A stretch of DNA of 64,000 nt from Ceratodon purpureus. Its lineage: Eukaryota; Streptophyta; Bryopsida; Pseudoditrichales; Ditrichaceae. Below, piece after piece: positions 1 through 64,000 of this stretch. The position numbers were made by a program, and so were the translations under genes. A model generated the notes under the pieces. It did no database searches. It had not been told where the DNA came from and was given only the letters and a program-made list of their open reading frames with translations. Every line of letters begins with the position of its first letter. The stretch's first letter is position 1. Where the stretch lies: the NCBI GenBank assembly GCA_014871385.1, contig CM026422.1, forward strand, positions 17,363,199 through 17,427,198. The letters are read 5' to 3'.

Positions 1-807
1 GTTTGTAGACCCCGGCATTCCGACAGAGATGTCGATGAATTTCTTGTTGCGGTCTACAACGGCTTGGCATTGCATAGTAAACCCCCCACTTTTAAAATAA
101 AAGTAGTCCTCTGGGCTCACGTTTGGCTTCCGGATGTGGAAATGTGTCCCGTCTATAGCACCAGCAACTCCAGGCAAACCTGAGAACTCCCGAAATTGGC
201 CCATGATCATCTGCAAGTGATTGCCGGAGGGCCAGGAAATCTCCCCCCTGAGCTCATCATTTATCGCCTTCACAACGTCTTTTATAATTCCAGAGGCTGT
301 GCTTGTGCCGATGGCAAAAAACTCGGAGCACAGGAGAAGAGAAGCACCTTGACAGAGTTTAAAAAGGGTGCAGGCAACTCTGACTATGGGCGGAATGGCA
401 AGCCGATAATGTGTATTCTGACGCTCAATGTGAGGTCTGAGGAGATTGGTTAGATTAAAAACTGCGGCCTTTGTCATTCTAAAGTTTTCCAACCATCGAT
501 TGTCATCGTATTCCTGTAACACAAAACGAGAGAACCAGGACGTGGAGCGAGGTAATACCCACCAGCCAAGCTCCTGGTCAAGGAGCGTTGTGGCATGCAC
601 GATTCAAAAATCGTGCAGTACAGAGGCTACTATTGTGTTCATATTAACTAGAGTATCGTGGACCTGCCCCACGTCCACTGCTGCATCTCACTCGTCAGGA
701 GGTACAGCTTCACCCGGGCGAAACATAGTATCAACAACGTTTTGCAATAGCAAAACAAGCGAGGGTAGGAAGAAGGCAACATTCCTAGGGTCCAGCCTTT
801 GGTCCAT
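1..807 (-). pseudogene. PIF/Harbinger (HARBI1-type) transposase relic, truncated by the window edge
   Basis: Reading the minus strand from an ATG at 807 gives one continuous frame to the left edge, interrupted by two TGA codons (690-688 and 606-604). After the second stop the frame shows the N-terminal region of HARBI1-like nucleases (STSWFSRFVLQEYDD, then LRPHIERQNTHYRLAI, then an IGTSTASGII helix). The start of the DDE nuclease follows, with the first catalytic Asp in GAIDGTHFHIRKP, then a YFYFKSGGFTMQCQAVVD stretch. The later catalytic residues lie beyond position 1. There is no frameshift. Harbinger elements normally also encode a Myb/SANT protein; I did not find one on the right. The family call rests on motif recognition. 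The decay call rests on the two stops. Confidence 0.85.
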
Positions 808-1856
808 GACGACGATGAGGACTAACACAGAAATAGAAGACAAAACCCTAACCTAATCGGGACAGAAGGGTTTTCAAAGCGGATGGGCCGGGTTACTGAT
901 TGACTACGAAGCAAAACTGCAGAATTCGTCCTTCGAACTGGGACGAGGCCGTTTGGAAGCGTACCTCGACAGCGAAGCGCTCACCGGTGGGTGCTGCCCC
1001 GCCTGGATCCACGGTGGTGCGAAGGAACTATAGTCCACCTCCTGCGCATTGCAATCGAACCAACGGAATGTTACCGAAGGTGCGAGCATGGTGCAGCAAC
1101 AGGAAAATTGTCAAATAAGTACACAAAAAACATTAAACTGCAGGACGTACCTGGATCCAGGACGGAAGCCCAACCACGCTGGTGAATGCCGTCGCCTCCG
1201 TGAACAACGGCGGAAATCAAGGTGAGAACAATTCGAAGACGCTGTTGGCAATCCCAAAACCCTCCAAGGTGAATTCCGTGTGGGGGTGCGAAAAGAAGAT
1301 CAAAGTCCCCCGTCACTGACTGCAAAATCGAATTCAGCCCAGCCAAAGTACTTCACAACGAAACAAGTAAGCGACAATCGGAACAGCGACACCGGTCACA
1401 CAGCGCTCGAATAGTACAGGAGAAACGAAAATAGGAACGTTGCGGGAGAAGTGGACGAGGGGGGAAGGTGAAAGAGAAGAGAGGGTGTTCTTTCCAGCGG
1501 GTTGCCCCGCAAGAGTTTCCAACTGCCCGAGCTGCCCAGCAAGGTGAATCCGCGCTGTCAAATCAGCCCCCATAACTCGGCACATCTAGTCACCTCGGAA
1601 AAGATGGATCGTGGTTTGGGGAGTGGCCCCTGTCCACGTCGGTCCGAAAGGACACTTCCATACCTCCACACGTCCATACCTCTCCGATCCAGAATAACCG
1701 TTTCCAATTTCCTAAATGTGAACAACTTCGTGTTTTTTTTCACCCGTGTGTGTTAAGCTGTAGTTTGGGGGTGGCCCAGACCTCCTGGTGTAAAGGGGCC
1801 TTTAGAATTGCATAAAACCTGTTTGTAATGCAATTATAAGCATTAGAAAAAATAAT
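808..1856. other. No supported gene; probable transposon flank
   Basis: Short overlapping open frames occur on both strands but none has recognisable motifs or a codon pattern that persists. Two similar short segments containing CCTGGATCCA (about 1010 and 1150) hint at internal duplication. This may be the 5' part of the Harbinger element, but I could not locate a terminal inverted repeat. Confidence 0.4.
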
Positions 1857-1858
1857 GA

Positions 1859-2161
1859 TGTGCAAACCGGGAGCTAGGAGTTGCCAACCTGGGGGCGGGG
1901 GCCCTTGCGTCACTGCCGGCGAGCCTGACGGGTCCGGGCGCTGTTGCTGCGGCGGCTGCAGCGGCAGTTGCGGCCAAGGTTACGACTTCTGCACTCTTCA
2001 ACTCGGAGGGCACGGCTGGGTTCAAGCAACACATTCTGCGCGAGGAGGATGAGGGTGCGCTGACTGAGATTGTCATCAATGGGGATCTCACGATCACTTT
2101 CAAGTTGAAGTCCGGCACTTCCAACACCGTTTCAGCCTCAAAGCAAGCTTCCACCATGTAA
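1859..2161 (+). pseudogene. Orphan coding-like fragment, unknown protein C-terminus
   Basis: A GC-rich stretch has one plus-strand frame with coding character: a Leu/Gly/Ala segment, a run of Ala, then KVTTSALFNSEGTAGF, an acidic REEDEGAL segment and EIVINGDLTITFKLKSG, ending at TAA near 2161. No ATG opens this frame, and a TGA lies just upstream at 1856-1858. It is therefore either a last exon whose upstream exons are missing or a gene fragment. I do not recognise the family. The overlapping minus-strand frame (1843-2250) is probably a shadow of this one. Confidence 0.35.
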
Positions 2162-2163
2162 GC

Positions 2164-2850
2164 GCGCTCGGAAGAGCCCACGAGACTCATGGACCTTGTC
2201 CGGAGAGGAGATCGGAGGACACTGACCTCCGAGATGAGGTGATAGAGCAAGGTTGTTGAGTCCGTCTGAAGGATTGCTGCTGGTTTGTTTTCACTTAAAG
2301 TACATATACAGCAATAGTGATGAGTGAGTATAATAAAACCCGAGCCATGTTCTCTTACCGAGACGTTTCGGTTCTAAGCCTGTGCAATTGTGGATATTGC
2401 ACTGCAGCAATATTCATGCACATGCAGCTTAATCACGTCCTTTAGTACTGATGTAACAGCCAGTATAATGAAATCACGTTGAGTGGCAATCCTGTATATG
2501 TACACTGAAGGTTGGATACTATCTGTTTCTATCTGAGTTTGTAATTCCAACATGTTTCTCCCTGCTCGCACGACGGCTGCACTTTTACTTTCCATGAACG
2601 TGAAGTCGAAGCGACGTCGCCATGCTTGCTGAGAGAAAATTGGGCTTGTAGTATGCGAAGATTCCAAGCACACGAGCAGCAGTTTCTGCATCGTTTGCAA
2701 AGAATCTATATCTTTGTATCCTACTTCAATTCTAAGAAGTTCATCGGGATACCTGCAACACATGTATCACATGATATGACTGGCACTTCAGACACCAAGT
2801 CTCCAGTTCATACTGACGAAATGCTAACGAAATACTGAGTTGATACTGAG
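2164..2850. other. Intergenic, nothing recognised
   Basis: A 129-codon minus-strand open frame (2374-2763) is present but has no recognisable motif and no convincing splice context. I do not call it a gene. Confidence 0.4.
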
Positions 2851-3590
2851 GTGGTAATATTGGATCATATTTTCTATTTTTTGAATAACTTTTTTAACTT
2901 GGATTGTAATTTTAAATTTTTGATCCTATTTGCTAATTTGGATCATATTTTTCTAATTATGGATCTTATTTTCTAATTTGAGATCATGTTATTCAAATTT
3001 GGATCTTATATACCTAATTTAGGATTACAACTTCTTAATTTTAGATCATATCTTTCTAATTTTGGATCTTATATTCCTAAATTTAGATCATGTCTTCCCA
3101 ATTTTTGAATTTATTTTCCAAAATTTAGATCATCTCTTCCTAATTTTGGATCATATTTTCATAATTCTATATCATGTCATCCAATAAGCTTGGATTATAT
3201 TTTTCTAAATTTGGATCATATTATCTAATTTTGGATCAATTTTGATTTGTTTTTTGATCCAATTTTCTAATTTCAAATCATATTTAATTATATTTCTATT
3301 TTTGGACCATCTTTTTAATTTTAGATCCTATTTTTAAAAATTATGAATCATATTTCTTTAATCATCTGGGTCCTTTTTTGTAATTTTGAATTTTTTTCTT
3401 GTAATTATGGATCCTATTTTCCTAATTTTAGATCATACCATCCAATTTTGGATCTTTTTTATTCAATTTTAGATCTTATATGGTTTTATTAATCTTAATT
3501 TTTATGATATTTTCTAATTTTGGATCCTACAGACCTAAATTTGGATCATATTCATCTAGTTTTGAATCATATTCACCTAACGAATCAAAG
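2851..3590. repeat. Degenerate AT-rich minisatellite built on a TTTGGATCATATTTTCTAA-like unit
   Basis: The stretch repeats variants of 'tttggatcatattttctaat' with 22-30 base spacing, roughly 25 times, with many substitutions and changes in spacer length. GATC or GATCATAT recurs in nearly every unit. There is no open frame. It looks like an old tandem array that has drifted rather than a transposon. Confidence 0.75.
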
Positions 3591-5681
3591 ACTTTACACA
3601 CAAGATAGCCCCAAGGCCCTTATATACAAGAGTCTTGGCCCGAGTTACAGTCTTGTTAAATTGACCAATTGAGGCAGAACTCATAGCCATTATGGCTGAA
3701 TTTTGGTTGAAATGGCCCCAACTTTGGATGGCCTCAACTCCTTCTGTAAATCGGCCCTAAGAGTATGTAGTACGGTTGTTGAATTCCAAAGTTTATATAT
3801 AGAGGAAGATCTCATTGACTACAAGACTCCACATGAAGTCCCACTCCCACAACACGTCTAAAATTGCTTCAAAGTCCTTCAAAGTCCCTAATCAACAGCT
3901 AGTAAGATTCAATTTCTAACTTCGCCTTTTGTGACTGTATGACCTGGAATACATGGAACATGACACTTCTCTTGTCACACTCTTCTTTGTAACTTGGATA
4001 ATTAAACTAAAAAATTAGCAAATTTGCTGTATCCCAACGCAAATAATACTGGAGCTCCATGTATTTCCTATATGCATATACTTTGGGATCTCCATTTTGG
4101 ATTCAGGTTTTGTATTGTTGTAGCAAAATCTGATACAGTAATTGTTCAAACAGTTGTCTCTCAGATAAGGAAAGGACTCACAAACATGAAGACAAGCTCC
4201 TAGCTAACTTAACGTCACAAGTGAACTCTGACGAGCACAATCTGAACAGAATCCACAGGAAGAGACCTTTGACCAGAACTTAACAAGCTGATGAGTCTGA
4301 TAACCTCCACGAGTCTAATATAGAGCAGTAACAGTACTGAGTACACCACCACGCTTCAAAGCCGAGTAAATCACGCACCATCCAGAAATTCAAACCTCCT
4401 CCCAACAACAACTTGCACGATCATCACCAGTAACTTCACTTCAAATCAAAATTCCATATGATTTCCATGGAGGGAAAAATCTTTAACCCCACTTTGAAAA
4501 TTATGGAGGGAAATCAAACCCAGAGTCTGGAGGGAAAGGATGAAGGGCGCCCACGTCAGAGCGAGAGGCAAAAAAAGCACCGTGAACATGAAGCAAATGC
4601 TCAAATTTAGCCTCCACTGGCATGAATCATGATCTCAGGGTTCATGAGCAGCGTCAAAGCGTAAGTTCGGGCTCCGAAAACCAGCAGGCTCGCCTTGATC
4701 GCGCCGTTCGGATCGTGCTGCGATGCGATGATCCATCCGCAGGGACATCCAAGGTGGTGGGCCAAGCTATGTTATGTTGGCTCCAGGAATTCATGTGGCT
4801 CGGCATGATGGGCTGGACGCGGGTTCGGCGCAGCGGCATCACCGCTGCGCACTGGATTTAGCCAGAGTGTCTGGCGCGCCCATGTGGTGGTGCCCAGCGT
4901 GGGTGGCAGGAACGGCAGCCAGCCTGCAGGGCACGCTTTGCCAGAGCTCCTTTGCTCACTCCACTGTGGTTTGCAAATTGAGGCGCCTAACTTAATCCGA
5001 TCGCCGACTGGTGAGTACAATCTGCAGCCTTAATGGGTGCCGCTAGGTTTCTGTCTCTCGGTTTCATGATGGGGTATGTGGTGAGTGCACATTGCGGATA
5101 ATTCAATAAGTTGTGGTGGTTTTTCTGTGGAGTGGTTTTGGTTGTTTATGTGTGATGGATGGGTATGTGTTGTGTGGTTTGAGAGGTGTGGGAGCATGGC
5201 GTTGTGGGCTCGACAAGGTGGGGGTTATGGTGATGGTGACTGGTTGGGTTTGGTTGCAGGGACAAGTCGGTGATGGCGGGGGTGCAGGGGGTACAGCACG
5301 GACCGACACACGGCTAAGAGAGTGTCGTAGGCGGTCTTGTGTATTGTCGGACCAGACCTCTCGCGTGTTGTCGTAGCAAGTTATCTGTCGGTTACATAGG
5401 AAGCAATTCCCGGGGTTTGTCATCTTGACAAGTTTTGACAAACACTTTTCTTGTAAGCTTCTCTACTGTTGGCATTGTGTTTTGGGGAGTTTTTCGTTAG
5501 GGTTTAATGTTGAGGTGAGATTGAGTTTGTTGCTGTGGGTTTGTGTTTTTTTTTTTGGTTTTTTCCCCAGTGAATTATCAAGAAGGGAGAGATAGCTACC
5601 TTTAAGTCACGCCGTTCAGGAGACGCCGAGGCATCTCCTCTCAGACCATTGAGGCTCGCATCACCATCGCGAAGCAACGTC
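3591..5681. other. Intergenic and 5' region of the DUF1677 gene
   Basis: No gene is supported between 3591 and about 5000. The last part looks like a spliced leader. A donor-like CTG|GTGAGT at about 5010 and acceptor-like TTGGTTGCAG at about 5260 could bound one leader intron. A strong polypyrimidine tract followed by CCCCAG ends at 5570, just ahead of the coding exon. Exact leader structure is uncertain without transcripts. Confidence 0.35.
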
Positions 5682-6266
5682 ATGGGGACCGCGCAAGTAG
5701 AGCTCATGCCCATGAGCCCGGTGTGCACCTTTGTGCGGCCGAAGAAGAGTTTTGTCAAGTCACAGAGCTTCAAGGAGCACCATCTCCGGAAGGCACCTCC
5801 ACGAGACGACATTGCTGAGATTGTGGAGAGCTTATCGAAGTTCACGTTCACGGTGCCCGCCGTGAAGGAGGAGGCGGACGAGGAGCAGGAGTATATGGCC
5901 AAGTGTGAGTGCTGTGGCCTGACGGAGGAGTGCACGCCAGGGTACGTTGCGCTCATGAAGGCCACCTTCTGTGGGAAGCTCGTGTGTGGGCTGTGCGGGG
6001 AAGCTGTGAAGGAGGAGCGGATGCAAATGGGTCCGCAGACCTCCATGGAGGACGCGCTCGTTGCTCACATGAAGATTTGCTTTAAGTTCAATACTTACAC
6101 GCGCCAGGACCCGGCTAAGGATTTGGCTCAAGCCATGCGTCAGATACTTCGCCGGAGCATCGAGCTCGGTGCACCGACCAAACCCAAGGGTCAGCTATGG
6201 CAGCGCGCTGGGCTGTCTCGCAGCGAAACATTTAGCAGCCGTGGAGGACGCAAGAGTTTGCCATGA
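5682..6266 (+). CDS. DUF1677 family protein (plant-specific)
   Basis: A 194-residue protein starting at the ATG at 5682; the frame is open further upstream but has no earlier ATG. The diagnostic DUF1677 core is present: KCECCGLTEECTPGYV followed by TFCGKLVCGLCGEAVKEE, four or more paired cysteines that look metal-binding. An LVAHMKICFKFN helix follows. The N-terminal part has an acidic EADEEQEYMA segment just before the Cys core and a basic VRPKKSFVKSQSF patch. The C-terminal tail is Ser/Arg rich. The biochemical role of the family is not known. A pyrimidine-rich acceptor at 5570 suggests a spliced leader. An ORF overlapping on the opposite strand is a shadow. Confidence 0.88.
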   Translation: MGTAQVELMPMSPVCTFVRPKKSFVKSQSFKEHHLRKAPPRDDIAEIVESLSKFTFTVPAVKEEADEEQEYMAKCECCGLTEECTPGYVALMKATFCGKLVCGLCGEAVKEERMQMGPQTSMEDALVAHMKICFKFNTYTRQDPAKDLAQAMRQILRRSIELGAPTKPKGQLWQRAGLSRSETFSSRGGRKSLP

Positions 6267-6352
6267 TACATTTCTTCAGACTTCTAGTGGCATTCGTCGT
6301 GTGACCATTATTTTACGACCTTACCTTTAAAAGTCCTCACATTGAGAATTAC

Positions 6353-7966
6353 GAATCATTGGACCTCGCCTTCCACTTTCTGGGGTTGAATTGAGGAGGT
6401 TACTTCACCCCGAGCTCACTTCGGCTCGGGAGGAGATTCCCAGCGTGTGAAGGAAGGAAGGCGTAACATCAACTAATCTGAAGAATTATCTTGTGGCTTC
6501 AGCAGCTCTTGTTGAGGTGTGTGAAGATGCTGCAAATGACATTGTGCCTACATAGATAGGTGTCTTCTCAATTTCCAAGTCTCTAACCCTAGCTGCATTA
6601 TCGTTGTGCAATCACGGCGTTGAGGGGCCGTTGCGAGGAGTAAGCAATGTCACCGTGAGGTTCGCACAAGTTGTGTGCCTACGAGCTTGATGCAACCAAG
6701 GCCTCTGTAGTTTAGTCAAGTGCTTGAAGGACCTTGACACTTGTAGACTAACACTGGATGAAGTTATCTCAGCACTGAACTCTGCTTTCGACTTACAAGG
6801 GGTTTATTCAAATTACACCAAAAACACAGAGTAGAGAAGGTTTGAATTCATAGGCAGATCATTTCTCAAGTTTAGAGAGCCTGTAAAGTGTAGCTTAAGT
6901 CGCCGTGTCTCTCTTGAGTCTTTCCCTGCTTGCTCCTTCCCTGATGATAGACAGTAAGAGCAATTCCTTTGCGTCTACAATTAGTGACCACACAAAACAT
7001 TGATTGTATTTCAAATTAGATGATTCTCCTGCCTTCGGGCTTTCATACCAGCGTTAATAAATGCATTTATTTATGCAGATTCACATGATAGCATTGTCGT
7101 TTATTTCCTTGTGAAGATTTGGAGCACTCTGTCCGTGCGGTAAGGCTTGAATGAGGGTTGGACTGCGTTTGCTTTGAGTGACTAACATTGTGGTTCTTCA
7201 GGAGATATGGATAAGCATCCTCTCCATTGACTCACTAACAGTGTATTTTGTCTCTATGTCTTAGCTAAGGCGAATGTGGTTGTTGGCATTCAGCTGATGC
7301 CTCGTAATGTTGGTTATGTGGAGGCGTCACTATCTGCTTGAAATGCAATGTATGCATTTGCCAAGAACATGGTCTGGGTCTCAAAGTATTTTGGGATCCA
7401 GTGTTGCAGATCTTAGGCTTACTGAGAAGGGAAGGACGTGAGCCTGAGTGAACAAATTAAATTGTTTACGAGCTGGAGGTTGAGGAGTCTTAGTAACAAA
7501 TGGTTCGCACTTACAGATATGGTCTAGGCTTTATGACGGGACCAGTAGTGTCGGGAATGTGTAGTGATGTGCTACGACAGGACTCCCAATGTCATGGACC
7601 CTTGGCTTTAAACTCTTTGCACATCCGTGTTTGGAGCAGGTTCCAATTTAACTTGCGCAGAATTCTTATTTTCAAGGACCCTGTTTGCGAGTCTGTAGAG
7701 AGAGGCATCATCCACTGTAACTTTGTTTATTATGCAATTATCTTTCTGCAGGCTGGATGATAGGAGTCCATATCACGTTTAAGGTATTCCAGGTAATGCA
7801 ATAGTGAAACCATTCCCAGACAATGAAGTGTGGCATCAAAATGACGGCACCTAGCCATTTATTATGTACACATCGCCAAAAACCTCCTTTGAGGTGCACA
7901 TAAAGTAGAGCTCTCCAAAACGATAAACTAGACCTTCACCTGCAGACCAAGTCGACAAATAATAAT
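6353..7966. other. RBCS downstream region shared by all three repeat copies
   Basis: This 1.6 kb stretch is repeated at 26831-28451 and, up to about 34061, at 32616. No conserved protein frame was found; an 86-codon frame at 7500 is altered between copies. It contains a short imperfect palindrome, AAATGCATTTATTTATGCA, near 7060. Confidence 0.6.
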
Positions 7967-9054
7967 CTAGTTAGGCCTGGCGACCAAGAAACCGCAGATC
8001 TGCACCTGCCTCACGTTGTCGAAGCCCAATACGCGCACGAAGCAGCTGGGGTACTCCTTCTTGCACTCCCCAATCTCGCGCAACACCTGGGAAGCGTCGT
8101 TGCACCCGAACATGGGCAACTTCCACATGGTCCAGTAGCGCCCATCATAGTATCCTGGGCTCTGGTTGTTCGCGCGCGACACACCGTCGGAGTTCTGTAC
8201 AACATTGTGTTCATGAGGATCAATCCCTTACAATTGTAAAGCCCGTCATCCGACTTGGAAACTACGGAACGACGATAACCCTCAAGGACTCACTCAAAAC
8301 CTTCATTCTGACATGCAAGAAGGAAAGATTGAAATGAACTAGCTATGATTGGCGAACACTTACAATGTCGAATTCGAGGCAGGGAATGAGCTTCTGCTGA
8401 ATCATGTAGTCCACCTGCTTGGCGATCTGGTCATCGGTCAAGGCAGGCAAGTAGGAGAAGGTCTCGAACTTGGTCTGGCCCATGGGGTTCCACACCTGTG
8501 TCATAAAAAACCTATTAAGAAGCCAACCTTCCCAACGTAACAACATCCCACCATAATCTACATTGCAGCTCCATAGCTTAATTTGGAAGTGTAAATGTCA
8601 AGGATCTAAAACAGCCAAAACGAAATGACTACAGCATTGCCATTGAGGCCGCAGTAAGTGGAACACGTCCCAGTCTAATTACACTGGACTTAAACTTCAC
8701 AACTCATCTCCAGACTACTACAATATGGTAGGCTTATCCGGGACTAGTATTGAAACTATCCAATAGCCGACACTGTCGTATACCGATACAATGCAGAGCA
8801 AAAGCAGGGAAGGCACCATAATTGAAGTACAGTCACAACACAACAAGGAGAGAACCACTTCATACTTGCATGCATTGCACGCGGCTGCCGTTCTGGACGG
8901 AGCTCAAGCTCTGGGCCTTGGAGGCGAAGAGGGTGTTGCTCTTGAGGCCGGTGAAGGCCTTGATGGAGCTCGACTCAGAGGTCGACACTGCCGACGAGGC
9001 GGCAGCGAAGGCAGCAGGGGCCACCGCGGTGGAGGCAGCAACAACGGACGCCAT
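7967..9054 (-). CDS. RBCS: RuBisCO small subunit precursor, copy 1
   Basis: Three exons on the minus strand: 9054-8866, 8495-8364 and 8194-7967, with GT..AG junctions, all in phase 0, giving 182 residues. Exon 1 is an Ala/Ser-rich plastid transit peptide ending in SRVQCMQ. Exon 2 starts [17 protein letters not shown], the conserved mature N-terminus. Exon 3 holds the small-subunit signature [17 protein letters not shown] and ends FLVARPN. The product assembles with plastid-encoded RbcL into the CO2-fixing hexadecamer in the stroma. The second copy (28452-29549) differs by one residue in the transit peptide (Ile here, Val there). The intact frame and canonical splice sites suggest a functional gene. 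Confidence 0.97.
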
Positions 9055-10049
9055 TGCGAAGGGAAAGCAGCAAAATTGAAATTCTAACAACGAAATGCAG
9101 GATGGTGGAGAAGGTGCGGGATTGCTCTCCAAGGAGGGAGTTTTGTAGGGAGTGGGGTGACGAGAGGATGGGGCATCAGGGCCACAGGATGGGCTGGGCC
9201 GATGCAGGATGTAAGTTGCACAGGCTGCTGCACTTTTCATTCATTTCTAGGACTTCAACACGCTTTGTGGCGAAGTCATTAAATGACTAAGAAATTGACT
9301 TAGGGATTTGTTGCTACTCTAAACAAGAAAAGCAACAAATCCCTAAGCATGACGTAAAATCTAGTAATTTCCAGTGTTGAATCATAGTGTTAGTGATAGT
9401 AAAATCCATATTGTTTGTAAAACCCGTCTTCTAGGGGTTTATAATCCAAATCTAAAAATATTTGGACATCCTTGAGGTGCTAAGGTGACACTTTATTCTC
9501 TTGAATCGGGTAATGGGTCTCCTTCGCATTGTTAGGATTCAATAAAATTCAAATAGGACAAGTACTCATTATGTGGACAATATTTACAACTCTTTTTTGG
9601 CACAAGTGAACCTTTACAACTCTGATTTGACACAATTGAACCTATGTTGAGTTAACTAATATAATAATTATCAATCTATATTATTGATTTATTTATTGAT
9701 ATAAAAGTTACTATATAGTCCAATAAGCGTCAGCAAATGATAGTTCAAATCAAATCTAAATATTTGTACAATGTGAAGCTTGGAATTTAGTAGTTTCAAT
9801 GTTATGCATAGAACCGTGTTCATACTTGATGAGGCTGGTGTATCCTTGTACATGCTGAAAACTTTTTAATTCTAAGAAAATAAAAGACATGCTCTGTACA
9901 AGGTGACGTATCAATGACGTGTAAAGTGAAAGACTACAAACCATCATACAAAGATATCAATGATTATTCTCAACATATGATCCATGTGTGATCTTTGTGA
10001 TTACAGCATCACAGGGAAATTTTTAAATGTCCTTGGAAACAAAGAAATA
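9055..10049. promoter_or_regulatory. RBCS copy 1 upstream region
   Basis: About 1 kb upstream of the start codon is conserved with the copy 2 upstream region (29550-30535), except for scattered substitutions and small indels. No core promoter element could be fixed by eye. The most distinctive feature is the 17 bp perfect inverted repeat annotated separately. No coding frame is conserved. Confidence 0.5.
9299..9347. promoter_or_regulatory. Perfect 17 bp inverted repeat upstream of RBCS copy 1
   Basis: Arms 9299-9315 (CTTAGGGATTTGTTGCT) and 9331-9347 are exact reverse complements around a 15-base loop. The same hairpin sits at 29786-29834 with one loop substitution. It lies about 245 bases upstream of the start codon. 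Confidence 0.75.
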
Positions 10050-10064
10050 AGGTAATGCGCTCAA

Positions 10065-10123
10065 AAACCGTCCCGGCCCAAAAACCGTCCCATAGGCTTG
10101 ACTGTAGGGTCTCCAAAACCGTC
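10065..10123. repeat. Subterminal AAAACCGTCC repeats of the pogo element
   Basis: Three copies of AAAACCGTCC occur close to the left terminus (about 10066, 10080 and 10113). The right terminus has the related AAACTGTC on the other strand. Such subterminal motifs are typical transposase binding sites; that role is inferred. Confidence 0.5.
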
Positions 10124-10381
10124 CAAGCAGTTCTGTAAAAATCCGCAGTAAGAAGTAGTAAATGTAAAACGAACGGTTTATGGTACATTGTTTGTTAGTT
10201 TATGCCGCCACCACAGATGAAAAATTGAATGGCAATGGACGGAATGACGGTTGCAAGTGGTGCGTAATTAGGTGGAGTAAATGTACAAAAAATTGCCCAC
10301 AAATGGGGTGGATTCTGTAATAAAGAGAATGTCTTTGGCGACTTTTGTGCTTGGTTCTTGGATAAGTTGGGGGTTCCATTA

Positions 10382-10806
10382 GGGGAAGTTTGGGGTCTCC
10401 AACGGGCCTTTTCCATGTTTTCTGTGCCTAAATTTTTGCCATGCCCGTGCACTTTACCTGCTGGCACAGTTGGTGCCAGCAGGTCGCCAAATGCTGCCAG
10501 CAGTGCCAGCAGTTGGCATTTGGGGGGTCCAGCCAATCGCTTCCCTTCCCCACCCCACCCCACCCTACCCCCCCATTGGACAATATAAGCAGTAATGACA
10601 CTGTCACCGACCGTGTGCCCACTGCTATCACCTCGTTGGACAGTAGCGGATCCTGTTGTCAGCGAATCCTGCTGTCAGCGGGGCGAATTTTGTTGTCAGC
10701 GGGCAGGATATCGACCAATGAGATTTCGAAGAGAAGTGTCAGCGGGCAGGAAGCTCACCTAATCCGGGCTGTCTTACAAGGCCCGTTGGAGACCTGATTT
10801 TTCCCC
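10382..10806. mobile_element. MITE A, about 425 bp, nested in the pogo element
   Basis: The ends form an imperfect terminal inverted repeat: left GGGGAAGTTTGG then GGTCTCCAACGGGCC; right GGCCCGTTGGAGACC then TGATTTTTCCCC. It is flanked by TA. A second member, MITE B at 12556-12996, is highly similar and in the same orientation. The element is non-coding, with internal GTCAGCG repeats and a C-rich tract. Confidence 0.8.
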
Positions 10807-10935
10807 TAATGATTTGCAGACTTGTGTGGTGTGATTTTTGTGACATTGAGGTTAGTTTTGGTGAAGAGAGGGGCAATTTTGAATATGTGAGAGGATAGGT
10901 TCATCATTAGTTTCATAAGGTTTTTGAGAACAAAG

Positions 10936-12555
10936 ATGGAAACAATGGGGGAGGAAAGAGAGGGCTTCATGGGTGATGAAGAGGTGGTAGTGGAGACACA
11001 AGCAACTATGTGTTCACAGCAAAATACAACACACTATGGCTATGGACAAGGAGAGGAGGAAGAATTGGAGTTTGATGAGCACATGGCACAACTTGAGCAT
11101 GGAGCTAGAACAAGGTACAGAATTTCACAACCTACTCTTCATGTGAATTCCCCAGCTAGTATGGCAAACCAACACATACATGGCAGTGGAGAGAGGGTGA
11201 GAAGGTTAGGATTGAGGAGTTCCATACCTTTGATGAGCCAGAGCACTCAATCTGTAGATTTCAGCAATGAGCTTAGAGGTGCAAGGAGCTTAGAGGGGGT
11301 TAGAAACAGTCCCATAGTCACTCATGAGGGCACATGCACTGCAAGAAAAAGAACAACCAAGAAAAATGGGAACTGGACTAATGCACAATTGAAGAGAGCT
11401 ATGGATTCAATCACTGATGATGGAGTGAAGTTGAAAGAAGCATCAAGGAGGTATGGAATTCCTCCATCTTCACTTAGAAATCATTTATATGGAAAAACAG
11501 TAGGAAGAAAGAGAGGGGTGCAGCCAACCTTGAAAGAAGAGGAGGAGAGCAAATTGGTGGACTATATATTCAAGATGCAAGATTTGGGCCACCCTTTAAC
11601 TCCATTACAATTGAGGTTAAAAGTGGCCCAAGCTACACAATGTAGAGAAACTCCATGGAGTGATGTGGGTCTCCCTGGAAGGAGCTGGCTAAGGTGTTTT
11701 AAGGGAAGACATCCTGAATTAGCAAGTAGAAAGAGTCAACCCCTTGAGGTTGCAAGGGCAAGGGGCTTGTGCTCTACTGCAGTAGCTACACTCTATCACA
11801 ATTTGGAAGGGCTCTACAATACCTTCAAGTACCCACCCTCACACATTTGGAATTGTGATGAGAGTGGGGTCTGTGCTGGAAGAAGTGGAGGTGCCACAGT
11901 TTTAGTTAGAGTGGGATCCAAATCTGTACACACAGTTGAACCAGATCAGAGGGAGCATCTTTCAGTTTTGAGCTGCATCAATGCTGATGGTGGAAAGATC
12001 CCTAATTTCTACATCCTAAAAGGTACTTACTGGAAGGAAAATTTTGTGGAAAACTGTGAGAAGGGGGCTTTGATGGCTATGCAACCTAATGCATGGATGA
12101 CTAGATGGCTCTTTGAGTCATGGATATCACATTTTCTAAAAAAATTGAAGGATGCAGGAAGCATTGGCAAAGAAAATAGGCACTTACTTATATTAGACAG
12201 CCACAATTTGCATGTCACTCTTGAGGTAGTGACTTTGGCCATGAAGGAGGGGCTGGACATACTAACTCTTCTTGCACACACATCACATGCACTCCAACCA
12301 TTAGATGTTTCTTGCTTTAAACCCTTCAAATCTGCCTTTAGACAAAGTAGGGACTCATGGATGCTAGAAAACAAGGGCAAAATGGTTTCAAAACAGGACC
12401 TTTGTGAGTGGACATCACAAGCCTTAGAGAAGTCACTTTCCCCTAAGAATATCAAAGCAGGGTTTAAAAAAACAGGCATTTGGCCTTTAGATGGGCAAGC
12501 AGTCAAAGACAAACTACTTCCTAGTGAAGGTTTTACAGAAGGGATTGAAGCATTA
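10936..12555 (+). pseudogene. Pogo-like transposase, DNA-binding and DDE catalytic part (C-terminus detached)
   Basis: From the ATG at 10936 the frame shows an acidic N-terminus, then a psq/CENP-B type helix-turn-helix (WTNAQLKRAMDSITDDGV, then LKEASRRYGIPPSSLRNHL). A DDE_1 catalytic domain follows. The catalytic triad is visible: Asp in NCDESG (codon 11857-11859), Asp in LLILDSHNLH (12196-12198) and Asp in HALQPLDVSC (12304-12306). The region ends FKKTGIWPLDGQAVKD. The frame then runs directly into MITE B, inserted at a TA at 12554-12555, and stays open inside it to 12987, so the predicted C-terminus is MITE-derived. The family's usual Lys/Glu-rich tail is found 2 kb downstream (14621-15514). 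All three acidic residues are kept, but the gene is disrupted. Confidence 0.9.
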
Positions 12556-12996
12556 GGAGCAGTTTGGGGTCTCCAACGGGCCTTTTCCATGCTTTCCGTG
12601 CCAAAGTTTTGGGCATGCCCGTGCACTTTACCTGCTGGCACCAACTGTGCCAGCAGGTCGCCAAATGCTGCCAGCAGTGCCAGCAGTTGGCATTTGTGGG
12701 GTCCAGCCAATCACTTCCCTTCCCCACCCCACCCCACCCCACCCCCCCATTGGACAATACAAGCAGTAATGACACTGTCACCGACCGTGTGCCCACTGCT
12801 GTCACCCCATTGGACAGTACCGGATCCTGTTGTCAGCGGATCCTCTTGTCAGCGAATCCTGCTGTCAGCGGGGCGAATTTTGTTGTCAGCGGGCAGGATA
12901 TCGACCAATGAGATTTCGAAGAGAAGTGTCAGCGGGCAGGAAGCTCACCTACTCCGGGCTGTCTTACAAGGCCCGTTGGAGACCTGATTTTTCCCC
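12556..12996. mobile_element. MITE B, about 441 bp, inserted into the transposase gene
   Basis: Same family and orientation as MITE A. The left end is GGAGCAGTTTGG then GGTCTCCAACGGGCC; the right end is GGCCCGTTGGAGACC...TTCCCC. TA lies at 12554-12555 and 12997-12998. It contains an extra GTCAGCGGATCCTCTT repeat unit compared with MITE A, which accounts for most of the length difference. Confidence 0.8.
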
Positions 12997-12998
12997 TA

Positions 12999-13092
12999 AT
13001 GAGGGACACCTGGAAGAGGGCGGCAGTGACAGTGACAGTGAAGGCGAGGGGGAGGACGAGTACAGAGCAGTGCAGCCTGCACCAGGTTAGTC
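12999..13092 (+). pseudogene. Short acidic coding-like tail after MITE B
   Basis: A frame reading GHLEEGGSDSDSEGEGEDEY runs into CAG|GTTAGT at 13087, a good splice donor. It could be an internal exon of the transposase gene, but it is one base out of phase with the upstream catalytic frame across the TA. It could equally be part of captured host DNA. No firm assignment is possible. Confidence 0.3.
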
Positions 13093-13269
13093 ACAAAACC
13101 ACTCAGTCTCTGTGACTGATCACTGATCAGCATTAAAAACTAGATCTGAAATCTCAACTTGAAGACTCTCTTCACGCTGTTCATGCATTCTCAATTAATT
13201 TAACATCAACTACACTAGCACTGCAACTGTAAAGTAGTGAGCGAAATTATGAGCGATAAGAATTCCGAC

Positions 13270-13560
13270 CTGGATTCCTGCCTCTCGAGTCCGCACATCT
13301 CGACACTTCAGTCCTAGGTTGTCCATGCGTGCCAATGCTAGCTCCATTTCGAACCCATTTGCAGTGACCCGGCGAATGTCATAAATGCGTGCATATTGAT
13401 CAGCACCTCCCACTGCGAAGTGGTTGAAGTTTCTCAGGTTCATGACAATGGCATTTAGCCGGACCACCCTTGACCGGCTTGGTTTGCCACTGCTGGATCG
13501 AAACTGATGCGCATTTCCATTTGCGCAGGCCGCTTCGGTACCTTCAGGTGAACAGAGGGT
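13270..13560 (-). pseudogene. Captured DCAF8-like WD40 gene fragment
   Basis: On the minus strand a frame runs through [20 protein letters not shown] and [14 protein letters not shown]. This is the characteristic WD40 blade of DCAF8/WDTC1-type substrate receptors of CUL4-DDB1 ubiquitin ligases (compare the general pattern NAIxxxPRNPNYFAVGGxDEYARxYDIR). It opens after an acceptor-like region near 13560. It appears to end at CAG|GTCGGA near 13270. Only one blade is recognisable, and it lies inside the pogo element on the strand opposite the transposase. It is most simply a gene fragment picked up by the transposon or brought by a nested insertion. Confidence 0.65.
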
Positions 13561-14617
13561 TGGGTTATGCTCGTCTTATGTTTGTTGTTGTTGGTTTTCC
13601 TTGTGGTATTGCATTGGTCTTAATGTTCATGGAGTTGTTGCGAAATTGCGTTGGTGATGAGATAGAATTGCGATGTGTTTTCAGGATGTCCAGTGACGCT
13701 CCTGCCAGAGCAGGTTTCTTCCATAGCCCAGTCGTGCAGTAATATTACTGCAAAAAGACAAAAAGACAAGTGACGTTTACTTAGTTAAGGAATGGCAGAT
13801 TCGGAGTAGAGAAATGAGGTGAAAAACCTCTTGACAAAGGCGTAGAATTCTTAAGCTGCAGATTCACAGAGATGAAAGAAATAGGAAACAGGGCCAGTTT
13901 CAAAACTGTTTTCAAAGATGTAAACAGCGTAGGTCCCAGACCTCACTTTCGGCAGTTGTCAAAGTGTGGCGCTGAAGTTCTGTCGTCATTGCACTTCCGA
14001 CTGGCTCATCGCCACCACGCTTCAAACACAGTAGTTAGATGGTCGTCGAAAGTGAGGTTTCAAAGCCTGCGTAGAATCGAACTCAAAAATAAGAAAAACA
14101 TCGCAGTTAAAACATGAAGTCATTACGAACTGATGGCTCGTGTGTGACTGCAGGTGGTGGCAGCTTCGAACATAGCAGTTGCGGCAATGTACCTAGTAAG
14201 CTCTCGAAATCCAGCCACAAATCTGTAGCAAAACGTGGGATATGAAAAAATGTGATATTACTATGACTGCACATGTGATAACAACTTCCACAAACTTGAT
14301 AGATAGTTGACATGATAAAAAACAACGAGTATAAGATCAACCATGTAAGTTAGTAATACACTTCTGTATCAACGTCGAACAATTTATACAGATGTCACTT
14401 CGGTCAGCAAGACAAGGGTGTGTAGAGTGTCGATATGTTCACATAAAACAGCTAACAACTGTAAATGATGCGCAGGAGGGAGCAGCGACTCACTTGCTTT
14501 CGAGGGGATCGGCTCTGCAGGTAAGATCCCAAACCCGACTGCCTCGACTAAAAGGATAGGTGAAAATAAACAGTTGCTTTACTTAAAAAAAAATAGATCT
14601 GAGGATGTTGCGTTTCT
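13561..14617. other. Unassigned DNA inside the pogo element
   Basis: Open frames here are short and unrecognised on both strands. It may hold further exons or introns of the captured WD40 gene, or an intron of the transposase gene. The acceptor-like GGGGTGCAG at 14633 immediately precedes the transposase tail. Confidence 0.4.
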
Positions 14618-14620
14618 GTG

Positions 14621-15514
14621 CGGTGGGGTGCAGAGGAGGCCGCAAGTGTTGAAATTTCACATGGGATACTTGGGAATGAAAGTGCGCACCTGCAAGCCAC
14701 AAGTACACATTTTTATGTAGATGTTCCCAATTCACATGAGAGCAACTACGAGAGTTGTGATCAACATGTGAGCATGGATCCTACTCTCAGAGAAGAGATA
14801 GAGAGGAACAACGAAGAGGGTATAAGTAAGTTTTTATGTTTGCCGGAATAAATTCCAGCAAAGAAGAGAAAACGTCAACAACCACTCTTAGATTACACAA
14901 ATAGCAGAATTCTAACATCAGAAGACTATGTGAAGGGATAAGAGGCCCTCTTAGCTCAAAAAGAGGCAGCTGCAGCTGCTGTCAAGAAAAAAAACGAGGA
15001 TAAGGAGGCTTTAAAAGAACAAAGAAAAATTGCAAAGGAGCAGCAACAAAAGGAGAAGGAAGAGCGGGTGGACAACGGCCAAGTGCCGTTTGTGCATTCG
15101 CATGCAAGGCCGAGCAGTGCAAGTCCACAACTCCGGCGACCAACTCCGGAGCTGTTGGGAGACCGAGGATTCCCTAGGTCAGAGGGGCTGTGGGGCTTCC
15201 CAGCCTCCGAGCCTCCTCTGCCCGCGGGAGGCCCCATCGGCTTCACCCCCTCTGTCGTACAAGCTGTCCCCCGTCGATGGGGAAGACCTGCTCCTTCACG
15301 TGCTCCACCTCCTTCCTTGCATCAAGATGCACATGTGTCGAACATGAACTACCTACAAGCAATTCAGGGTCTTCAAACGGGTTTCTACAACCCACATTCA
15401 AGAAGCAACTTCTACCCTCACCAAGGTCACACACGCAATCTACAAGGTGACGAGCCAAGGACTAGAATGGGAGAGCTCAGTGAAGGGGAGGGGCACCAAA
15501 CGGATGCTTGGTGA
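14621..15514 (+). pseudogene. Detached C-terminal region of the pogo-like transposase
   Basis: One frame runs from about 14621 to TGA at 15512-15514 with two in-frame stops (TAA at 14849-14851 and TAA at about 14939-14941). It encodes a Ser/His-rich linker, a PTLREEIERNNEEGISKFL segment, then AKKRKRQQPLLDY followed by TNSRILTSEDYV. A long Ala/Lys/Glu/Gln coiled-coil-like stretch comes next. This pattern is typical of the C-terminal tail of pogo-type transposases. It continues into a Pro-rich tail. The tail lies about 2.1 kb from the catalytic part, with MITE B and the WD40 fragment between them. Confidence 0.75.
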
Positions 15515-16186
15515 GGGTAGTGAGGAAGAGAGCACGGAAGAGAGCACTGCGGGGAAAGGCGGGAGTAAGGCTCAGGGCAGTGATTGCAGGTAGTGAACGT
15601 TGGCGCGAGGATAGGCTGTGTTGGCTCGGAATTGGCAGTGGCAGTGACTGTTGAGGGGCCCCGCATAACGTGGATCTGGGTGAAGAGTGGGACATCGTTG
15701 TGCACAGCTGGGGTTGGTTCTCAGAGTCGCGCTGGACGGCCAAAAGGAGGAGAGCATTTGGATTTTTTGTTTGCATGTCAGGATTAGCCACTGATGGGTT
15801 GGTTCGCCAAGCAAGAGGGTCGGTTTTTGATATCTTGGGGTTTATTTTAGCATGCTTTGTGAGATAGGCACTGCACCTCTACATGGACAGCTTGTGCACT
15901 CTTTTGGATCATAATTCACTCTTTTTTGGGTTGATTCTTCCTGACTTACTGCATACTTTCTGGAAACCATCCTCCCGATTAAGACTGCACTCTAAGCACG
16001 GGTAGTGGCCACTCTAGGACCGCACTCTTAATAATTCATATTAAATTCAATACATATTGAAAAATTGTTTTTTTTTTAAGATGGTTTTCCTTCAACTATG
16101 CAGACCCTACAAAAATTCTAGCTTTTTTCTACCACTGTTTTAAGTGGCCAAACCTGAAATTCAGACAGTTTCGGAGCGCATTACCT
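15515..16186. other. Right non-coding part of the pogo element
   Basis: No coding frame is supported. The terminal 13 bases form the right inverted repeat (GAGCGCATTACCT). Confidence 0.6.
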
Positions 16187-17256
16187 TATGCCTCAAGAGG
16201 TCTATGTAACAACAATGACTCAAAGATGTATGTAGGGTGTTGGCAAGCTACACCGAGTACACTTTGGGCAGATTTAAGAAGTACTTCCCGTGTACATTTC
16301 TACCCAGATGTACTTGATGTACTTTTTTCGGATAATCTGAGCCGTCCATATCATCACTGCGTGCCACCGGCACCCAAGCTCATATCGACCAATGAGAAAG
16401 CATAAGACCGGTGGTTGTAGGTACCTCGATTGGGTGGTACCTGCCGTAGCCGGTAGTCTTCGTCTCGCACTTCCAACGTCACTTTGTCTCGTTCACTGGT
16501 CGATGTTTGCTCGTCTCGGTGTTGTTGTCTCTCTCGTTGGTGTGTTGTGGTTTTGCATCATAGTTAAAACTTTGGAGTTTGGAGAGGAGTCAATGTGTTA
16601 TTTGTTTTACGTTGGTTCAGATAGAGGGTTAGAGTTTTTAGGGTGAGATAGAGAGATAGAGAGTCAGAGGGTTTGTGTGTGAGATACTTGTGATGAGCTT
16701 AGGGTTGAGTTTGCTATCGTAGTTTTTGGTATTTTTGCTATCGTTTCGCTAGTTCAGATGGGGATTGAGGGTTTTGCTTCAAAGGATTAGAAAGTAATGT
16801 GGCTCCGAGGTTTCAGTTTGTAGCGACTATTTCGGATATGGTTTCTCTGCTGGTCGAGGTTTTAAGTTGGGTTTTAGTTTTCAAGGTTTTGCTTCAAGTA
16901 GGTTTTTGTTGCGGTTTAGTTTGTTTAGGGTGTCTCGCAATGTCTAGGAGGTCTAAGTCCGGGGGGGGGGAGAAGGACTAAAAGCAAGTTCTCGGGATGG
17001 AAAGGTTAAGTCGGGAGTTGATGCTGGATCTGGAATGGGAGTTAAAATCGGGAAGACTAGGTCCGGTGGGAGCGAGGTGGTAGGGGTTTCGGTGAAGGAG
17101 GAGGAGCGTTTTCTAGAGGTCGGTGATTTGGAGGAGTTGATAGCGAGTTTGAAATCCCCTCCAGATTTGCTAACTTGGGAGGACTTCCGCGATAGATATG
17201 CTTTGGAGTACAACCCTAACTCTATCAACCCGCATCGCTGTCGCAAAGATAACGAA
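16187..17256. other. Shared RBCS-unit spacer with a small conserved ORF
   Basis: This stretch is repeated at 30536-31606. It contains a small plus-strand frame, MSRRSKSGGG... from 16941, followed after a G-run by a shifted frame with KEEERFLEVGDLEELIASL and PPDLLTWEDFRDRYAL, ending near 17283. In copy 2 the same two frames also disagree across the G-run (31268-31633). The amino-acid pattern looks genuine (acidic, helical), but no family is recognised. It may be the decayed first exon of an unknown or retroelement gene. Confidence 0.4.
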
Positions 17257-18229
17257 CACTACAACAAATCCAGCCCAATGTGACTAGTTGTAAACCGGCC
17301 CATGTGACCGCCTAGTCACATCAGTCATTAGTTTAGTCAAAATTCAGTCACAACAGAGTCCAGTCATGGACTAGTCATGGACGAGTTATATACCTGGTCA
17401 TTTTTTTGAGGACCTGGACGGGAACGTCTTCAGGAACAGGCCATATGTTCCCCGGCGCTGTTCCCATAGTCATGCTTTGAGTGCTTACTATCTGGAGTCA
17501 TACTAACATAGTCATATGGTTTTAGTATTAGAATCTTCTATGACTGTGTTTTGTAACATATTTCATTTGAGTGACTACATGTCGTCATGGAGTCATTCAT
17601 CTCACTAATCGTAGTCATTTATTTCAATCAAGTGACTCGACAAAATTTTCTACTCGAGGCCTCAATGGGTTAGTGCTGTAAAGTTGGGGTAGGTCCATCA
17701 TCTTCATTTGCAGGTACATACTAGACATATATATTCACAGAATTACATTCACTAGATATCTAGAATACAATTCTAAAAAAAGAATACATGTTTGCATGAG
17801 ATGCACCAAATATTATGACTCCACTTTGTCTACCTTCCTACTTAGGGTTTCCAGATGCATGAAGATTGCTTGTACTATTAATCATGCTATAAATTTCCAT
17901 CGCCGACAATTGAACCTTTATTAATTGCCTCTCCATATCATTTTGAGCAGTTACACTGATTGCCAACAGAATGTAGTCATGTTGAGAGTCATATAGACAG
18001 TTTCCTTTACTTATATTGGTCATTGGTTTGTGTATGGCTCCATGTCGTAATAACTTTGATCTGGGTGACTATGTGTAGTCATGTAGTCATTACCTTGACT
18101 AATAACAGTCATATATTTTTATTCGGGACATTACACTGTGAACACTTAAAAAAATCAATTAGTGCCAAAATCTACATAGTGTGATATATAATTTTTAATT
18201 TATGAAACTAGTGCTCTTATCTTTTTGTA
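17257..18229. mobile_element. Putative non-autonomous CACTA-like element, copy 1
   Basis: The left end reads CACTACAACAAATCC, the canonical CACTA terminus. The right end reads TTTTTGTAGA, a degenerate complement. The interior is packed with TGACTA/TAGTCA motifs in both orientations (at least fifteen), a pattern typical of CACTA subterminal repeats. It has no transposase. Its right end coincides with the breakpoint of the RBCS tandem repeat. The same element is at 31607-32579. A 3-base target duplication could not be confirmed, so the superfamily is tentative. Confidence 0.5.
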
Positions 18230-18260
18230 GACCTTACCTTGAAAAGTCCTCACATTGAAA

Positions 18261-18369
18261 ATTACGGACTAGGTAACCAGTGGGACAAGGAGGGTTACGG
18301 GATGAAGCCGAGTCCGGTGGTCGAGGCTCATCCGTAACCCTCCTCGTCCCCCTGGTTACCGTACGTAAT
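18261..18369. repeat. Left-terminal palindrome of the recombinase element
   Basis: The outer parts ATTACG..GGTAACC and GGTTACC..CGTAAT pair. The inner arms GGTAACCAGTGGGACAAGG and onwards pair with the complementary strand ending CCCCCTGGTTACC, with only two mismatches in 29 bases. An inner GATGAAGCC/GGCTCATC pair extends the stem. The whole sequence can fold into a near-continuous cruciform arm. It begins on the target ATTAC. Confidence 0.85.
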
Positions 18370-18397
18370 TATCGGTCGTTGGACGGATTCGCTGCTT

Positions 18398-18490
18398 TTC
18401 GTTCGCCTCGGGTGTATTGATTCGCTTGGGTGTATTGATTTGCTTTGGTGTATCGATACGCTTCAGTGTATTGATTCGCTTGCATTAGTT
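18398..18490. repeat. 19-base tandem array near the left end of the recombinase element
   Basis: Four to five imperfect copies of GGTGTATTGATTCGCTTG occur in tandem. Position and length are suggestive of subterminal recombinase binding sites, by inference only. Confidence 0.6.
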
Positions 18491-19399
18491 CAGATGCATG
18501 ATCGGAAATTTGTGACCGGTTTGTTTCAGTTTTGCACATCGTTGGTATATTGTATTACATGCTGATACGACTTAGCAACGCATGGAGGAGTCCAATATCC
18601 AATATAAGTCCTTTCTAATTAAATTTGGTGTTAAAAACCAAGTGGTCTAGAATACACCACTGTGATATCATCTTCAAAGCCATGGTTACGTTTTTCACAC
18701 CGCACTTGATCGACCACTTAGAAGTTAGCCTGACACAACTGAGTCTCTGACACTTGCAAGTCTAACCTGACTTGTGACCTGAGTAGCGATAGACGTAAGC
18801 GGTAGACGTTTTGTGCAGATGCACTTAGCACGCCTGACTATAATGCCGGTAAATAAGAAAAAACCAAACCCCATCTTCCAAGCACAGTGTGGTAAGTAAG
18901 GCTCGTTTCGATTCCAAAGTTTCGGAAAGTTTTGCAACGTCTCAAAAGAATGAAATGCGTAATACTCTAGTTTCGAAACTGATACGAAAGGAATACGAAA
19001 CGGACCGAATCCTGTTTGAATAAGTAAACTTCAAGATTTCCTGTCTCAAACTATAGGACAGTGGGATATTTAGTTTGCTAAAGAAAGCTTCAACCAAATC
19101 CACGAAACTACTTTGTAAATGTATGTCTTTCTTCAGAGACAGTGTCTTCTGACATCCAGTCCTGCAAGAAAGAGCAAAGGACGTTCAGAAATCTTGTCAT
19201 GCTGCAAACCTAAGAGTGGATTCGACAGCAGAACCACCCTCGTTAATAACTTTTGCAAGAGAGTAATAAAGTGCAAGGGGGCTATACCATTCTGTGGGTA
19301 CTAGTTATATGCACTCTGATAGACTACGACAACCTATAACATGGTGATCATGCTATTCATGCAAAAGATAGCATCTGAAAACGCAATTTACATACCTCT
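18491..19399. other. Element left arm, non-coding
   Basis: Only short, unconvincing frames are seen. It is probably the 3' region of the minus-strand gene at 19400-19999. Confidence 0.4.
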
Positions 19400-19999
19400 T
19401 TAGTGTTTCATCTTCTTTGCCTTGCGCTTAGCAATCATCTCTGCCTTGCGCTTAACAATCATCTTGTCATTGTCGTAGTTGTCCAAGTCGTCATCTTCAT
19501 CTTCATCCTCTGTCTGTGTGGCAGTGGATAACTTGATGTAAGCTTTCTTTTTTTCCTCTGCCTCTGTCTCCATCAGCAGGTTCTTGATAGAAATGATCTG
19601 ATTCTTGATGTAAGTGAGTTGGTTCTTCTTATTCCTTGGAGGGTGCATCACCCCAGTTGCATTTGCAACGGCCACAAATTGCCTCAAAGCTATGGAATTC
19701 CAAGTTCCATCCCATCCTTCAGAAACCATCCCCGAAACTTTGTCAAATGCAGGTACTTCATACTTTGTTGTCTCTTGAAATTTGGCCAGATCCTTCAGCC
19801 AATGTCGTAGGCATGGCAGCTTGACAGGTGCATCTTTCATGAATTGAAACTCATTCCCTCTCCTTGATGCTGAATCTTTCCAGACTGGAAGCTCTGGTTG
19901 CTCGCAGTCTCCATTGAAGACCACTTCGGGTTCCTCTTGGGAGGTTGAACCGTCCTCAATCTTCATCTTCCCCTTCTTGATGATCGGATCCTGTTCCAT
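19400..19999 (-). CDS. Element-encoded hypothetical protein, 199 aa
   Basis: An uninterrupted minus-strand frame from ATG at 19999 to TAA at 19400. The N-terminus is charged. The middle has LRHWLKDLAKFQ, SEGWDGTWNSIALRQFVAVA and PPRNKKNQLTYIKNQI, a mixed helical segment that could bind DNA. The C-terminus has an acidic DEDEDDDLDNYDND run followed by a strongly basic KRKAEMIAKRKAKKMKH end, a likely nuclear localisation signal. The ATG is two bases after an acceptor (TTACAG). The upstream leader exon (about 20127-20162) is the mirror copy of the recombinase leader exon, so the two genes probably share regulatory sequence. The family is not recognised. Confidence 0.65.
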   Translation of the reverse strand: MEQDPIIKKGKMKIEDGSTSQEEPEVVFNGDCEQPELPVWKDSASRRGNEFQFMKDAPVKLPCLRHWLKDLAKFQETTKYEVPAFDKVSGMVSEGWDGTWNSIALRQFVAVANATGVMHPPRNKKNQLTYIKNQIISIKNLLMETEAEEKKKAYIKLSTATQTEDEDEDDDLDNYDNDKMIVKRKAEMIAKRKAKKMKH

Positions 20000-20052
20000 A
20001 CCTGTAACATGTAGGAAAAAAAATTCAAAAAAATATTAGAAAATTCTATTCA

Positions 20053-20318
20053 TTAACATAAACAGTGAAAACATTTGAAACAAATGACACAAGCGAAATC
20101 AATTGAAATGAAGTGGAATCGGTGGCTCACCTCTTGTTGCGATCGATCCAGTAGATCCTCCCAAACCTGCAAAACCCGATCTCAACATAGAGCAGCAGAA
20201 TCAGCAAAGCCATCGAATGCGAATAACAGACAAAAACAAATATCATATTCCTACAACACGATCTAAAAACAACAAGATAAAAACAACGTAGAAGGTGCAC
20301 TATCCAAAGGTTTGGAAC
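20053..20318. repeat. Inverted repeat, left arm, with leader exon of the minus-strand gene
   Basis: This arm is the near-perfect reverse complement of 22578-22861, apart from one gap of about 18 bases and a few substitutions. It carries acceptor, leader exon (TTTGCAG|GTTTGG..., ...CAACAAGAG|GTGAGCC) and the following intron, oriented towards the minus-strand ORF. Confidence 0.9.
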
Positions 20319-21032
20319 AACATGAACATCATCAAAGACATATTATGGTAACAGTTGATTAAGAAAGTTTGAGGAAACAAACCTGACACGATGCAAGAAT
20401 CAGACCCCTTTGGCCTGCAACGCCAACACAGAGGAATGGCAACAGTGAGTTACCAGAAACAGACAGTAATTCATTAACTTGACCTTATTGAACTCAATGT
20501 AACACGTATGGCAAGGTGAGACTAGTGTACAAAACGTAGGACAAGTACCTTAATTGTTAAAAGCAAAATAGCAAAATAGAGTAAGGTTTAATGTGTATAA
20601 CCTTCGTAAGTACTACGACATGAATGGTTGTACGCGATAAACACAAAGTGCTACTTCAGAAATGCTTCATCTGAAGGATGCAGTCGACTTCCCGAATATG
20701 CGAGAGAAACTTGTTCCCGAGACCCTACATGTCCCGTGCACATCACATGTGAGAATACATTAACTACATTGGTCAATTAAATAATGAAACTAAGTACTAC
20801 TAAATTTTGCAATTGCCCCAACATCCCGATCAAATTGTACAAAGACCAAACATTAGCATTGAGTACTGAGCAAAGATCAGCTCTGAAAAACGCATCACCT
20901 ATTTGCAACTCAAAAAAACACATGAACACTTCATTGCTGCAGTAAGCCTGTTCAACGATAACGACATATAGACATAAAACATAATATGGATGAGACCATC
21001 TGTAAAGTATAAATACAATAAACAAACCTCTC
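20319..21032. other. Spacer between the inverted arms, left part
   Basis: No supported gene. AT-rich, with short frames only. It presumably contains upstream leader and promoter of the minus-strand gene and the intron following the YchF-like exon. Confidence 0.4.
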
Positions 21033-21167
21033 CTTGACTCGCACCCTTAACAAGACCAGCAATGTCCACGAACTCCACACTTGTGGGAACAATCTTCTGG
21101 GACTTGCTGAGGTTCGACAGAACCTCCACCGTGGGTCTGGCACAGCTACCATGCCAACATTGGGCTC
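21033..21167 (-). pseudogene. Captured exon of a plastid-type YchF/OLA1 GTPase, frameshifted
   Basis: On the minus strand the exon begins [14 protein letters not shown] and, after a one-base loss, continues [18 protein letters not shown] then [16 protein letters not shown]. It ends at GGAGAG|GTTTGT, a splice donor. This is the segment between G1 and G3 of YchF-family GTPases, including the DIAGLVKGA switch region; the SKSQK..PTS wording resembles the plastid paralogue. One T appears to be missing after the CGG Arg codon, so the two halves are in different frames. No other GTPase motif (G1 P-loop, G4 equivalent) is nearby. It is therefore a fragment, lying inside the spacer of the recombinase element. 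Confidence 0.8.
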
Positions 21168-22577
21168 TATCGTGCAAAAAGGAAAGTTTGCCTAAAAAAA
21201 AAGAAACTTTTCCCCCAGACTCTCACCCCACAACCCACTAGACCACCTCAACAACAGCTGCTCCCACTACGCCATGATCCCATCCTCCCAAGGGCAGGCT
21301 CTAGAACATTCCAGCCCTGTAGACTTGGACAATCGATCAAATCTCCGCAGCAAGCAAGCAAGCGAGATTGACTACAGCGCAGGCAATGCAACACCAAACT
21401 CTCACTACCATCACGAAACCACCTTCCAACGCAGAAAAACCGAAAAACCGATGCACACACAATCCAACACCAACCAACAAACTCAAAAACTCACCTGCTA
21501 CGGAACTTGCGTTGCTGGCGATGCCGGTGCCAAAGCTCCAAGTTTTCTCGACACCAAATGAACTGGGCGTAGCTTTTCTCCTTCCCTCCTTGTTCTGAAA
21601 GCTTCTACTTGCTTCCTCTGCTTTCCCACTACTCCATCTCCTTCAACAGTCCATCTGCACGTTGCGCATTCATGAACTTTTTGGTTAGTAAAATGTAACA
21701 AATCTCATGAACTCCTCTCGAAGTGACAGACCACGTTTGCATTGCGTGTGGACAGGTCGACGGGCTGCCACCGGTAGCAAAAAACAAAACTCAGTTTGAA
21801 TTTACCGGCATGGCCGGTCATTATACCTGCTGAGCCGGTCTCCAGTAAACATAGCGGGAACATGGCGGGAACATATCGGGAGCTTGTTGGGAACGGGCAC
21901 AGGATTGAGAATGGGGACTAGGAATCCGGGCCGTTGGTGCTGTTTGTCGCGGCGTGATCGACGGTTGCTGTGTCGTCTTCTAGGGTTTGAGTTCAGGTTT
22001 TTCATTTAGATTCTCTTCATTTGGAGTTTGCATTCATTTCTGTGTTTCATTTCTTCGCATTGATTGGCTTCTCATTTACTGGTGATTTGCTCCGGCATTG
22101 ATTGTTGTGCATTTAATTCTCTGCATTTAATGCTCCGCATTTAGTGCAGATTTTCTTTGAGCACATGCTTTCGATTTGTTCCTCATTGTTGCTGCGGTCG
22201 TGCATCTATCGATCCTCATTTTTTGGGATCATTACTCTGCGTTGATCTTGTTCTTCGCTCCGCATTGTATCTTTCTCTCTCCATTCGCTTGCTGCACTTG
22301 TTTCGCGTTTGCTGCACTCGCTCCGCATAATTTCTCTGAAGCATTTGCGGAATAATCTGCCATCTGCAGAAGCCGCGTTGAAGGAGCAGGTATCAGGTAC
22401 GTAAGCTTTTTGTCTTTCTTGTTTGATCGTATTGTTTTGTCTTTGCTTTTGTTTGACTATTTCTACCTTTCTTTTTGATCTTATAAGTTTTGTCATTGCT
22501 TTTGTTTGATCGTATCTTTCTTTCCTGTACAGGTGATCCTCAGACTTCAGTATAGCGCATTGGAGATCGAAGACCTC
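21168..22577. other. Spacer between the inverted arms, right part
   Basis: A donor-like GTAGCAG|GTGAGT on the minus strand near 21496 follows a frame reading KTWSFGTGIASNASSVA. It may be a first exon linked to the YchF fragment. The right half (21800-22560) is T-rich with several CGTAT/TTTGATCG motifs and probably holds the recombinase promoter and leader. Nothing firmer is supported. Confidence 0.35.
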
Positions 22578-22861
22578 TTCCAAACCTTTGGATAGTGCAC
22601 CTTCTACATTGTTTTTATCTTGTTGTTTTTAGATCGTGTTGTAGGAATATGATATTTGTTTTTGTCTGTTATTCGCATTCGCTGGCTTTGCTGATTCTGC
22701 TGCTCTATGTTGAGATCGGTTTTTGCAGGTTTGGAAGGATCTACTGGATCGATCGCAACAAGAGGTGAGCCACCGATTCCACTTCATTTGTTTTGATTTC
22801 ATTTCATTTCAATTGATTTCGCTTGTGTGATTTGTTTCAAATGTTTTCACTGTTTATGTTA
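22578..22861. repeat. Inverted repeat, right arm, with leader exon of the recombinase gene
   Basis: Reverse complement of 20053-20318. It contains TTTTTGCAG|GTTTGGAAGGATC...CAACAAGAG|GTGAGCC at about 22720-22770, the same leader exon as the minus-strand gene, followed by a T-rich intron. Confidence 0.9.
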
Positions 22862-23025
22862 CGGTATTATGCATGCTACAGGAGCATGCGTTATTTCTAA
22901 TTTATTTTATGATTTTGTCTTTTGCAGCATTCAACAGGATACAGCAGGGTAGCAAGGTTTCTGATCTAGTGTTTTCTAATTTTTGTTTTGATGTCTTAGG
23001 TGTCGGTTTTTTGTTTTCTTTCATC

Positions 23026-25693
23026 ATGGTGGAGGTTAGAGTTAGGAGTCATTCTACTAAGGGGAAGAGGGGAAGGGCTTTGTTGAAGAGAGCCAGTGCT
23101 GATGGACCTGTTTGTGATCGTCCCCCTCTTGGGGTTTTTGATTCGGGGGTTTGTGTCAATAGCCCTGGTCGTTCACCGATTTCCAAGAAATCAACGAAGT
23201 CCAGGAGAAGTCGTTTGCCTCGTAAAATTGAGGCTAGTTTCAGTGCTGCATCTGCAGCTGTAGAGAGCGAGGTAGTTCCAGCTATAGAGAGCGAGGTAGT
23301 TCCAGCTGTAGAGAGCGAGCCATTGCCCGAGAGGGAGGTGACACAATGTGGTTCTATAGCTCATATAGCTAATACACATGTGCATGGTTTGGATTCATCT
23401 ACAGTAGATGAACGACCAACGCCAGATACAGCCGGTCGTGAATTCCACGATCCTCAGCGACGTGGTCTTGAATTCCACGATCCTTTTTCTGGTCTTGATT
23501 CGCTTTTAGAGTTGGAATGTGGTTCTAAGGATGAGCTTTCATTCGATACGTCTTTGGCTGCTCCTCAAGCCGGTTGTTTGTTACTTGATGTACCTGTTAC
23601 TCCTCTCGAGGTACCTGTTACTGCTTCTGTCGAGGCAGTATGTGTCACTCCTTCTGTCGAGGTAGTATGTGTCACTCCTTCTGTCGAGGCAGTATGTGTC
23701 GCTCCTTGTGTCGAGGCAGTATGTGTCGCTCCTTGTGTCGAGGCAGTATGTGTCGCTCCTTCTGTCGAGGTAGTATGTGTCGCTCCTTCTGTCGTGGCAG
23801 TTGATCCTGGAAATTCTTCTAAGAAGAAGAGTTGCACATTTCTTCCATTGGATCCTGAGATTTTTGAATCAGTGTGTTACATGGATGAAAGCAAAAGCAT
23901 TAAGAATGAGAGGTGGGCGGCAAACAGATTCCATGCTTGGCGAGAATCTGTAGGTCTGAGTACTTCTGTGAGTATTGTTGACCTGCCGCTTGAAGATCTA
24001 GCAGATCTTCTTACTCGTTTTTTTCTCTATCTATGCAAAGACAGTGGTGAACGGTATCCTTCTGGATTGATTGGAAATATGTATGATTCTTTCCATAGAA
24101 TCGTTGGACGCCACCAAGCTAAGCAGATGAAACTTCAGAAAATTAAAGAACCTCTGATAAGAATATCTGAGCATCATTTCTTTGTTCAGACTAATGCTGC
24201 AGTTGTTAAATCAATAGAGCTCTCAAGAGATGCAGGAGTTAATAAGCCAAGGAAAAAACCTAAGAGTCTGACCTTTGCTCAGGAGGCAATGATATTAAAT
24301 CATCCTTCTCACCAGTTGACCTCAGCCAGAGGTCTTACCAAGCGTATATTGTATCAGTGCATGTCTAAGTTTGTCATTTGTGGTGGAAAGGAGGCATATA
24401 ATCTAAAGTATAAAGATTTTGTTCGTGGTGTGAATTCCGCTGGAGCACCGTACGTTCAGTAAGTCTCATAAAACTTTTTATTTTTTTTTATTTGCTTGGT
24501 TATTTAGTAAGCTTGTTTGGATTTCTCTGTTTCGACTGTATTGATGTTCTCAGTTCCTTGCTTCGAGCTTTTTTGTTTGCTTATTTTATGTTTTGCTTTG
24601 TGTTTTGCTTTTATGTTTTGCTCTGTGTTTTGCTTTTATGTTTTGCTTTGTTATCTTCAAGTCTGGATTTAATTTACATGGTTTTTTTTTGTTTATTAGG
24701 TACAATAAGAGGCTGTCAAAAAATAACAAAGTGTCACTGAGCCGCTGTCAGGATGAACACTTCCGACCACCCGTGACTTCTTACTCCCATGATGTTGTTA
24801 TGACATGGGCTACTTATGATGAGCATCTTTCAGAGGACATGAAGAATAGTGCACTGTTTCTCACTTCCATTCCTGAATCAACATCAAAGGTATGGTATAA
24901 GAATACTCCAGTTGGCCTTTGTACAATCAGTAATTGGTTGAAAGTAATGGTTGCTGAAGCTAATGTTCAAGGAGTAGTGACGAACAAAACTGGAAGGAGA
25001 ACTGCTATATCTTGCATGGCTATTGCTAACGTGCCGAGGAATGTCATGAGTGAAGTCACTGGTCACAAGAGCGCTACTTCACTTGATCGCTACGATGATA
25101 CTCTAGATGTTTCTAGAGAGGCTGCCATGCGAGCTTTGGATGCTGCACCTGTTGGCGGTGTAGTTCAACAGTATTCATCGCTGAAGGCTCAGGTTGCTAG
25201 GGACTACATTGATCATAATGCTGTAAATGTTCCATCAGCATTGAAGAAGGTTCCACCGAGTACCAACCTAAGTGTCGTTCCTTACTTTGCTAATTTTCCG
25301 TATGCTGGTTCTGATTGGATGAATAGTCCTACACATACTAATCTCGTTGGAACTAATCTACATCAGAGTAGTAGACAGTTTCCGGTTACTGAAGCATCGG
25401 ATCCAAGTACTGGAAGACCGCTTCAGGGTACTGGGCCACCAACTGAGATAAGTGGACATGGTCAAGTTGATATGGAGCCTCGATGTGCGGCTTATGTGCA
25501 TCAGAGTCCGGCTTATGTGCATCAGAGTTCGGCTTATGTGCATCAGAGTCCGGCTTATGTGCATCAGAGTCCTGTACCATTGCATCCACGTACTGGACCA
25601 CCGCTTCAGGGTACTAGACCACCGACTCAGATAAGTAGACCGCCGGGTATGTCAAGTGGTCAAGCTGATATGGAGCCTAGATTTGCGGCTTAA
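23026..25693 (+). CDS. Crypton-type tyrosine recombinase (probably inactive)
   Basis: Two coding exons, 23026-24458 and 24700-25693, joined CA|G with GTAAGT..TTATTAG. The N-terminus is basic and Ser-rich (KSTKSRRSRLPRK). A low-complexity linker with 8- and 9-residue repeats follows. The SAM-like N-terminal domain has KNERWAANRFHAWRESVG, then LPLEDLADLLTRFFLYLCK and RYPSGLIGNMY. The catalytic domain follows. Box I reads FVICGGKEAYNLKYKDF, where related recombinases have Arg before GGKE. Box II reads NKTGRRTAIS...VMSEVTGHKSATSLDRYDD, keeping KxxR, His-Lys and the nucleophile Tyr. The C-terminal tail has four AYVHQSP repeats. The closest family is the Crypton/ZMYM-KIAA1958 recombinase group. Family call by motif; inactivity inferred from the Arg to Cys change. 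Confidence 0.8.
23618..23800 (+). repeat. 27-base in-frame tandem repeats in the recombinase linker
   Basis: About seven copies of a 27-base unit encode variants of PSVEAVCVA. Codon-level divergence is small, so the array is recent or homogenised. Confidence 0.85.
25487..25573 (+). repeat. 21-base in-frame tandem repeats near the recombinase C-terminus
   Basis: Four copies of a 21-base unit encode AYVHQSP/S. They lie between two larger related blocks, PLQGTGPPTEIS...MEPRCAA and PLQGTRPPTQIS...MEPRFAA. Confidence 0.85.
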
Positions 25694-25723
25694 GGTTCAG
25701 CAAGGTGTATAGGTGCCTGTGAA

Positions 25724-25981
25724 GTGCACTACAAAGTTGGAGTTTCACCTCAATCTGGCAAGTTTGAGGTTGCTAAAAACCCTTATGGCAATCAGAAGAA
25801 GCATGGCCAGGTCTTCAAATCAGTTCCCCCACAATACGCCAAGACTGCTGGACAAATGTTACGTGAGGCCGACTTTGCAGAAGGATGGACCTACGGTGTC
25901 GAAGCGAGACTTCGTAATCCTGTTGATGGTACTTACTGTAAGCTTGATGATGTTTCAGGTTTCTCCGATTTAGAGCTGTAA
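25724..25981 (+). CDS. Small element ORF 1, unknown, 85 aa
   Basis: Starts 31 bases after the recombinase stop. The protein reads MHYKVGVSPQSGKFEVAK..., then KKHGQVFKSVPPQYAKTAG and EGWTYGVEARLRNPVDG, and ends in an acidic SDLEL. It has a plausible compact-domain composition and no recognised family. It may be a separate cistron or a further spliced exon of the recombinase. Confidence 0.4.
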   Translation: MHYKVGVSPQSGKFEVAKNPYGNQKKHGQVFKSVPPQYAKTAGQMLREADFAEGWTYGVEARLRNPVDGTYCKLDDVSGFSDLEL

Positions 25982-25987
25982 GATATC

Positions 25988-26257
25988 ATGAACAACTTTG
26001 AGCGCAATGAAGAGGCACCGAAGAGGAGTGTTAGAGAAGAAGGTCAAGGTGGCGTTGCAGGCTCTTCTACTATGGCCGAGTCAAAACCCTGCGCTGTAGG
26101 GGATGGTGTGGTTGCTGTCACGAGTAAAGAATTGCGACCACTGCAGTCAGAGTCTCGACCTCCATCAACTCCATTTAGTCAGTTGACGAATATTAACATG
26201 GTTTTCGGTAGTGAGCAGATGGAATCAGTTCTAAATAGATTGTTTGGTTCGAAGTAA
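25988..26257 (+). CDS. Small element ORF 2, unknown, 89 aa
   Basis: Starts 6 bases after ORF 1 stops. It is charged at the N-terminus (NNFERNEEAPKRSVREE), then Ser/Pro-rich, and ends NMVFGSEQMESVLNRLFGSK, a likely amphipathic helix. The close spacing with ORF 1 suggests one transcript. No family recognised. Confidence 0.35.
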   Translation: MNNFERNEEAPKRSVREEGQGGVAGSSTMAESKPCAVGDGVVAVTSKELRPLQSESRPPSTPFSQLTNINMVFGSEQMESVLNRLFGSK

Positions 26258-26511
26258 TTTAGACCATGTTTTTCTCCCTCAAGTAATTGTGACGTTGAAT
26301 AGTTAGAAATAATGAGGGAGTTTTTAATGCAGGTCTTTCTTCTCAGCTGTATGAAAATTTTGAAATAAAAAACAGTACATTCGGAGAAAATTGTGTACAG
26401 TTGTCTGATTCTAGTCGTTTGAATGGTCTGTTTTTGAATTATGCTTTTGTGCATGGATTCAAATCTTTGGAGCATGGTTAGGAATGTAATTTCCTGAATT
26501 CACGAAAAAGT

Positions 26512-26735
26512 GTGTGGTTACGAGGTGTTTCGTGTGTGGTTATGAATATAATTTCTTGAATTCTCGGAAAAGTTGTGTGGTTATGGGAAAAGTGGTGTCG
26601 TTATGGGAAAAAGTGGTGTGCTTATAAGAAAAGTGGTGTGATTATGGGGTGGTAGGTGCATGGTTATGAGTCTTTTTCCAGAATTTACGGACAAGTAGTC
26701 GAGTTATGGAGTCTTAGGTTTGTGGTTATGAGTTT
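26512..26735. repeat. Right subterminal GTGTGGTTAYG repeat array of the recombinase element
   Basis: About nine imperfect copies of GTGTGGTTATG(G/A) followed by (G)AAAA occur at 20-30 base spacing. The element's right boundary itself is GGTTACG, matching the repeat core. This suggests recombinase binding sites. Confidence 0.7.
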
Positions 26736-26830
26736 GATTCCTAAGTTTACAGTAGACTGAGTGCGGCTACGGTTTATAACCGGGTCTTCTAGACCTATGG
26801 GGAGGGGCACGTCACCCGACCGATGGTTAC

Positions 26831-28451
26831 GAATCATTGGACCTCGCCTTCCACTTTCTGGGGTTGAATTGAGGAGGTTACTTCACCCCGAGCTCAATTC
26901 GGCTCGGGAGGAGATTCCCAGCGTGTGAAGGAGGGAAGGCGTAACATCAACTAATCTGAAGAATTATCTTGTGGCTTCAGCAGCTCTTGTTGAGGTGTGT
27001 GAAGATGCTGCAAATGACATTGTGCCTACATAGATAGGTGTCTTCTCAATTTCCAAGTCTCTAACCCTAGCTGCATTATCGGTGTGCAATCACGGCGTTG
27101 AGGGGCCGTTGCGAGGAGTAAGCAATGTCACCGTGAGGTTCGCACAAGTTGTGTGCCTACGAGCTTGATGCAACCAAGGCCTCTGTAGTTTAGTCAAGTG
27201 CTTGAAGGACCTTGACACTTGTAGACTAACACTGGATGAAGTTATCTCAGCACTGAACTCTGCTTTCGACTTACAAGGGGTTTATTCAAATTACACCAAA
27301 AACACAGAGTAGAGAAGGTTTGAATTCATAGGCAGATCATTTCTCAAGTTTAGAGAGCCTGTAAAGTGTAGCTTAAGTCGCCGTGTCTCTCTTGAGTCTT
27401 TCCCTGCTTGCTCCTTCCCTGATGATAGACAGTAAGAGCAATTCCTTTGCGTCTACAATTAGTGACCACACAAAACATTGATTGTATTTCAAATTAGATG
27501 ATTCTCCTGCCTTCGGGCTTTCATACCAGCGTTAATAAATGCATTTATTTATGCAGATTCACATGATAGCATTGTCGTTTATTTCCTTGTGAAGATTTGG
27601 AGCACTCTGTCCGTGCGGTAAGGCTTGAATGAGGGTTGGACTGCGTTTGCTTTGACTGACTAACATTGTGGTTCTTCAGGAGATATGAATAAGCATCCTC
27701 TCCATTCACTCACTAACAGTGTATGTTGTCTCTATGTCTTATCTAAGGCGAATGTGGTTGTTGGCATTCAGCTGATGCCTCGTAATGTTGGTTATGTGGA
27801 GGCGTCACTATCTGCTTGAAATGCATTGTATGCATTTGCCGAGAACATGGTCTGGATCTCAAAATATTTTGGGATCCAGTGTTGCAGATCTTCGGCTTAC
27901 TGAGAAGGGAAGGACGTCGGCCTGAGTAAACAAATTAAATTGTTTACGAGCTGGAGGTTGAGGAGTCTTAGTAACAAATAGTTGGCACTTACAGATATGG
28001 TCTAGGCTTTATGACGGGACCAGTAGTGTCGGGAATGTGTAGTGATGTGCTACGACAGGCCTCCCAATGTCATGGACCCTTGGCTTTAAACTCTTTGCAC
28101 ATCCGTGTTTGGAGCAGGTTCCAATTTAACTTGCGCAGAATTCTTATTTTCAAGGACCCTGTTTGCGAGTCTGTAGAGAGGGACATCATCCACTGTAACT
28201 TTGTTTATTATGCAATTATCTTTCTGCAGACTGGATGATAGGAGTCCATATCACGTTTAAGGTATTCCAGGTAACGCAATAGTGAAACCATTCCCAGACA
28301 ATGAAGTGTGGCATCAAAATGACGGCACCTAGCCATTTATTATGTACACATCGCCAAAAACCTCCTTTGAGGTGCACATAAAGTAGAGCTCTCCGAAAGC
28401 CAAAACAATAAACTAGACCTTCACCTGCAGACTAAGTCGACAAATAATAAT
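26831..28451. other. RBCS copy 2 downstream region
   Basis: Counterpart of 6353-7966, with scattered substitutions. No gene seen. Confidence 0.6.
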
Positions 28452-29549
28452 CTAGTTAGGCCTGGCGACCAAGAAACCGCAGATCTGCACCTGCCTCACG
28501 TTGTCGAAGCCCAATACGCGCACGAAGCAGCTGGGGTACTCCTTCTTGCACTCCCCAATCTCGCGCAACACCTGGGAAGCGTCGTTGCACCCGAACATGG
28601 GCAACTTCCACATGGTCCAGTAGCGCCCATCATAGTATCCTGGGCTCTGGTTGTTGGCGCGCGACACACCGTCGGAGTTCTGTACAACATTGTGTTCATG
28701 AGGATCAATCCCTTACAATTGTAAAGCCCGTCATCCGACTTGGAAACTACGGAACGACGATAACCCTCAAGGACTCACTCAAAACCTTCATTCTGACATG
28801 CAAGAAGGAAAGATTGAAATGAACTAGCTATGATTGGCGAACACTTACAATGTCGAATTCGAGGCAGGGAATGAGCTTCTGCTGAATCATGTAGTCCACC
28901 TGCTTGGCGATCTGGTCATCGGTCAAGGCAGGCAAGTAGGAGAAGGTCTCGAACTTGGTCTGGCCCATGGGGTTCCACACCTGTGTCATAAAAAACTTAT
29001 TTAGAAGCCAACCTTCCCAACGTAACAACATCCCACCATAACCAATGACCGCTATCAACATTGCAGCTCCATAGCTTAATTTGGAAGTATAAATGTCAAG
29101 AATCTAAAACAGCCAAAACGAAATGACCACACCATTGCCATTGAGGCCGCAGTAAGTGGAACACGTCCCAGCCTAATTACACTGGACTTAAACTTCACAA
29201 CTCAACTCCAGACTACTACATGGTAGGCTTATCCGGGACTAGTATTGAAACTATCCATCAGCCGACACTGTAGAATACCGATACAATGCAGAGCAAAAGC
29301 ACGGAAGGTATCATAATTGAAGTACAGTCACAACACAACAAGGAGAGAACCACTTCATACCTGCATGCATTGCACGCGGCTGCCGTTCTGGACGGAGCTC
29401 AAGCTCTGGGCCTTGGAGGCGAAGAGGGTGTTGCTCTTGAGGCCGGTGAAGGCCTTGACGGAGCTCGACTCAGAGGTCGACACTGCCGACGAGGCGGCAG
29501 CGAAGGCAGCAGGGGCCACCGCGGTGGAGGCAGCAACAACGGACGCCAT
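28452..29549 (-). CDS. RBCS: RuBisCO small subunit precursor, copy 2
   Basis: Three exons on the minus strand: 29549-29361, 28980-28849 and 28679-28452, the same lengths and phases as copy 1 (182 residues). The mature protein is identical by reading, including [34 protein letters not shown] and the FLVARPN end. The only residue change is Val for Ile in the transit peptide (SSSVKAF). The exon 1 donor is CAG|GTATG here and CAA|GTATG in copy 1, so this copy has the stronger donor. The intron 1 sequence is slightly altered around 29040. It is expected to be functional. Confidence 0.97.
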
Positions 29550-30535
29550 TGCGAAGGGAAAGCAGCAAAATTGAAATTCTAACAACGAAATGCAGGATGG
29601 TGGAGAAGGTGCGGGATTGCTCCCGAGGAGGGAGTTTTGTAGGGAGTGGGGTGACGAGAGGATGGGGCATCAGGGCCACAGGATGGGCTGGGCCGATGCA
29701 GGATGTTGCACCTGCTGCACTTTTCATTCATTTCTAGGACTTCAGCAAGCTTTGTGGCGAAGTCATTAAATGACTAAGAAATTGACTTAGGGATTTGTTG
29801 CTACTCTAAACAAGAGAAGCAACAAATCCCTAAGCATGACGTAAAATCTAGTAATTTCCAGTGTTGAATCATAGTGTTAGTGATAGTAAAATCCATATTG
29901 TTTGTAAAACCCGTCTTCTAGGGGTTTATAATCCAAATCTAAAAATATTTGGACATCCTTGAGGTGCTAAGATGACACTTTATTCTCTTAAATCGGGTAA
30001 TGGGTCTCCTTCGCATTTGTTAGGATTCAATAAAATTCAAATAGGACAAGTACTCATTATGTGGACAATATTTACAACTCTTTTTTGGCACAATTGAACC
30101 TTTAAAACTAAGATTTGACACAATTGAACCTATGTTGAGTTAACTAATATAATAATTATCAATCTATATTATTGATTTATTTATTGATATATGAGTTACT
30201 ATATAGTCCAATAAGCTTCAGCAAATGATATTTCAAATCAAATCTAAATATTTGTACAAAGTGAAGCTTGGAATTTAGAAGTTTCAATGTTATGCATAAA
30301 ACCGTGTTCATACTTGATGAGGCTGGTGTATCCTTGTACATGTTGAAAACTTTTGAATTCTAAGAAAATAAAAGACATGCTCAGTACAAGGTGACGTATC
30401 AATGACGTGTAAAGTGAAAGACCACAAACCATCATACAAAGATATCAATGATTATTCTCAACATATGATCCATGTGTGATCTTTGTGATTACAGCATCAC
30501 AGGGAAATTTTTAAATGTCCTTGGAAACAAAGAAA
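29550..30535. promoter_or_regulatory. RBCS copy 2 upstream region
   Basis: Conserved with 9055-10049, including the hairpin at 29786-29834. A few bases near 29700 are missing compared with copy 1. Confidence 0.5.
29786..29834. promoter_or_regulatory. Perfect 17 bp inverted repeat upstream of RBCS copy 2
   Basis: Arms 29786-29802 and 29818-29834 are identical to those in copy 1. The 15-base loop differs at one position (CAAGAG for CAAGAA). Confidence 0.75.
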
Positions 30536-31606
30536 TATGCCTCAAGAGGTCTATGTAACAACAATGACTCAAAGATGTATGTAGGGTGTTGGCAAGCTAC
30601 ACCGGGTACACTTTGGGCAGATTTAAGAAGTACTTCCCGTGTACATTTCTACCCAGATGTACTTGATGTACTTTTTCCGGATAATCTGAGCCGTCCATAT
30701 CATCACCGCGTGCCACCGGCACCCAAGCTCAGATCGACCAATGAGAAAGCATCAGACCGGTGGTTGTAGGTACCTGGATTGGGTGGTACCTGCCGTAGCA
30801 GGTAGTCTTCATCTCGCACTTCCAACGTCACTGTGGTCTCCTTCACTGGTCGGTGTTTGTTGGTCTCGGTGTTGTTGTCTCTCTCGTTGGTGTGTTGTGG
30901 TTTTGCATCATAGTTAAAACTTTGGAGTTTGGAGAGGAGACAATGTGTTATTTGTTTTACGTTGGTTCACATAGACGGTTAGAGTTTTTAGGGTGAGATA
31001 GAGAGATAGAGAGTCAGAGGGTTTGTGTGTGAGATACTTGTGATGAGCTTAGGGTTGAGTTTGCTATCGTAGTTTTTGGTATTTTTGCTATCGTTTCGCT
31101 AGTTCAGATGGGGATTGAGGGTTTTGCTTCAAAGGATTAGAGAGTAATGTGGCTCTGAGGTTTCAGTTTGTAGCGACTGTTTCCGATATGGTTTCTCTGC
31201 TAGTCGAGGTTTTAAGTTGGGTTTTAGTTTTCAAGGTTTTGCTTCAAGTAGGTTTTAGTTGCGGTTCAATTTGTTTAGGGTGTCTCGCAATGTCTAGGAG
31301 GTCTAAGTCTTGGGGGGGGGAGAAGCTCTGAAAGCAAGTTCTCGGGATGGAAAGGTTAAGTCGGGAGTTGATGGTGGATCTGGAATGGGAGTTAAAATCG
31401 GGAAGACTAAGTCGGGTGGGAGCGAGGTGGTAGGGGTTTCGGTGAAGGAGGAGGAGCGTTTCCTAGAGGTCGGTGATTTGGAGGAGTTGATAGCGAGTTT
31501 GAAATCCCCTCCAGATTTGCTAACTTGGGAGGACTTCCGCGACAGATATGCTTTGGAGTGCAACCCTAACTCTATCAACTCCCATCGCTGTCGCAAAGAT
31601 AACAAA
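30536..31606. other. RBCS-unit spacer, copy 2
   Basis: Counterpart of 16187-17256. The small ORF pair (31268-31333 and 31310-31633) is again split across the G-run, with different bases around it. Confidence 0.4.
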
Positions 31607-32579
31607 CACTACAACAAATCTAGCCCAATGTGACTAGTTGTAAACCGGCCCATGTGACCGCCTAGTCACATTAGTCATTAGTTTAGTCAAAATCCAGTCA
31701 CAACAGAGTCCAGTCATGGACTAGTCATGGACCAGTTATATACATGGTCATTTTTTTGAGGACCTGGGTGGGAACGTCTTCGGGAACAAGCCATATGTTC
31801 CCCGGCGCTATTCCCATAGTCATGCTTTGAGTGCTTACTATCTGGAGTCATACTAACATAGTCATATGGTTTTAGTATTAGAATCTTCTATGACTGTGTT
31901 TTGTAACAGATTTCATTTGAGTGACTACATGTCGTCATGGAGTCATTCATCTCACTAATTGTAGTCATTTATTTCAATCAAGTGACTCGACAAAATTTTC
32001 TACTCGAGGCCTCAATGGGTAAGTGCTGTAAAGTTGGGGTAGGTCCATCATCTTCATTTGCAGGTACATACTAGACATATATATTCACAGAATTACAATC
32101 ACTAGATATTTAGAATACAATTCTAAAAAAAGAATACATGTTTGCATGAGATGCACCAAATATTATGACTCCACTTTGTCTACCTTCCTACTTAGGGTTT
32201 CCAGATGCATGAAGATTGCTTGTACTATTAATCATGCTATAAATTTCCATCGCCGACAATTGAACCTTTATTAATTGCCTCTCGATATTAATTTGAGCAG
32301 TTACACTGATTGCCAACAGAATGTAGTCATGTTGAGAGTCATATAGACAGTTTCCTTCATTTATATTGGTCATTAGTTTGTGTATGACTCCATGTTGTAA
32401 TAACATTGATCTGGGTGACTATGTGTAGTTATGTAGTCATTACCTTGACTAATAACAGTCATATATTTTGATTCGGGACATTACACTGTGAACATTTACA
32501 AAAATCAATTAGTGCCAAAATTTACATAGTGTGATATATAATTTTAAATTTATGAAACTAGTGCTCTTATCTCTTTGTA
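31607..32579. mobile_element. Putative non-autonomous CACTA-like element, copy 2
   Basis: Starts CACTACAACAAATC and ends TCTCTTTGTAG at the next unit boundary, with the same dense TGACTA/TAGTCA motifs as copy 1. Confidence 0.5.
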
Positions 32580-34061
32580 GACCTTACCTTGAAAAGTCCT
32601 CACATTGAGAATTACGAATCATTGGACCTCGCCTTCCACTTTCTGGGGTTGAATTGAGGAGGTTACTTCACCCCGAGCTCAATTCGGCTCGGGAGGAGAT
32701 TCCCAGCGTGTGAAGGAGGGAAGGCGTAACATCAACTAATCTGAAGAATTATCTTGTGGCTTCAGCAGCTCTTGTTGAGGTGTGTGAAGATGCTGCAAAT
32801 GACATTGTGCCTACATAGATAGGTGTCTTCTCAATTTCCAAGTCTCTAACCCTAGCTGCATTATCGGTGTGCAATCACGGCGTTGAGGGGCCGTTGCGAG
32901 GAGTAAGCAATGTCACCGTGAGGTTCGCACAAGTTGTGTGCCTACGAGCTTGATGCAACCAAGGCCTCTGTAGTTTAGTCAAGTGCTTGAAGGACCTTGA
33001 CACTTGTAGACTAACACTGGATGAAGTTATCTCAGCACTGAACTCTGCTTTCGACTTACAAGGGGTTTATTCAAATTACACCAAAAACACAGAGTAGAGA
33101 AGGTTTGAATTCATAGGCAGATCATTTCTCAAGTTTAGAGAGCCTGTAAAGTGTAGCTTAAGTCGCCGTGTCTCTCTTGAGTCTTTCCCTGCTTGCTCCT
33201 TCCCTGATGATAGACAGTAAGAGCAATTCCTTTGCGTCTACAATTAGTGACCACACAAAACATTGATTGTATTTCAAATTAGATGATTCTCCTGCCTTTG
33301 GGCTTTCATACCAGCGTTAATAAATGCATTTATTTATGCAGATTCACATGATAGCATTGTCGTTTATTTCCTTGTGAAAATTTGGAGCACTCTGTCCGTG
33401 CGGTAAGACTTGAATGAGGGTTTGACTGCGTTTGCTTTGACTGACTAACATTGTGGTTCTTCAGGAGATATGGATAAGCATCCTCTCCATTCACTCGCTA
33501 ACAGTGTATGTTGTCTCTATGTCTTATCTAAGGCGAATGTGGTTGTTGACATTCAGCTGATGCCTCGTGATGTTGGTTATCTGGAGGCGTTACTATCTGC
33601 CTAAAATGCGTTGTATGCATTTGCCAAGAACATGGTCTGGATCTCAAAGTATTTTGGGATCCAGTGTTTCAGATCTTAGGCTTACTGAGAAGGGAAGGAC
33701 GTGAGCCTAAGTAACAAATTGCTTCAGTTCTGCCGGTGTGAACCTAGTTTGTTTACGAGCTGGAGGTTGATGAGCCTTAGTAACAAATGATTCGCACTCA
33801 TAGATATGCTATAGGATTTATGATGGGGCGAGTAGAGAACCTTACAGTAGATAGTTCCGGAAATGTGTAGTGATGTGCTACCATAGAACTCCCAATGTCA
33901 TGGAACCTTGGCTTTAAACTCTTTGCACATCAGTGTTTGGAGCAGGTTCCAGTTTAACTGGCGCAGAATTCTTATTTCAAGGACCCTGTTTGCGAGTCTG
34001 TAGAGTGAGACATCATCCACTGTAACTTTGTTTATTATGCAATTATCTTTGTGCAGGCTGG
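32580..34061. repeat. RBCS tandem repeat, copy 3 (truncated, no RBCS)
   Basis: Matches copy 1 from 6317 to about 7757 and copy 2 correspondingly, then homology stops at GTGCAGGCTGG, about 210 bases before the RBCS stop codon would appear. It is more diverged towards its right end, with a small insertion around 33720-33750. No gene is present. Confidence 0.85.
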
Positions 34062-34558
34062 GTGAACATGGGGTATTGTGTCTGGAGTAGCTGTTGGATC
34101 ATAGTGGCGATGGCCTACCCTGATGCACCTTCCATACTTTTCTCTAACCATGATGCTGCATCCATCTGGAGTATCTAGTCTACATTTTCCGGTTGAGCAC
34201 GACGATTATTGGAGCTCACGAGGATTCGAAAACATCCGTAAGTTGTTATCTCATACTTAGTTCTCTTTGCAGGTGGAAAGCGGAATTTCAAATTTCTCAA
34301 AATTACTGTATATGTACACTGTACTTCAAGATGCCTATCTGGTTTGTCCCTCAAATGTGATCAGATTTGATATGAAAGAGCTGGTGGATTAAAATGTATT
34401 AGCGTTTCTAGCTTTCAAATATTGTAATTCTATGTATTTATTTATTTACGATTGAACATGTGTGAGGATTATTCTGAGCTTCGTCTATACTAACTATGTT
34501 ATGAAGAGACAGGATAGTGGTTCCAGGGGAAAAAAACTGTGGCCCTTCTATGTCGTCC
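34062..34558. other. Intergenic, nothing recognised
   Basis: Unique sequence between the truncated RBCS unit and the oxygenase gene; it includes the oxygenase 3' end. Confidence 0.4.
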
Positions 34559-35735
34559 TTAAAACGAGGCCGGATTCTTGGGAGAACCAGATTTCAAGAA
34601 GGCCCTCTTCTTTTCCCACCGGGCACCGAACGCCGCTTTGTAAGCACCGTAAGTGTGACCTTGATACAAGGGAGGCTGTGACTCACCGAGCAGCGCGGGA
34701 ATGGGCGTGACAAGAGCGTCGTCCAGCGGATTGGTGAACGTATTAACAGACACTCGCTTGTTTTCACTGTCCACTGTCGCTCGGTGAACCCCGCTTTGAT
34801 ACTTCCTGTTTGTCAGAATCTGCAGCTGGTCGCCTAAGTTCACCACCAAGGCGTCACGGATGGGTCTCACACACCTCCATCCGCCGTCTCTTGTCTGCGC
34901 TTGCAGCCCCAGAGTATCTTGTAAAATGACAGTAATAATGGAGAAGTCCGAATGCTCAGTTATGCCCACGGAGACGCTGGGATCCGGAGATGGCGGGTAA
35001 TGGTTCGCCAGCAAGGCTCGCTGATAGTTTCCGTCAAATACGTCCGTTATGGCGGACTTGTTCAGGCCAAGGCTCTCCGAAATGAGCTCCATCATGTGTT
35101 TTACGAACTTCTCCTGCTCGGCAATATAATCTTCCTCTGTCTCCCTGGGGCCATATCAAACAGGACTAACTTTAATCGAATTGGCTTCCAGGAGACTAGT
35201 TCGTTGCAAGAGTTCTAAATGAAACATACTGACAAAGTTCTGAGTTGCAATTCTGAAGTAGAGCAATTTCTGACCTGTAAGATGGAAGATTCGTGGGCCA
35301 GAGCTCGTAATTCCGCTCCCAGACAGGGGAAATGATGTGACGCAGCTGTTCGCCCCATTGGAGAAAACATTTTCCATACTCTTTGGAGGAGTAGCCTTGT
35401 AGCAGAACAGGCTGTGGGGTGGTTTGGTTCACCCAAGTGGTGCTAAGCTTGCGCTTCTCCTCAACTGGAAGCTGAAAGAACTCCTTGGCCTGTTGAAGCA
35501 TCGCGGTGAGTAGAGCCACGGGGACGCCATGGTTGATGACCTGGAAAACCCCCCAGTCCTCACACGCTCGTCGAATCTGTTGCACCACGAGATGACGGCG
35601 CTCTCCGTCTACACCTTGTAAATCCACCACAGGAACCTCACATGCTCCAGCCTCGGTGCTGCGTTGCAAGTCTTCATTAACTGCATCAATCTCTTGGAGT
35701 AGTACAGCTCCAAGAGCAGGCGCCATAGCTACCAT
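34559..35735 (-). CDS. 2-oxoglutarate/Fe(II)-dependent dioxygenase (DIOX_N plus 2OG-FeII_Oxy)
   Basis: Two exons on the minus strand, 35735-35275 and 35144-34559, joined within the Arg codon at SYR|ETEED, giving 348 residues. The DIOX_N part (about 33-145) contains VPVVDLQGV, RRACEDWGVFQVINHGV and QAKEFFQLPVEEK. The catalytic jelly-roll holds the iron ligands H218 and D220 (ITEHSDFSIITVILQD) and H274 (GVHRA). The 2-oxoglutarate-binding R284-x-S286 is in NKRVSVNTF. The size is normal for plant DOXC enzymes such as flavonol synthase, gibberellin oxidases or related specialised-metabolism enzymes. The substrate cannot be told from sequence. NHYPPSPDP is the usual NYYPPCPxP motif with two changes. 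All catalytic residues are intact. Confidence 0.9.
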
Positions 35736-36650
35736 ATTCAAGAGAGGCACAGATATAACACTCGATGTATCAGGATTCAGTTTCTTGCGTTATCACATCG
35801 ACGTGCATGCCAGTCAATGATATCTATCATGGTGAGATCAAAGCCTGCTGCATTTTTTGGACTAAGGTCTCCTTGTTTGAGAGAACGAGTATAACACTCT
35901 GGAAGCATTCAACAATTGTGCCATTAAACAGGCTGTTGTACTGTACAGTTTTGGACTCCGAATATGACATACTTTTGCAGAATGTCCTTGTTCTAATACT
36001 TAGCCCATGACGTTGAGTTTCGATCTTTTGGGTCACCCATATGTAATCATTCATCAGTTGACGCTGCTGTGACGTCCCCTGAGTTCTGGCAATCCATGCC
36101 ATATCGGTTTTCTGAACCTTTGAGCACCTGGGAAACAGTAAAAAACGAGATCATCGTGATCAAGGTACAGTGATGGTGGGCTCTCTAAGATATTCCCTAT
36201 GTTATTAACTTTGAATAGAATGCACGGAAAGTGGAATTCCTGTTATTTTATTTCGATTTGCTATGCAAGCACCTGAAGAGAAGCTTGTAGTTGAGAGCAT
36301 CTTATAATTAATATGAAATACAAATATGATTACTGTATTTATATATTAATAATTAACAGTAATTTTAATCAATTATTTCATTGTTATTGTTTATCGTATA
36401 ATTACTATATTTAAAATAATTATATATTAATCATATTTTAAATCTATTAATTAATAATTCATAAATCTAATATTATGTTAAATATAATATTGAGGGTATA
36501 GGAATCTTTGCATTGGAGCTTGTAATACTATGTTATTGTGTTTGTTATAAAATTTTAGTGTAATGGTTTGAATTCTAGCTTTCTTTATATCACTAAGATA
36601 TGAATTCTATATGGAGTGCTTAGTGAATAGGAAGATCCAATGTTGCCTCA
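35736..36650. other. Oxygenase upstream region and AT-rich spacer
   Basis: A 91-codon minus-strand frame (35827-36102) lies upstream of the oxygenase with no recognisable motif. From 36290 the sequence is extremely AT-rich. No gene is called. Confidence 0.4.
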
Positions 36651-37929
36651 TTTTAACCCCTAAAAGTTCAATCAACCATTTTAAGGTTAATTCCAGATTC
36701 TGAGAAGCTTATCGAGCTATAAAAGGAATTTTTTGAATTTTTTGAATTTTCTAAGAGGTTGGTGAGTTGGGAACCACATGCAATTTATAGTACCTTGTTT
36801 GGATTCATAGATTGTGAACAATCTCTAGACAAATTTCAACCCCTTGAAAAAGAATGCATTTTATGTTGTTTTCAAATTGACCATTTTCATTTAGTTTTGG
36901 AAGAAGTTTCCCCTCATGCATTCATCGGTTAACCACTAAAGTAAAAAAGAGTCCAAACCATATTGATTTGACTTTGGATAGTCTCTGATTTACTATATTA
37001 AAATCATAATTTGAAGTTGAAACCTTTTGTAGGTCGTAGAGGTTTTGCATACCTTTCCCATAAGACCATTCATGCTTTAACCCCTAAAGTTCAGAGGGTA
37101 TTTTTCATCAAAACTGCCTCAAAACAGCCCCTCTTCAAAGCAAGGTGGATTTTGCAAAGTTGATATCTTAATTAGTACATCTAACCGTAAGATCTTATAG
37201 CTAACTTCTATGTCTACATGTCCACCAAATCTCACACACTCATTCTTCACCAATTGCAAGATCGTAACGTTCATAGTTGAAAAACAAGTTTTTTTTCCCT
37301 GCAAAAAAAGGGGACATCAGAGTTTTGAAGGCCCAAAAAACCATTTTTTTGCATTATGGATTTTGGTGGTTTTGATGCACGTCAAAGAAGACTGAGTTAG
37401 CTAATTGTCGTAAGAAAATTATATTCAAAAAAGTTGTGTAAAGTTGCCAAAAAAATCATTTTCCGCTAGGGGGTATACTGATATTCACAAACAAAGGCAG
37501 TTTTTGGACAATAAAAATAACATGTGAAAAAAAATTGGATTAAAAATCCAAACGGTGGGAACATGCTCTACTGCCCTCTCTATAAATAGAAAATTTTATT
37601 TTTGAAATATACCAAAATCTCAATTTTTGGTGGAATTTCAAAGTTTAATCTTTGGGCAGTTTTGGGCAGTTTTGGGCAAAATTTGCTGCATTCACAATGG
37701 CTTAGAACAATTTAGCAGCTGCCCAACGAGCAGCGTTTGACACTTAAACCTTCATAACTTTTGATCCTGATGTCGGAATTGAAAAATAAGAATACCCACA
37801 TGAAGATCTCCGAACGGCCCACCTTCAATAAAAATTTCAGAAAATCCTGATATAAATTGCATTCATAGGTACCTGCCCAAATTCCAAAAAAGCCCAAATG
37901 TGGCAGATTGTCCTTTAGGGGTTAAAATT
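36651..37929. mobile_element. Possible non-autonomous DNA element with TTTTAACCCCTAAA inverted ends
   Basis: TTTTAACCCCTAAAAG at 36651 and its complement CTTTAGGGGTTAAAA at about 37913-37927 face each other. Both lie next to CCTCA (36646-36650 and 37930-37934), a candidate 5-base target duplication. A third internal copy, TTAACCCCTAAAG, is at about 37077. The interior is AT-rich and non-coding. Confidence 0.45.
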
Positions 37930-37934
37930 CCTCA

Positions 37935-38922
37935 TACTTTAGGAGGTGTTGGTAGTCATAGTTTGAAAATACTATTAGGTTATGTTGAAATCTACCCAAA
38001 ACTGTTGTATATGCTCGTTTATTTTCAAAATCTACCTAGAATCAATTAGATTGCAATAACTTGAAAAAATTATCGAAAATTAAGAGTTTACTTTTTTTTT
38101 TAAATTTTGTTTGTTGTACATGTAAATAAGGTTCTAAGGCATTTGTGCTCAGATTGTTCAAATTTTCAACCCAATAATTCTAGACATGCCTTTTTTTATT
38201 GTCAAAGATTGGCATATATATTTAAATTCAACATACCTCCACTCAGAGCAGAACCAGAATAGAGTACCCTAATTTTTACCGCCCAGGAAAATCGCACCAC
38301 ATTCTTGGGATACGAAGCCACTAATTAAACGTCACGATGCACATAGGAAATGATACTGGAAAGTGTTAACTAGTTCGGCTTATCTGGGGTTTGATGAACA
38401 ATGAAGGTCGCAAGGTGCAAACCCCAGGACCTCCCTCATTTATCATATAAGAAGAACACTCTCAACTTTAGAACATCTGTCATTCCTTCATGCTTTGCTT
38501 CACAAACAAATAAAATAATACAAAACTCGGAACTCCAACGATCAGCACTACATCGCCATCAACCCAGATCACAACCATCCCAGACATCAGCTCGCAACGA
38601 GGAAGAATGACAAGCTGGCTACACAATTCACAGGAAAAGGAGGATTGCCCCTTCTACAAAGTAATCAAGTCGACAGGATGTGCAAAATGCAAATTAAGCA
38701 TATCAACACAAATTCGATGAAAAGCAATCTATTTTCATTGTACAGGAGGAACTCTTCTTTCTAAGTCAAAAGTTACAAAATGGCTCTCCCAACATTTTAG
38801 TGGCTAAGCGCCATTACCATTACATTCCATACATGGACAATATTAAAAACCAAAGCAATCAAATAAACAGTCAAACTTCCAATTCTATGATTGCATTATG
38901 GTACAAGGCTGGTACCCCACTT
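37935..38922. other. Intergenic, with two short segments duplicated near 43 kb
   Basis: Segments 38240-38275 and 38559-38624 match 42969-43003 and 43016-43081. No gene is supported. Confidence 0.45.
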
Positions 38923-40959
38923 CTAAATAAAAGGAATCCAAGACTTTTTCTCTTCTAACTCCATTGTTAGTGCTTTTTGTAATACACACACCACCTCTGA
39001 CATTTTTGGACGACTGCCTCCACCATGGTTTATGCATGATATGGCCAATTTGATGACCAATTTCATTGCCTTTGGATTGTAGTTGCCACTCAAACTTGAA
39101 TCAACAACAGCTTTCATTGCTCCACTGCCACCCCGCCCATAATTCCTCTTTACCTAAGAATTTCAAAGCAGTCCAGCACTAGTTAAAACCGATTGAGGAG
39201 ATTACATTGCATGTCAACATACAACATCAACCAAATCAATGACTTACCCAAGGACCAATACAACAACTTGCATCATTGGGATTTGGAATTGGTTTACGGC
39301 TTGTAATCATCTCAAGTAGCACTATTCCAAAACTATATACATCACTTGAATGCCTCAACCGCCCTGTTTCATAATACCTGCACCATTTGTCTCCTCTGTA
39401 AGTAAATCATACAAATTAATTGCAACACACATTCTTCATGTAGCCCTAAGAAAGGCCACCACAACAAGAAGCAAGTCACTATCACAAGGTGGATTGATGA
39501 AAATCCTCCAAGGGAGTAGAAGACATACTCTGGATCAAGATACCCAGGACTTCCCATGACCCGCGTGATAAGATGACTGTTGTTGGCTTCATCACCACCC
39601 ATCAACCTTGATATTCCAAAATCAGCAACTTTTGCAACCATGTCTCTAGTGAGAAGGATGTTCTCACTCTTGATGTCTCGATGTATGATTTTTGAACTAC
39701 ACAAAAAGTGCAAGTATTCTATCCCTGGTACCACAAAATATTAGAACTAGTCCGCCTTGATAGACAAGCTTACAAAGAATGAATCTTCGATAAGAATTCT
39801 TCTTTAGTAAAACATGTGCCCGAAGTTTCATCATCCACAAGCATATACAACAATGAATTTTTCTTTGCGTTAAGAAATTAGGCAAATGCAACAACTAATT
39901 AGTACAAGAAAAACTCTAGCCAAAGTATCAACAAGTACTTTTGTATACAAGCATACCACGTGCAGCTTGTAATACTATGTTGAGTCGCTCCTTCCAATTG
40001 AGTCTTCTCTTGTCCCCTACATTTGCGTCAATCCAAACATAATATCCAAGCATCAGTTGCACACATCCGCTAATACAGAATCCTTTCCCTAAAAGAATTA
40101 AAAAGACAATAAAGTGTCTATTGGACTAGTTATTTATGAAGAAAATAGAAAATTTCTCACCATGAAGATGGTCCCCTATGCTCCCTTCTTCCATATATTT
40201 GTAAATCACAATATCTCTTTCATCTTGGCAGTAACCCATGAGTTTCACCAAATTCACGTGATTGACTTGCATCAACAAATTCACCTATCACATGACCTCA
40301 GTTCATGTTTATCAACAAAACAAAAAGAAGTCCTTCTACATCCTTGTCAGGCAAACAATGCATTGGACAACACTTAAGCAGTCCTTCGGTTTGATATCAC
40401 GGTCACGCTCAAGTCAAGCATGTGATAAATGCATCGAATTTGAACTAATTCTAAGTTGAAAATTGTTGTGTCAATTCAGTTCTTTCGTGACATGAATAAA
40501 GTTGGTCACAAGCAGTCAATACTTTCTCAGAAAGAATACCTCATTTACAAACGTCTCGAGCTTGCCTTCTTGAGAGGATTGATTTAGGACTTTCACTGCC
40601 ACCTCTTTTCCATTCTCCAACTTGCCAATGTATACCGTGCCAAAGCCACCTTTTCCAAGCTCTCTGGAAGTGAGACCCTCCGTCATCTGCCAAACTTGGT
40701 CCCAAGAGTACTTCTTCACGACACTCTCAACTCTGGAGTTGCTTGGCTTCTTCTCAAGAGAAGGTTTAGAGGCTCCACTACCACCAGACGCATTGCTTGA
40801 CGCAATGGAGGGGCTGGTGAAACCACGTCCAGGAAGTACTCCACTTATTTCAGGTGAAATGGTTCGCCCTGTGATGCCATCGCCATGACTTGAGGATGCA
40901 GGAGCTCCATCCTCTGGAAGCTTCCCTCCTCCTTTCCACGTAAATGGAAGTACCTTCAT
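38923..40959 (-). CDS. Receptor-like Ser/Thr protein kinase domain gene
   Basis: Six exons on the minus strand: 40959-40540, 40284-40161, 40016-39957, 39724-39529, 39377-39248 and 39153-38923, giving 386 residues. A Ser/Gly-rich juxtamembrane-like region (1-90) precedes a complete kinase domain. It has the glycine loop GKGGFGTVY (102-110), ATP-binding Lys123 in VAVKVL, catalytic HRDIKSEN (Asp218), DFG (236-238), the activation segment GSPGYLDPEYYETG and SSDVYSFGIVLLEM. The end, RPKMSEVVCVLQKAL, is usual for RLK/Pelle kinases. All invariant residues are present. The donor of exon 4 is CCAGA|GTATGT. I see no ectodomain or transmembrane helix upstream, so it is either a cytoplasmic kinase or its first exons are missed. 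The start at 40959 is tentative. Confidence 0.88.
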
Positions 40960-41168
40960 GAAAAAACATGGAGCACACTAGACTTAGTACTGAACGAATG
41001 CGTGGAGACACAAACACTTGCAAGATGTAGGTAGTCAGAGTCTATCTACTTCCGTGTTGGAAATGGCTACTTTGCAACTCAAGGCGCTCCCAATCTTCCT
41101 TACCAACTGAGAGGCAAAGGGAGATGAGTGTCCATACTGCATTTCCAAGCTGTATTCTGGAGTGAGCA

Positions 41169-42530
41169 CTAACTCAAGGATGCGTTACTACACACCTGAT
41201 CTCCCACCATCGCCACGGCGCCCATGCTGGCGACGGAAAAAACATTATCCACGGGTCGATGCAGATCCATGACCACCTTTTCAACAAAATAAGTAAAGTT
41301 GCTGAGGGCCCCAACCAATAGAATTGCCTCAATACCTGGAGTTGACAACAGCTGGGGCCTAATAAATTCTACGTATTCATCCAAACAAGGTTTCATAGCC
41401 CTGTCGAACTCAACTTCCGTGAGCTCGATCACACCATATGAATTGCGAATAGGGTTTCCATGCTCGACATCCAACTCCTTCCACCGATTTTGAACATCAA
41501 TAGGCAGCGCAAATTTGTAACCCGTCATGTAACTATCGAAACCTAGATCCATCACGTGCGACCTGAGAAATTGCTTGAAGGCGTATACTTTTAGCGCATT
41601 ATCCTGCACGGGTAGCATTTTGGCCATCAAAAGCTCCATAAACATCTCCTCCCACGGCTGTGGACCACCTAAATTTTCAACACTTTCCACCACTTGTTTG
41701 ACCTCAAACTTGGACCTTTCCGCTGAATAAACCTCCTGTACACTAATGTGGGAAGATTTATAGCCAAAGTCCGCCAATATACATGTGAGAAGCTTATCGC
41801 CTGCTTTGATAAGTGAGTGGGAAAGTTTACAGCCAAAGTCCGCCAATATATATGTGAGACTGAGAAGCTTATCGCCTGCTTTGATATGTGAGTTACCATT
41901 AAATGTTCGGACGATGTAATATAAAGCTCCATCCAGCTCGGGCACAAATCGCAAAGGGTAAGGGCTCCCACCACGCGAGATTGCACTTTGGACAAGCCAT
42001 GCGCGCTCCAAGCTCATCCTCATCAGCTTCATGCCGTGGTCGCCCCAGTCCTGAGCCACAGTAAAGCACCACTGGACATCATCCATGCTCACATTAAAGC
42101 CGTGATCTTGTTGAAGCTCGCTCATGATGGAGGCGCCCATCAGTCGGAGGTAATCTGAGATGACCTGGATAAGCGTGAAGCCATTTTTAAGCAAGGCGGT
42201 TGACGACTCCCTTGCACCTACGAAGCTTTCGAAGTACGTGCCAACCTTGGACATTGCCAACCGAGGCCGCTGCCTCGCAAGATCGACGGCCCACTCATGA
42301 TCGTCGCTCGCTGTTGTTCCCCAAGACTTGACTTTGGCGGTTGCTGCATCCCCTGGCTCGTAGTAAATAGCACACCTCGACGGGCCGGAACGCCCCAGCC
42401 TTGTCTGTCTGTCGGCTATGTACCCATCTGGACGATTGTCGTCGAATTTGTGGGCATATGAGCACCAATGTGATCCGATATGTAGAGCTACTATGAACAC
42501 CCGATCCGCTTCGCTTTGCACCGTCGCCAT
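41169..42530 (-). CDS. Hsp70-like (HSPA12-type) protein with degenerate ATP motifs
   Basis: A single-exon minus-strand frame of 453 residues from ATG at 42530. The actin-like ATPase fold of HSPA12 proteins is recognisable: phosphate-1-like VALHIGSHWCSYAHKF (15-29), LRLMGASIMSEL, the WCFTVAQDWGDHG segment and ERAWLVQSAISR. Later come VIELTEVEFDRAMKPCLDEY, the adenosine-loop-like ILLVGALSNFTYFVEKV, and FSVASMGAVAMVGDQV. Key positions are altered: the phosphate-1 Asp is His17. The phosphate-2 loop (normally LADFGGGT) reads ILADFGYKSSH and is tandemly duplicated (about 216-263). These changes suggest a pseudo-ATPase. It lies 210 bases upstream of the kinase gene on the same strand. Family assignment is by overall motif order. 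Confidence 0.75.
   Translation of the reverse strand: MATVQSEADRVFIVALHIGSHWCSYAHKFDDNRPDGYIADRQTRLGRSGPSRCAIYYEPGDAATAKVKSWGTTASDDHEWAVDLARQRPRLAMSKVGTYFESFVGARESSTALLKNGFTLIQVISDYLRLMGASIMSELQQDHGFNVSMDDVQWCFTVAQDWGDHGMKLMRMSLERAWLVQSAISRGGSPYPLRFVPELDGALYYIVRTFNGNSHIKAGDKLLSLTYILADFGCKLSHSLIKAGDKLLTCILADFGYKSSHISVQEVYSAERSKFEVKQVVESVENLGGPQPWEEMFMELLMAKMLPVQDNALKVYAFKQFLRSHVMDLGFDSYMTGYKFALPIDVQNRWKELDVEHGNPIRNSYGVIELTEVEFDRAMKPCLDEYVEFIRPQLLSTPGIEAILLVGALSNFTYFVEKVVMDLHRPVDNVFSVASMGAVAMVGDQVCSNASLS
41743..41890 (-). repeat. Internal tandem duplication (about 70 bases) in the Hsp70-like gene
   Basis: Two copies encode IKAGDKLL(SLT)YILADFGCKLSH and IKAGDKLLTCILADFGYKSSH. The period is 69 bases, with a 6-base length difference. 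The frame is kept. Confidence 0.85.
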
Positions 42531-43813
42531 CACACCCTAATCCTGGCAATTATCGTTGCAAACATCGATCCCCTAGAAGCGAGTGCCATCCACTGCCAGA
42601 ATTCCAGACAAACTAAACTGAGTGCAGTTCAAATCATCTGATAGCGAAGCCAGAATGAAGTGCCCTGATTTCTATCGCCAAGTTACAAGGATATGCATGC
42701 ACATGTGCGCCACAAACACATCTCACTTGCTTGATGCTTACTTGAGACTAAACCGCAGATTCAGTGAAAAATACAAAGAGAGTGCGTAGGAGTTTACCGG
42801 GATTGTTAATGAGCTGCCGTTGTAGAGCCACTATGAGCCTCGCTTCGCTTTGCAACTTCGCCATCACAACCTGATCCTACACTATGTCGTCGCAAACCTA
42901 GATTCCAGGTAGCCAGTGCCATCCACTGCCGAAATTCCAGGCAACCTAAAGTTGAGCGCAGGCAATTCCACTTAGAGCAGAACCAGAACAGAGTATCCTG
43001 ATTTGATAAGCTCCTACAACCCAGATCACAACCATCCCAGACATCAGCTCGCAACGAGGAACAATGACAATCTGACTACACCATCTAAGCATCCAAATCC
43101 TTGACTAGCATGAAGTGAACTTTGAAGGAGGGGCATGTGGGACCCGATGTTTTCAATTCTCATGATTCCATATCCTGATGCCAGGTTGTTGTCTCGGACG
43201 CCTGGGTAACTAGTAGTGTGCCTGCATAGTGCACAGTGCCCACCATCATCCATCCCGGGAAAGATATTCTACCGGAAAGAAATTCCGGAGAGAGAGATTC
43301 GAGGATCGTGGAAAAGCTTTGGCTGAGAGACCGACGACGCAGACACCAGAGACGCCGAAGATCTTATCAAAGACCACGATGCTCTGGAATCACTGGAATC
43401 ACCTGAAATCGGTGCACGGCAGGTGTTGCTTCAGAACCCACATCTGCGAATGCCGATCTGGCAGGCCGATGCCTCGCTTCCACTGCGGTTTAGGTAATGC
43501 AATTCCACTTTCCATGTATCTGCCACCTCGCTCTCTGCATCTACTCCACAGTAATCCTGGAGTTGGGTTGCTTGAATTAACGCCGATTTCGTCGAGCATT
43601 TGCAGATTTTGTAGCTGTGGGGTAAGGCAATTTAGGTGAAGTGGGTTCATTGGGTTCAGTGGGGATTTCACTCAGTTGAAGGGAATTGGCTGGTTGCGAT
43701 CACATCTAAGCGAGTGAATTGGAAGCTGAATTTAGGTTATGTGTGAAGGATGACGGGTTACAGGACATTTGCAAGAGCGATTAGTGTATGAGAGTGGTTG
43801 GGAATTGACGGAG
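42531..43813. other. Upstream region of the Hsp70-like gene and of the DUF4864-like gene
   Basis: It contains a partial duplicate of the Hsp70-like 5' end (42820-42970) and the dispersed repeat pieces at 42969-43081. Between 43230 and 43800 overlapping open frames exist on both strands but none is recognisable. This is probably the shared divergent promoter and leader of the plus-strand gene starting at 43814. Confidence 0.45.
42820..42970 (-). pseudogene. Duplicated 5' end of the Hsp70-like gene
   Basis: About 150 bases resemble 42481-42630, which covers the start codon, first codons and leader of the Hsp70-like gene (for example TGTAGAGC(C/T)ACTATGA and GTGCCATCCACTGCC). Small indels break the frame. 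It is a decayed local duplication. Confidence 0.75.
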
Positions 43814-46039
43814 ATGGCTGGAGTGACGTTCTGCTTGTCTTCGTCTCTGGGAGCTTCCTCTTGCCCGCTGGATTTTGCCCCACTGCCAAGATGGCGGAAT
43901 TTTGTTTTTGCTTGCCCCATGAGTGCTCACTTCTCCAGGGTATCGAATAGAAACTTGATGAAGAAAATTATGTATTCTGGATCAGCTCGGAGGTCTTCCA
44001 TTGTTGCAGCAGCCGAAGTACCTGATTTTCTGCCAGCAGCTTGGTACCTACTTTTTCCTTTTTGTCTCCAATTTCTTTAGTAATGTCTGGCATTTTATTT
44101 TTTCCTCCATAGCAGTTGCTTTAGTGACGTATATACATATGTATCGTACATAGTTTTCTCGGCATTTTGTGGTCCATCATGTTTTCGGAAGGATAATTAT
44201 ACATTAACTCATTGTGTAGTTGTGCATTCTTTAACGATTCAAGCTGCCCTAAGTTCAAATGTATATACATTTAATTCTAGAGCCAGTGGCAGTGGGCTCT
44301 AGCTCGATTCATGTCATAGTTTCAGAAAAATTAGGTTAGAAACCATCTACCGAGAATGAGGAATTGTAGAAGTGAGAGATAAGGGCACATCTATCAAGCG
44401 TTTCTACCATTTGCCATCTCAACCTTACAGAATTCAACAATACCACTGCTAGATTCTTCCGAGTGGGCTGGTTGGTGCTAGTTCACGTTCTAGAACTCAT
44501 TTATCTCGACATTGCATTGAGTTATTGTATATGAGTCTTGTTGCAGAGAGATTGGAACGTCTGAGAGATGTGCATGGATGTATTGATCCTAGTGATGTTG
44601 TTTTCTGCAGGGCAAAGCCTAACAAACCAATTGGTCCTAAATTCGATGTAAGTTCGCTGATCCACCTTACAATGCCAGTTTCCTTCCAAGTTTAGTGTGA
44701 GGCTTGGAAGCCGAGTCTGTATCATTATCATTTCCCTGTTTTCCACTTCAGTGATGGTCGTGACATTCGTTTAGTTTCTTCAAAGGTGCCAGCTATATGT
44801 TGTGTGCAGCATTTAACCGGGAGAGTATGTAGTTGTCAGCTGAGCAGGTCACGCTTGTACAACTAAATGCTCTTCAGGACAATGACATTCCCTATACAGA
44901 TCACGGCATCGAAGTTATGTACAGGGTATGAAATATCATTCTTTCGCTTGAGCCAGTTGTCGTGTAAATTATCAGGCTAGTCATGCCAAGCAACTCTTAA
45001 GATGACTGAAATTTAATCTGAATAGTTCCATACCACGTCCTTGGAAGTTGAGCAACAAATCATTTGCTCTTCCTCGTTAGTGTTCTTGGATAAGGAAAAG
45101 AATCCGGCACTGAGATTTTCGTACGTCTTGTGATGCATTTTCAAACGTCGACCTCATACTGAGGTGGAGATGGAAATCACTTTCTGTGAATTGATAAATA
45201 AGCCTTCATCATGGTAAATACATCATTCAGCTGTCTGCAGTTTGCAGGTTTTGATCCGTTCAAGCGCTCCGAGTACTTTGGTCCACTTTTTGATTTAGGC
45301 CAGGTAAAGGATCGGTAAACTTTTTCGCCATGAAGTAACAGAACGAGTTAAAAGCAATGCCTCTTGTGAAATTCCCCAGGGAATTCTATCAATCAGAAAG
45401 AATCTGCTTATGTGTGTAGGCTAAATCAGTTATATATGTGAACTTGACGTTGTCATGCATATGTGTGAGAACCAGTTCGAAAGGTTCAGGCGCATTCTCC
45501 ATCACACCTCCTTCCGTGTTTTATTGGGCCACACGGATCGTCACATCTTGAGCAGCCTCTTTGTAAACGAGGTATTGACGTATGGACCCTTGTAGTTTCA
45601 CATTGTATCTGGTCAAGTATTGCAATGAATTTTATTACGTATTGTATCTGCATGGAACCTATTTGTTCATCTTCAGGAATTTAGGATGGCCGTGGTTTTT
45701 GGATGTTTTAACAGCATTGCTTTAAGCAAAGAGTGCGGATAGTTGGAGCTAGACCAGGGGAAGAAGAGGTATACGAATTCACTCTTGTCCAGGTACTCAC
45801 ATGGCTTGGATGCCAACATTTCACCATGCGTTACTCACAGTTGTCAAATATCTTTCATAGAAATACTCTCTTTGGTATTCTGCTTTTCTTTATTTCTTTT
45901 TTTTGGAAGGAAGTCCTAGTTATCTAACTGCAATCTGCTGGCTTTTGTACAGAGAGTTGGAGGCAATTGGGATGGTTATTGGCTTACCGAAAGTCTTCGA
46001 CACGATGGTGAAGGTGCAAGTGGTGGTGTTGCATATTGA
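43814..46039 (+). CDS. Conserved plastid-targeted protein, DUF4864-like
   Basis: Seven exons: 43814-44043, 44611-44647, 44833-44925, 45241-45303, 45476-45571, 45715-45792 and 45953-46039, all with GT..AG junctions in register, giving 227 residues. The N-terminal 75 residues are Ser/Arg rich with few acids, a likely plastid transit peptide. The conserved body reads ALQDNDIPYTDHGIEVMYRF, AGFDPFKRSEYFGPLFDLGQ, FERFRRILHHTSFRVLLGH, RVRIVGARPGEEEVYEFTLV and RVGGNWDGYWLTESLRHDGE. It ends GGVAY. I recognise this as a conserved single-copy plant protein of unknown function resembling DUF4864. The family label is tentative, while the gene structure is strongly supported because each junction restores the conserved frame. 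Confidence 0.85.
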
Positions 46040-48050
46040 TCCATCAAAAGATTCTTAGCCGTCTCCTACTTGAAGAGTAAAGAATACATACTGCTAGTAG
46101 AAGCACAGCTTACATTTCTTCATTGATTGAAGTGCACAGTTGCAATACATTGTTGTGTTTGTTATTGTGCAGAACCTTGATTTTCTGAGATTTAGGTGTA
46201 ATACTAGATTAGATTTTGAGAAAATTGTACAGTGCCACCAGACAAATGTAATATTCTTCTTTGATGTCTTTTAGTATACGTTCATACTTGTACATTATTT
46301 TTGGCCTGCTCCTGCTGCAAATCTTGTGTTACAAGGTAGAGAAACCAAAAATTGTGAATGCCCTCAAGGCGCACAATAAAGTTTCCCAAAAACAGAGAAA
46401 TCTTGCATGGTTTTGGTGGATCAATCAAGTTTTGGTGGCCCAGACAGTTTTTGCCACATAATGTCAAGTTCTACTTTTTTTAGTAGTCTTATGTTTAATT
46501 TTCCGTGATATTAGTTAACGGTTTTAGAATACCATCACATTTGGTTAAGGAAGAGTCCAGTATACAAGAAGGGGTTTTGACAAACTTCCCACTTTGAAAA
46601 ATTATAGATAATTATTTACAGGGAATAAAAATACAATTAACTTGTATTCTTCATCATTTCTTCTTCTTCATCTCAAAAAAATTTCACCTTATTTCTAACT
46701 CTATACCTTTAGGTCGAATTCCCTTATTTTAACCGTTTTTGGTTAATTTGCCTTATTCATGCATTATTGATTTGAGTGTCACTTTTGAGGAGGTAACAAG
46801 ATTCTCAGAAGTGTCGTTAATTTGTCCATTGGTTAAATAGGCCTCTTCTTTTAGGGAGAGCATATTCCACTGATCAAGAATTGGTACTACTATATATCTT
46901 ACACTAATATATTCTATATATCTTATATTAATATATCTTATATATTCTATATTAATATATCCAATTTCATAGAAAGCATTATTCTTTGGTATTACACTAC
47001 TAAAAGATTACATGCCTTTTGTAGCTATTTGATATCTTGTTTCATTCTCCACATTGAAGAAGCTTTTAGCTTTTAATAACCCATTTTAATCCTATTGTCA
47101 ATTATAGCTCATACATTGAAGATAACATATGTATTAAGCCACATATTTCAAAAAATAATTATTTGCTTATTTAAAATAGTCCACTTACTATTTATAGGCC
47201 TTATTTTTCTATTATTTATTAATGGAAATTTTGTTCAATTAAAGTTTCATATGGATTTACTATAAAATCTTCCATGTTATATATGATAAGTATAATATCA
47301 AGTCCATATATGTATTAAATAAATCATTAAAACCCCAAAATTATGAATAACTTAAACATTATTGTTTTTATTTTTAAAGTAATGACTCATCTTATATTGC
47401 TTAATAGCTTGGTTCAAGCGAAGGCCAATTCTACAAAAAATTGTCATTCCATCTTCAAATTTACCTTCCAGAATAATATCTCTTCATCTCTTCACTTAAT
47501 CTTCTCATTTCCAAAATCAAGCTATCATAATCCAAAGCCAATAATATAATCTTTGTGCATAAGTGTTGTTCAATTCAAGTTATACCCCAAATTTTTTTCC
47601 CATTAGCAAATGAAAATATATTAAATAAATAAATAAATAAATAAATAAAACTATGATTTATTTCTGTGTAGCATTCCCGTAGATAATTTTCTATACTAAT
47701 AAGGCTTAGTAATTTAGATTTTAGAAATACAACAACTGTTATTTTAATTTTTTTTAAATTTTTTTTAATAATCTACATTGTAACACTTAAGAGTGCATAA
47801 TTGTCTTATAGCAGATTGATTATATCATGGGATATAAAATAGTGGGTGGGAAAATGAACTTCTTCATTGTTGGCTATCATTACAGTAATTTTTAAAAGCG
47901 CTTTTAGAATGATTCAAAACGGCCTTGGATATTCAAGGACATGGAATATAAAAAAATTAAAATTAAAAAAGAATGCAAATAAGCAAAGATGAAATATGAG
48001 TTTCACTCCTGAAATAAACGTATGTGGTTTCTAAACTCTAAACTAGTTTA
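46040..48050. other. AT-rich intergenic region
   Basis: No gene supported. It contains a run of ATAT/TTATATTC repeats (46885-46965) and an (AAAT)n microsatellite at about 47621-47650. Confidence 0.6.
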
Positions 48051-48169
48051 TTAAATCAAGTCAAAGTCTATGAACATAACGCCATATACAAAATGTAACC
48101 TACACTGTCATCGGTTGCCAAATTCCATTTTTTTACAATGATGTTTGTTTTTAAATAATTAATTTAAAA

Positions 48170-49812
48170 CAAAAATCACATCAAGAACAATTATAATGTT
48201 AAATTATTTAAAATTATTTTTATTATAATGGTATTTGTTCTTAATTTTTAATATAATTATGTTGTTTTTAAAATTATTTTAACATTACCATTATAAAAAT
48301 ATATATTTTTAAATTATAATACCATTATTTAAAATTCCATTATTTAAAATATTGGTTATGTTACTATTCTTAGTTATTTAAAATTATTTTAAAATTATTT
48401 TAACAGCAATATTTATAAAAATAATTATTTGAAAAGAAATATTATATCAAAAACAATTATTTTAATACAAATACCATTATAATACCATATCAAAAATACC
48501 ATTTTAAACATTGAGAGCATTGTTAATTTCATTATAATACCATTATAATACCATTATGATTTTATATCAAAATACCATAAAAAATAAATATAATATAAAA
48601 AAAACAATTATAGACCACCATGGTCACCACTGGTCTTCAGTCTTCGTTCTACTTTGAAATAGGTGAGAAGATGAAGCTTTCATGTGATTCCACCGTAAGA
48701 GGTGATCACAGTACAATGTAGATACTCGACACTGGAAAAAGTAATCCAGCAGAAACTTGAATTTGTAAGGTGAATTCATACTACGGCAAACTTCTGCACC
48801 TGGAAGTTGGTGCGGGAGCTAAGCCTTATGCTCTGGCAGGAAATATGGAATGAAGTATGCAAAAAAACGGGACGTGGATCCGGAAGAACTATGAGACCCA
48901 CCTAGACATTGCCCTAAGTGCAACTCCATTGACCGGGTGCCATTCAAGTATTATAATAACAAAAGCTCCACACAACCTATCTTTATGTGCCTTAAATGCT
49001 CTTAAAGATTCCAGATGCGCTTGGAGATCTGCAATAATGGAGAGCGACGCCTTGTTCACAACGTGAATCATGGGCCATCTTCGAGGCCGGAGTGGCGATA
49101 GGTACATGGATAGGAATCAACATCTTTTTTGGATTGAAGGGTATGTCACTAGAAGATAGTGAAATCAAAATAGGTAGGATTTCAGTTATAAAAAAAAGGA
49201 GGAGAAGAAAAGAGATGAGAGGAAGAAGAAAAAGGCGGAGGGCGACAAGAGGCCATGGAATTGGCTCGTCCCAAAAGAGCGATGCTAGAGACGTAGAGAC
49301 GGATCTTCCGCTTAAATTAGATTGAATTCTTTCATCTAAATTAGATCAAATTTTTTCTCACAGTATTTATAATTCTTTTTTTGTGCTATATGATATTTTG
49401 ATATGGGATTATAATGGTTATAATGGTATTTTTGATATGGTATTATAATAATATTTGTATTAAAATAATTGTTTTTGATATGGTATTTATTTTTAAATAA
49501 CTATTTTTATAAATGATATTATAAAAATAATTTTAGAATAATTTAAAATAATTTAAAATACCATTATAATGAATATGGTATCATTTTAAATAATGGTATT
49601 CTTTTTAAAAACGGTATTTTTAATTTTTTTAAAATAATGGTATTTTTAAAAATTATTTTAAATAATGGTATTTTTAAATTGTTTTAAATAATGGTATTTA
49701 AAAATTGTTTTATATAAGGGTATTATAATTTAAAAAATATTTATAATGGTATTGTTAAAATAATTTTAAAAACAATACCATTATAATAAAAATTTCATTT
49801 ATTAAATATTTA
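48170..49812. mobile_element. AT-rich foldback (long terminal inverted repeat) element
   Basis: The arm at about 48200-48610 and the arm at about 49365-49800 are imperfect reverse complements. Stretches such as TATCAAAAACAATTATTTTA and ATAATACCATATCAAAAATA pair between arms. Both arms are built from ATACCATTATAAT and TTTAAATAAT motifs. The interior, about 750 bases, is GC-richer and carries short frames but no recognisable gene. Direct repeats AAATCAA(G/A)TCAAAGTCT(A/G)TGAACA at about 48053 and 49830 flank the whole region. It may be a MULE-type foldback element; the superfamily is unproven. Confidence 0.55.
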
Positions 49813-50229
49813 TTATAATAACCTTTAACAAATCAAATCAAAGTCTGTGAACAAGAAAATGCCCAACAGCACCGCATTCGAAACTCCCTTCCGTGCACCA
49901 ACCCTGTGGAAATTCACGCCTCCCTCAAACTACACTCCACCTCCATGAACCATCCCTGGAACTCCTTATCTCCTCCCCCTTTCCGACTACCCCAACACCT
50001 GCCCAATACTCAGTTTATACCACACTAATACCCGCACCTCCTTCCCCGGATATCATCCGAAGCACACACAACTTACCACCAAAGACGAAGCTCCCCTGTT
50101 TTGAGTTCAAGTTCGAAGGGAAGGGAATTGAGTTGCGCTCCATGTCCATGAATTAGGGCAGGACTCTTATCCTCGCAGCAAACCCCAAACCCCTCGTCAG
50201 TGTCTCCCATCTCGCACTGCTCGGGAGCG

Positions 50230-51171
50230 ATGGAGACGCTCTTCTTGGGCACCAAGTTGCCCACGCCCGTCTACTCACACGCTGCCATTAGCCGGAAGAG
50301 TCCGCACTCGGGAAGTCGCCAATTGCAGCGATGGAGTGGCTCTCAGCGGGGGAGGGTGATGGTAGCTCGAGCTTCGTCTATGGATGCTTACCCTAGGGTT
50401 TCGATGCGGGGGCCGGGGGCACCGCCGGGGGGGATAGAGCAGTTTGCGCGGTTGCAGGACCTGGACCCGGGGACGATGCTGCTGCAGCAGCGGATTTTGT
50501 TTCTGGGCTCGCAGGTGGATGATTTCTCAGCTGATGTGATTATTAGCCAGATGTTGTTGTTGGACGCGCAGGATCCGACCAAGGACATTAAGTTGTTTAT
50601 CAACTCGCCCGGGGGGTCGGTGACGGCAGGGATGGGGATTTACGATGCGATGAAGCTGTGCAAGGCGGATGTGTCGACGGTGTGCTTTGGCCTGGCGGCG
50701 TCGATGGGGGCGTTTCTGCTCGCGGCGGGGACGAAGGGGAAGCGGTACTGCATGCCGAATGCGCGGGTGATGATTCACCAGCCGTTGGGAGGCGCGGGCG
50801 GGACGGCGATTGACGGGGCGTTGCAGGTGCGGGAGATGATGTACCATAAGTATAAGCTGCAGAAGATTATGGCGCGGTTGACGGGGAAGACGGAGCAGCA
50901 GATTGAGCTGGATACGGATAGGGATAATTTTATGAATTCGTGGGAGGCGATGGAGTACGGGATTGTGGATGGAGTGATTGGGGATGGGAATCCGGACATT
51001 GTGGCGCCGATTGGGAAGGTCATGGAGCCGCCCAAGGCGAAGATTAACTCCAATTGGACTATTAAGGAGTTTAGGGAGCGGAGGTACATGCCTTCCGAGG
51101 ACGCTGCTGTGAGGCAGATCGAAGCGCCCAAGGACCCGGAGAAGGAGTCGCGTGAGCCAACGGCCGTTTGA
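50230..51171 (+). CDS. CLPP: Plastid ATP-dependent Clp protease proteolytic subunit (ClpP, CLPP3-like)
   Basis: Intronless, 313 residues from ATG at 50230. The frame is open upstream only via a non-ATG codon. Residues 1-50 form a basic Ser-rich plastid transit peptide. The ClpP core shows LLQQRILFLGSQVDD, KDIKLFINSPGGSVTAGM, the nucleophile Ser158 in GLAASMGAFLL, catalytic His183 in RVMIHQPLGG, and the acidic DTDRDNFMNSWEAMEYGIVD segment supplying the Asp. The C-terminal extension ending EKESREPTAV is typical of nuclear-encoded plastid forms. The wording resembles the CLPP3/CLPP4 branch. It acts in the stromal Clp core for protein turnover. Lack of introns may indicate origin by retroposition or a moss-specific form. 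Its transit peptide resembles that of the next gene. Confidence 0.95.
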   Translation: METLFLGTKLPTPVYSHAAISRKSPHSGSRQLQRWSGSQRGRVMVARASSMDAYPRVSMRGPGAPPGGIEQFARLQDLDPGTMLLQQRILFLGSQVDDFSADVIISQMLLLDAQDPTKDIKLFINSPGGSVTAGMGIYDAMKLCKADVSTVCFGLAASMGAFLLAAGTKGKRYCMPNARVMIHQPLGGAGGTAIDGALQVREMMYHKYKLQKIMARLTGKTEQQIELDTDRDNFMNSWEAMEYGIVDGVIGDGNPDIVAPIGKVMEPPKAKINSNWTIKEFRERRYMPSEDAAVRQIEAPKDPEKESREPTAV

Positions 51172-52671
51172 CGCTCCTTCGCTTCAATTAGGGTAATTGG
51201 CCAAGCTTAGGGTCCGTCTGCTCTTTGGAGGTGCTTTGCTCTTTGCTTTGCCCCACAACCATGTACAAGTTTTAGAATTGCAGCAGACCTTCATCACTAA
51301 CTTTTTTTCTCATTGTATACTTACACTTTGATTCAATACATTCTGAATTCTTCAAATTCTCTGAGGTCATTGGTTGGACGATTCTCTACGTGTTCCTTCA
51401 TGGGCCAAGTTTGTATGTGGTAGGGATAATGTTCCAATTTATGCATTTTAAATAAATTGGGATGTTGCTTGCATGAGGAGCCTACTATAATATCTGACAG
51501 GTCGAGGCTTGTTCGAGTTTGCTTCTTCTAGAGACAGATTCAATTGCAGCTGTAATTTAGTAACGTTGAGGGCTGAGGTTTTCTGTCATTTGGGGCTCAT
51601 GATTTTTTGTTCAGCTGGGTGCATGGAGAGGTGTTCAAGAGAATGGTGACATCTTGTTGCTGTTCATTAGATTTTGATGTGTTGCCACTCTTCATCAGAT
51701 GCACGGTCCTTCTGCGGCCCCGGTGTGCATTGACGTTGTTTATGCATTGCGTTATTTGGAAAGGCATCCGGGATTTGACTTAGAGAGCATGAGTTCTATG
51801 AAACATAATTCTAGTGCTTACTCTAAATAGTTAGGATATGGAAGAGTTTGGTGGTCTCTTCACATTGAGTGTGTAGTGTGTAGGAGCTTAGTGACCTCTA
51901 AACTCAAGAAAACTAGTTTATAAGGATGGAATGATGGCAAAACTAGTCTTTTTTGAATATAGAAACCACCAAGCTCTTACACATCGTTCATGGTGAAACC
52001 ACCAAGCTCTTCCATGTCTCCCAACTATCTGGAGTAATGAACAATACAATCAAAATCTTTCTAAAATTCATGTTAACTTGAAGAATAACTCTATTATCTC
52101 TAAACTACTCTTAAAAGTAATACTTGGTAATGACTTTTTGAAACCATTCTACTCCAAAGACACCATTCAGCATTTAAAGATTAAATTATTGTTCAAATTA
52201 CAAAACCACTTAGAAATTCCACCTTCAATATATCCTTTCAAATAATCCATTTGTTATCTCTAGCAGACACAACACCTCAAAATCTGGGTAAAGTATATCA
52301 CGCTACTGTAATAGTGAAAGTAAAGAACAGGTGAATAAATTGATTGAAATCCTAGTAAATTAATCTCAGACGCAAAAAACAACCCAAAGAAAAGCAAAAA
52401 CATAAGGAAAAAGCTGCATCAAAAGAAAAGCGCAGAAGGAGCCATTTAGAAAGAAACGGAAATGAAAAAGCAAAAGTAGGCAGCATCATCTTCCTCCTGG
52501 CGGGGAAAGAAACAGTAGTGTTTGCAGAGAGGCTGCCAATCTTCGCACGCTGCAGGGAATTCTGTGCTACAGAATTCCATCTTGAAGCTTCAATCGGGAT
52601 CAGGACTCCGCTCCCTCACTTGGGTAACTGCTGGTGTCATCTCTGCGTCTCTCGGTTTGGCGCAGGGAGCG
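51172..52671. other. CLPP 3' region and spacer
   Basis: 3' UTR-like T-rich sequence, then AT-rich spacer without supported genes. The last 200 bases are presumably the leader of the anthranilate phosphoribosyltransferase gene. Confidence 0.5.
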
Positions 52672-55600
52672 ATGGCGCCCACCACTTTGTTTCTGGGCTC
52701 CAAGCTGCCGACGTCTCTGCGGGCGCCGAATGGGAGCGTTGCGGGGGCGGGGAGGACGCCACAAGGTGGAGCTCAGCAATTGAAGGCGTGGGGCAAGGGC
52801 AGGGTGGCTGGAGCCAGGTTGCAGGCCGTGAACGTGCAGTCCCCGAGGGTCACATTTTCGACCAGCGAGGTCGGTTTGGTTTACTAAGCTGTGCTTTGTA
52901 TTTGGATCGAAAGGTCATTGGTTTTATTTTATTTCTTTATTTATTTTTTTCTCTAGCTGCATTTGGAATTCTGCATTCGAGTTGGTTTTTGTGTTTTGAG
53001 ATTCTAGTGGAATGTCATGAATCTACTGTGGGAATGTTAGGTTTGGATCGAGTTTTTAGGTTTGTTTTGGATCTATGGTGACAATGGCGTGTCAATGTGG
53101 ACGCCGCATTATGATTTTTTTCGGAAATTATTAGCACGGTAGACGTGTTTCGATGGTGGCAATGTCGATTCTAGATTTTTGTTGAGAATGAAATGACCAT
53201 CATTTTTAACTTTACAGGGAGAGTGTTGAAATTATTTTAGAGGATGGTGATTTTTCCCCGTTGATGTCAGTTCCTTCTTTTTTTTTGTGCAGAAGCAATT
53301 GGAATTCTGTATCTGCAATTGTAATTGCTTTTCACTAAACCTGTGCGCACAGTAGGAAGTACTTAATATCAATAATATCAATGTCGTGATAATTTTACAG
53401 GAGTTGCAGTGCTAAATGTCGATTTACTGTTTTCCTGCAAGGCTTGATAATATTCAGCAAGCTCTGACATATTCTAGTGAGATGGAGTGGGTTAAGCAAA
53501 TTGCCTGTTAATGAGGGTCTACATGTAAATCTTCAGTCTCGGAATGTTGTCAAGAAGTTTCAGCTTTTAGGGTTCCACTGGCTAGAGCCTTGTCGTCATG
53601 AATGCCTGAGAAGAATTGTTATCACATCATTTATCTTAGTGTGTGTTGTAATGTATGAATCTCGAACTAAATCCTTGATGTAGCATCACGACCATATCCG
53701 TCAAATTTCATCTGTTCTTTGGGGCCCCTAGAAGTTTAAATGTGGTCACTCGTACTGGCAGCTGATAATTTGATTTGGGGAATGGTTGGATCGGTGGGTG
53801 TATAGGTTCTAGAGGAGCTTATCAAAGGGACAGACTTGACTCAATCTCAAACGGAAGGAGTGATGGAGACTCTCCTTGCGGATGCTAATCCTGCAGTTAT
53901 TGGGGCTTTTCTGGCGCTTCTACGAGCCAAGGGCGAAACAATAGACGAGGTATTAACTCGAGGCGATACCATAATCAATCTTTGTTTTATGCGCTTGGAC
54001 CAGAGCAAGAGAGATGGGATGTTTTGAGCTATTATCTTGATATTATTGCGATACATGCAGGTTACAGGGCTTGCCAGTGCAATGCTAAAGCGTGCGGTAC
54101 CGGTGCGAACTATTCCAGGATCTCTGGATATTGTAGGTACTGGAGGCGATGGAGCAAACACCGTGAACATTTCCACGGGGTCCTGTATCCTGGCAGCAGC
54201 TTGTGGTGCGAAAGTTGCCAAGGTTGATTTGCCTATTATCTCTGCACGATAGACGCTCTACTTTCTTGGTGATCTCTTGCTTTTGTTTAGTAAGGATTTT
54301 TAGATGCATGTGCTGTTTTCGTGGTGGAACAAATTGTTTAGTATATGCTTATTATTTTACTAAAGTTGTGGTTTCTGACGTGCTCTCTCTATGGTGACAG
54401 CATGGATCTCGGTCAAGCTCGTCAGCTTGTGGAAGTGCAGATGTGCTCGAGACCCTTGGTGTTGCTGTTGATCTAGGGCCTGAGGTAAACTTCGCGCGTG
54501 TGTTCATTCTGTTTGTTTGGGAACCTTGGTACGTCTAACTTGTTTTCGTCTAGACTGCTTATCATTACTTCAACGTGAGTTCGAATCAGTAGATTTAAAC
54601 ATGTTCTCTGATTGTCTTGTGCATTTCTTTATTCATATCTAATATCTCCACAATCTACCATTCATTGTGCTTATGATCATTTACTTAAATTGGGGGGATA
54701 TTTCGTTGTGAATTTTGTTTTGGTGTATAGGGAGTGGCAAAGTGTGTAGAAGATGTTGGAGTCGGGTTCATATTTGCCCCAAGATATCATCCAGCAATGA
54801 AAGCCGTGGCTCCAGTTCGGAAGTCACTTAAAATAAAGACAGCTTTCAACATTCTTGGCCCGATGCTTAACCCGTCTCGTGCACCACACTCCATTGTGGG
54901 CGTGTACCATGAAAATTTGGTTAGTCATACGATTGCTTTCAGCCTTTTATTTTTAGAATAGTTGCAATAATTCAGACATGTCTTAGAAGCCTACGCTTTT
55001 TTGGCTGTTGATCGACCTTCTGAATCATAGTTCTTGGATTTAGCCGTTTCAAATTTTTCTGTCTTGAATTTGAATTTGCTATGGTGATGCTCCCTGGTCT
55101 GATGTGGCTCCTTTGTGATAAAGTAGGTGCAAAGAATGGCCAAGATTATGCAACATTTCGGCACAAAACGCACACTGGTGGTCCATTGCGAGGGATTAGA
55201 TGAAATGAGCCCACTCGGTATGCTTCTGCCGCCACGTTGCTGGATTGTTATCGTCGTGCTTTCTGCTTTCTTACATTTCATGTTGCGCGTATTGTGGTAG
55301 ATGTTGGATATCCTTTTGAATTAGATTTGAGTCTTGTACATAATGTAGTGGTACTGGCAATTGCTGGAAGCTGTTTATTGATGTGATATTGGGACTAAAT
55401 GTTGTACACGTGAACAGGGGGTGGACGCGTTCTGGAAGTGACACCCGAAAAAATTGAAAGCTTTGTTTTTGATCCATGTACAGCCGTTGATCCCTACCAT
55501 TTCTATTTCTAACTGTTTCAGCAATTACCAGAGGATGTGTAGTTCTTCATCACGGGTTTAGATCTGGAGGAAGTGTGCCAAATAAAATGCCAAAACCCGG

Positions 55601-56549
55601 CTACTTCAATTGGTATTGTGAGTTGTTTCTGGATTTTATTCATTTATGTGTCCTTCGGTGTTGTGTAGTGGATTTTGGCATAGCTAGATGCTCCTTGGAA
55701 GACCTGAAAGGTGGAGACGCCGATTTCAATGCCAAGGCTTTGAGGGACGTCCTCGCTGGTCAACAGGGGGCTATAGCCGATTCTTTGGTGAGTACTTTCG
55801 TTCATTTACATGAATACGAACTGCTGTGATGGTGTAGGAGATTATAGACAAGGCCCCATTCATTCTTGTCGTTAATTCCGAAATTCATAAACAAAAGAAC
55901 TCTAATCTAAATTACACTGACAATGTGAAATGCCATTTATTTTGAAATTTCTGTCATTCCTAAAGTCAAGATATTCGAAGAATTCTTGACTCTTGCTCAT
56001 ATTGATGTACAACTTGGTAAGTTGATCTTGATTCACGTCAGCCTCAAAGGGAGTTGGAGTTCTTCGTCTACAGTTTGGTACGTCGTTGGTTCGATCATGT
56101 ATACACGACAAATGATTAAGTAAATTTTGATGTATATGTTCCAGATTTTGAATGCTGGAGCCGGACTTATGGCTTGCGGACTAGTTAAAGATTTAGGTGA
56201 GGGTGTTTCTCTCGCACGGGAGGTACAACGATCAGGCAAAGCTAATACCGTACTTGATGACTGGATAAAGCTCTCTCAAGTAAGATTCACCAGCCTCATC
56301 AATCTTTTATGCTTCCGTTTCTTTATCCTGATGTCTATATCCGTATTTTGCAATTATGTGTCCTTCCTGGTGAAGGACGGATTTGGTTGATCATCACGTT
56401 TTGGACACCATTTACTGCCTAGCTCCTTGGTCAGTATTTCATTGAAAAAAATCTCAAAACCGTTTTTTATTCCTCGATTTGATTTCGTGGAACGAAACTC
56501 ATGATAATCTTGTTTTCTACAGAGTCTGAAAGCAGAAGAATCACTGTAG
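52672..56549 (+). CDS. PAT1: Anthranilate phosphoribosyltransferase, plastid precursor (tryptophan biosynthesis)
   Basis: Ten exons: 52672-52869, 53806-53949, 54061-54222, 54401-54484, 54731-54919, 55127-55217, 55418-55477, 55669-55787, 56145-56279 and 56523-56549, giving 402 residues. Exon 1 is the transit peptide. The mature enzyme shows [15 protein letters not shown], the PRPP-binding [61 protein letters not shown] and [11 protein letters not shown]. It ends with [19 protein letters not shown]. The enzyme transfers phosphoribose from PRPP to anthranilate in the second step of the tryptophan branch, in the plastid. All motifs are intact. Each splice junction restores the family alignment, including the split Leu codon between exons 7 and 8. 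The frame and length are normal. Confidence 0.95.
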
Positions 56550-58736
56550 TGAATGAAGACTCCGAGTCAAACTCATTTTTCTTAACATTCGCACTAGGAA
56601 GACCAGGTTTTGTGCACAGAAGCAACTGAGGCAGGGCGCTCTCAAACGGATAAGACCATGTGGGTGCTTTTGAGTGCGCAGATAAGATTTTGATAGCCAT
56701 TTGTAAATCAGACCAACATCATTATTCCCGCACAAGTTTCGATGCGTTTTAACACCACTTTCATTCTTTACAAGTCTCTATATCCTCCTGTTTGTTCCAG
56801 TTTCCGAATCTCTCCAACAAACCACAACACTAGATTCACACTCTTTCCATATTCTCTCCCTCCCTCATACCGTATGTTTCAACTAAAACAAACAGGTGGC
56901 ATTCCTCCTACAGTACTATCCTACAGTACCAAATCCCGAGTCCCTCTCACCTCACCCGCACTCAATAGTCATGCCAAACCCACGAATCCCCGCGTTTGCC
57001 AGCACAACACAGGAAATGATACCACCACTCATCCACTCTACCGATTATTCCCCATAATCATCCCCCTCTTGGACTCACCCCCACCTTGACCTTACGTCAC
57101 CACCCACTCTCCCCGTTTTCACGCATCATCACCTCCTCACACAATACCAGACAAAAACCTTCAGAGAACAAGTCCACAACCCGCTCCACCCTCTGATAAA
57201 GTCGCCCTCAAAATAGAACACAACAACAGTACCACCCTCCAGTAGACTGGTACATCACAGTACCTCAAATCTAGTATCTAGTACCTATCATCCCCAAAAA
57301 ACGAATGTTACAGTGAAAGGCTAAAGCAGCCAACAATTCCAGAGCTCTCATGCTCCAAACCTGGGCTGGATTCCGCGTTGAATAAACAAACGACTTGATG
57401 ATGGAGCTGCAAATCGTTGAAAGCTGTCGAAGTTTGAACTGGCGATGGAGTCATGGACTGGGCAGAAATTTACCCACTCCATCTGGTCGGTTGTGATCGA
57501 TGTTTGACGCTCCATCAAGTGGGCTGCGGACTTGACGGATTCCATTCATTTTAATCGGTAATCCGTTGAACTGGGACTCTTCCCAACACACAGTATTCAT
57601 TCCTGACGCCGGGATTATAATATGCACACGTTCTGCGTTCCGCCCGGCTTTCGCTCAAAATCTAACTTAGTCCATCTTGTTACAGATCTACTAAGTTAAC
57701 GGTGAGCCTTTCAAGCTTGCGAAGTTTCATCTCTCAGCTCTAGATTTCATCTTCGTCTGAGCTCGCACTTGAAGCACTTTGCAGGATTCAGTAGTTTATT
57801 CGATCATCCTGGTTTATGTGTTTGTTTGTTCGTCCAAGAGTCTGCTTTTCATTTGCAGCCGTCACTTGTCGGTAGCATTCACGCGCTTGCAGTTTAGGTT
57901 TGGAGGTAGCTGAATCAGAAGTTGCTCCTGCATTGTGATTGTTTTGATGGAATGACAGCGCTTGTGAGCAGCTTTGTTTGACTGGGCTTGGTTATGTCCC
58001 AGCTTTGAGGTTTAGGATGTTGGTGATCCTTGGCCTGCTATGGAGTGGGTTTCTGGGTTGAGCGCATGTTTAGAGACTCGTCTAGCATTGTATAAGTAGA
58101 TCCAGGGGTCAAGGAGCGTGTTGAATTGAGCCAGCAGATCGGTTCGGTTGAGTTGGTCGTTGGCATTTGCGGTTCGGATGTTGAGTGGGTATCAGGATTA
58201 GATTCGTGATTCTGGAGTGAGTACCCATTTTGGTTAGGCGAGATCTGCTTGCGGTGGGTGTGGTTTAAGGTGGGGCATCTGGGGTGCAATGTGGTGGAGT
58301 TGCCGGCTGGAGGAGAGTGATGAATTGCCTCTGCACTGTAATGCAGGTTTGAGGAGGGTGATGGGGGCGTCGAAGTCCTGGTATGACCCAATCAGCCCCA
58401 CTCTCGAGCCGCCATCGTTTTTTGAGATGATCTTACATGTGATATGTCGGGATAATTGTGAATTTAGTGCTTTCTAGGGTTGAGGTGAGGGACCATTAGA
58501 TGTCGTGACAGTAGCAAACAGTTGCAATGTAGCATGTTAGATGCTGGAGAGAGAGCTCGCTTTTGCAAATGCATATTGTAGTTTTAGGTCTGATGTCCTA
58601 TGTTCAATGTTCTGAAATCTCTTTGGTGTATTGTTGTTTTCAAATCAAGGTGTGGTTAGCAGTTTCTGGAAAGACCTCCAACAACCCGTTCCAACGAACT
58701 TGAATGCACTAGAATCGGACTTTTTGAAGCGGAAAA
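56550..58736. other. Spacer and 5' region of the ARO gene
   Basis: A Pro/Ser-rich open frame (56742-57089) is low complexity and probably not a gene. From about 57670 the sequence resembles a long leader or leader intron of the downstream gene, with GT-rich and pyrimidine tracts. No other gene is seen. Confidence 0.45.
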
Positions 58737-61504
58737 ATGGAGACGAAAATTGAAGAGTATGTTCTCCATCACATGGAGCTCACGATGGAGTATCTGCTGG
58801 ATTTCCCCCTGAAGGTCGCAGAGATGGTACGCAAAGCAGTGGATGAAGCAGACTCGTTCCGACAAGAATGCGCGGATCTCAACAACAAAGTGGAGAAGCT
58901 GATCCAATTGCTACGACAGGCGGTGATACTGAACAAAGCAGCAGGGCTCTATGAACGACCCACGCGACGCATCATGCTGGAGGTTCTGAAAGCGCTGGAG
59001 CGCGCTCTGGGGCTGGTGCGCAAGTGCAAGCGCAGCGGGATGCTCAAGCGGGTCATGACCATCACCACCACGACCGACTTCCGCAAAGTGAACTACCTCC
59101 TGGAAAGCTCAACTGGGGATGTCACATGGCTGCTCAACATCTCCTCAAGTGGAGAAGATCGCTCTGCATTCTCGGGGTTGCCCCCCATCGCCTCCACTGA
59201 CCCCGTCTTGGCACTTGTATGGGAGCAAGTCTCCATCGTGCATGTTGGCACACCGGATGAGAAAGCAGAGGGTGCAGAGTACTTGGGTAATCTAGCTAAG
59301 AGTGCAGAGCGTAACATTAAGATCATAATTGAGGAAGGAGGAGCAGCGCCGTTGCTGAGATTACTCAAGGAGGGCACCATCCCTGGTCAGGAAGCAGCTG
59401 CACTTGCTTTGGGGCTCCTTGCAAATGACAAGGAGCGGGTGCGTCAGCTGCGTACTGAGGGCGCTAGCAGCGTCTTCACCCACATTTTGGCTTCTCATTC
59501 CACCTCCATGAAAGTTCAGGTAATCCTTAATTGCTGGCAACATGTTTCAAGAGATTTTAGCATTCATGAATTGTGGGATATAAGGGAATCATGTTATTAG
59601 TGCTTGACAGGTAGGTTTCTGTTGGTTTGGATGGTATTGCAGTTGCAAGTTGCACGAGTTGTTGCGAAGTTTGCTTCGCTTGATGATGAAGCGCAAGGGG
59701 AGCTTGCTTCTCAAGGTGCTATTAGGCTGTTGGTTGCGCTTCTTGCGCATCAGACGAGTACAGTGGAGGGCATGGAGGGGCCAGCGAGTATTCACGCAAT
59801 TGTGAGGACGAATATGACGCAGCTGAGGAGTACAGTGGGGAGAGCGAATGGGCATGGTAGTTCTGCTATTTCGGATACTCGGGTGCAACCTGTGGCAATG
59901 GCGGCGAATTCAGTGATGGCTCGGATACGAAGCTCTGCTCCACCAACTATTTCAGAGAATCCTTCCTCGAGTGCGAGAATGAATGGGCCTATGAGGCAGA
60001 GCAGTAGAGCGCATCGGGATATGGAGGATCCTGAAGTGAAGCTTGGGTTGAAGGTGGAGGCTGCGCATGCGCTCTGGAGATTGGCAGCGAACCATGTGAA
60101 GAACTGCAAGCTCATTACTGATACGTGTGCATTGCTTTGCTTTGCAAAGCTTATGAAACATAGTGGAGGGGAGTTGAAGTATAATTCTGTTATGGCTGTC
60201 AAGGAAATCGCAGCTGCTGCTGGGAGGGACTCTGAGCTCCGGCGAGCTGCGTTTAAGACGAACTCGCCGTCGGCTAAAGCTGTAGTCGAACAGCTGTTGA
60301 TGCAAATTACAGACGAAAATGGAGAACCCGAACTTCAGGTTCTGTGCTCTCACTCTTCATGATCACGTGGACCTTTAGTTTACTATTTTTGAAGCCATCC
60401 TTGAAAGTGTAATCTTTTGGGTCTCCAGTTTGGCCCACTACCCTGTGTTCCACCTTAGTGTACGTTAGGAAATGAGTGAGCCGAAGTTGACATCAAACTA
60501 AGCAGGAGTCTTCTTTAGTCTCCACCAAGTATAATCTTCTCTTTCTCAGCTTTGCATCTGAGATGACCCTATTTGACAAACAATTTTTAAGGATGGGGTC
60601 CCCAGTTTTCTTCTTTTTGTTACTTAAAGTCTAATTTCTTGTAACAGGTGTGCTGATCCCCAGGTCGAGGACGTTTAGTGAAAGAGTCTAGTACTGTATC
60701 TTAATTAATATGCTCGAAACTAGAATATCAATTATTGAATGAACAAATAGCGACAGGCAAGTAGCAAGTGAATCAGTAAGCACACTAAATGTACATGTCG
60801 GTTTCTTGTTCCAGCTTAAGTTTCCTGCTGGCAGGATTCATACCAGTGCAACAAAAAAAATGATTGGGCTTTGGGATTGCAGCAGTTTTTGTTAAACCAT
60901 TTGTTTTATGCTTTCCTACGAATGAGTTCTTACTCACAAGAACGTTGTCCATGGTTTGCAGATAGAATGTTGCAAAGCAATTGGAAGTTTGGCTCGAATT
61001 TTCCCTGCACCAGCTGAGGCTCCAATCAAAGCCCTGACCAAAGCTTTAGCCAAGGTTGTGGACGACCAGAACCAGGAAGTTGTCGAAGTTGCCACTGAAG
61101 CGGCTGCTGCTCTGTCAAGGTTTGCCAGTGATGAGAATTACTTGCATTTGGAGCACTCGAAAAACATCATTCACGAAGGAGCGGTGGACGGAGCAATTGT
61201 GCTTGCATTGAACTTTGGGTACTCAGATTCACAACTTGCTGCGCTTGAACTTCTTTGTTATCTATCTTTGAATGTTCCTGATAGTGAAGTCTTACAAAAG
61301 GCCAATGTCATTCATGTCCTGAATTCGACTATTCACGCCAGCCAGTTATCTCAGTTATTTGCGCAGCATGAGACTGCTCGGCCACTGATTACTGAGGCTA
61401 TTGGAAAACTTGAAGTTTATCATGATCAGTTACGTAACAACAGTTTTAGTGCTATAGACGTTGATCATGATTATTCTGGTTCTCAAAATAGGTTGTTGGA
61501 TTGA
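58737..61504 (+). CDS. ARO: ARMADILLO REPEAT ONLY (ARO)-type protein
   Basis: Three exons: 58737-59519, 59643-60338 and 60962-61504, all phase 0, giving 673 residues, the usual ARO length. The N-terminal helical region has LLDFPLKVAEMVRKAVDEAD, LIQLLRQAVILNKAAGLYER, the PTRRIMLEVLKALERALGLV segment and VRKCKRSGMLKRVMTIT. Armadillo repeats follow, for example EGAEYLGNLAKSAERNIKII, GGAAPLLRLLKEGT, PGQEAAALALGLLAND, ALWRLAANHVKNCKLIT and AALELLCYLSLNVPDSEV. A Ser-rich linker (about 320-380) separates repeats. In flowering plants ARO proteins control tip growth and cell polarity with ROP GTPases; a similar role here is inference. No truncation or missing segment is seen. Confidence 0.93.
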
Positions 61505-63223
61505 ACTCCATTTTTTGTCATCTATTCTTCACATAATTTTATTTTAGATTGTAGCATATACTGAGGCTGGTTTAGGTCCTGCCTGTGGGCCGTGTACCCC
61601 TCAATTATTGAGGTAGGCAAGATAGCACTCTGGATCAACTCTTATAAATTTGGGTTGGAATGTGAAACTAGGAAGGTGAACAGGTTTTGGTATTGTCACA
61701 GAAATGTAAATGTCCTACTTCATTATGAAACCTATAATTAATGGGACAAACCCAACATATCTCTATCTTCTAGGAACTGGGTCTTTCATACTGCAGTCAC
61801 TTTGCTGTGAATGTGTTCAACAGTTCATGTGTATAAACTGGTAAACTTGGGCTAGGTTATGTGTCTTGATAGTAATATTAACAAAAATATGTGTTATCCA
61901 GTCAGGTGCTTGGCTATGTTTCTGCTTGGTTTATGCATTTTCACACGTTTGAAAGCAGCTCTTGATTTGTAAACTGGGCACTCAAAGACTACTGGTAAAC
62001 ATACTGATGCAGACTGGAAAAACATTCTTACTGATATATGTTGAAATGCTTGTGTACTCGGTTCTTTTTTATTTCCTATGATGTCAAGTTTACATTCCAT
62101 CTCTTTGTAGGCTTACAAGGTCCATGATGCAATTGTACGTCATCAAACTTAATGGGCCATGCATCCTTTACACTCATGGTAGGTGAAGAGAAAGTGTCAC
62201 AAGGCGCCTGAATTTTGTGCACCTAGTGTACTTGTATTCTCAAATGATTTTATTTTTCCATCACTGGTGAACAACTTATTGATCACTCAGTTATGCATCA
62301 CATCTTATGTATACTTGCAAAAACACATAGGTCCGTGACAGAGTGTCAATTGATTGTGCACTCCTTCAGTCCATTGGTCCATGTGTATGGACTCGGTGAG
62401 TATTGCCACAATAATTTAGTCATGTCTGCCACACAGCATTTCTTGTTGTGTAGCATCCAAAACTTGGAGTATCCTGAGAAAACAAGACTATTCAAAAAAA
62501 ACATTCAATATTGGCCCACTCTCTTGAGGCTTGACCTCCACAATGCATATGCAGTGACTACCTTTGGCATCAGCATGAATTGAAAAATGACAACACAACA
62601 ATTTAGTGCCCACAGAATTGGAATGGGTCCATGAAATCTCAACACGTGGCCATTTGATCCAAGTGTTGTCCACTACGAGTTGCCGTGCGCTTGGTGAGTA
62701 ACCCAATGTGATTAGGTGGCCTCTCACATCACTTGATTGCGGAAAGACTTGACCCATGTACCATTGATAGAGTATCAGGTCAGGCATGTTATTGCTGATC
62801 ATGAATTGAGAGGCGCAACTGGAGTAAAGAAATAGCTGTCTGTAAATAAGTTTTAGGAGTCCAGGTGAGTCTCAGTTGTGTGAAGTATGAAATACATGTC
62901 CAAATTACAATGAAATTCTACCAGTGAGTCCATATGCAAGTGAAGAGTAGTAAGTTACTCAACTCCTCTGCATTCATTCCTGAGGAATATCCTCATGTTA
63001 CCTTCTTCTGTACAACACAACTATGAACCTTGTATTTGTAAATAATATGGAGAAATCTTGTCATGAAAATTCAATTTCGTGTAAAACAGAAAGTAGTTAA
63101 TTAATTAAAAAATCACTATCAGTAAAGCATGCAAATATTTGATCTTTTTCTTTTTTAAAAAAATAAAAATTGTCTAAAATTTGACTTTCACAGCCTAACA
63201 TACAACTCAGGTATTGAAGGATG
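61505..63223. other. Intergenic, nothing recognised
   Basis: 3' region of ARO followed by moderately AT-rich sequence. Frames of up to 104 codons on both strands lack motifs. Confidence 0.45.
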
Positions 63224-63368
63224 TTGTCGGGTGTGAATGTGGAAGGGAGCTCAGTTGATATGAAGTACGCATATAGGCAGATGGCACGTCGCTACCATGA
63301 GACTGAATAGTTTATAGAGGAAAAGAATGCATATGAGACCCTTCGCCACTCCAATAGAAAATATTAAC
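63224..63368 (+). pseudogene. J-domain (DnaJ) fragment with a stop
   Basis: The frame reads SGVNVEGSSVDMKYAYRQMA then RRYH, matching helices I and II of a J-domain. Then come ETE, a TAG stop, and FIEEKNAYETLRHSNRK, matching the FxxIxxAYETLSDPxxR helix III. The HPD motif after RRYH is missing (His is followed by Glu). Both the stop and loss of HPD indicate a dead fragment. The spacing between helices II and III is shortened, suggesting a deletion. Confidence 0.7.
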
Positions 63369-64000
63369 AAAATAATGAATAAAGTGAGATTGTAGCGGAT
63401 ATTTTGAGTGATAAAGTGGGCGTGTTTATAAATAACTCTTATACCTTTTTTATTTTCAAATCCTATCCAAAAATAGTAAGGAACTCACACATTAAATACA
63501 ATAAAAATTGCTCCAGTTCTAACCAGTATGGGTGCAATAAGCTATTTGGTGCAGCATTGCAGCGTACATTGTACATTGTACTGTGCTCTCATTCTGACAA
63601 TCTTGCTCCCCAATTCACAGTACCATCTACTTTTATTGACAGTCTGATGAGATACAGTTGAAACTCATGGCGCTGTTGCTTGTTTGAGACACGAACGCAA
63701 CAAAACGCTGCGGGTACAACACACTTTCCGATCAATCTGCACAAATACTTACCATTCAAGGTGGCTTGAATATGGTTCCTTTATCAACACGTTCACTGGG
63801 GTCAATTTGATACTTCATATTGTAGGATTTTTTGCCGAGGTCTGTAGGCAGTACGACATGGAGAACTCGTCTAGGCACTGCAATGTCAATATTCCTTTGT
63901 CTTTTCTGAGTTATCCCACCGGGTGTCAACTGCCTACTCATTGGGCGGCAAGAAATTCTAGGAGAAAATCTTCACATAGTAATGAATCAATATTACTGTA
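63369..64000. other. Right edge, nothing firm
   Basis: A 61-codon minus-strand frame (63756-63941) reading TPGGITQKRQRNIDIAVPRR and ending IFKPP has plausible composition, but I cannot assign it. It could be an exon of a gene lying beyond the window. Confidence 0.3.

Follow-up and report, generated by a model that had tools for sequence, protein, structure and literature searches.

Cryptons are, to our knowledge, defined by the absence of a DDE transposase, a reverse transcriptase (RT) and a Rep protein. Starships carry a captain tyrosine recombinase (TR) of the DUF3435 type at their 5' end, Helitrons have a Rep/helicase, TC...CTRR ends and AT sites, and the attC site of integrons is a folded single-strand site. 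In the sections of the 2011 survey drawn on here, Cryptons end in a terminal direct repeat of 4-6 bp with no terminal inverted repeats, some members do carry a DDE transposase, and the hosts are fungi, animals and stramenopiles; the DUF3504 genes of animals (ZMYM2/3/4, QRICH1 and KCTD1) are domesticated forms with most of the catalytic residues gone (PMC3212892). In the accessible part of the Crypton-related literature plants occur only as entries in annotation surveys, and among the titles and abstract openings listed by searches of PMC-licensed papers none concerns such an element in a moss.

The window, i.e. the whole stretch of 64,000 nucleotides that was analysed, contains an element of 8,565 bp which self-alignment of the window places directly 3' of TTAC (Table 1). 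Judging from sequence comparison, it very probably belongs, as a likely dead copy, to a TR-mobilised superfamily of DNA transposons whose diversification took place in this moss-like genome. The left flank (16187-18266) aligns to 30536-32616 at 96.6% and the right flank (26827-28238) to 32612-34065 at 93.8%, so that the two alignments together define an uninterrupted site at 32612-32615/32616. A second uninterrupted site is found at 6349-6352/6353, where 6311-7458 aligns to 32574-33720 at 97.7%. The original prediction had described an insertion of about 8.56 kb with exact boundaries and a TTAC repeat, splitting a sequence that is intact at 6352/6353 and 32615/32616; the flank alignments bear this out, both sites aligning without interruption. 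The palindromic left end (18273-18359), subterminal arrays and accessory ORFs that it listed are all present, and its broader reading is upheld: the locus is a TR-encoding DNA transposon, and the nuclear genome that houses it is moss-like.

Table 1. Features of the element and of its empty sites, in window coordinates.
Feature	Positions	Strand	Basis
Empty site 1, TTAC/G	6349..6353	+	self-alignment
Target tetranucleotide TTAC, left of insertion	18262..18265	+	empty sites at 6349-6352 and 32612-32615
Whole element, 8,565 bp	18266..26830	+	ends coincide with other copies' ends
7-bp spacer GGACTAG	18266..18272	+	window and other left ends read
Left-end hairpin GTAACC...GGTTAC	18273..18359	+	DNA fold and covariation
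Left subterminal 18-bp tandem repeat, 4.1 copies	18410..18482	+	repeat analysis
Companion gene ORF1, 199 aa	19400..19999	-	divergent from TR
Inverted copy of TR leader region, 223 bp, beside ORF1 gene	20095..20317	-	96.9% to 22578-22800
TR gene leader region, one arm of inverted repeat	22578..22800	+	96.9% to 20095-20317
TR exon 1: low-complexity N-terminus, putative core-binding region, first-catalytic-residue box	23026..24458	+	homology
First catalytic residue codon	24379..24381	+	Cys in window copy
Predicted GT-AG intron	24459..24699	+	inferred from frame and homology
TR exon 2: K-T-G-R, G-H, putative nucleophile Tyr (codons: K 24986-24988, R 24995-24997, H 25064-25066, putative nucleophile Tyr 25091-25093)	24700..25693	+	homology, profiles
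TR C-terminal part	25694..26257	+	one open frame in C1a copy
Right subterminal GGTTAY array, six copies including the terminal one	26451..26830	+	6 versus 0.42 in shuffles
Right end GGTTAC	26825..26830	+	TTAC 26827-26830 repeats target
Empty site 2, TTAC/G	32612..32616	+	in neighbouring duplicate

The main gene encodes a tyrosine recombinase and is predicted from frame and homology to be spliced. Exon 1 has counterparts at L056 and L019, and its last part at L059; an intron interrupts L056 at the matching residue and, to judge by the frames, L059 close to it. Originally the gene had been placed at 23026-25693, and although its nature as a TR stood, this extent proved too short, because in the C1a copy the frame continues to the counterpart of 26257; the C-terminal frame is homologous in C1b. 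Two in-frame stops, at 25691-25693 and 25979-25981, break the window frame, and its first catalytic residue is Cys, as in the C12 copy, versus Arg in C1a, C1b, C6, C11 and C5. Since this Arg is replaced and two stops interrupt a frame that is open in a relative, the window copy is probably inactive.

Profile searches with members of the family agree with the recombinase identity. All four aligned TRs are matched by the Pfam model Phage_integrase, with a best E of 2.4e-8 that by elimination belongs to the C5 member, and by a PHROG integrase family (best 5.4e-11). DUF3504 matches three of the four (best E 2.5e-4, under the curated cut-off) and is the Pfam model that fits the TRs of C1a and the window best; the first of the four aligned TRs is under the curated cut-off for both Pfam models. 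The residues R..K-[ST]-G-R..G-H..Y are retained in C1a, C1b, C5 and C11, and these four have the Crypton catalytic set R-H(K)-R-Y with Lys replacing His. A PDB profile search with the TR found no TR. A viral origin was considered and rejected, the TR C-terminal domain having no relative in one collection of viral contigs searched for close relatives.

Twelve of the 13 ORFs of at least 80 aa in the window copy were scanned against Pfam, and these 12 yielded no RT, RNase H, DDE transposase, Rep, HUH or helicase model; the single integrase-core match is at chance level (E 0.033) and falls in an antisense ORF. The absence of DDE transposase, RT and Rep stated in the original prediction, which is also the Crypton criterion, holds for the 12 ORFs scanned. 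The same result bears on DIRS elements, which use a TR too, according to the portion of PMC4438587 consulted. That the locus is a DIRS-like retrotransposon remnant devoid of RT is scarcely credible: neither the RT nor the RNase H domain of such elements is found in the scanned ORFs of the window copy, and the ends and the two-gene plan are common to diverged copies.

The ends of the element recur throughout the family. A left-end search matched 11 other places, at nine of which the left terminus is the same; it is altered at C6:22568280, with no right end in the part read, and only partial at C4:9079663, and the spacer is missing from the second unit at C6:89912526. Twelve right ends, that of the window included, terminate at GGTTAC and are followed by host bases. 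As other copies have the same termini as those at 18266 and 26830, the search for further copies came out in favour of the predicted boundaries, and the mismatch of ends that could have overturned them did not appear. TTAY precedes 18 of 22 left ends collected by a pattern search that made no demand on the target (the reversed pattern gave 0 matches), compared with 0.87% of positions overall (P about 5e-34, if insertions are independent), and is absent before the other four. CTAT instead of TTAY stands before two left ends read. Immediately 3' of the right end, all 11 host flanks start with a purine, G in eight cases and A in three. The spacer, of the GNACTAG type in other copies, mostly follows TTAC or TTAT, and in the junctions read it is found at the left flank. 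Besides the TTAC direct repeat, 6-bp inverted arms (GTAACC/GGTTAC) lie near the two ends, and GGTTAY occurs 6, 8 and 9 times at the right end of three copies versus 0.41-0.48 times in shuffles.

Hephaestus Starships use TTAC(N7)A, and Starships have direct repeats of 2-12 bp and often inverted repeats, as far as the source extends (PMC12153272); the moss element combines TTAC with a 7-bp spacer, its TTAY preference is of the Hephaestus type, and one subfamily has captured a host fragment. A kinship in which the moss elements would be small plant cousins of the fungal Starships is nevertheless improbable. The base after TTAC-N7 in moss targets is not always A, and the copies read measure 0.23-12.6 kb against about 20-700 kb in the same partial source (PMC12153272). 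Moreover, the TR gene sits in the element's right half and not at the 5' end, and no captain model is among the Pfam matches (E<=10 and E<=1, in a Pfam copy that may not hold DUF3435), DUF3504 and Phage_integrase being matched instead. For IS608 the account available gives an insertion point exactly 3' of TTAC and palindromes in subterminal position (PMC5934647), which could point to an IS200/IS605-like (HUH) element or a Helitron. This reading is very unlikely: the encoded enzyme is a TR (R-K-R-H-Y), no HUH, Rep or helicase model was matched in the ORFs scanned, the ends are GGACTAG...GGTTAC behind TTAY, and TTAC occurs at both moss ends whereas the right cleavage site of IS608 is TCAA (PMC5934647).

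The left-end hairpin of the window has a predicted DNA fold of -30.1 kcal/mol (z -7.5). In the alignment of 11 copies 95.5% of cells are paired, 10 of 36 pairs are changed on both sides, and the covariation of 0.169 exceeds the 0.009-0.032 obtained when the alignment is slid. Of 13 hairpins, 11 keep a GA/GA internal loop and 8 a C-GNA-G triloop, GNA triloops being unusually stable in DNA; each arm of most hairpins carries two copies of the core motif in opposite orientation, separated by a 14-bp gap. The symmetry of palindromes can also be maintained through copying errors.

These features can be read in two ways. The moss lineage could extend the Crypton group in the strict sense, a possibility that overlaps with the TR-mobilised superfamily and comes close to an even call without quite reaching it. 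Double-stranded recombination would then take place between 4-bp direct repeats via a circle, and the hairpin would be no more than a pair of inverted recombinase-binding sites. The inverted core-motif pairs of most hairpins are in keeping with this, as are the 4-bp direct repeat, the TR, the lack of DDE and RT in the scanned ORFs and the weak DUF3504 match; terminal direct repeats of 4-6 bp and non-autonomous derivatives are known in Cryptons from the survey sections used (PMC3212892). The name Crypton in the original prediction is thereby supported in part, but the hairpin end with its GA/GA mismatch, the array and the divergent companion gene lie outside the Crypton features described in those sections (PMC3212892), and plain double-stranded inverted sites are not expected to conserve mismatches. 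Alternatively, the hairpin unites conserved structure with conserved unpaired bases in the manner of attC, and a eukaryotic TR transposon might recombine through a folded single-stranded hairpin like the cassettes of bacterial integrons. This second reading is doubtful, yet the hairpin delivers a sharp and testable prediction on single-strand recombination in eukaryotes.

The element works like a Crypton- or Starship-type element. The TR would excise it as a circle with the putative junction GGTTAC-GGACTAG-GTAACC, in which inverted core arms would flank the 7-bp spacer, and would bind the core motif at this junction and along the subterminal arrays. The circle would recombine with a genomic TTAY-R, with a cut after Y. 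In the junctions read, the spacer ends up at the left flank, a one-sided fate which suggests that a one-strand exchange decides the product. In the doubtful single-stranded reading, only one strand would be exchanged beside TTAY, and replication would complete the insertion.

For the companion gene ORF1 only chance-level Pfam matches and no PDB match at E<=1 were obtained. It is divergent from the TR in 26 of 27 pairs, against a mean of 0.6 and a maximum of 4 in 200 random placements. At least 121 of 148 ORF1 places are without a TR match within 12 kb, for which reason ORF1 may have been exchanged among different elements. In a comparison of seven ORF1 copies (L048-L054) with the window locus (L046) only the ORF1 exon matches, save for a 32-bp piece in two, and in L048 pieces of the TR leader match besides. 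As a guess, its product probably serves as a DNA-binding accessory or directionality factor of the TR system.

The family survey covers one genome, in which 69 TR matches reach E<=1e-3. Contamination is ruled out, since copies are spread over many chromosome-size contigs, including one of 110 Mb. Short gene-less copies of 231-384 bp have both element ends, and the distant C5 subfamily, represented by one left end read (CTAC/GTACTAG/GTATTGG plus hairpin), follows the same predicted plan. A host dehydrin gene fragment was captured by one subfamily (C5/C2 copies) and is now present at two loci, hence these elements can carry host DNA; a 706-bp stretch of the C9 copy, considered as a second captured host gene, is element sequence because further elements also have it next to ORF1, so that only the dehydrin fragment looks foreign. 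With its defined target, its structured end and a second gene that is conserved, this large and diverse TR superfamily of a moss-like plant opens eukaryotic TR transposition to direct testing.

How does the moss element compare with the known systems? With Cryptons (CryptonA/F/I/S) it shares the TR, the short terminal direct repeat and non-autonomous derivatives; it differs in the long covarying hairpin at one end, the GGTTAY array at the other, the divergent companion gene and the land-plant host, a comparison made by description rather than by sequence and within the survey sections used (PMC3212892). The DUF3504 genes of animals are linked to the moss TRs by the Pfam model that best fits C1a and the window copy; they differ in being domesticated and in having lost most catalytic residues (PMC3212892). 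Hephaestus Starships, as partly described in PMC12153272, likewise target TTAC with an interval of 7 bp, use a TR, possess short direct repeats and transport host DNA, whereas the moss element is far smaller, matched no captain model, has its TR in the right half and ends in a hairpin. IS608 (IS200/IS605) uses an HUH Y1 enzyme on single strands and has a right end without the TTAC repeat, but in the account available it resembles the moss element in inserting exactly 3' of TTAC and in the palindrome near its left end (PMC5934647). Finally, the strand-biased circularising integrative (SE) elements are bacterial, unlike the moss element, and their att sites are without inverted repeat structure in the text consulted; they nonetheless have a TR, a 6-bp spacer and a one-strand exchange that forms a circle (PMC9345347).

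The genome holding the window measures 362.5 Mb, and the window lies on its contig C2. The window element stands directly behind a TTAC and its final four letters are TTAC again. Its flanks make up one sequence that is present twice, uninterrupted, elsewhere in the window (left flank 16187-18266 versus 30536-32616, 96.6% identity; right flank 26827-28238 versus 32612-34065, 93.8%; 6311-7458 versus 32574-33720, 97.7%). The exact boundaries, 18266 and 26830, claimed in the original prediction are confirmed; the insertion was observed correctly and is a genuine finding. The window holds three related segmental copies with an identity of about 94-98%; the element occupies only one of them and the other two provide empty sites.

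Features in the window (window coordinates)
Feature	Position	Strand	Remark
TTAC before element	18262-18265		
Element	18266-26830		8,565 bp
ORF1	19400-19999	minus	companion gene
TR exon 1	23026-24458		followed by GT-AG intron
TR exon 2	from 24700		
TR stops	25691-25693; 25979-25981		
Inverted repeat	20095-20317 / 22578-22800		223 bp, 97% identical
Segmental copies	6311-10049; 16187-18265 + 26827-30537; 30536-34065		
Tandem and inverted repeats	46890-49770		AT-rich

A DNA search of the genome with the tyrosine recombinase (TR) gene identified relatives on contigs C1 (two), C7, C12 and C6, plus a piece on C13, and a search with the left end gave 11 matches outside the window. Nine of these 11 carry the terminus G-N-A-N-[TA]-A-G with a hairpin behind it, the remaining two being altered at the left terminus (C6:22568280) or partial (C4:9079663). 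An extra left end, that of a 231-bp element, immediately follows the C1a copy's right end; the element's own TTAC end thus served as a target. The right ends of 12 elements, including the window element and the nested 231-bp one, all stop at GGTTAC, the one at C2:25818532 having been placed by eye; the C6:22568280 copy showed no right end. The comparison of ends called for at the outset therefore came out in favour of the prediction on both sides. The smallest copy measures 231 bp and the largest about 12.6 kb; the short ones (231-384 bp) are gene-free. Over the 993 bp that lead to the right end, C1b and C11 share 98.4% identity, and they begin to diverge at one and the same letter.

When left ends were sought blind to their flanks with the pattern GNACTAGGTAACCNGGGG, the genome contained 22 matches, and none to the reversed pattern. 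TTAC or TTAT precedes 18 of the 22, a count obtained by comparing their coordinates with the 43 hits of TTAYGNANTAGGTAACC (16 TTAC, 27 TTAT; four for the reversed control); the exceptions lie on C8, C9 (two) and C12. TTAY makes up 0.87% of positions in the window and fetched regions, which gives P of about 5e-34 on the assumption of independent insertions, a value that is too strong because the left ends are related copies, two of them only 33 bp apart on C7. The junctions are polar: every spacer-bearing left junction read keeps the 7 bp on the left side, behind TTAY in nine and behind CTAT in two, and all right junctions read GGTTAC followed by host bases or the nested element, the first host base being G in eight and A in three of 11 host flanks. 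If the window ends were joined in a putative circle, they would read GGTTAC-GGACTAG-GTAACC, inverted arms flanking 7 bp; TR sites are described as inverted repeats 6-8 bp apart (PMC3212892).

RNAalifold on eleven copies of the left hairpin yields 36 pairs, 10 of them with changes on both sides and 95.5% of alignment cells paired; covariation is 0.169, against 0.009-0.032 when the alignment is slid, and is matched by none of 500 shuffles that retain the relatedness of the copies. Of 13 hairpins, two of them with identical sequences, 11 have a GA/GA internal loop at the tip and eight a C-GNA-G loop. Such conservation may stem from an RNA role, or the arms may be plain double-stranded binding sites; a mismatch stays unpaired within the symmetrical palindrome, which suggests that the folded form of the left end itself matters. 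The right end is an array: within about 383 bp GGTTAY occurs six times in the window, eight in C1a and nine in C1b, whereas the figure for dinucleotide shuffles, 500 per copy, is 0.41-0.48, none of them reaching the real counts, and many C1a and C1b repeats are spaced about 21 bp.

The assignment of the protein to the tyrosine recombinases is upheld by profile searches. Single exons match Pfam Phage_integrase only weakly (E 0.021). Three spliced proteins reach 3.0e-4 to 4.3e-4 for DUF3504 and 0.023 to 1.9e-4 for Phage_integrase, all below curated cut-offs. All four aligned TRs match both Phage_integrase (best 2.4e-8) and PHROG integrase (best 5.4e-11), and three match DUF3504. The residues R, K (in the place where H is usual), R, H and Y are retained in the C1a, C1b and C5 TRs; in the window and C12 copies the first arginine is replaced by cysteine. 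The window gene has two stops, the C1a exon-2 frame is open across both places to the common end, and additional mismatches occur in the window hairpin. This copy is probably dead, but there are relatives whose frames are open as far as they were read.

For the 147-aa C-terminal domain of the TR, the genome has at least 126 matches at E<=1 and at least 69 at E<=1e-3, these being pieces rather than genes. A TR match of a different subfamily (C2:17337680-17338075, 55% identical, one stop) lies about 25 kb before the window start, with similar matches on several contigs. The more distant C5/C9/C2/C14 TRs are 43-45% identical. The left end of the C9 copy reads CTAC|GTACTAG|GTATTGGTCGGGAGG and then a hairpin, a boundary set by analogy in one copy; 123 nt of the hairpin, folded as DNA, give -67.4 kcal/mol (z -14.3), and the stem is unlike that of the window family in sequence, while the overall plan agrees. 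The left part of the C5 copy of this group holds 472 bp (locus L060, 359-830; C5:6456259-6456730), flanked by two stretches shared with C9, whose end is an open dehydrin frame (Pfam Dehydrin, E 5.3e-11). Over the portion examined, from L060 560 onward, identity to C1:12658023-12658296 is 99%, and this portion also sits, again in the left part of the copy, at the same junction of the element in C2:10875408-10875848; the left junction of the fragment is seen in C5 only. Since C9 and C14 carry element sequence there, recurrent beside ORF1 in further elements, a host gene fragment was probably captured in one lineage and is now at two loci.

ORF1 (199 aa) has only chance-level matches in Pfam and none in PDB at E<=1. 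It has 152 genomic matches, and 148 ORF1 places (90 on C6) were paired with 119 TR places, contig ends being approximated by the largest coordinate. Within 12 kb, 26 of 27 pairs have ORF1 upstream in divergent orientation (mean 0.6, maximum 4 when placed at random); TRs matched only at E 0.04-0.8 are included, one of which reads NKTPRR...TGHR...Y. The majority of ORF1 places have no TR match nearby. Apart from an ORF1 exon of about 487 bp (92.6-94.7%), seven ORF1 loci (L048-L054) resemble the window locus little, L048 additionally sharing leader pieces (82-93%), and ORF1 may have passed from one type of element to another. These loci and many places on C6 (110.5 Mb) represent an abundant element or gene family with ORF1 and little else in common with the window element. 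By virtue of the 223-bp inverted repeat, the leader regions of the two divergent genes are almost alike in the window copy; for the C1b and C7 copies, sequence comparison finds just one counterpart. A separate 199-aa ORF (locus L063, ATG near 336) to the right of the C5 TR gene shows weak similarity to the window TR's N-terminal region (E 9e-4, two-sequence comparison) and is perhaps a TR relative without the catalytic domain.

Among titles and abstract openings of PMC-licensed papers, no description of such elements in a moss was found. As far as the accessible text goes, one survey counts Crypton among the superfamilies present in all groups, land plants included (PMC4438587), and a plant transposon comparison has 535 Crypton entries (PMC8729191), neither giving their anatomy. 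Membership of DIRS, Helitron or HUH elements is unsupported, and no Starship captain model was among the matches. Of the Crypton features, part are present, and the element is best called a Crypton-like, TR-mobilised DNA transposon with a structured end, which makes an unusual mechanism testable. The word TTAC is also used by Hephaestus Starships (PMC12153272) and IS608 (PMC5934647), and this may be convergence. In its presumed way of working the element resembles Cryptons, Starships and bacterial integrative elements, which are TR elements that have short direct repeats and form circles.
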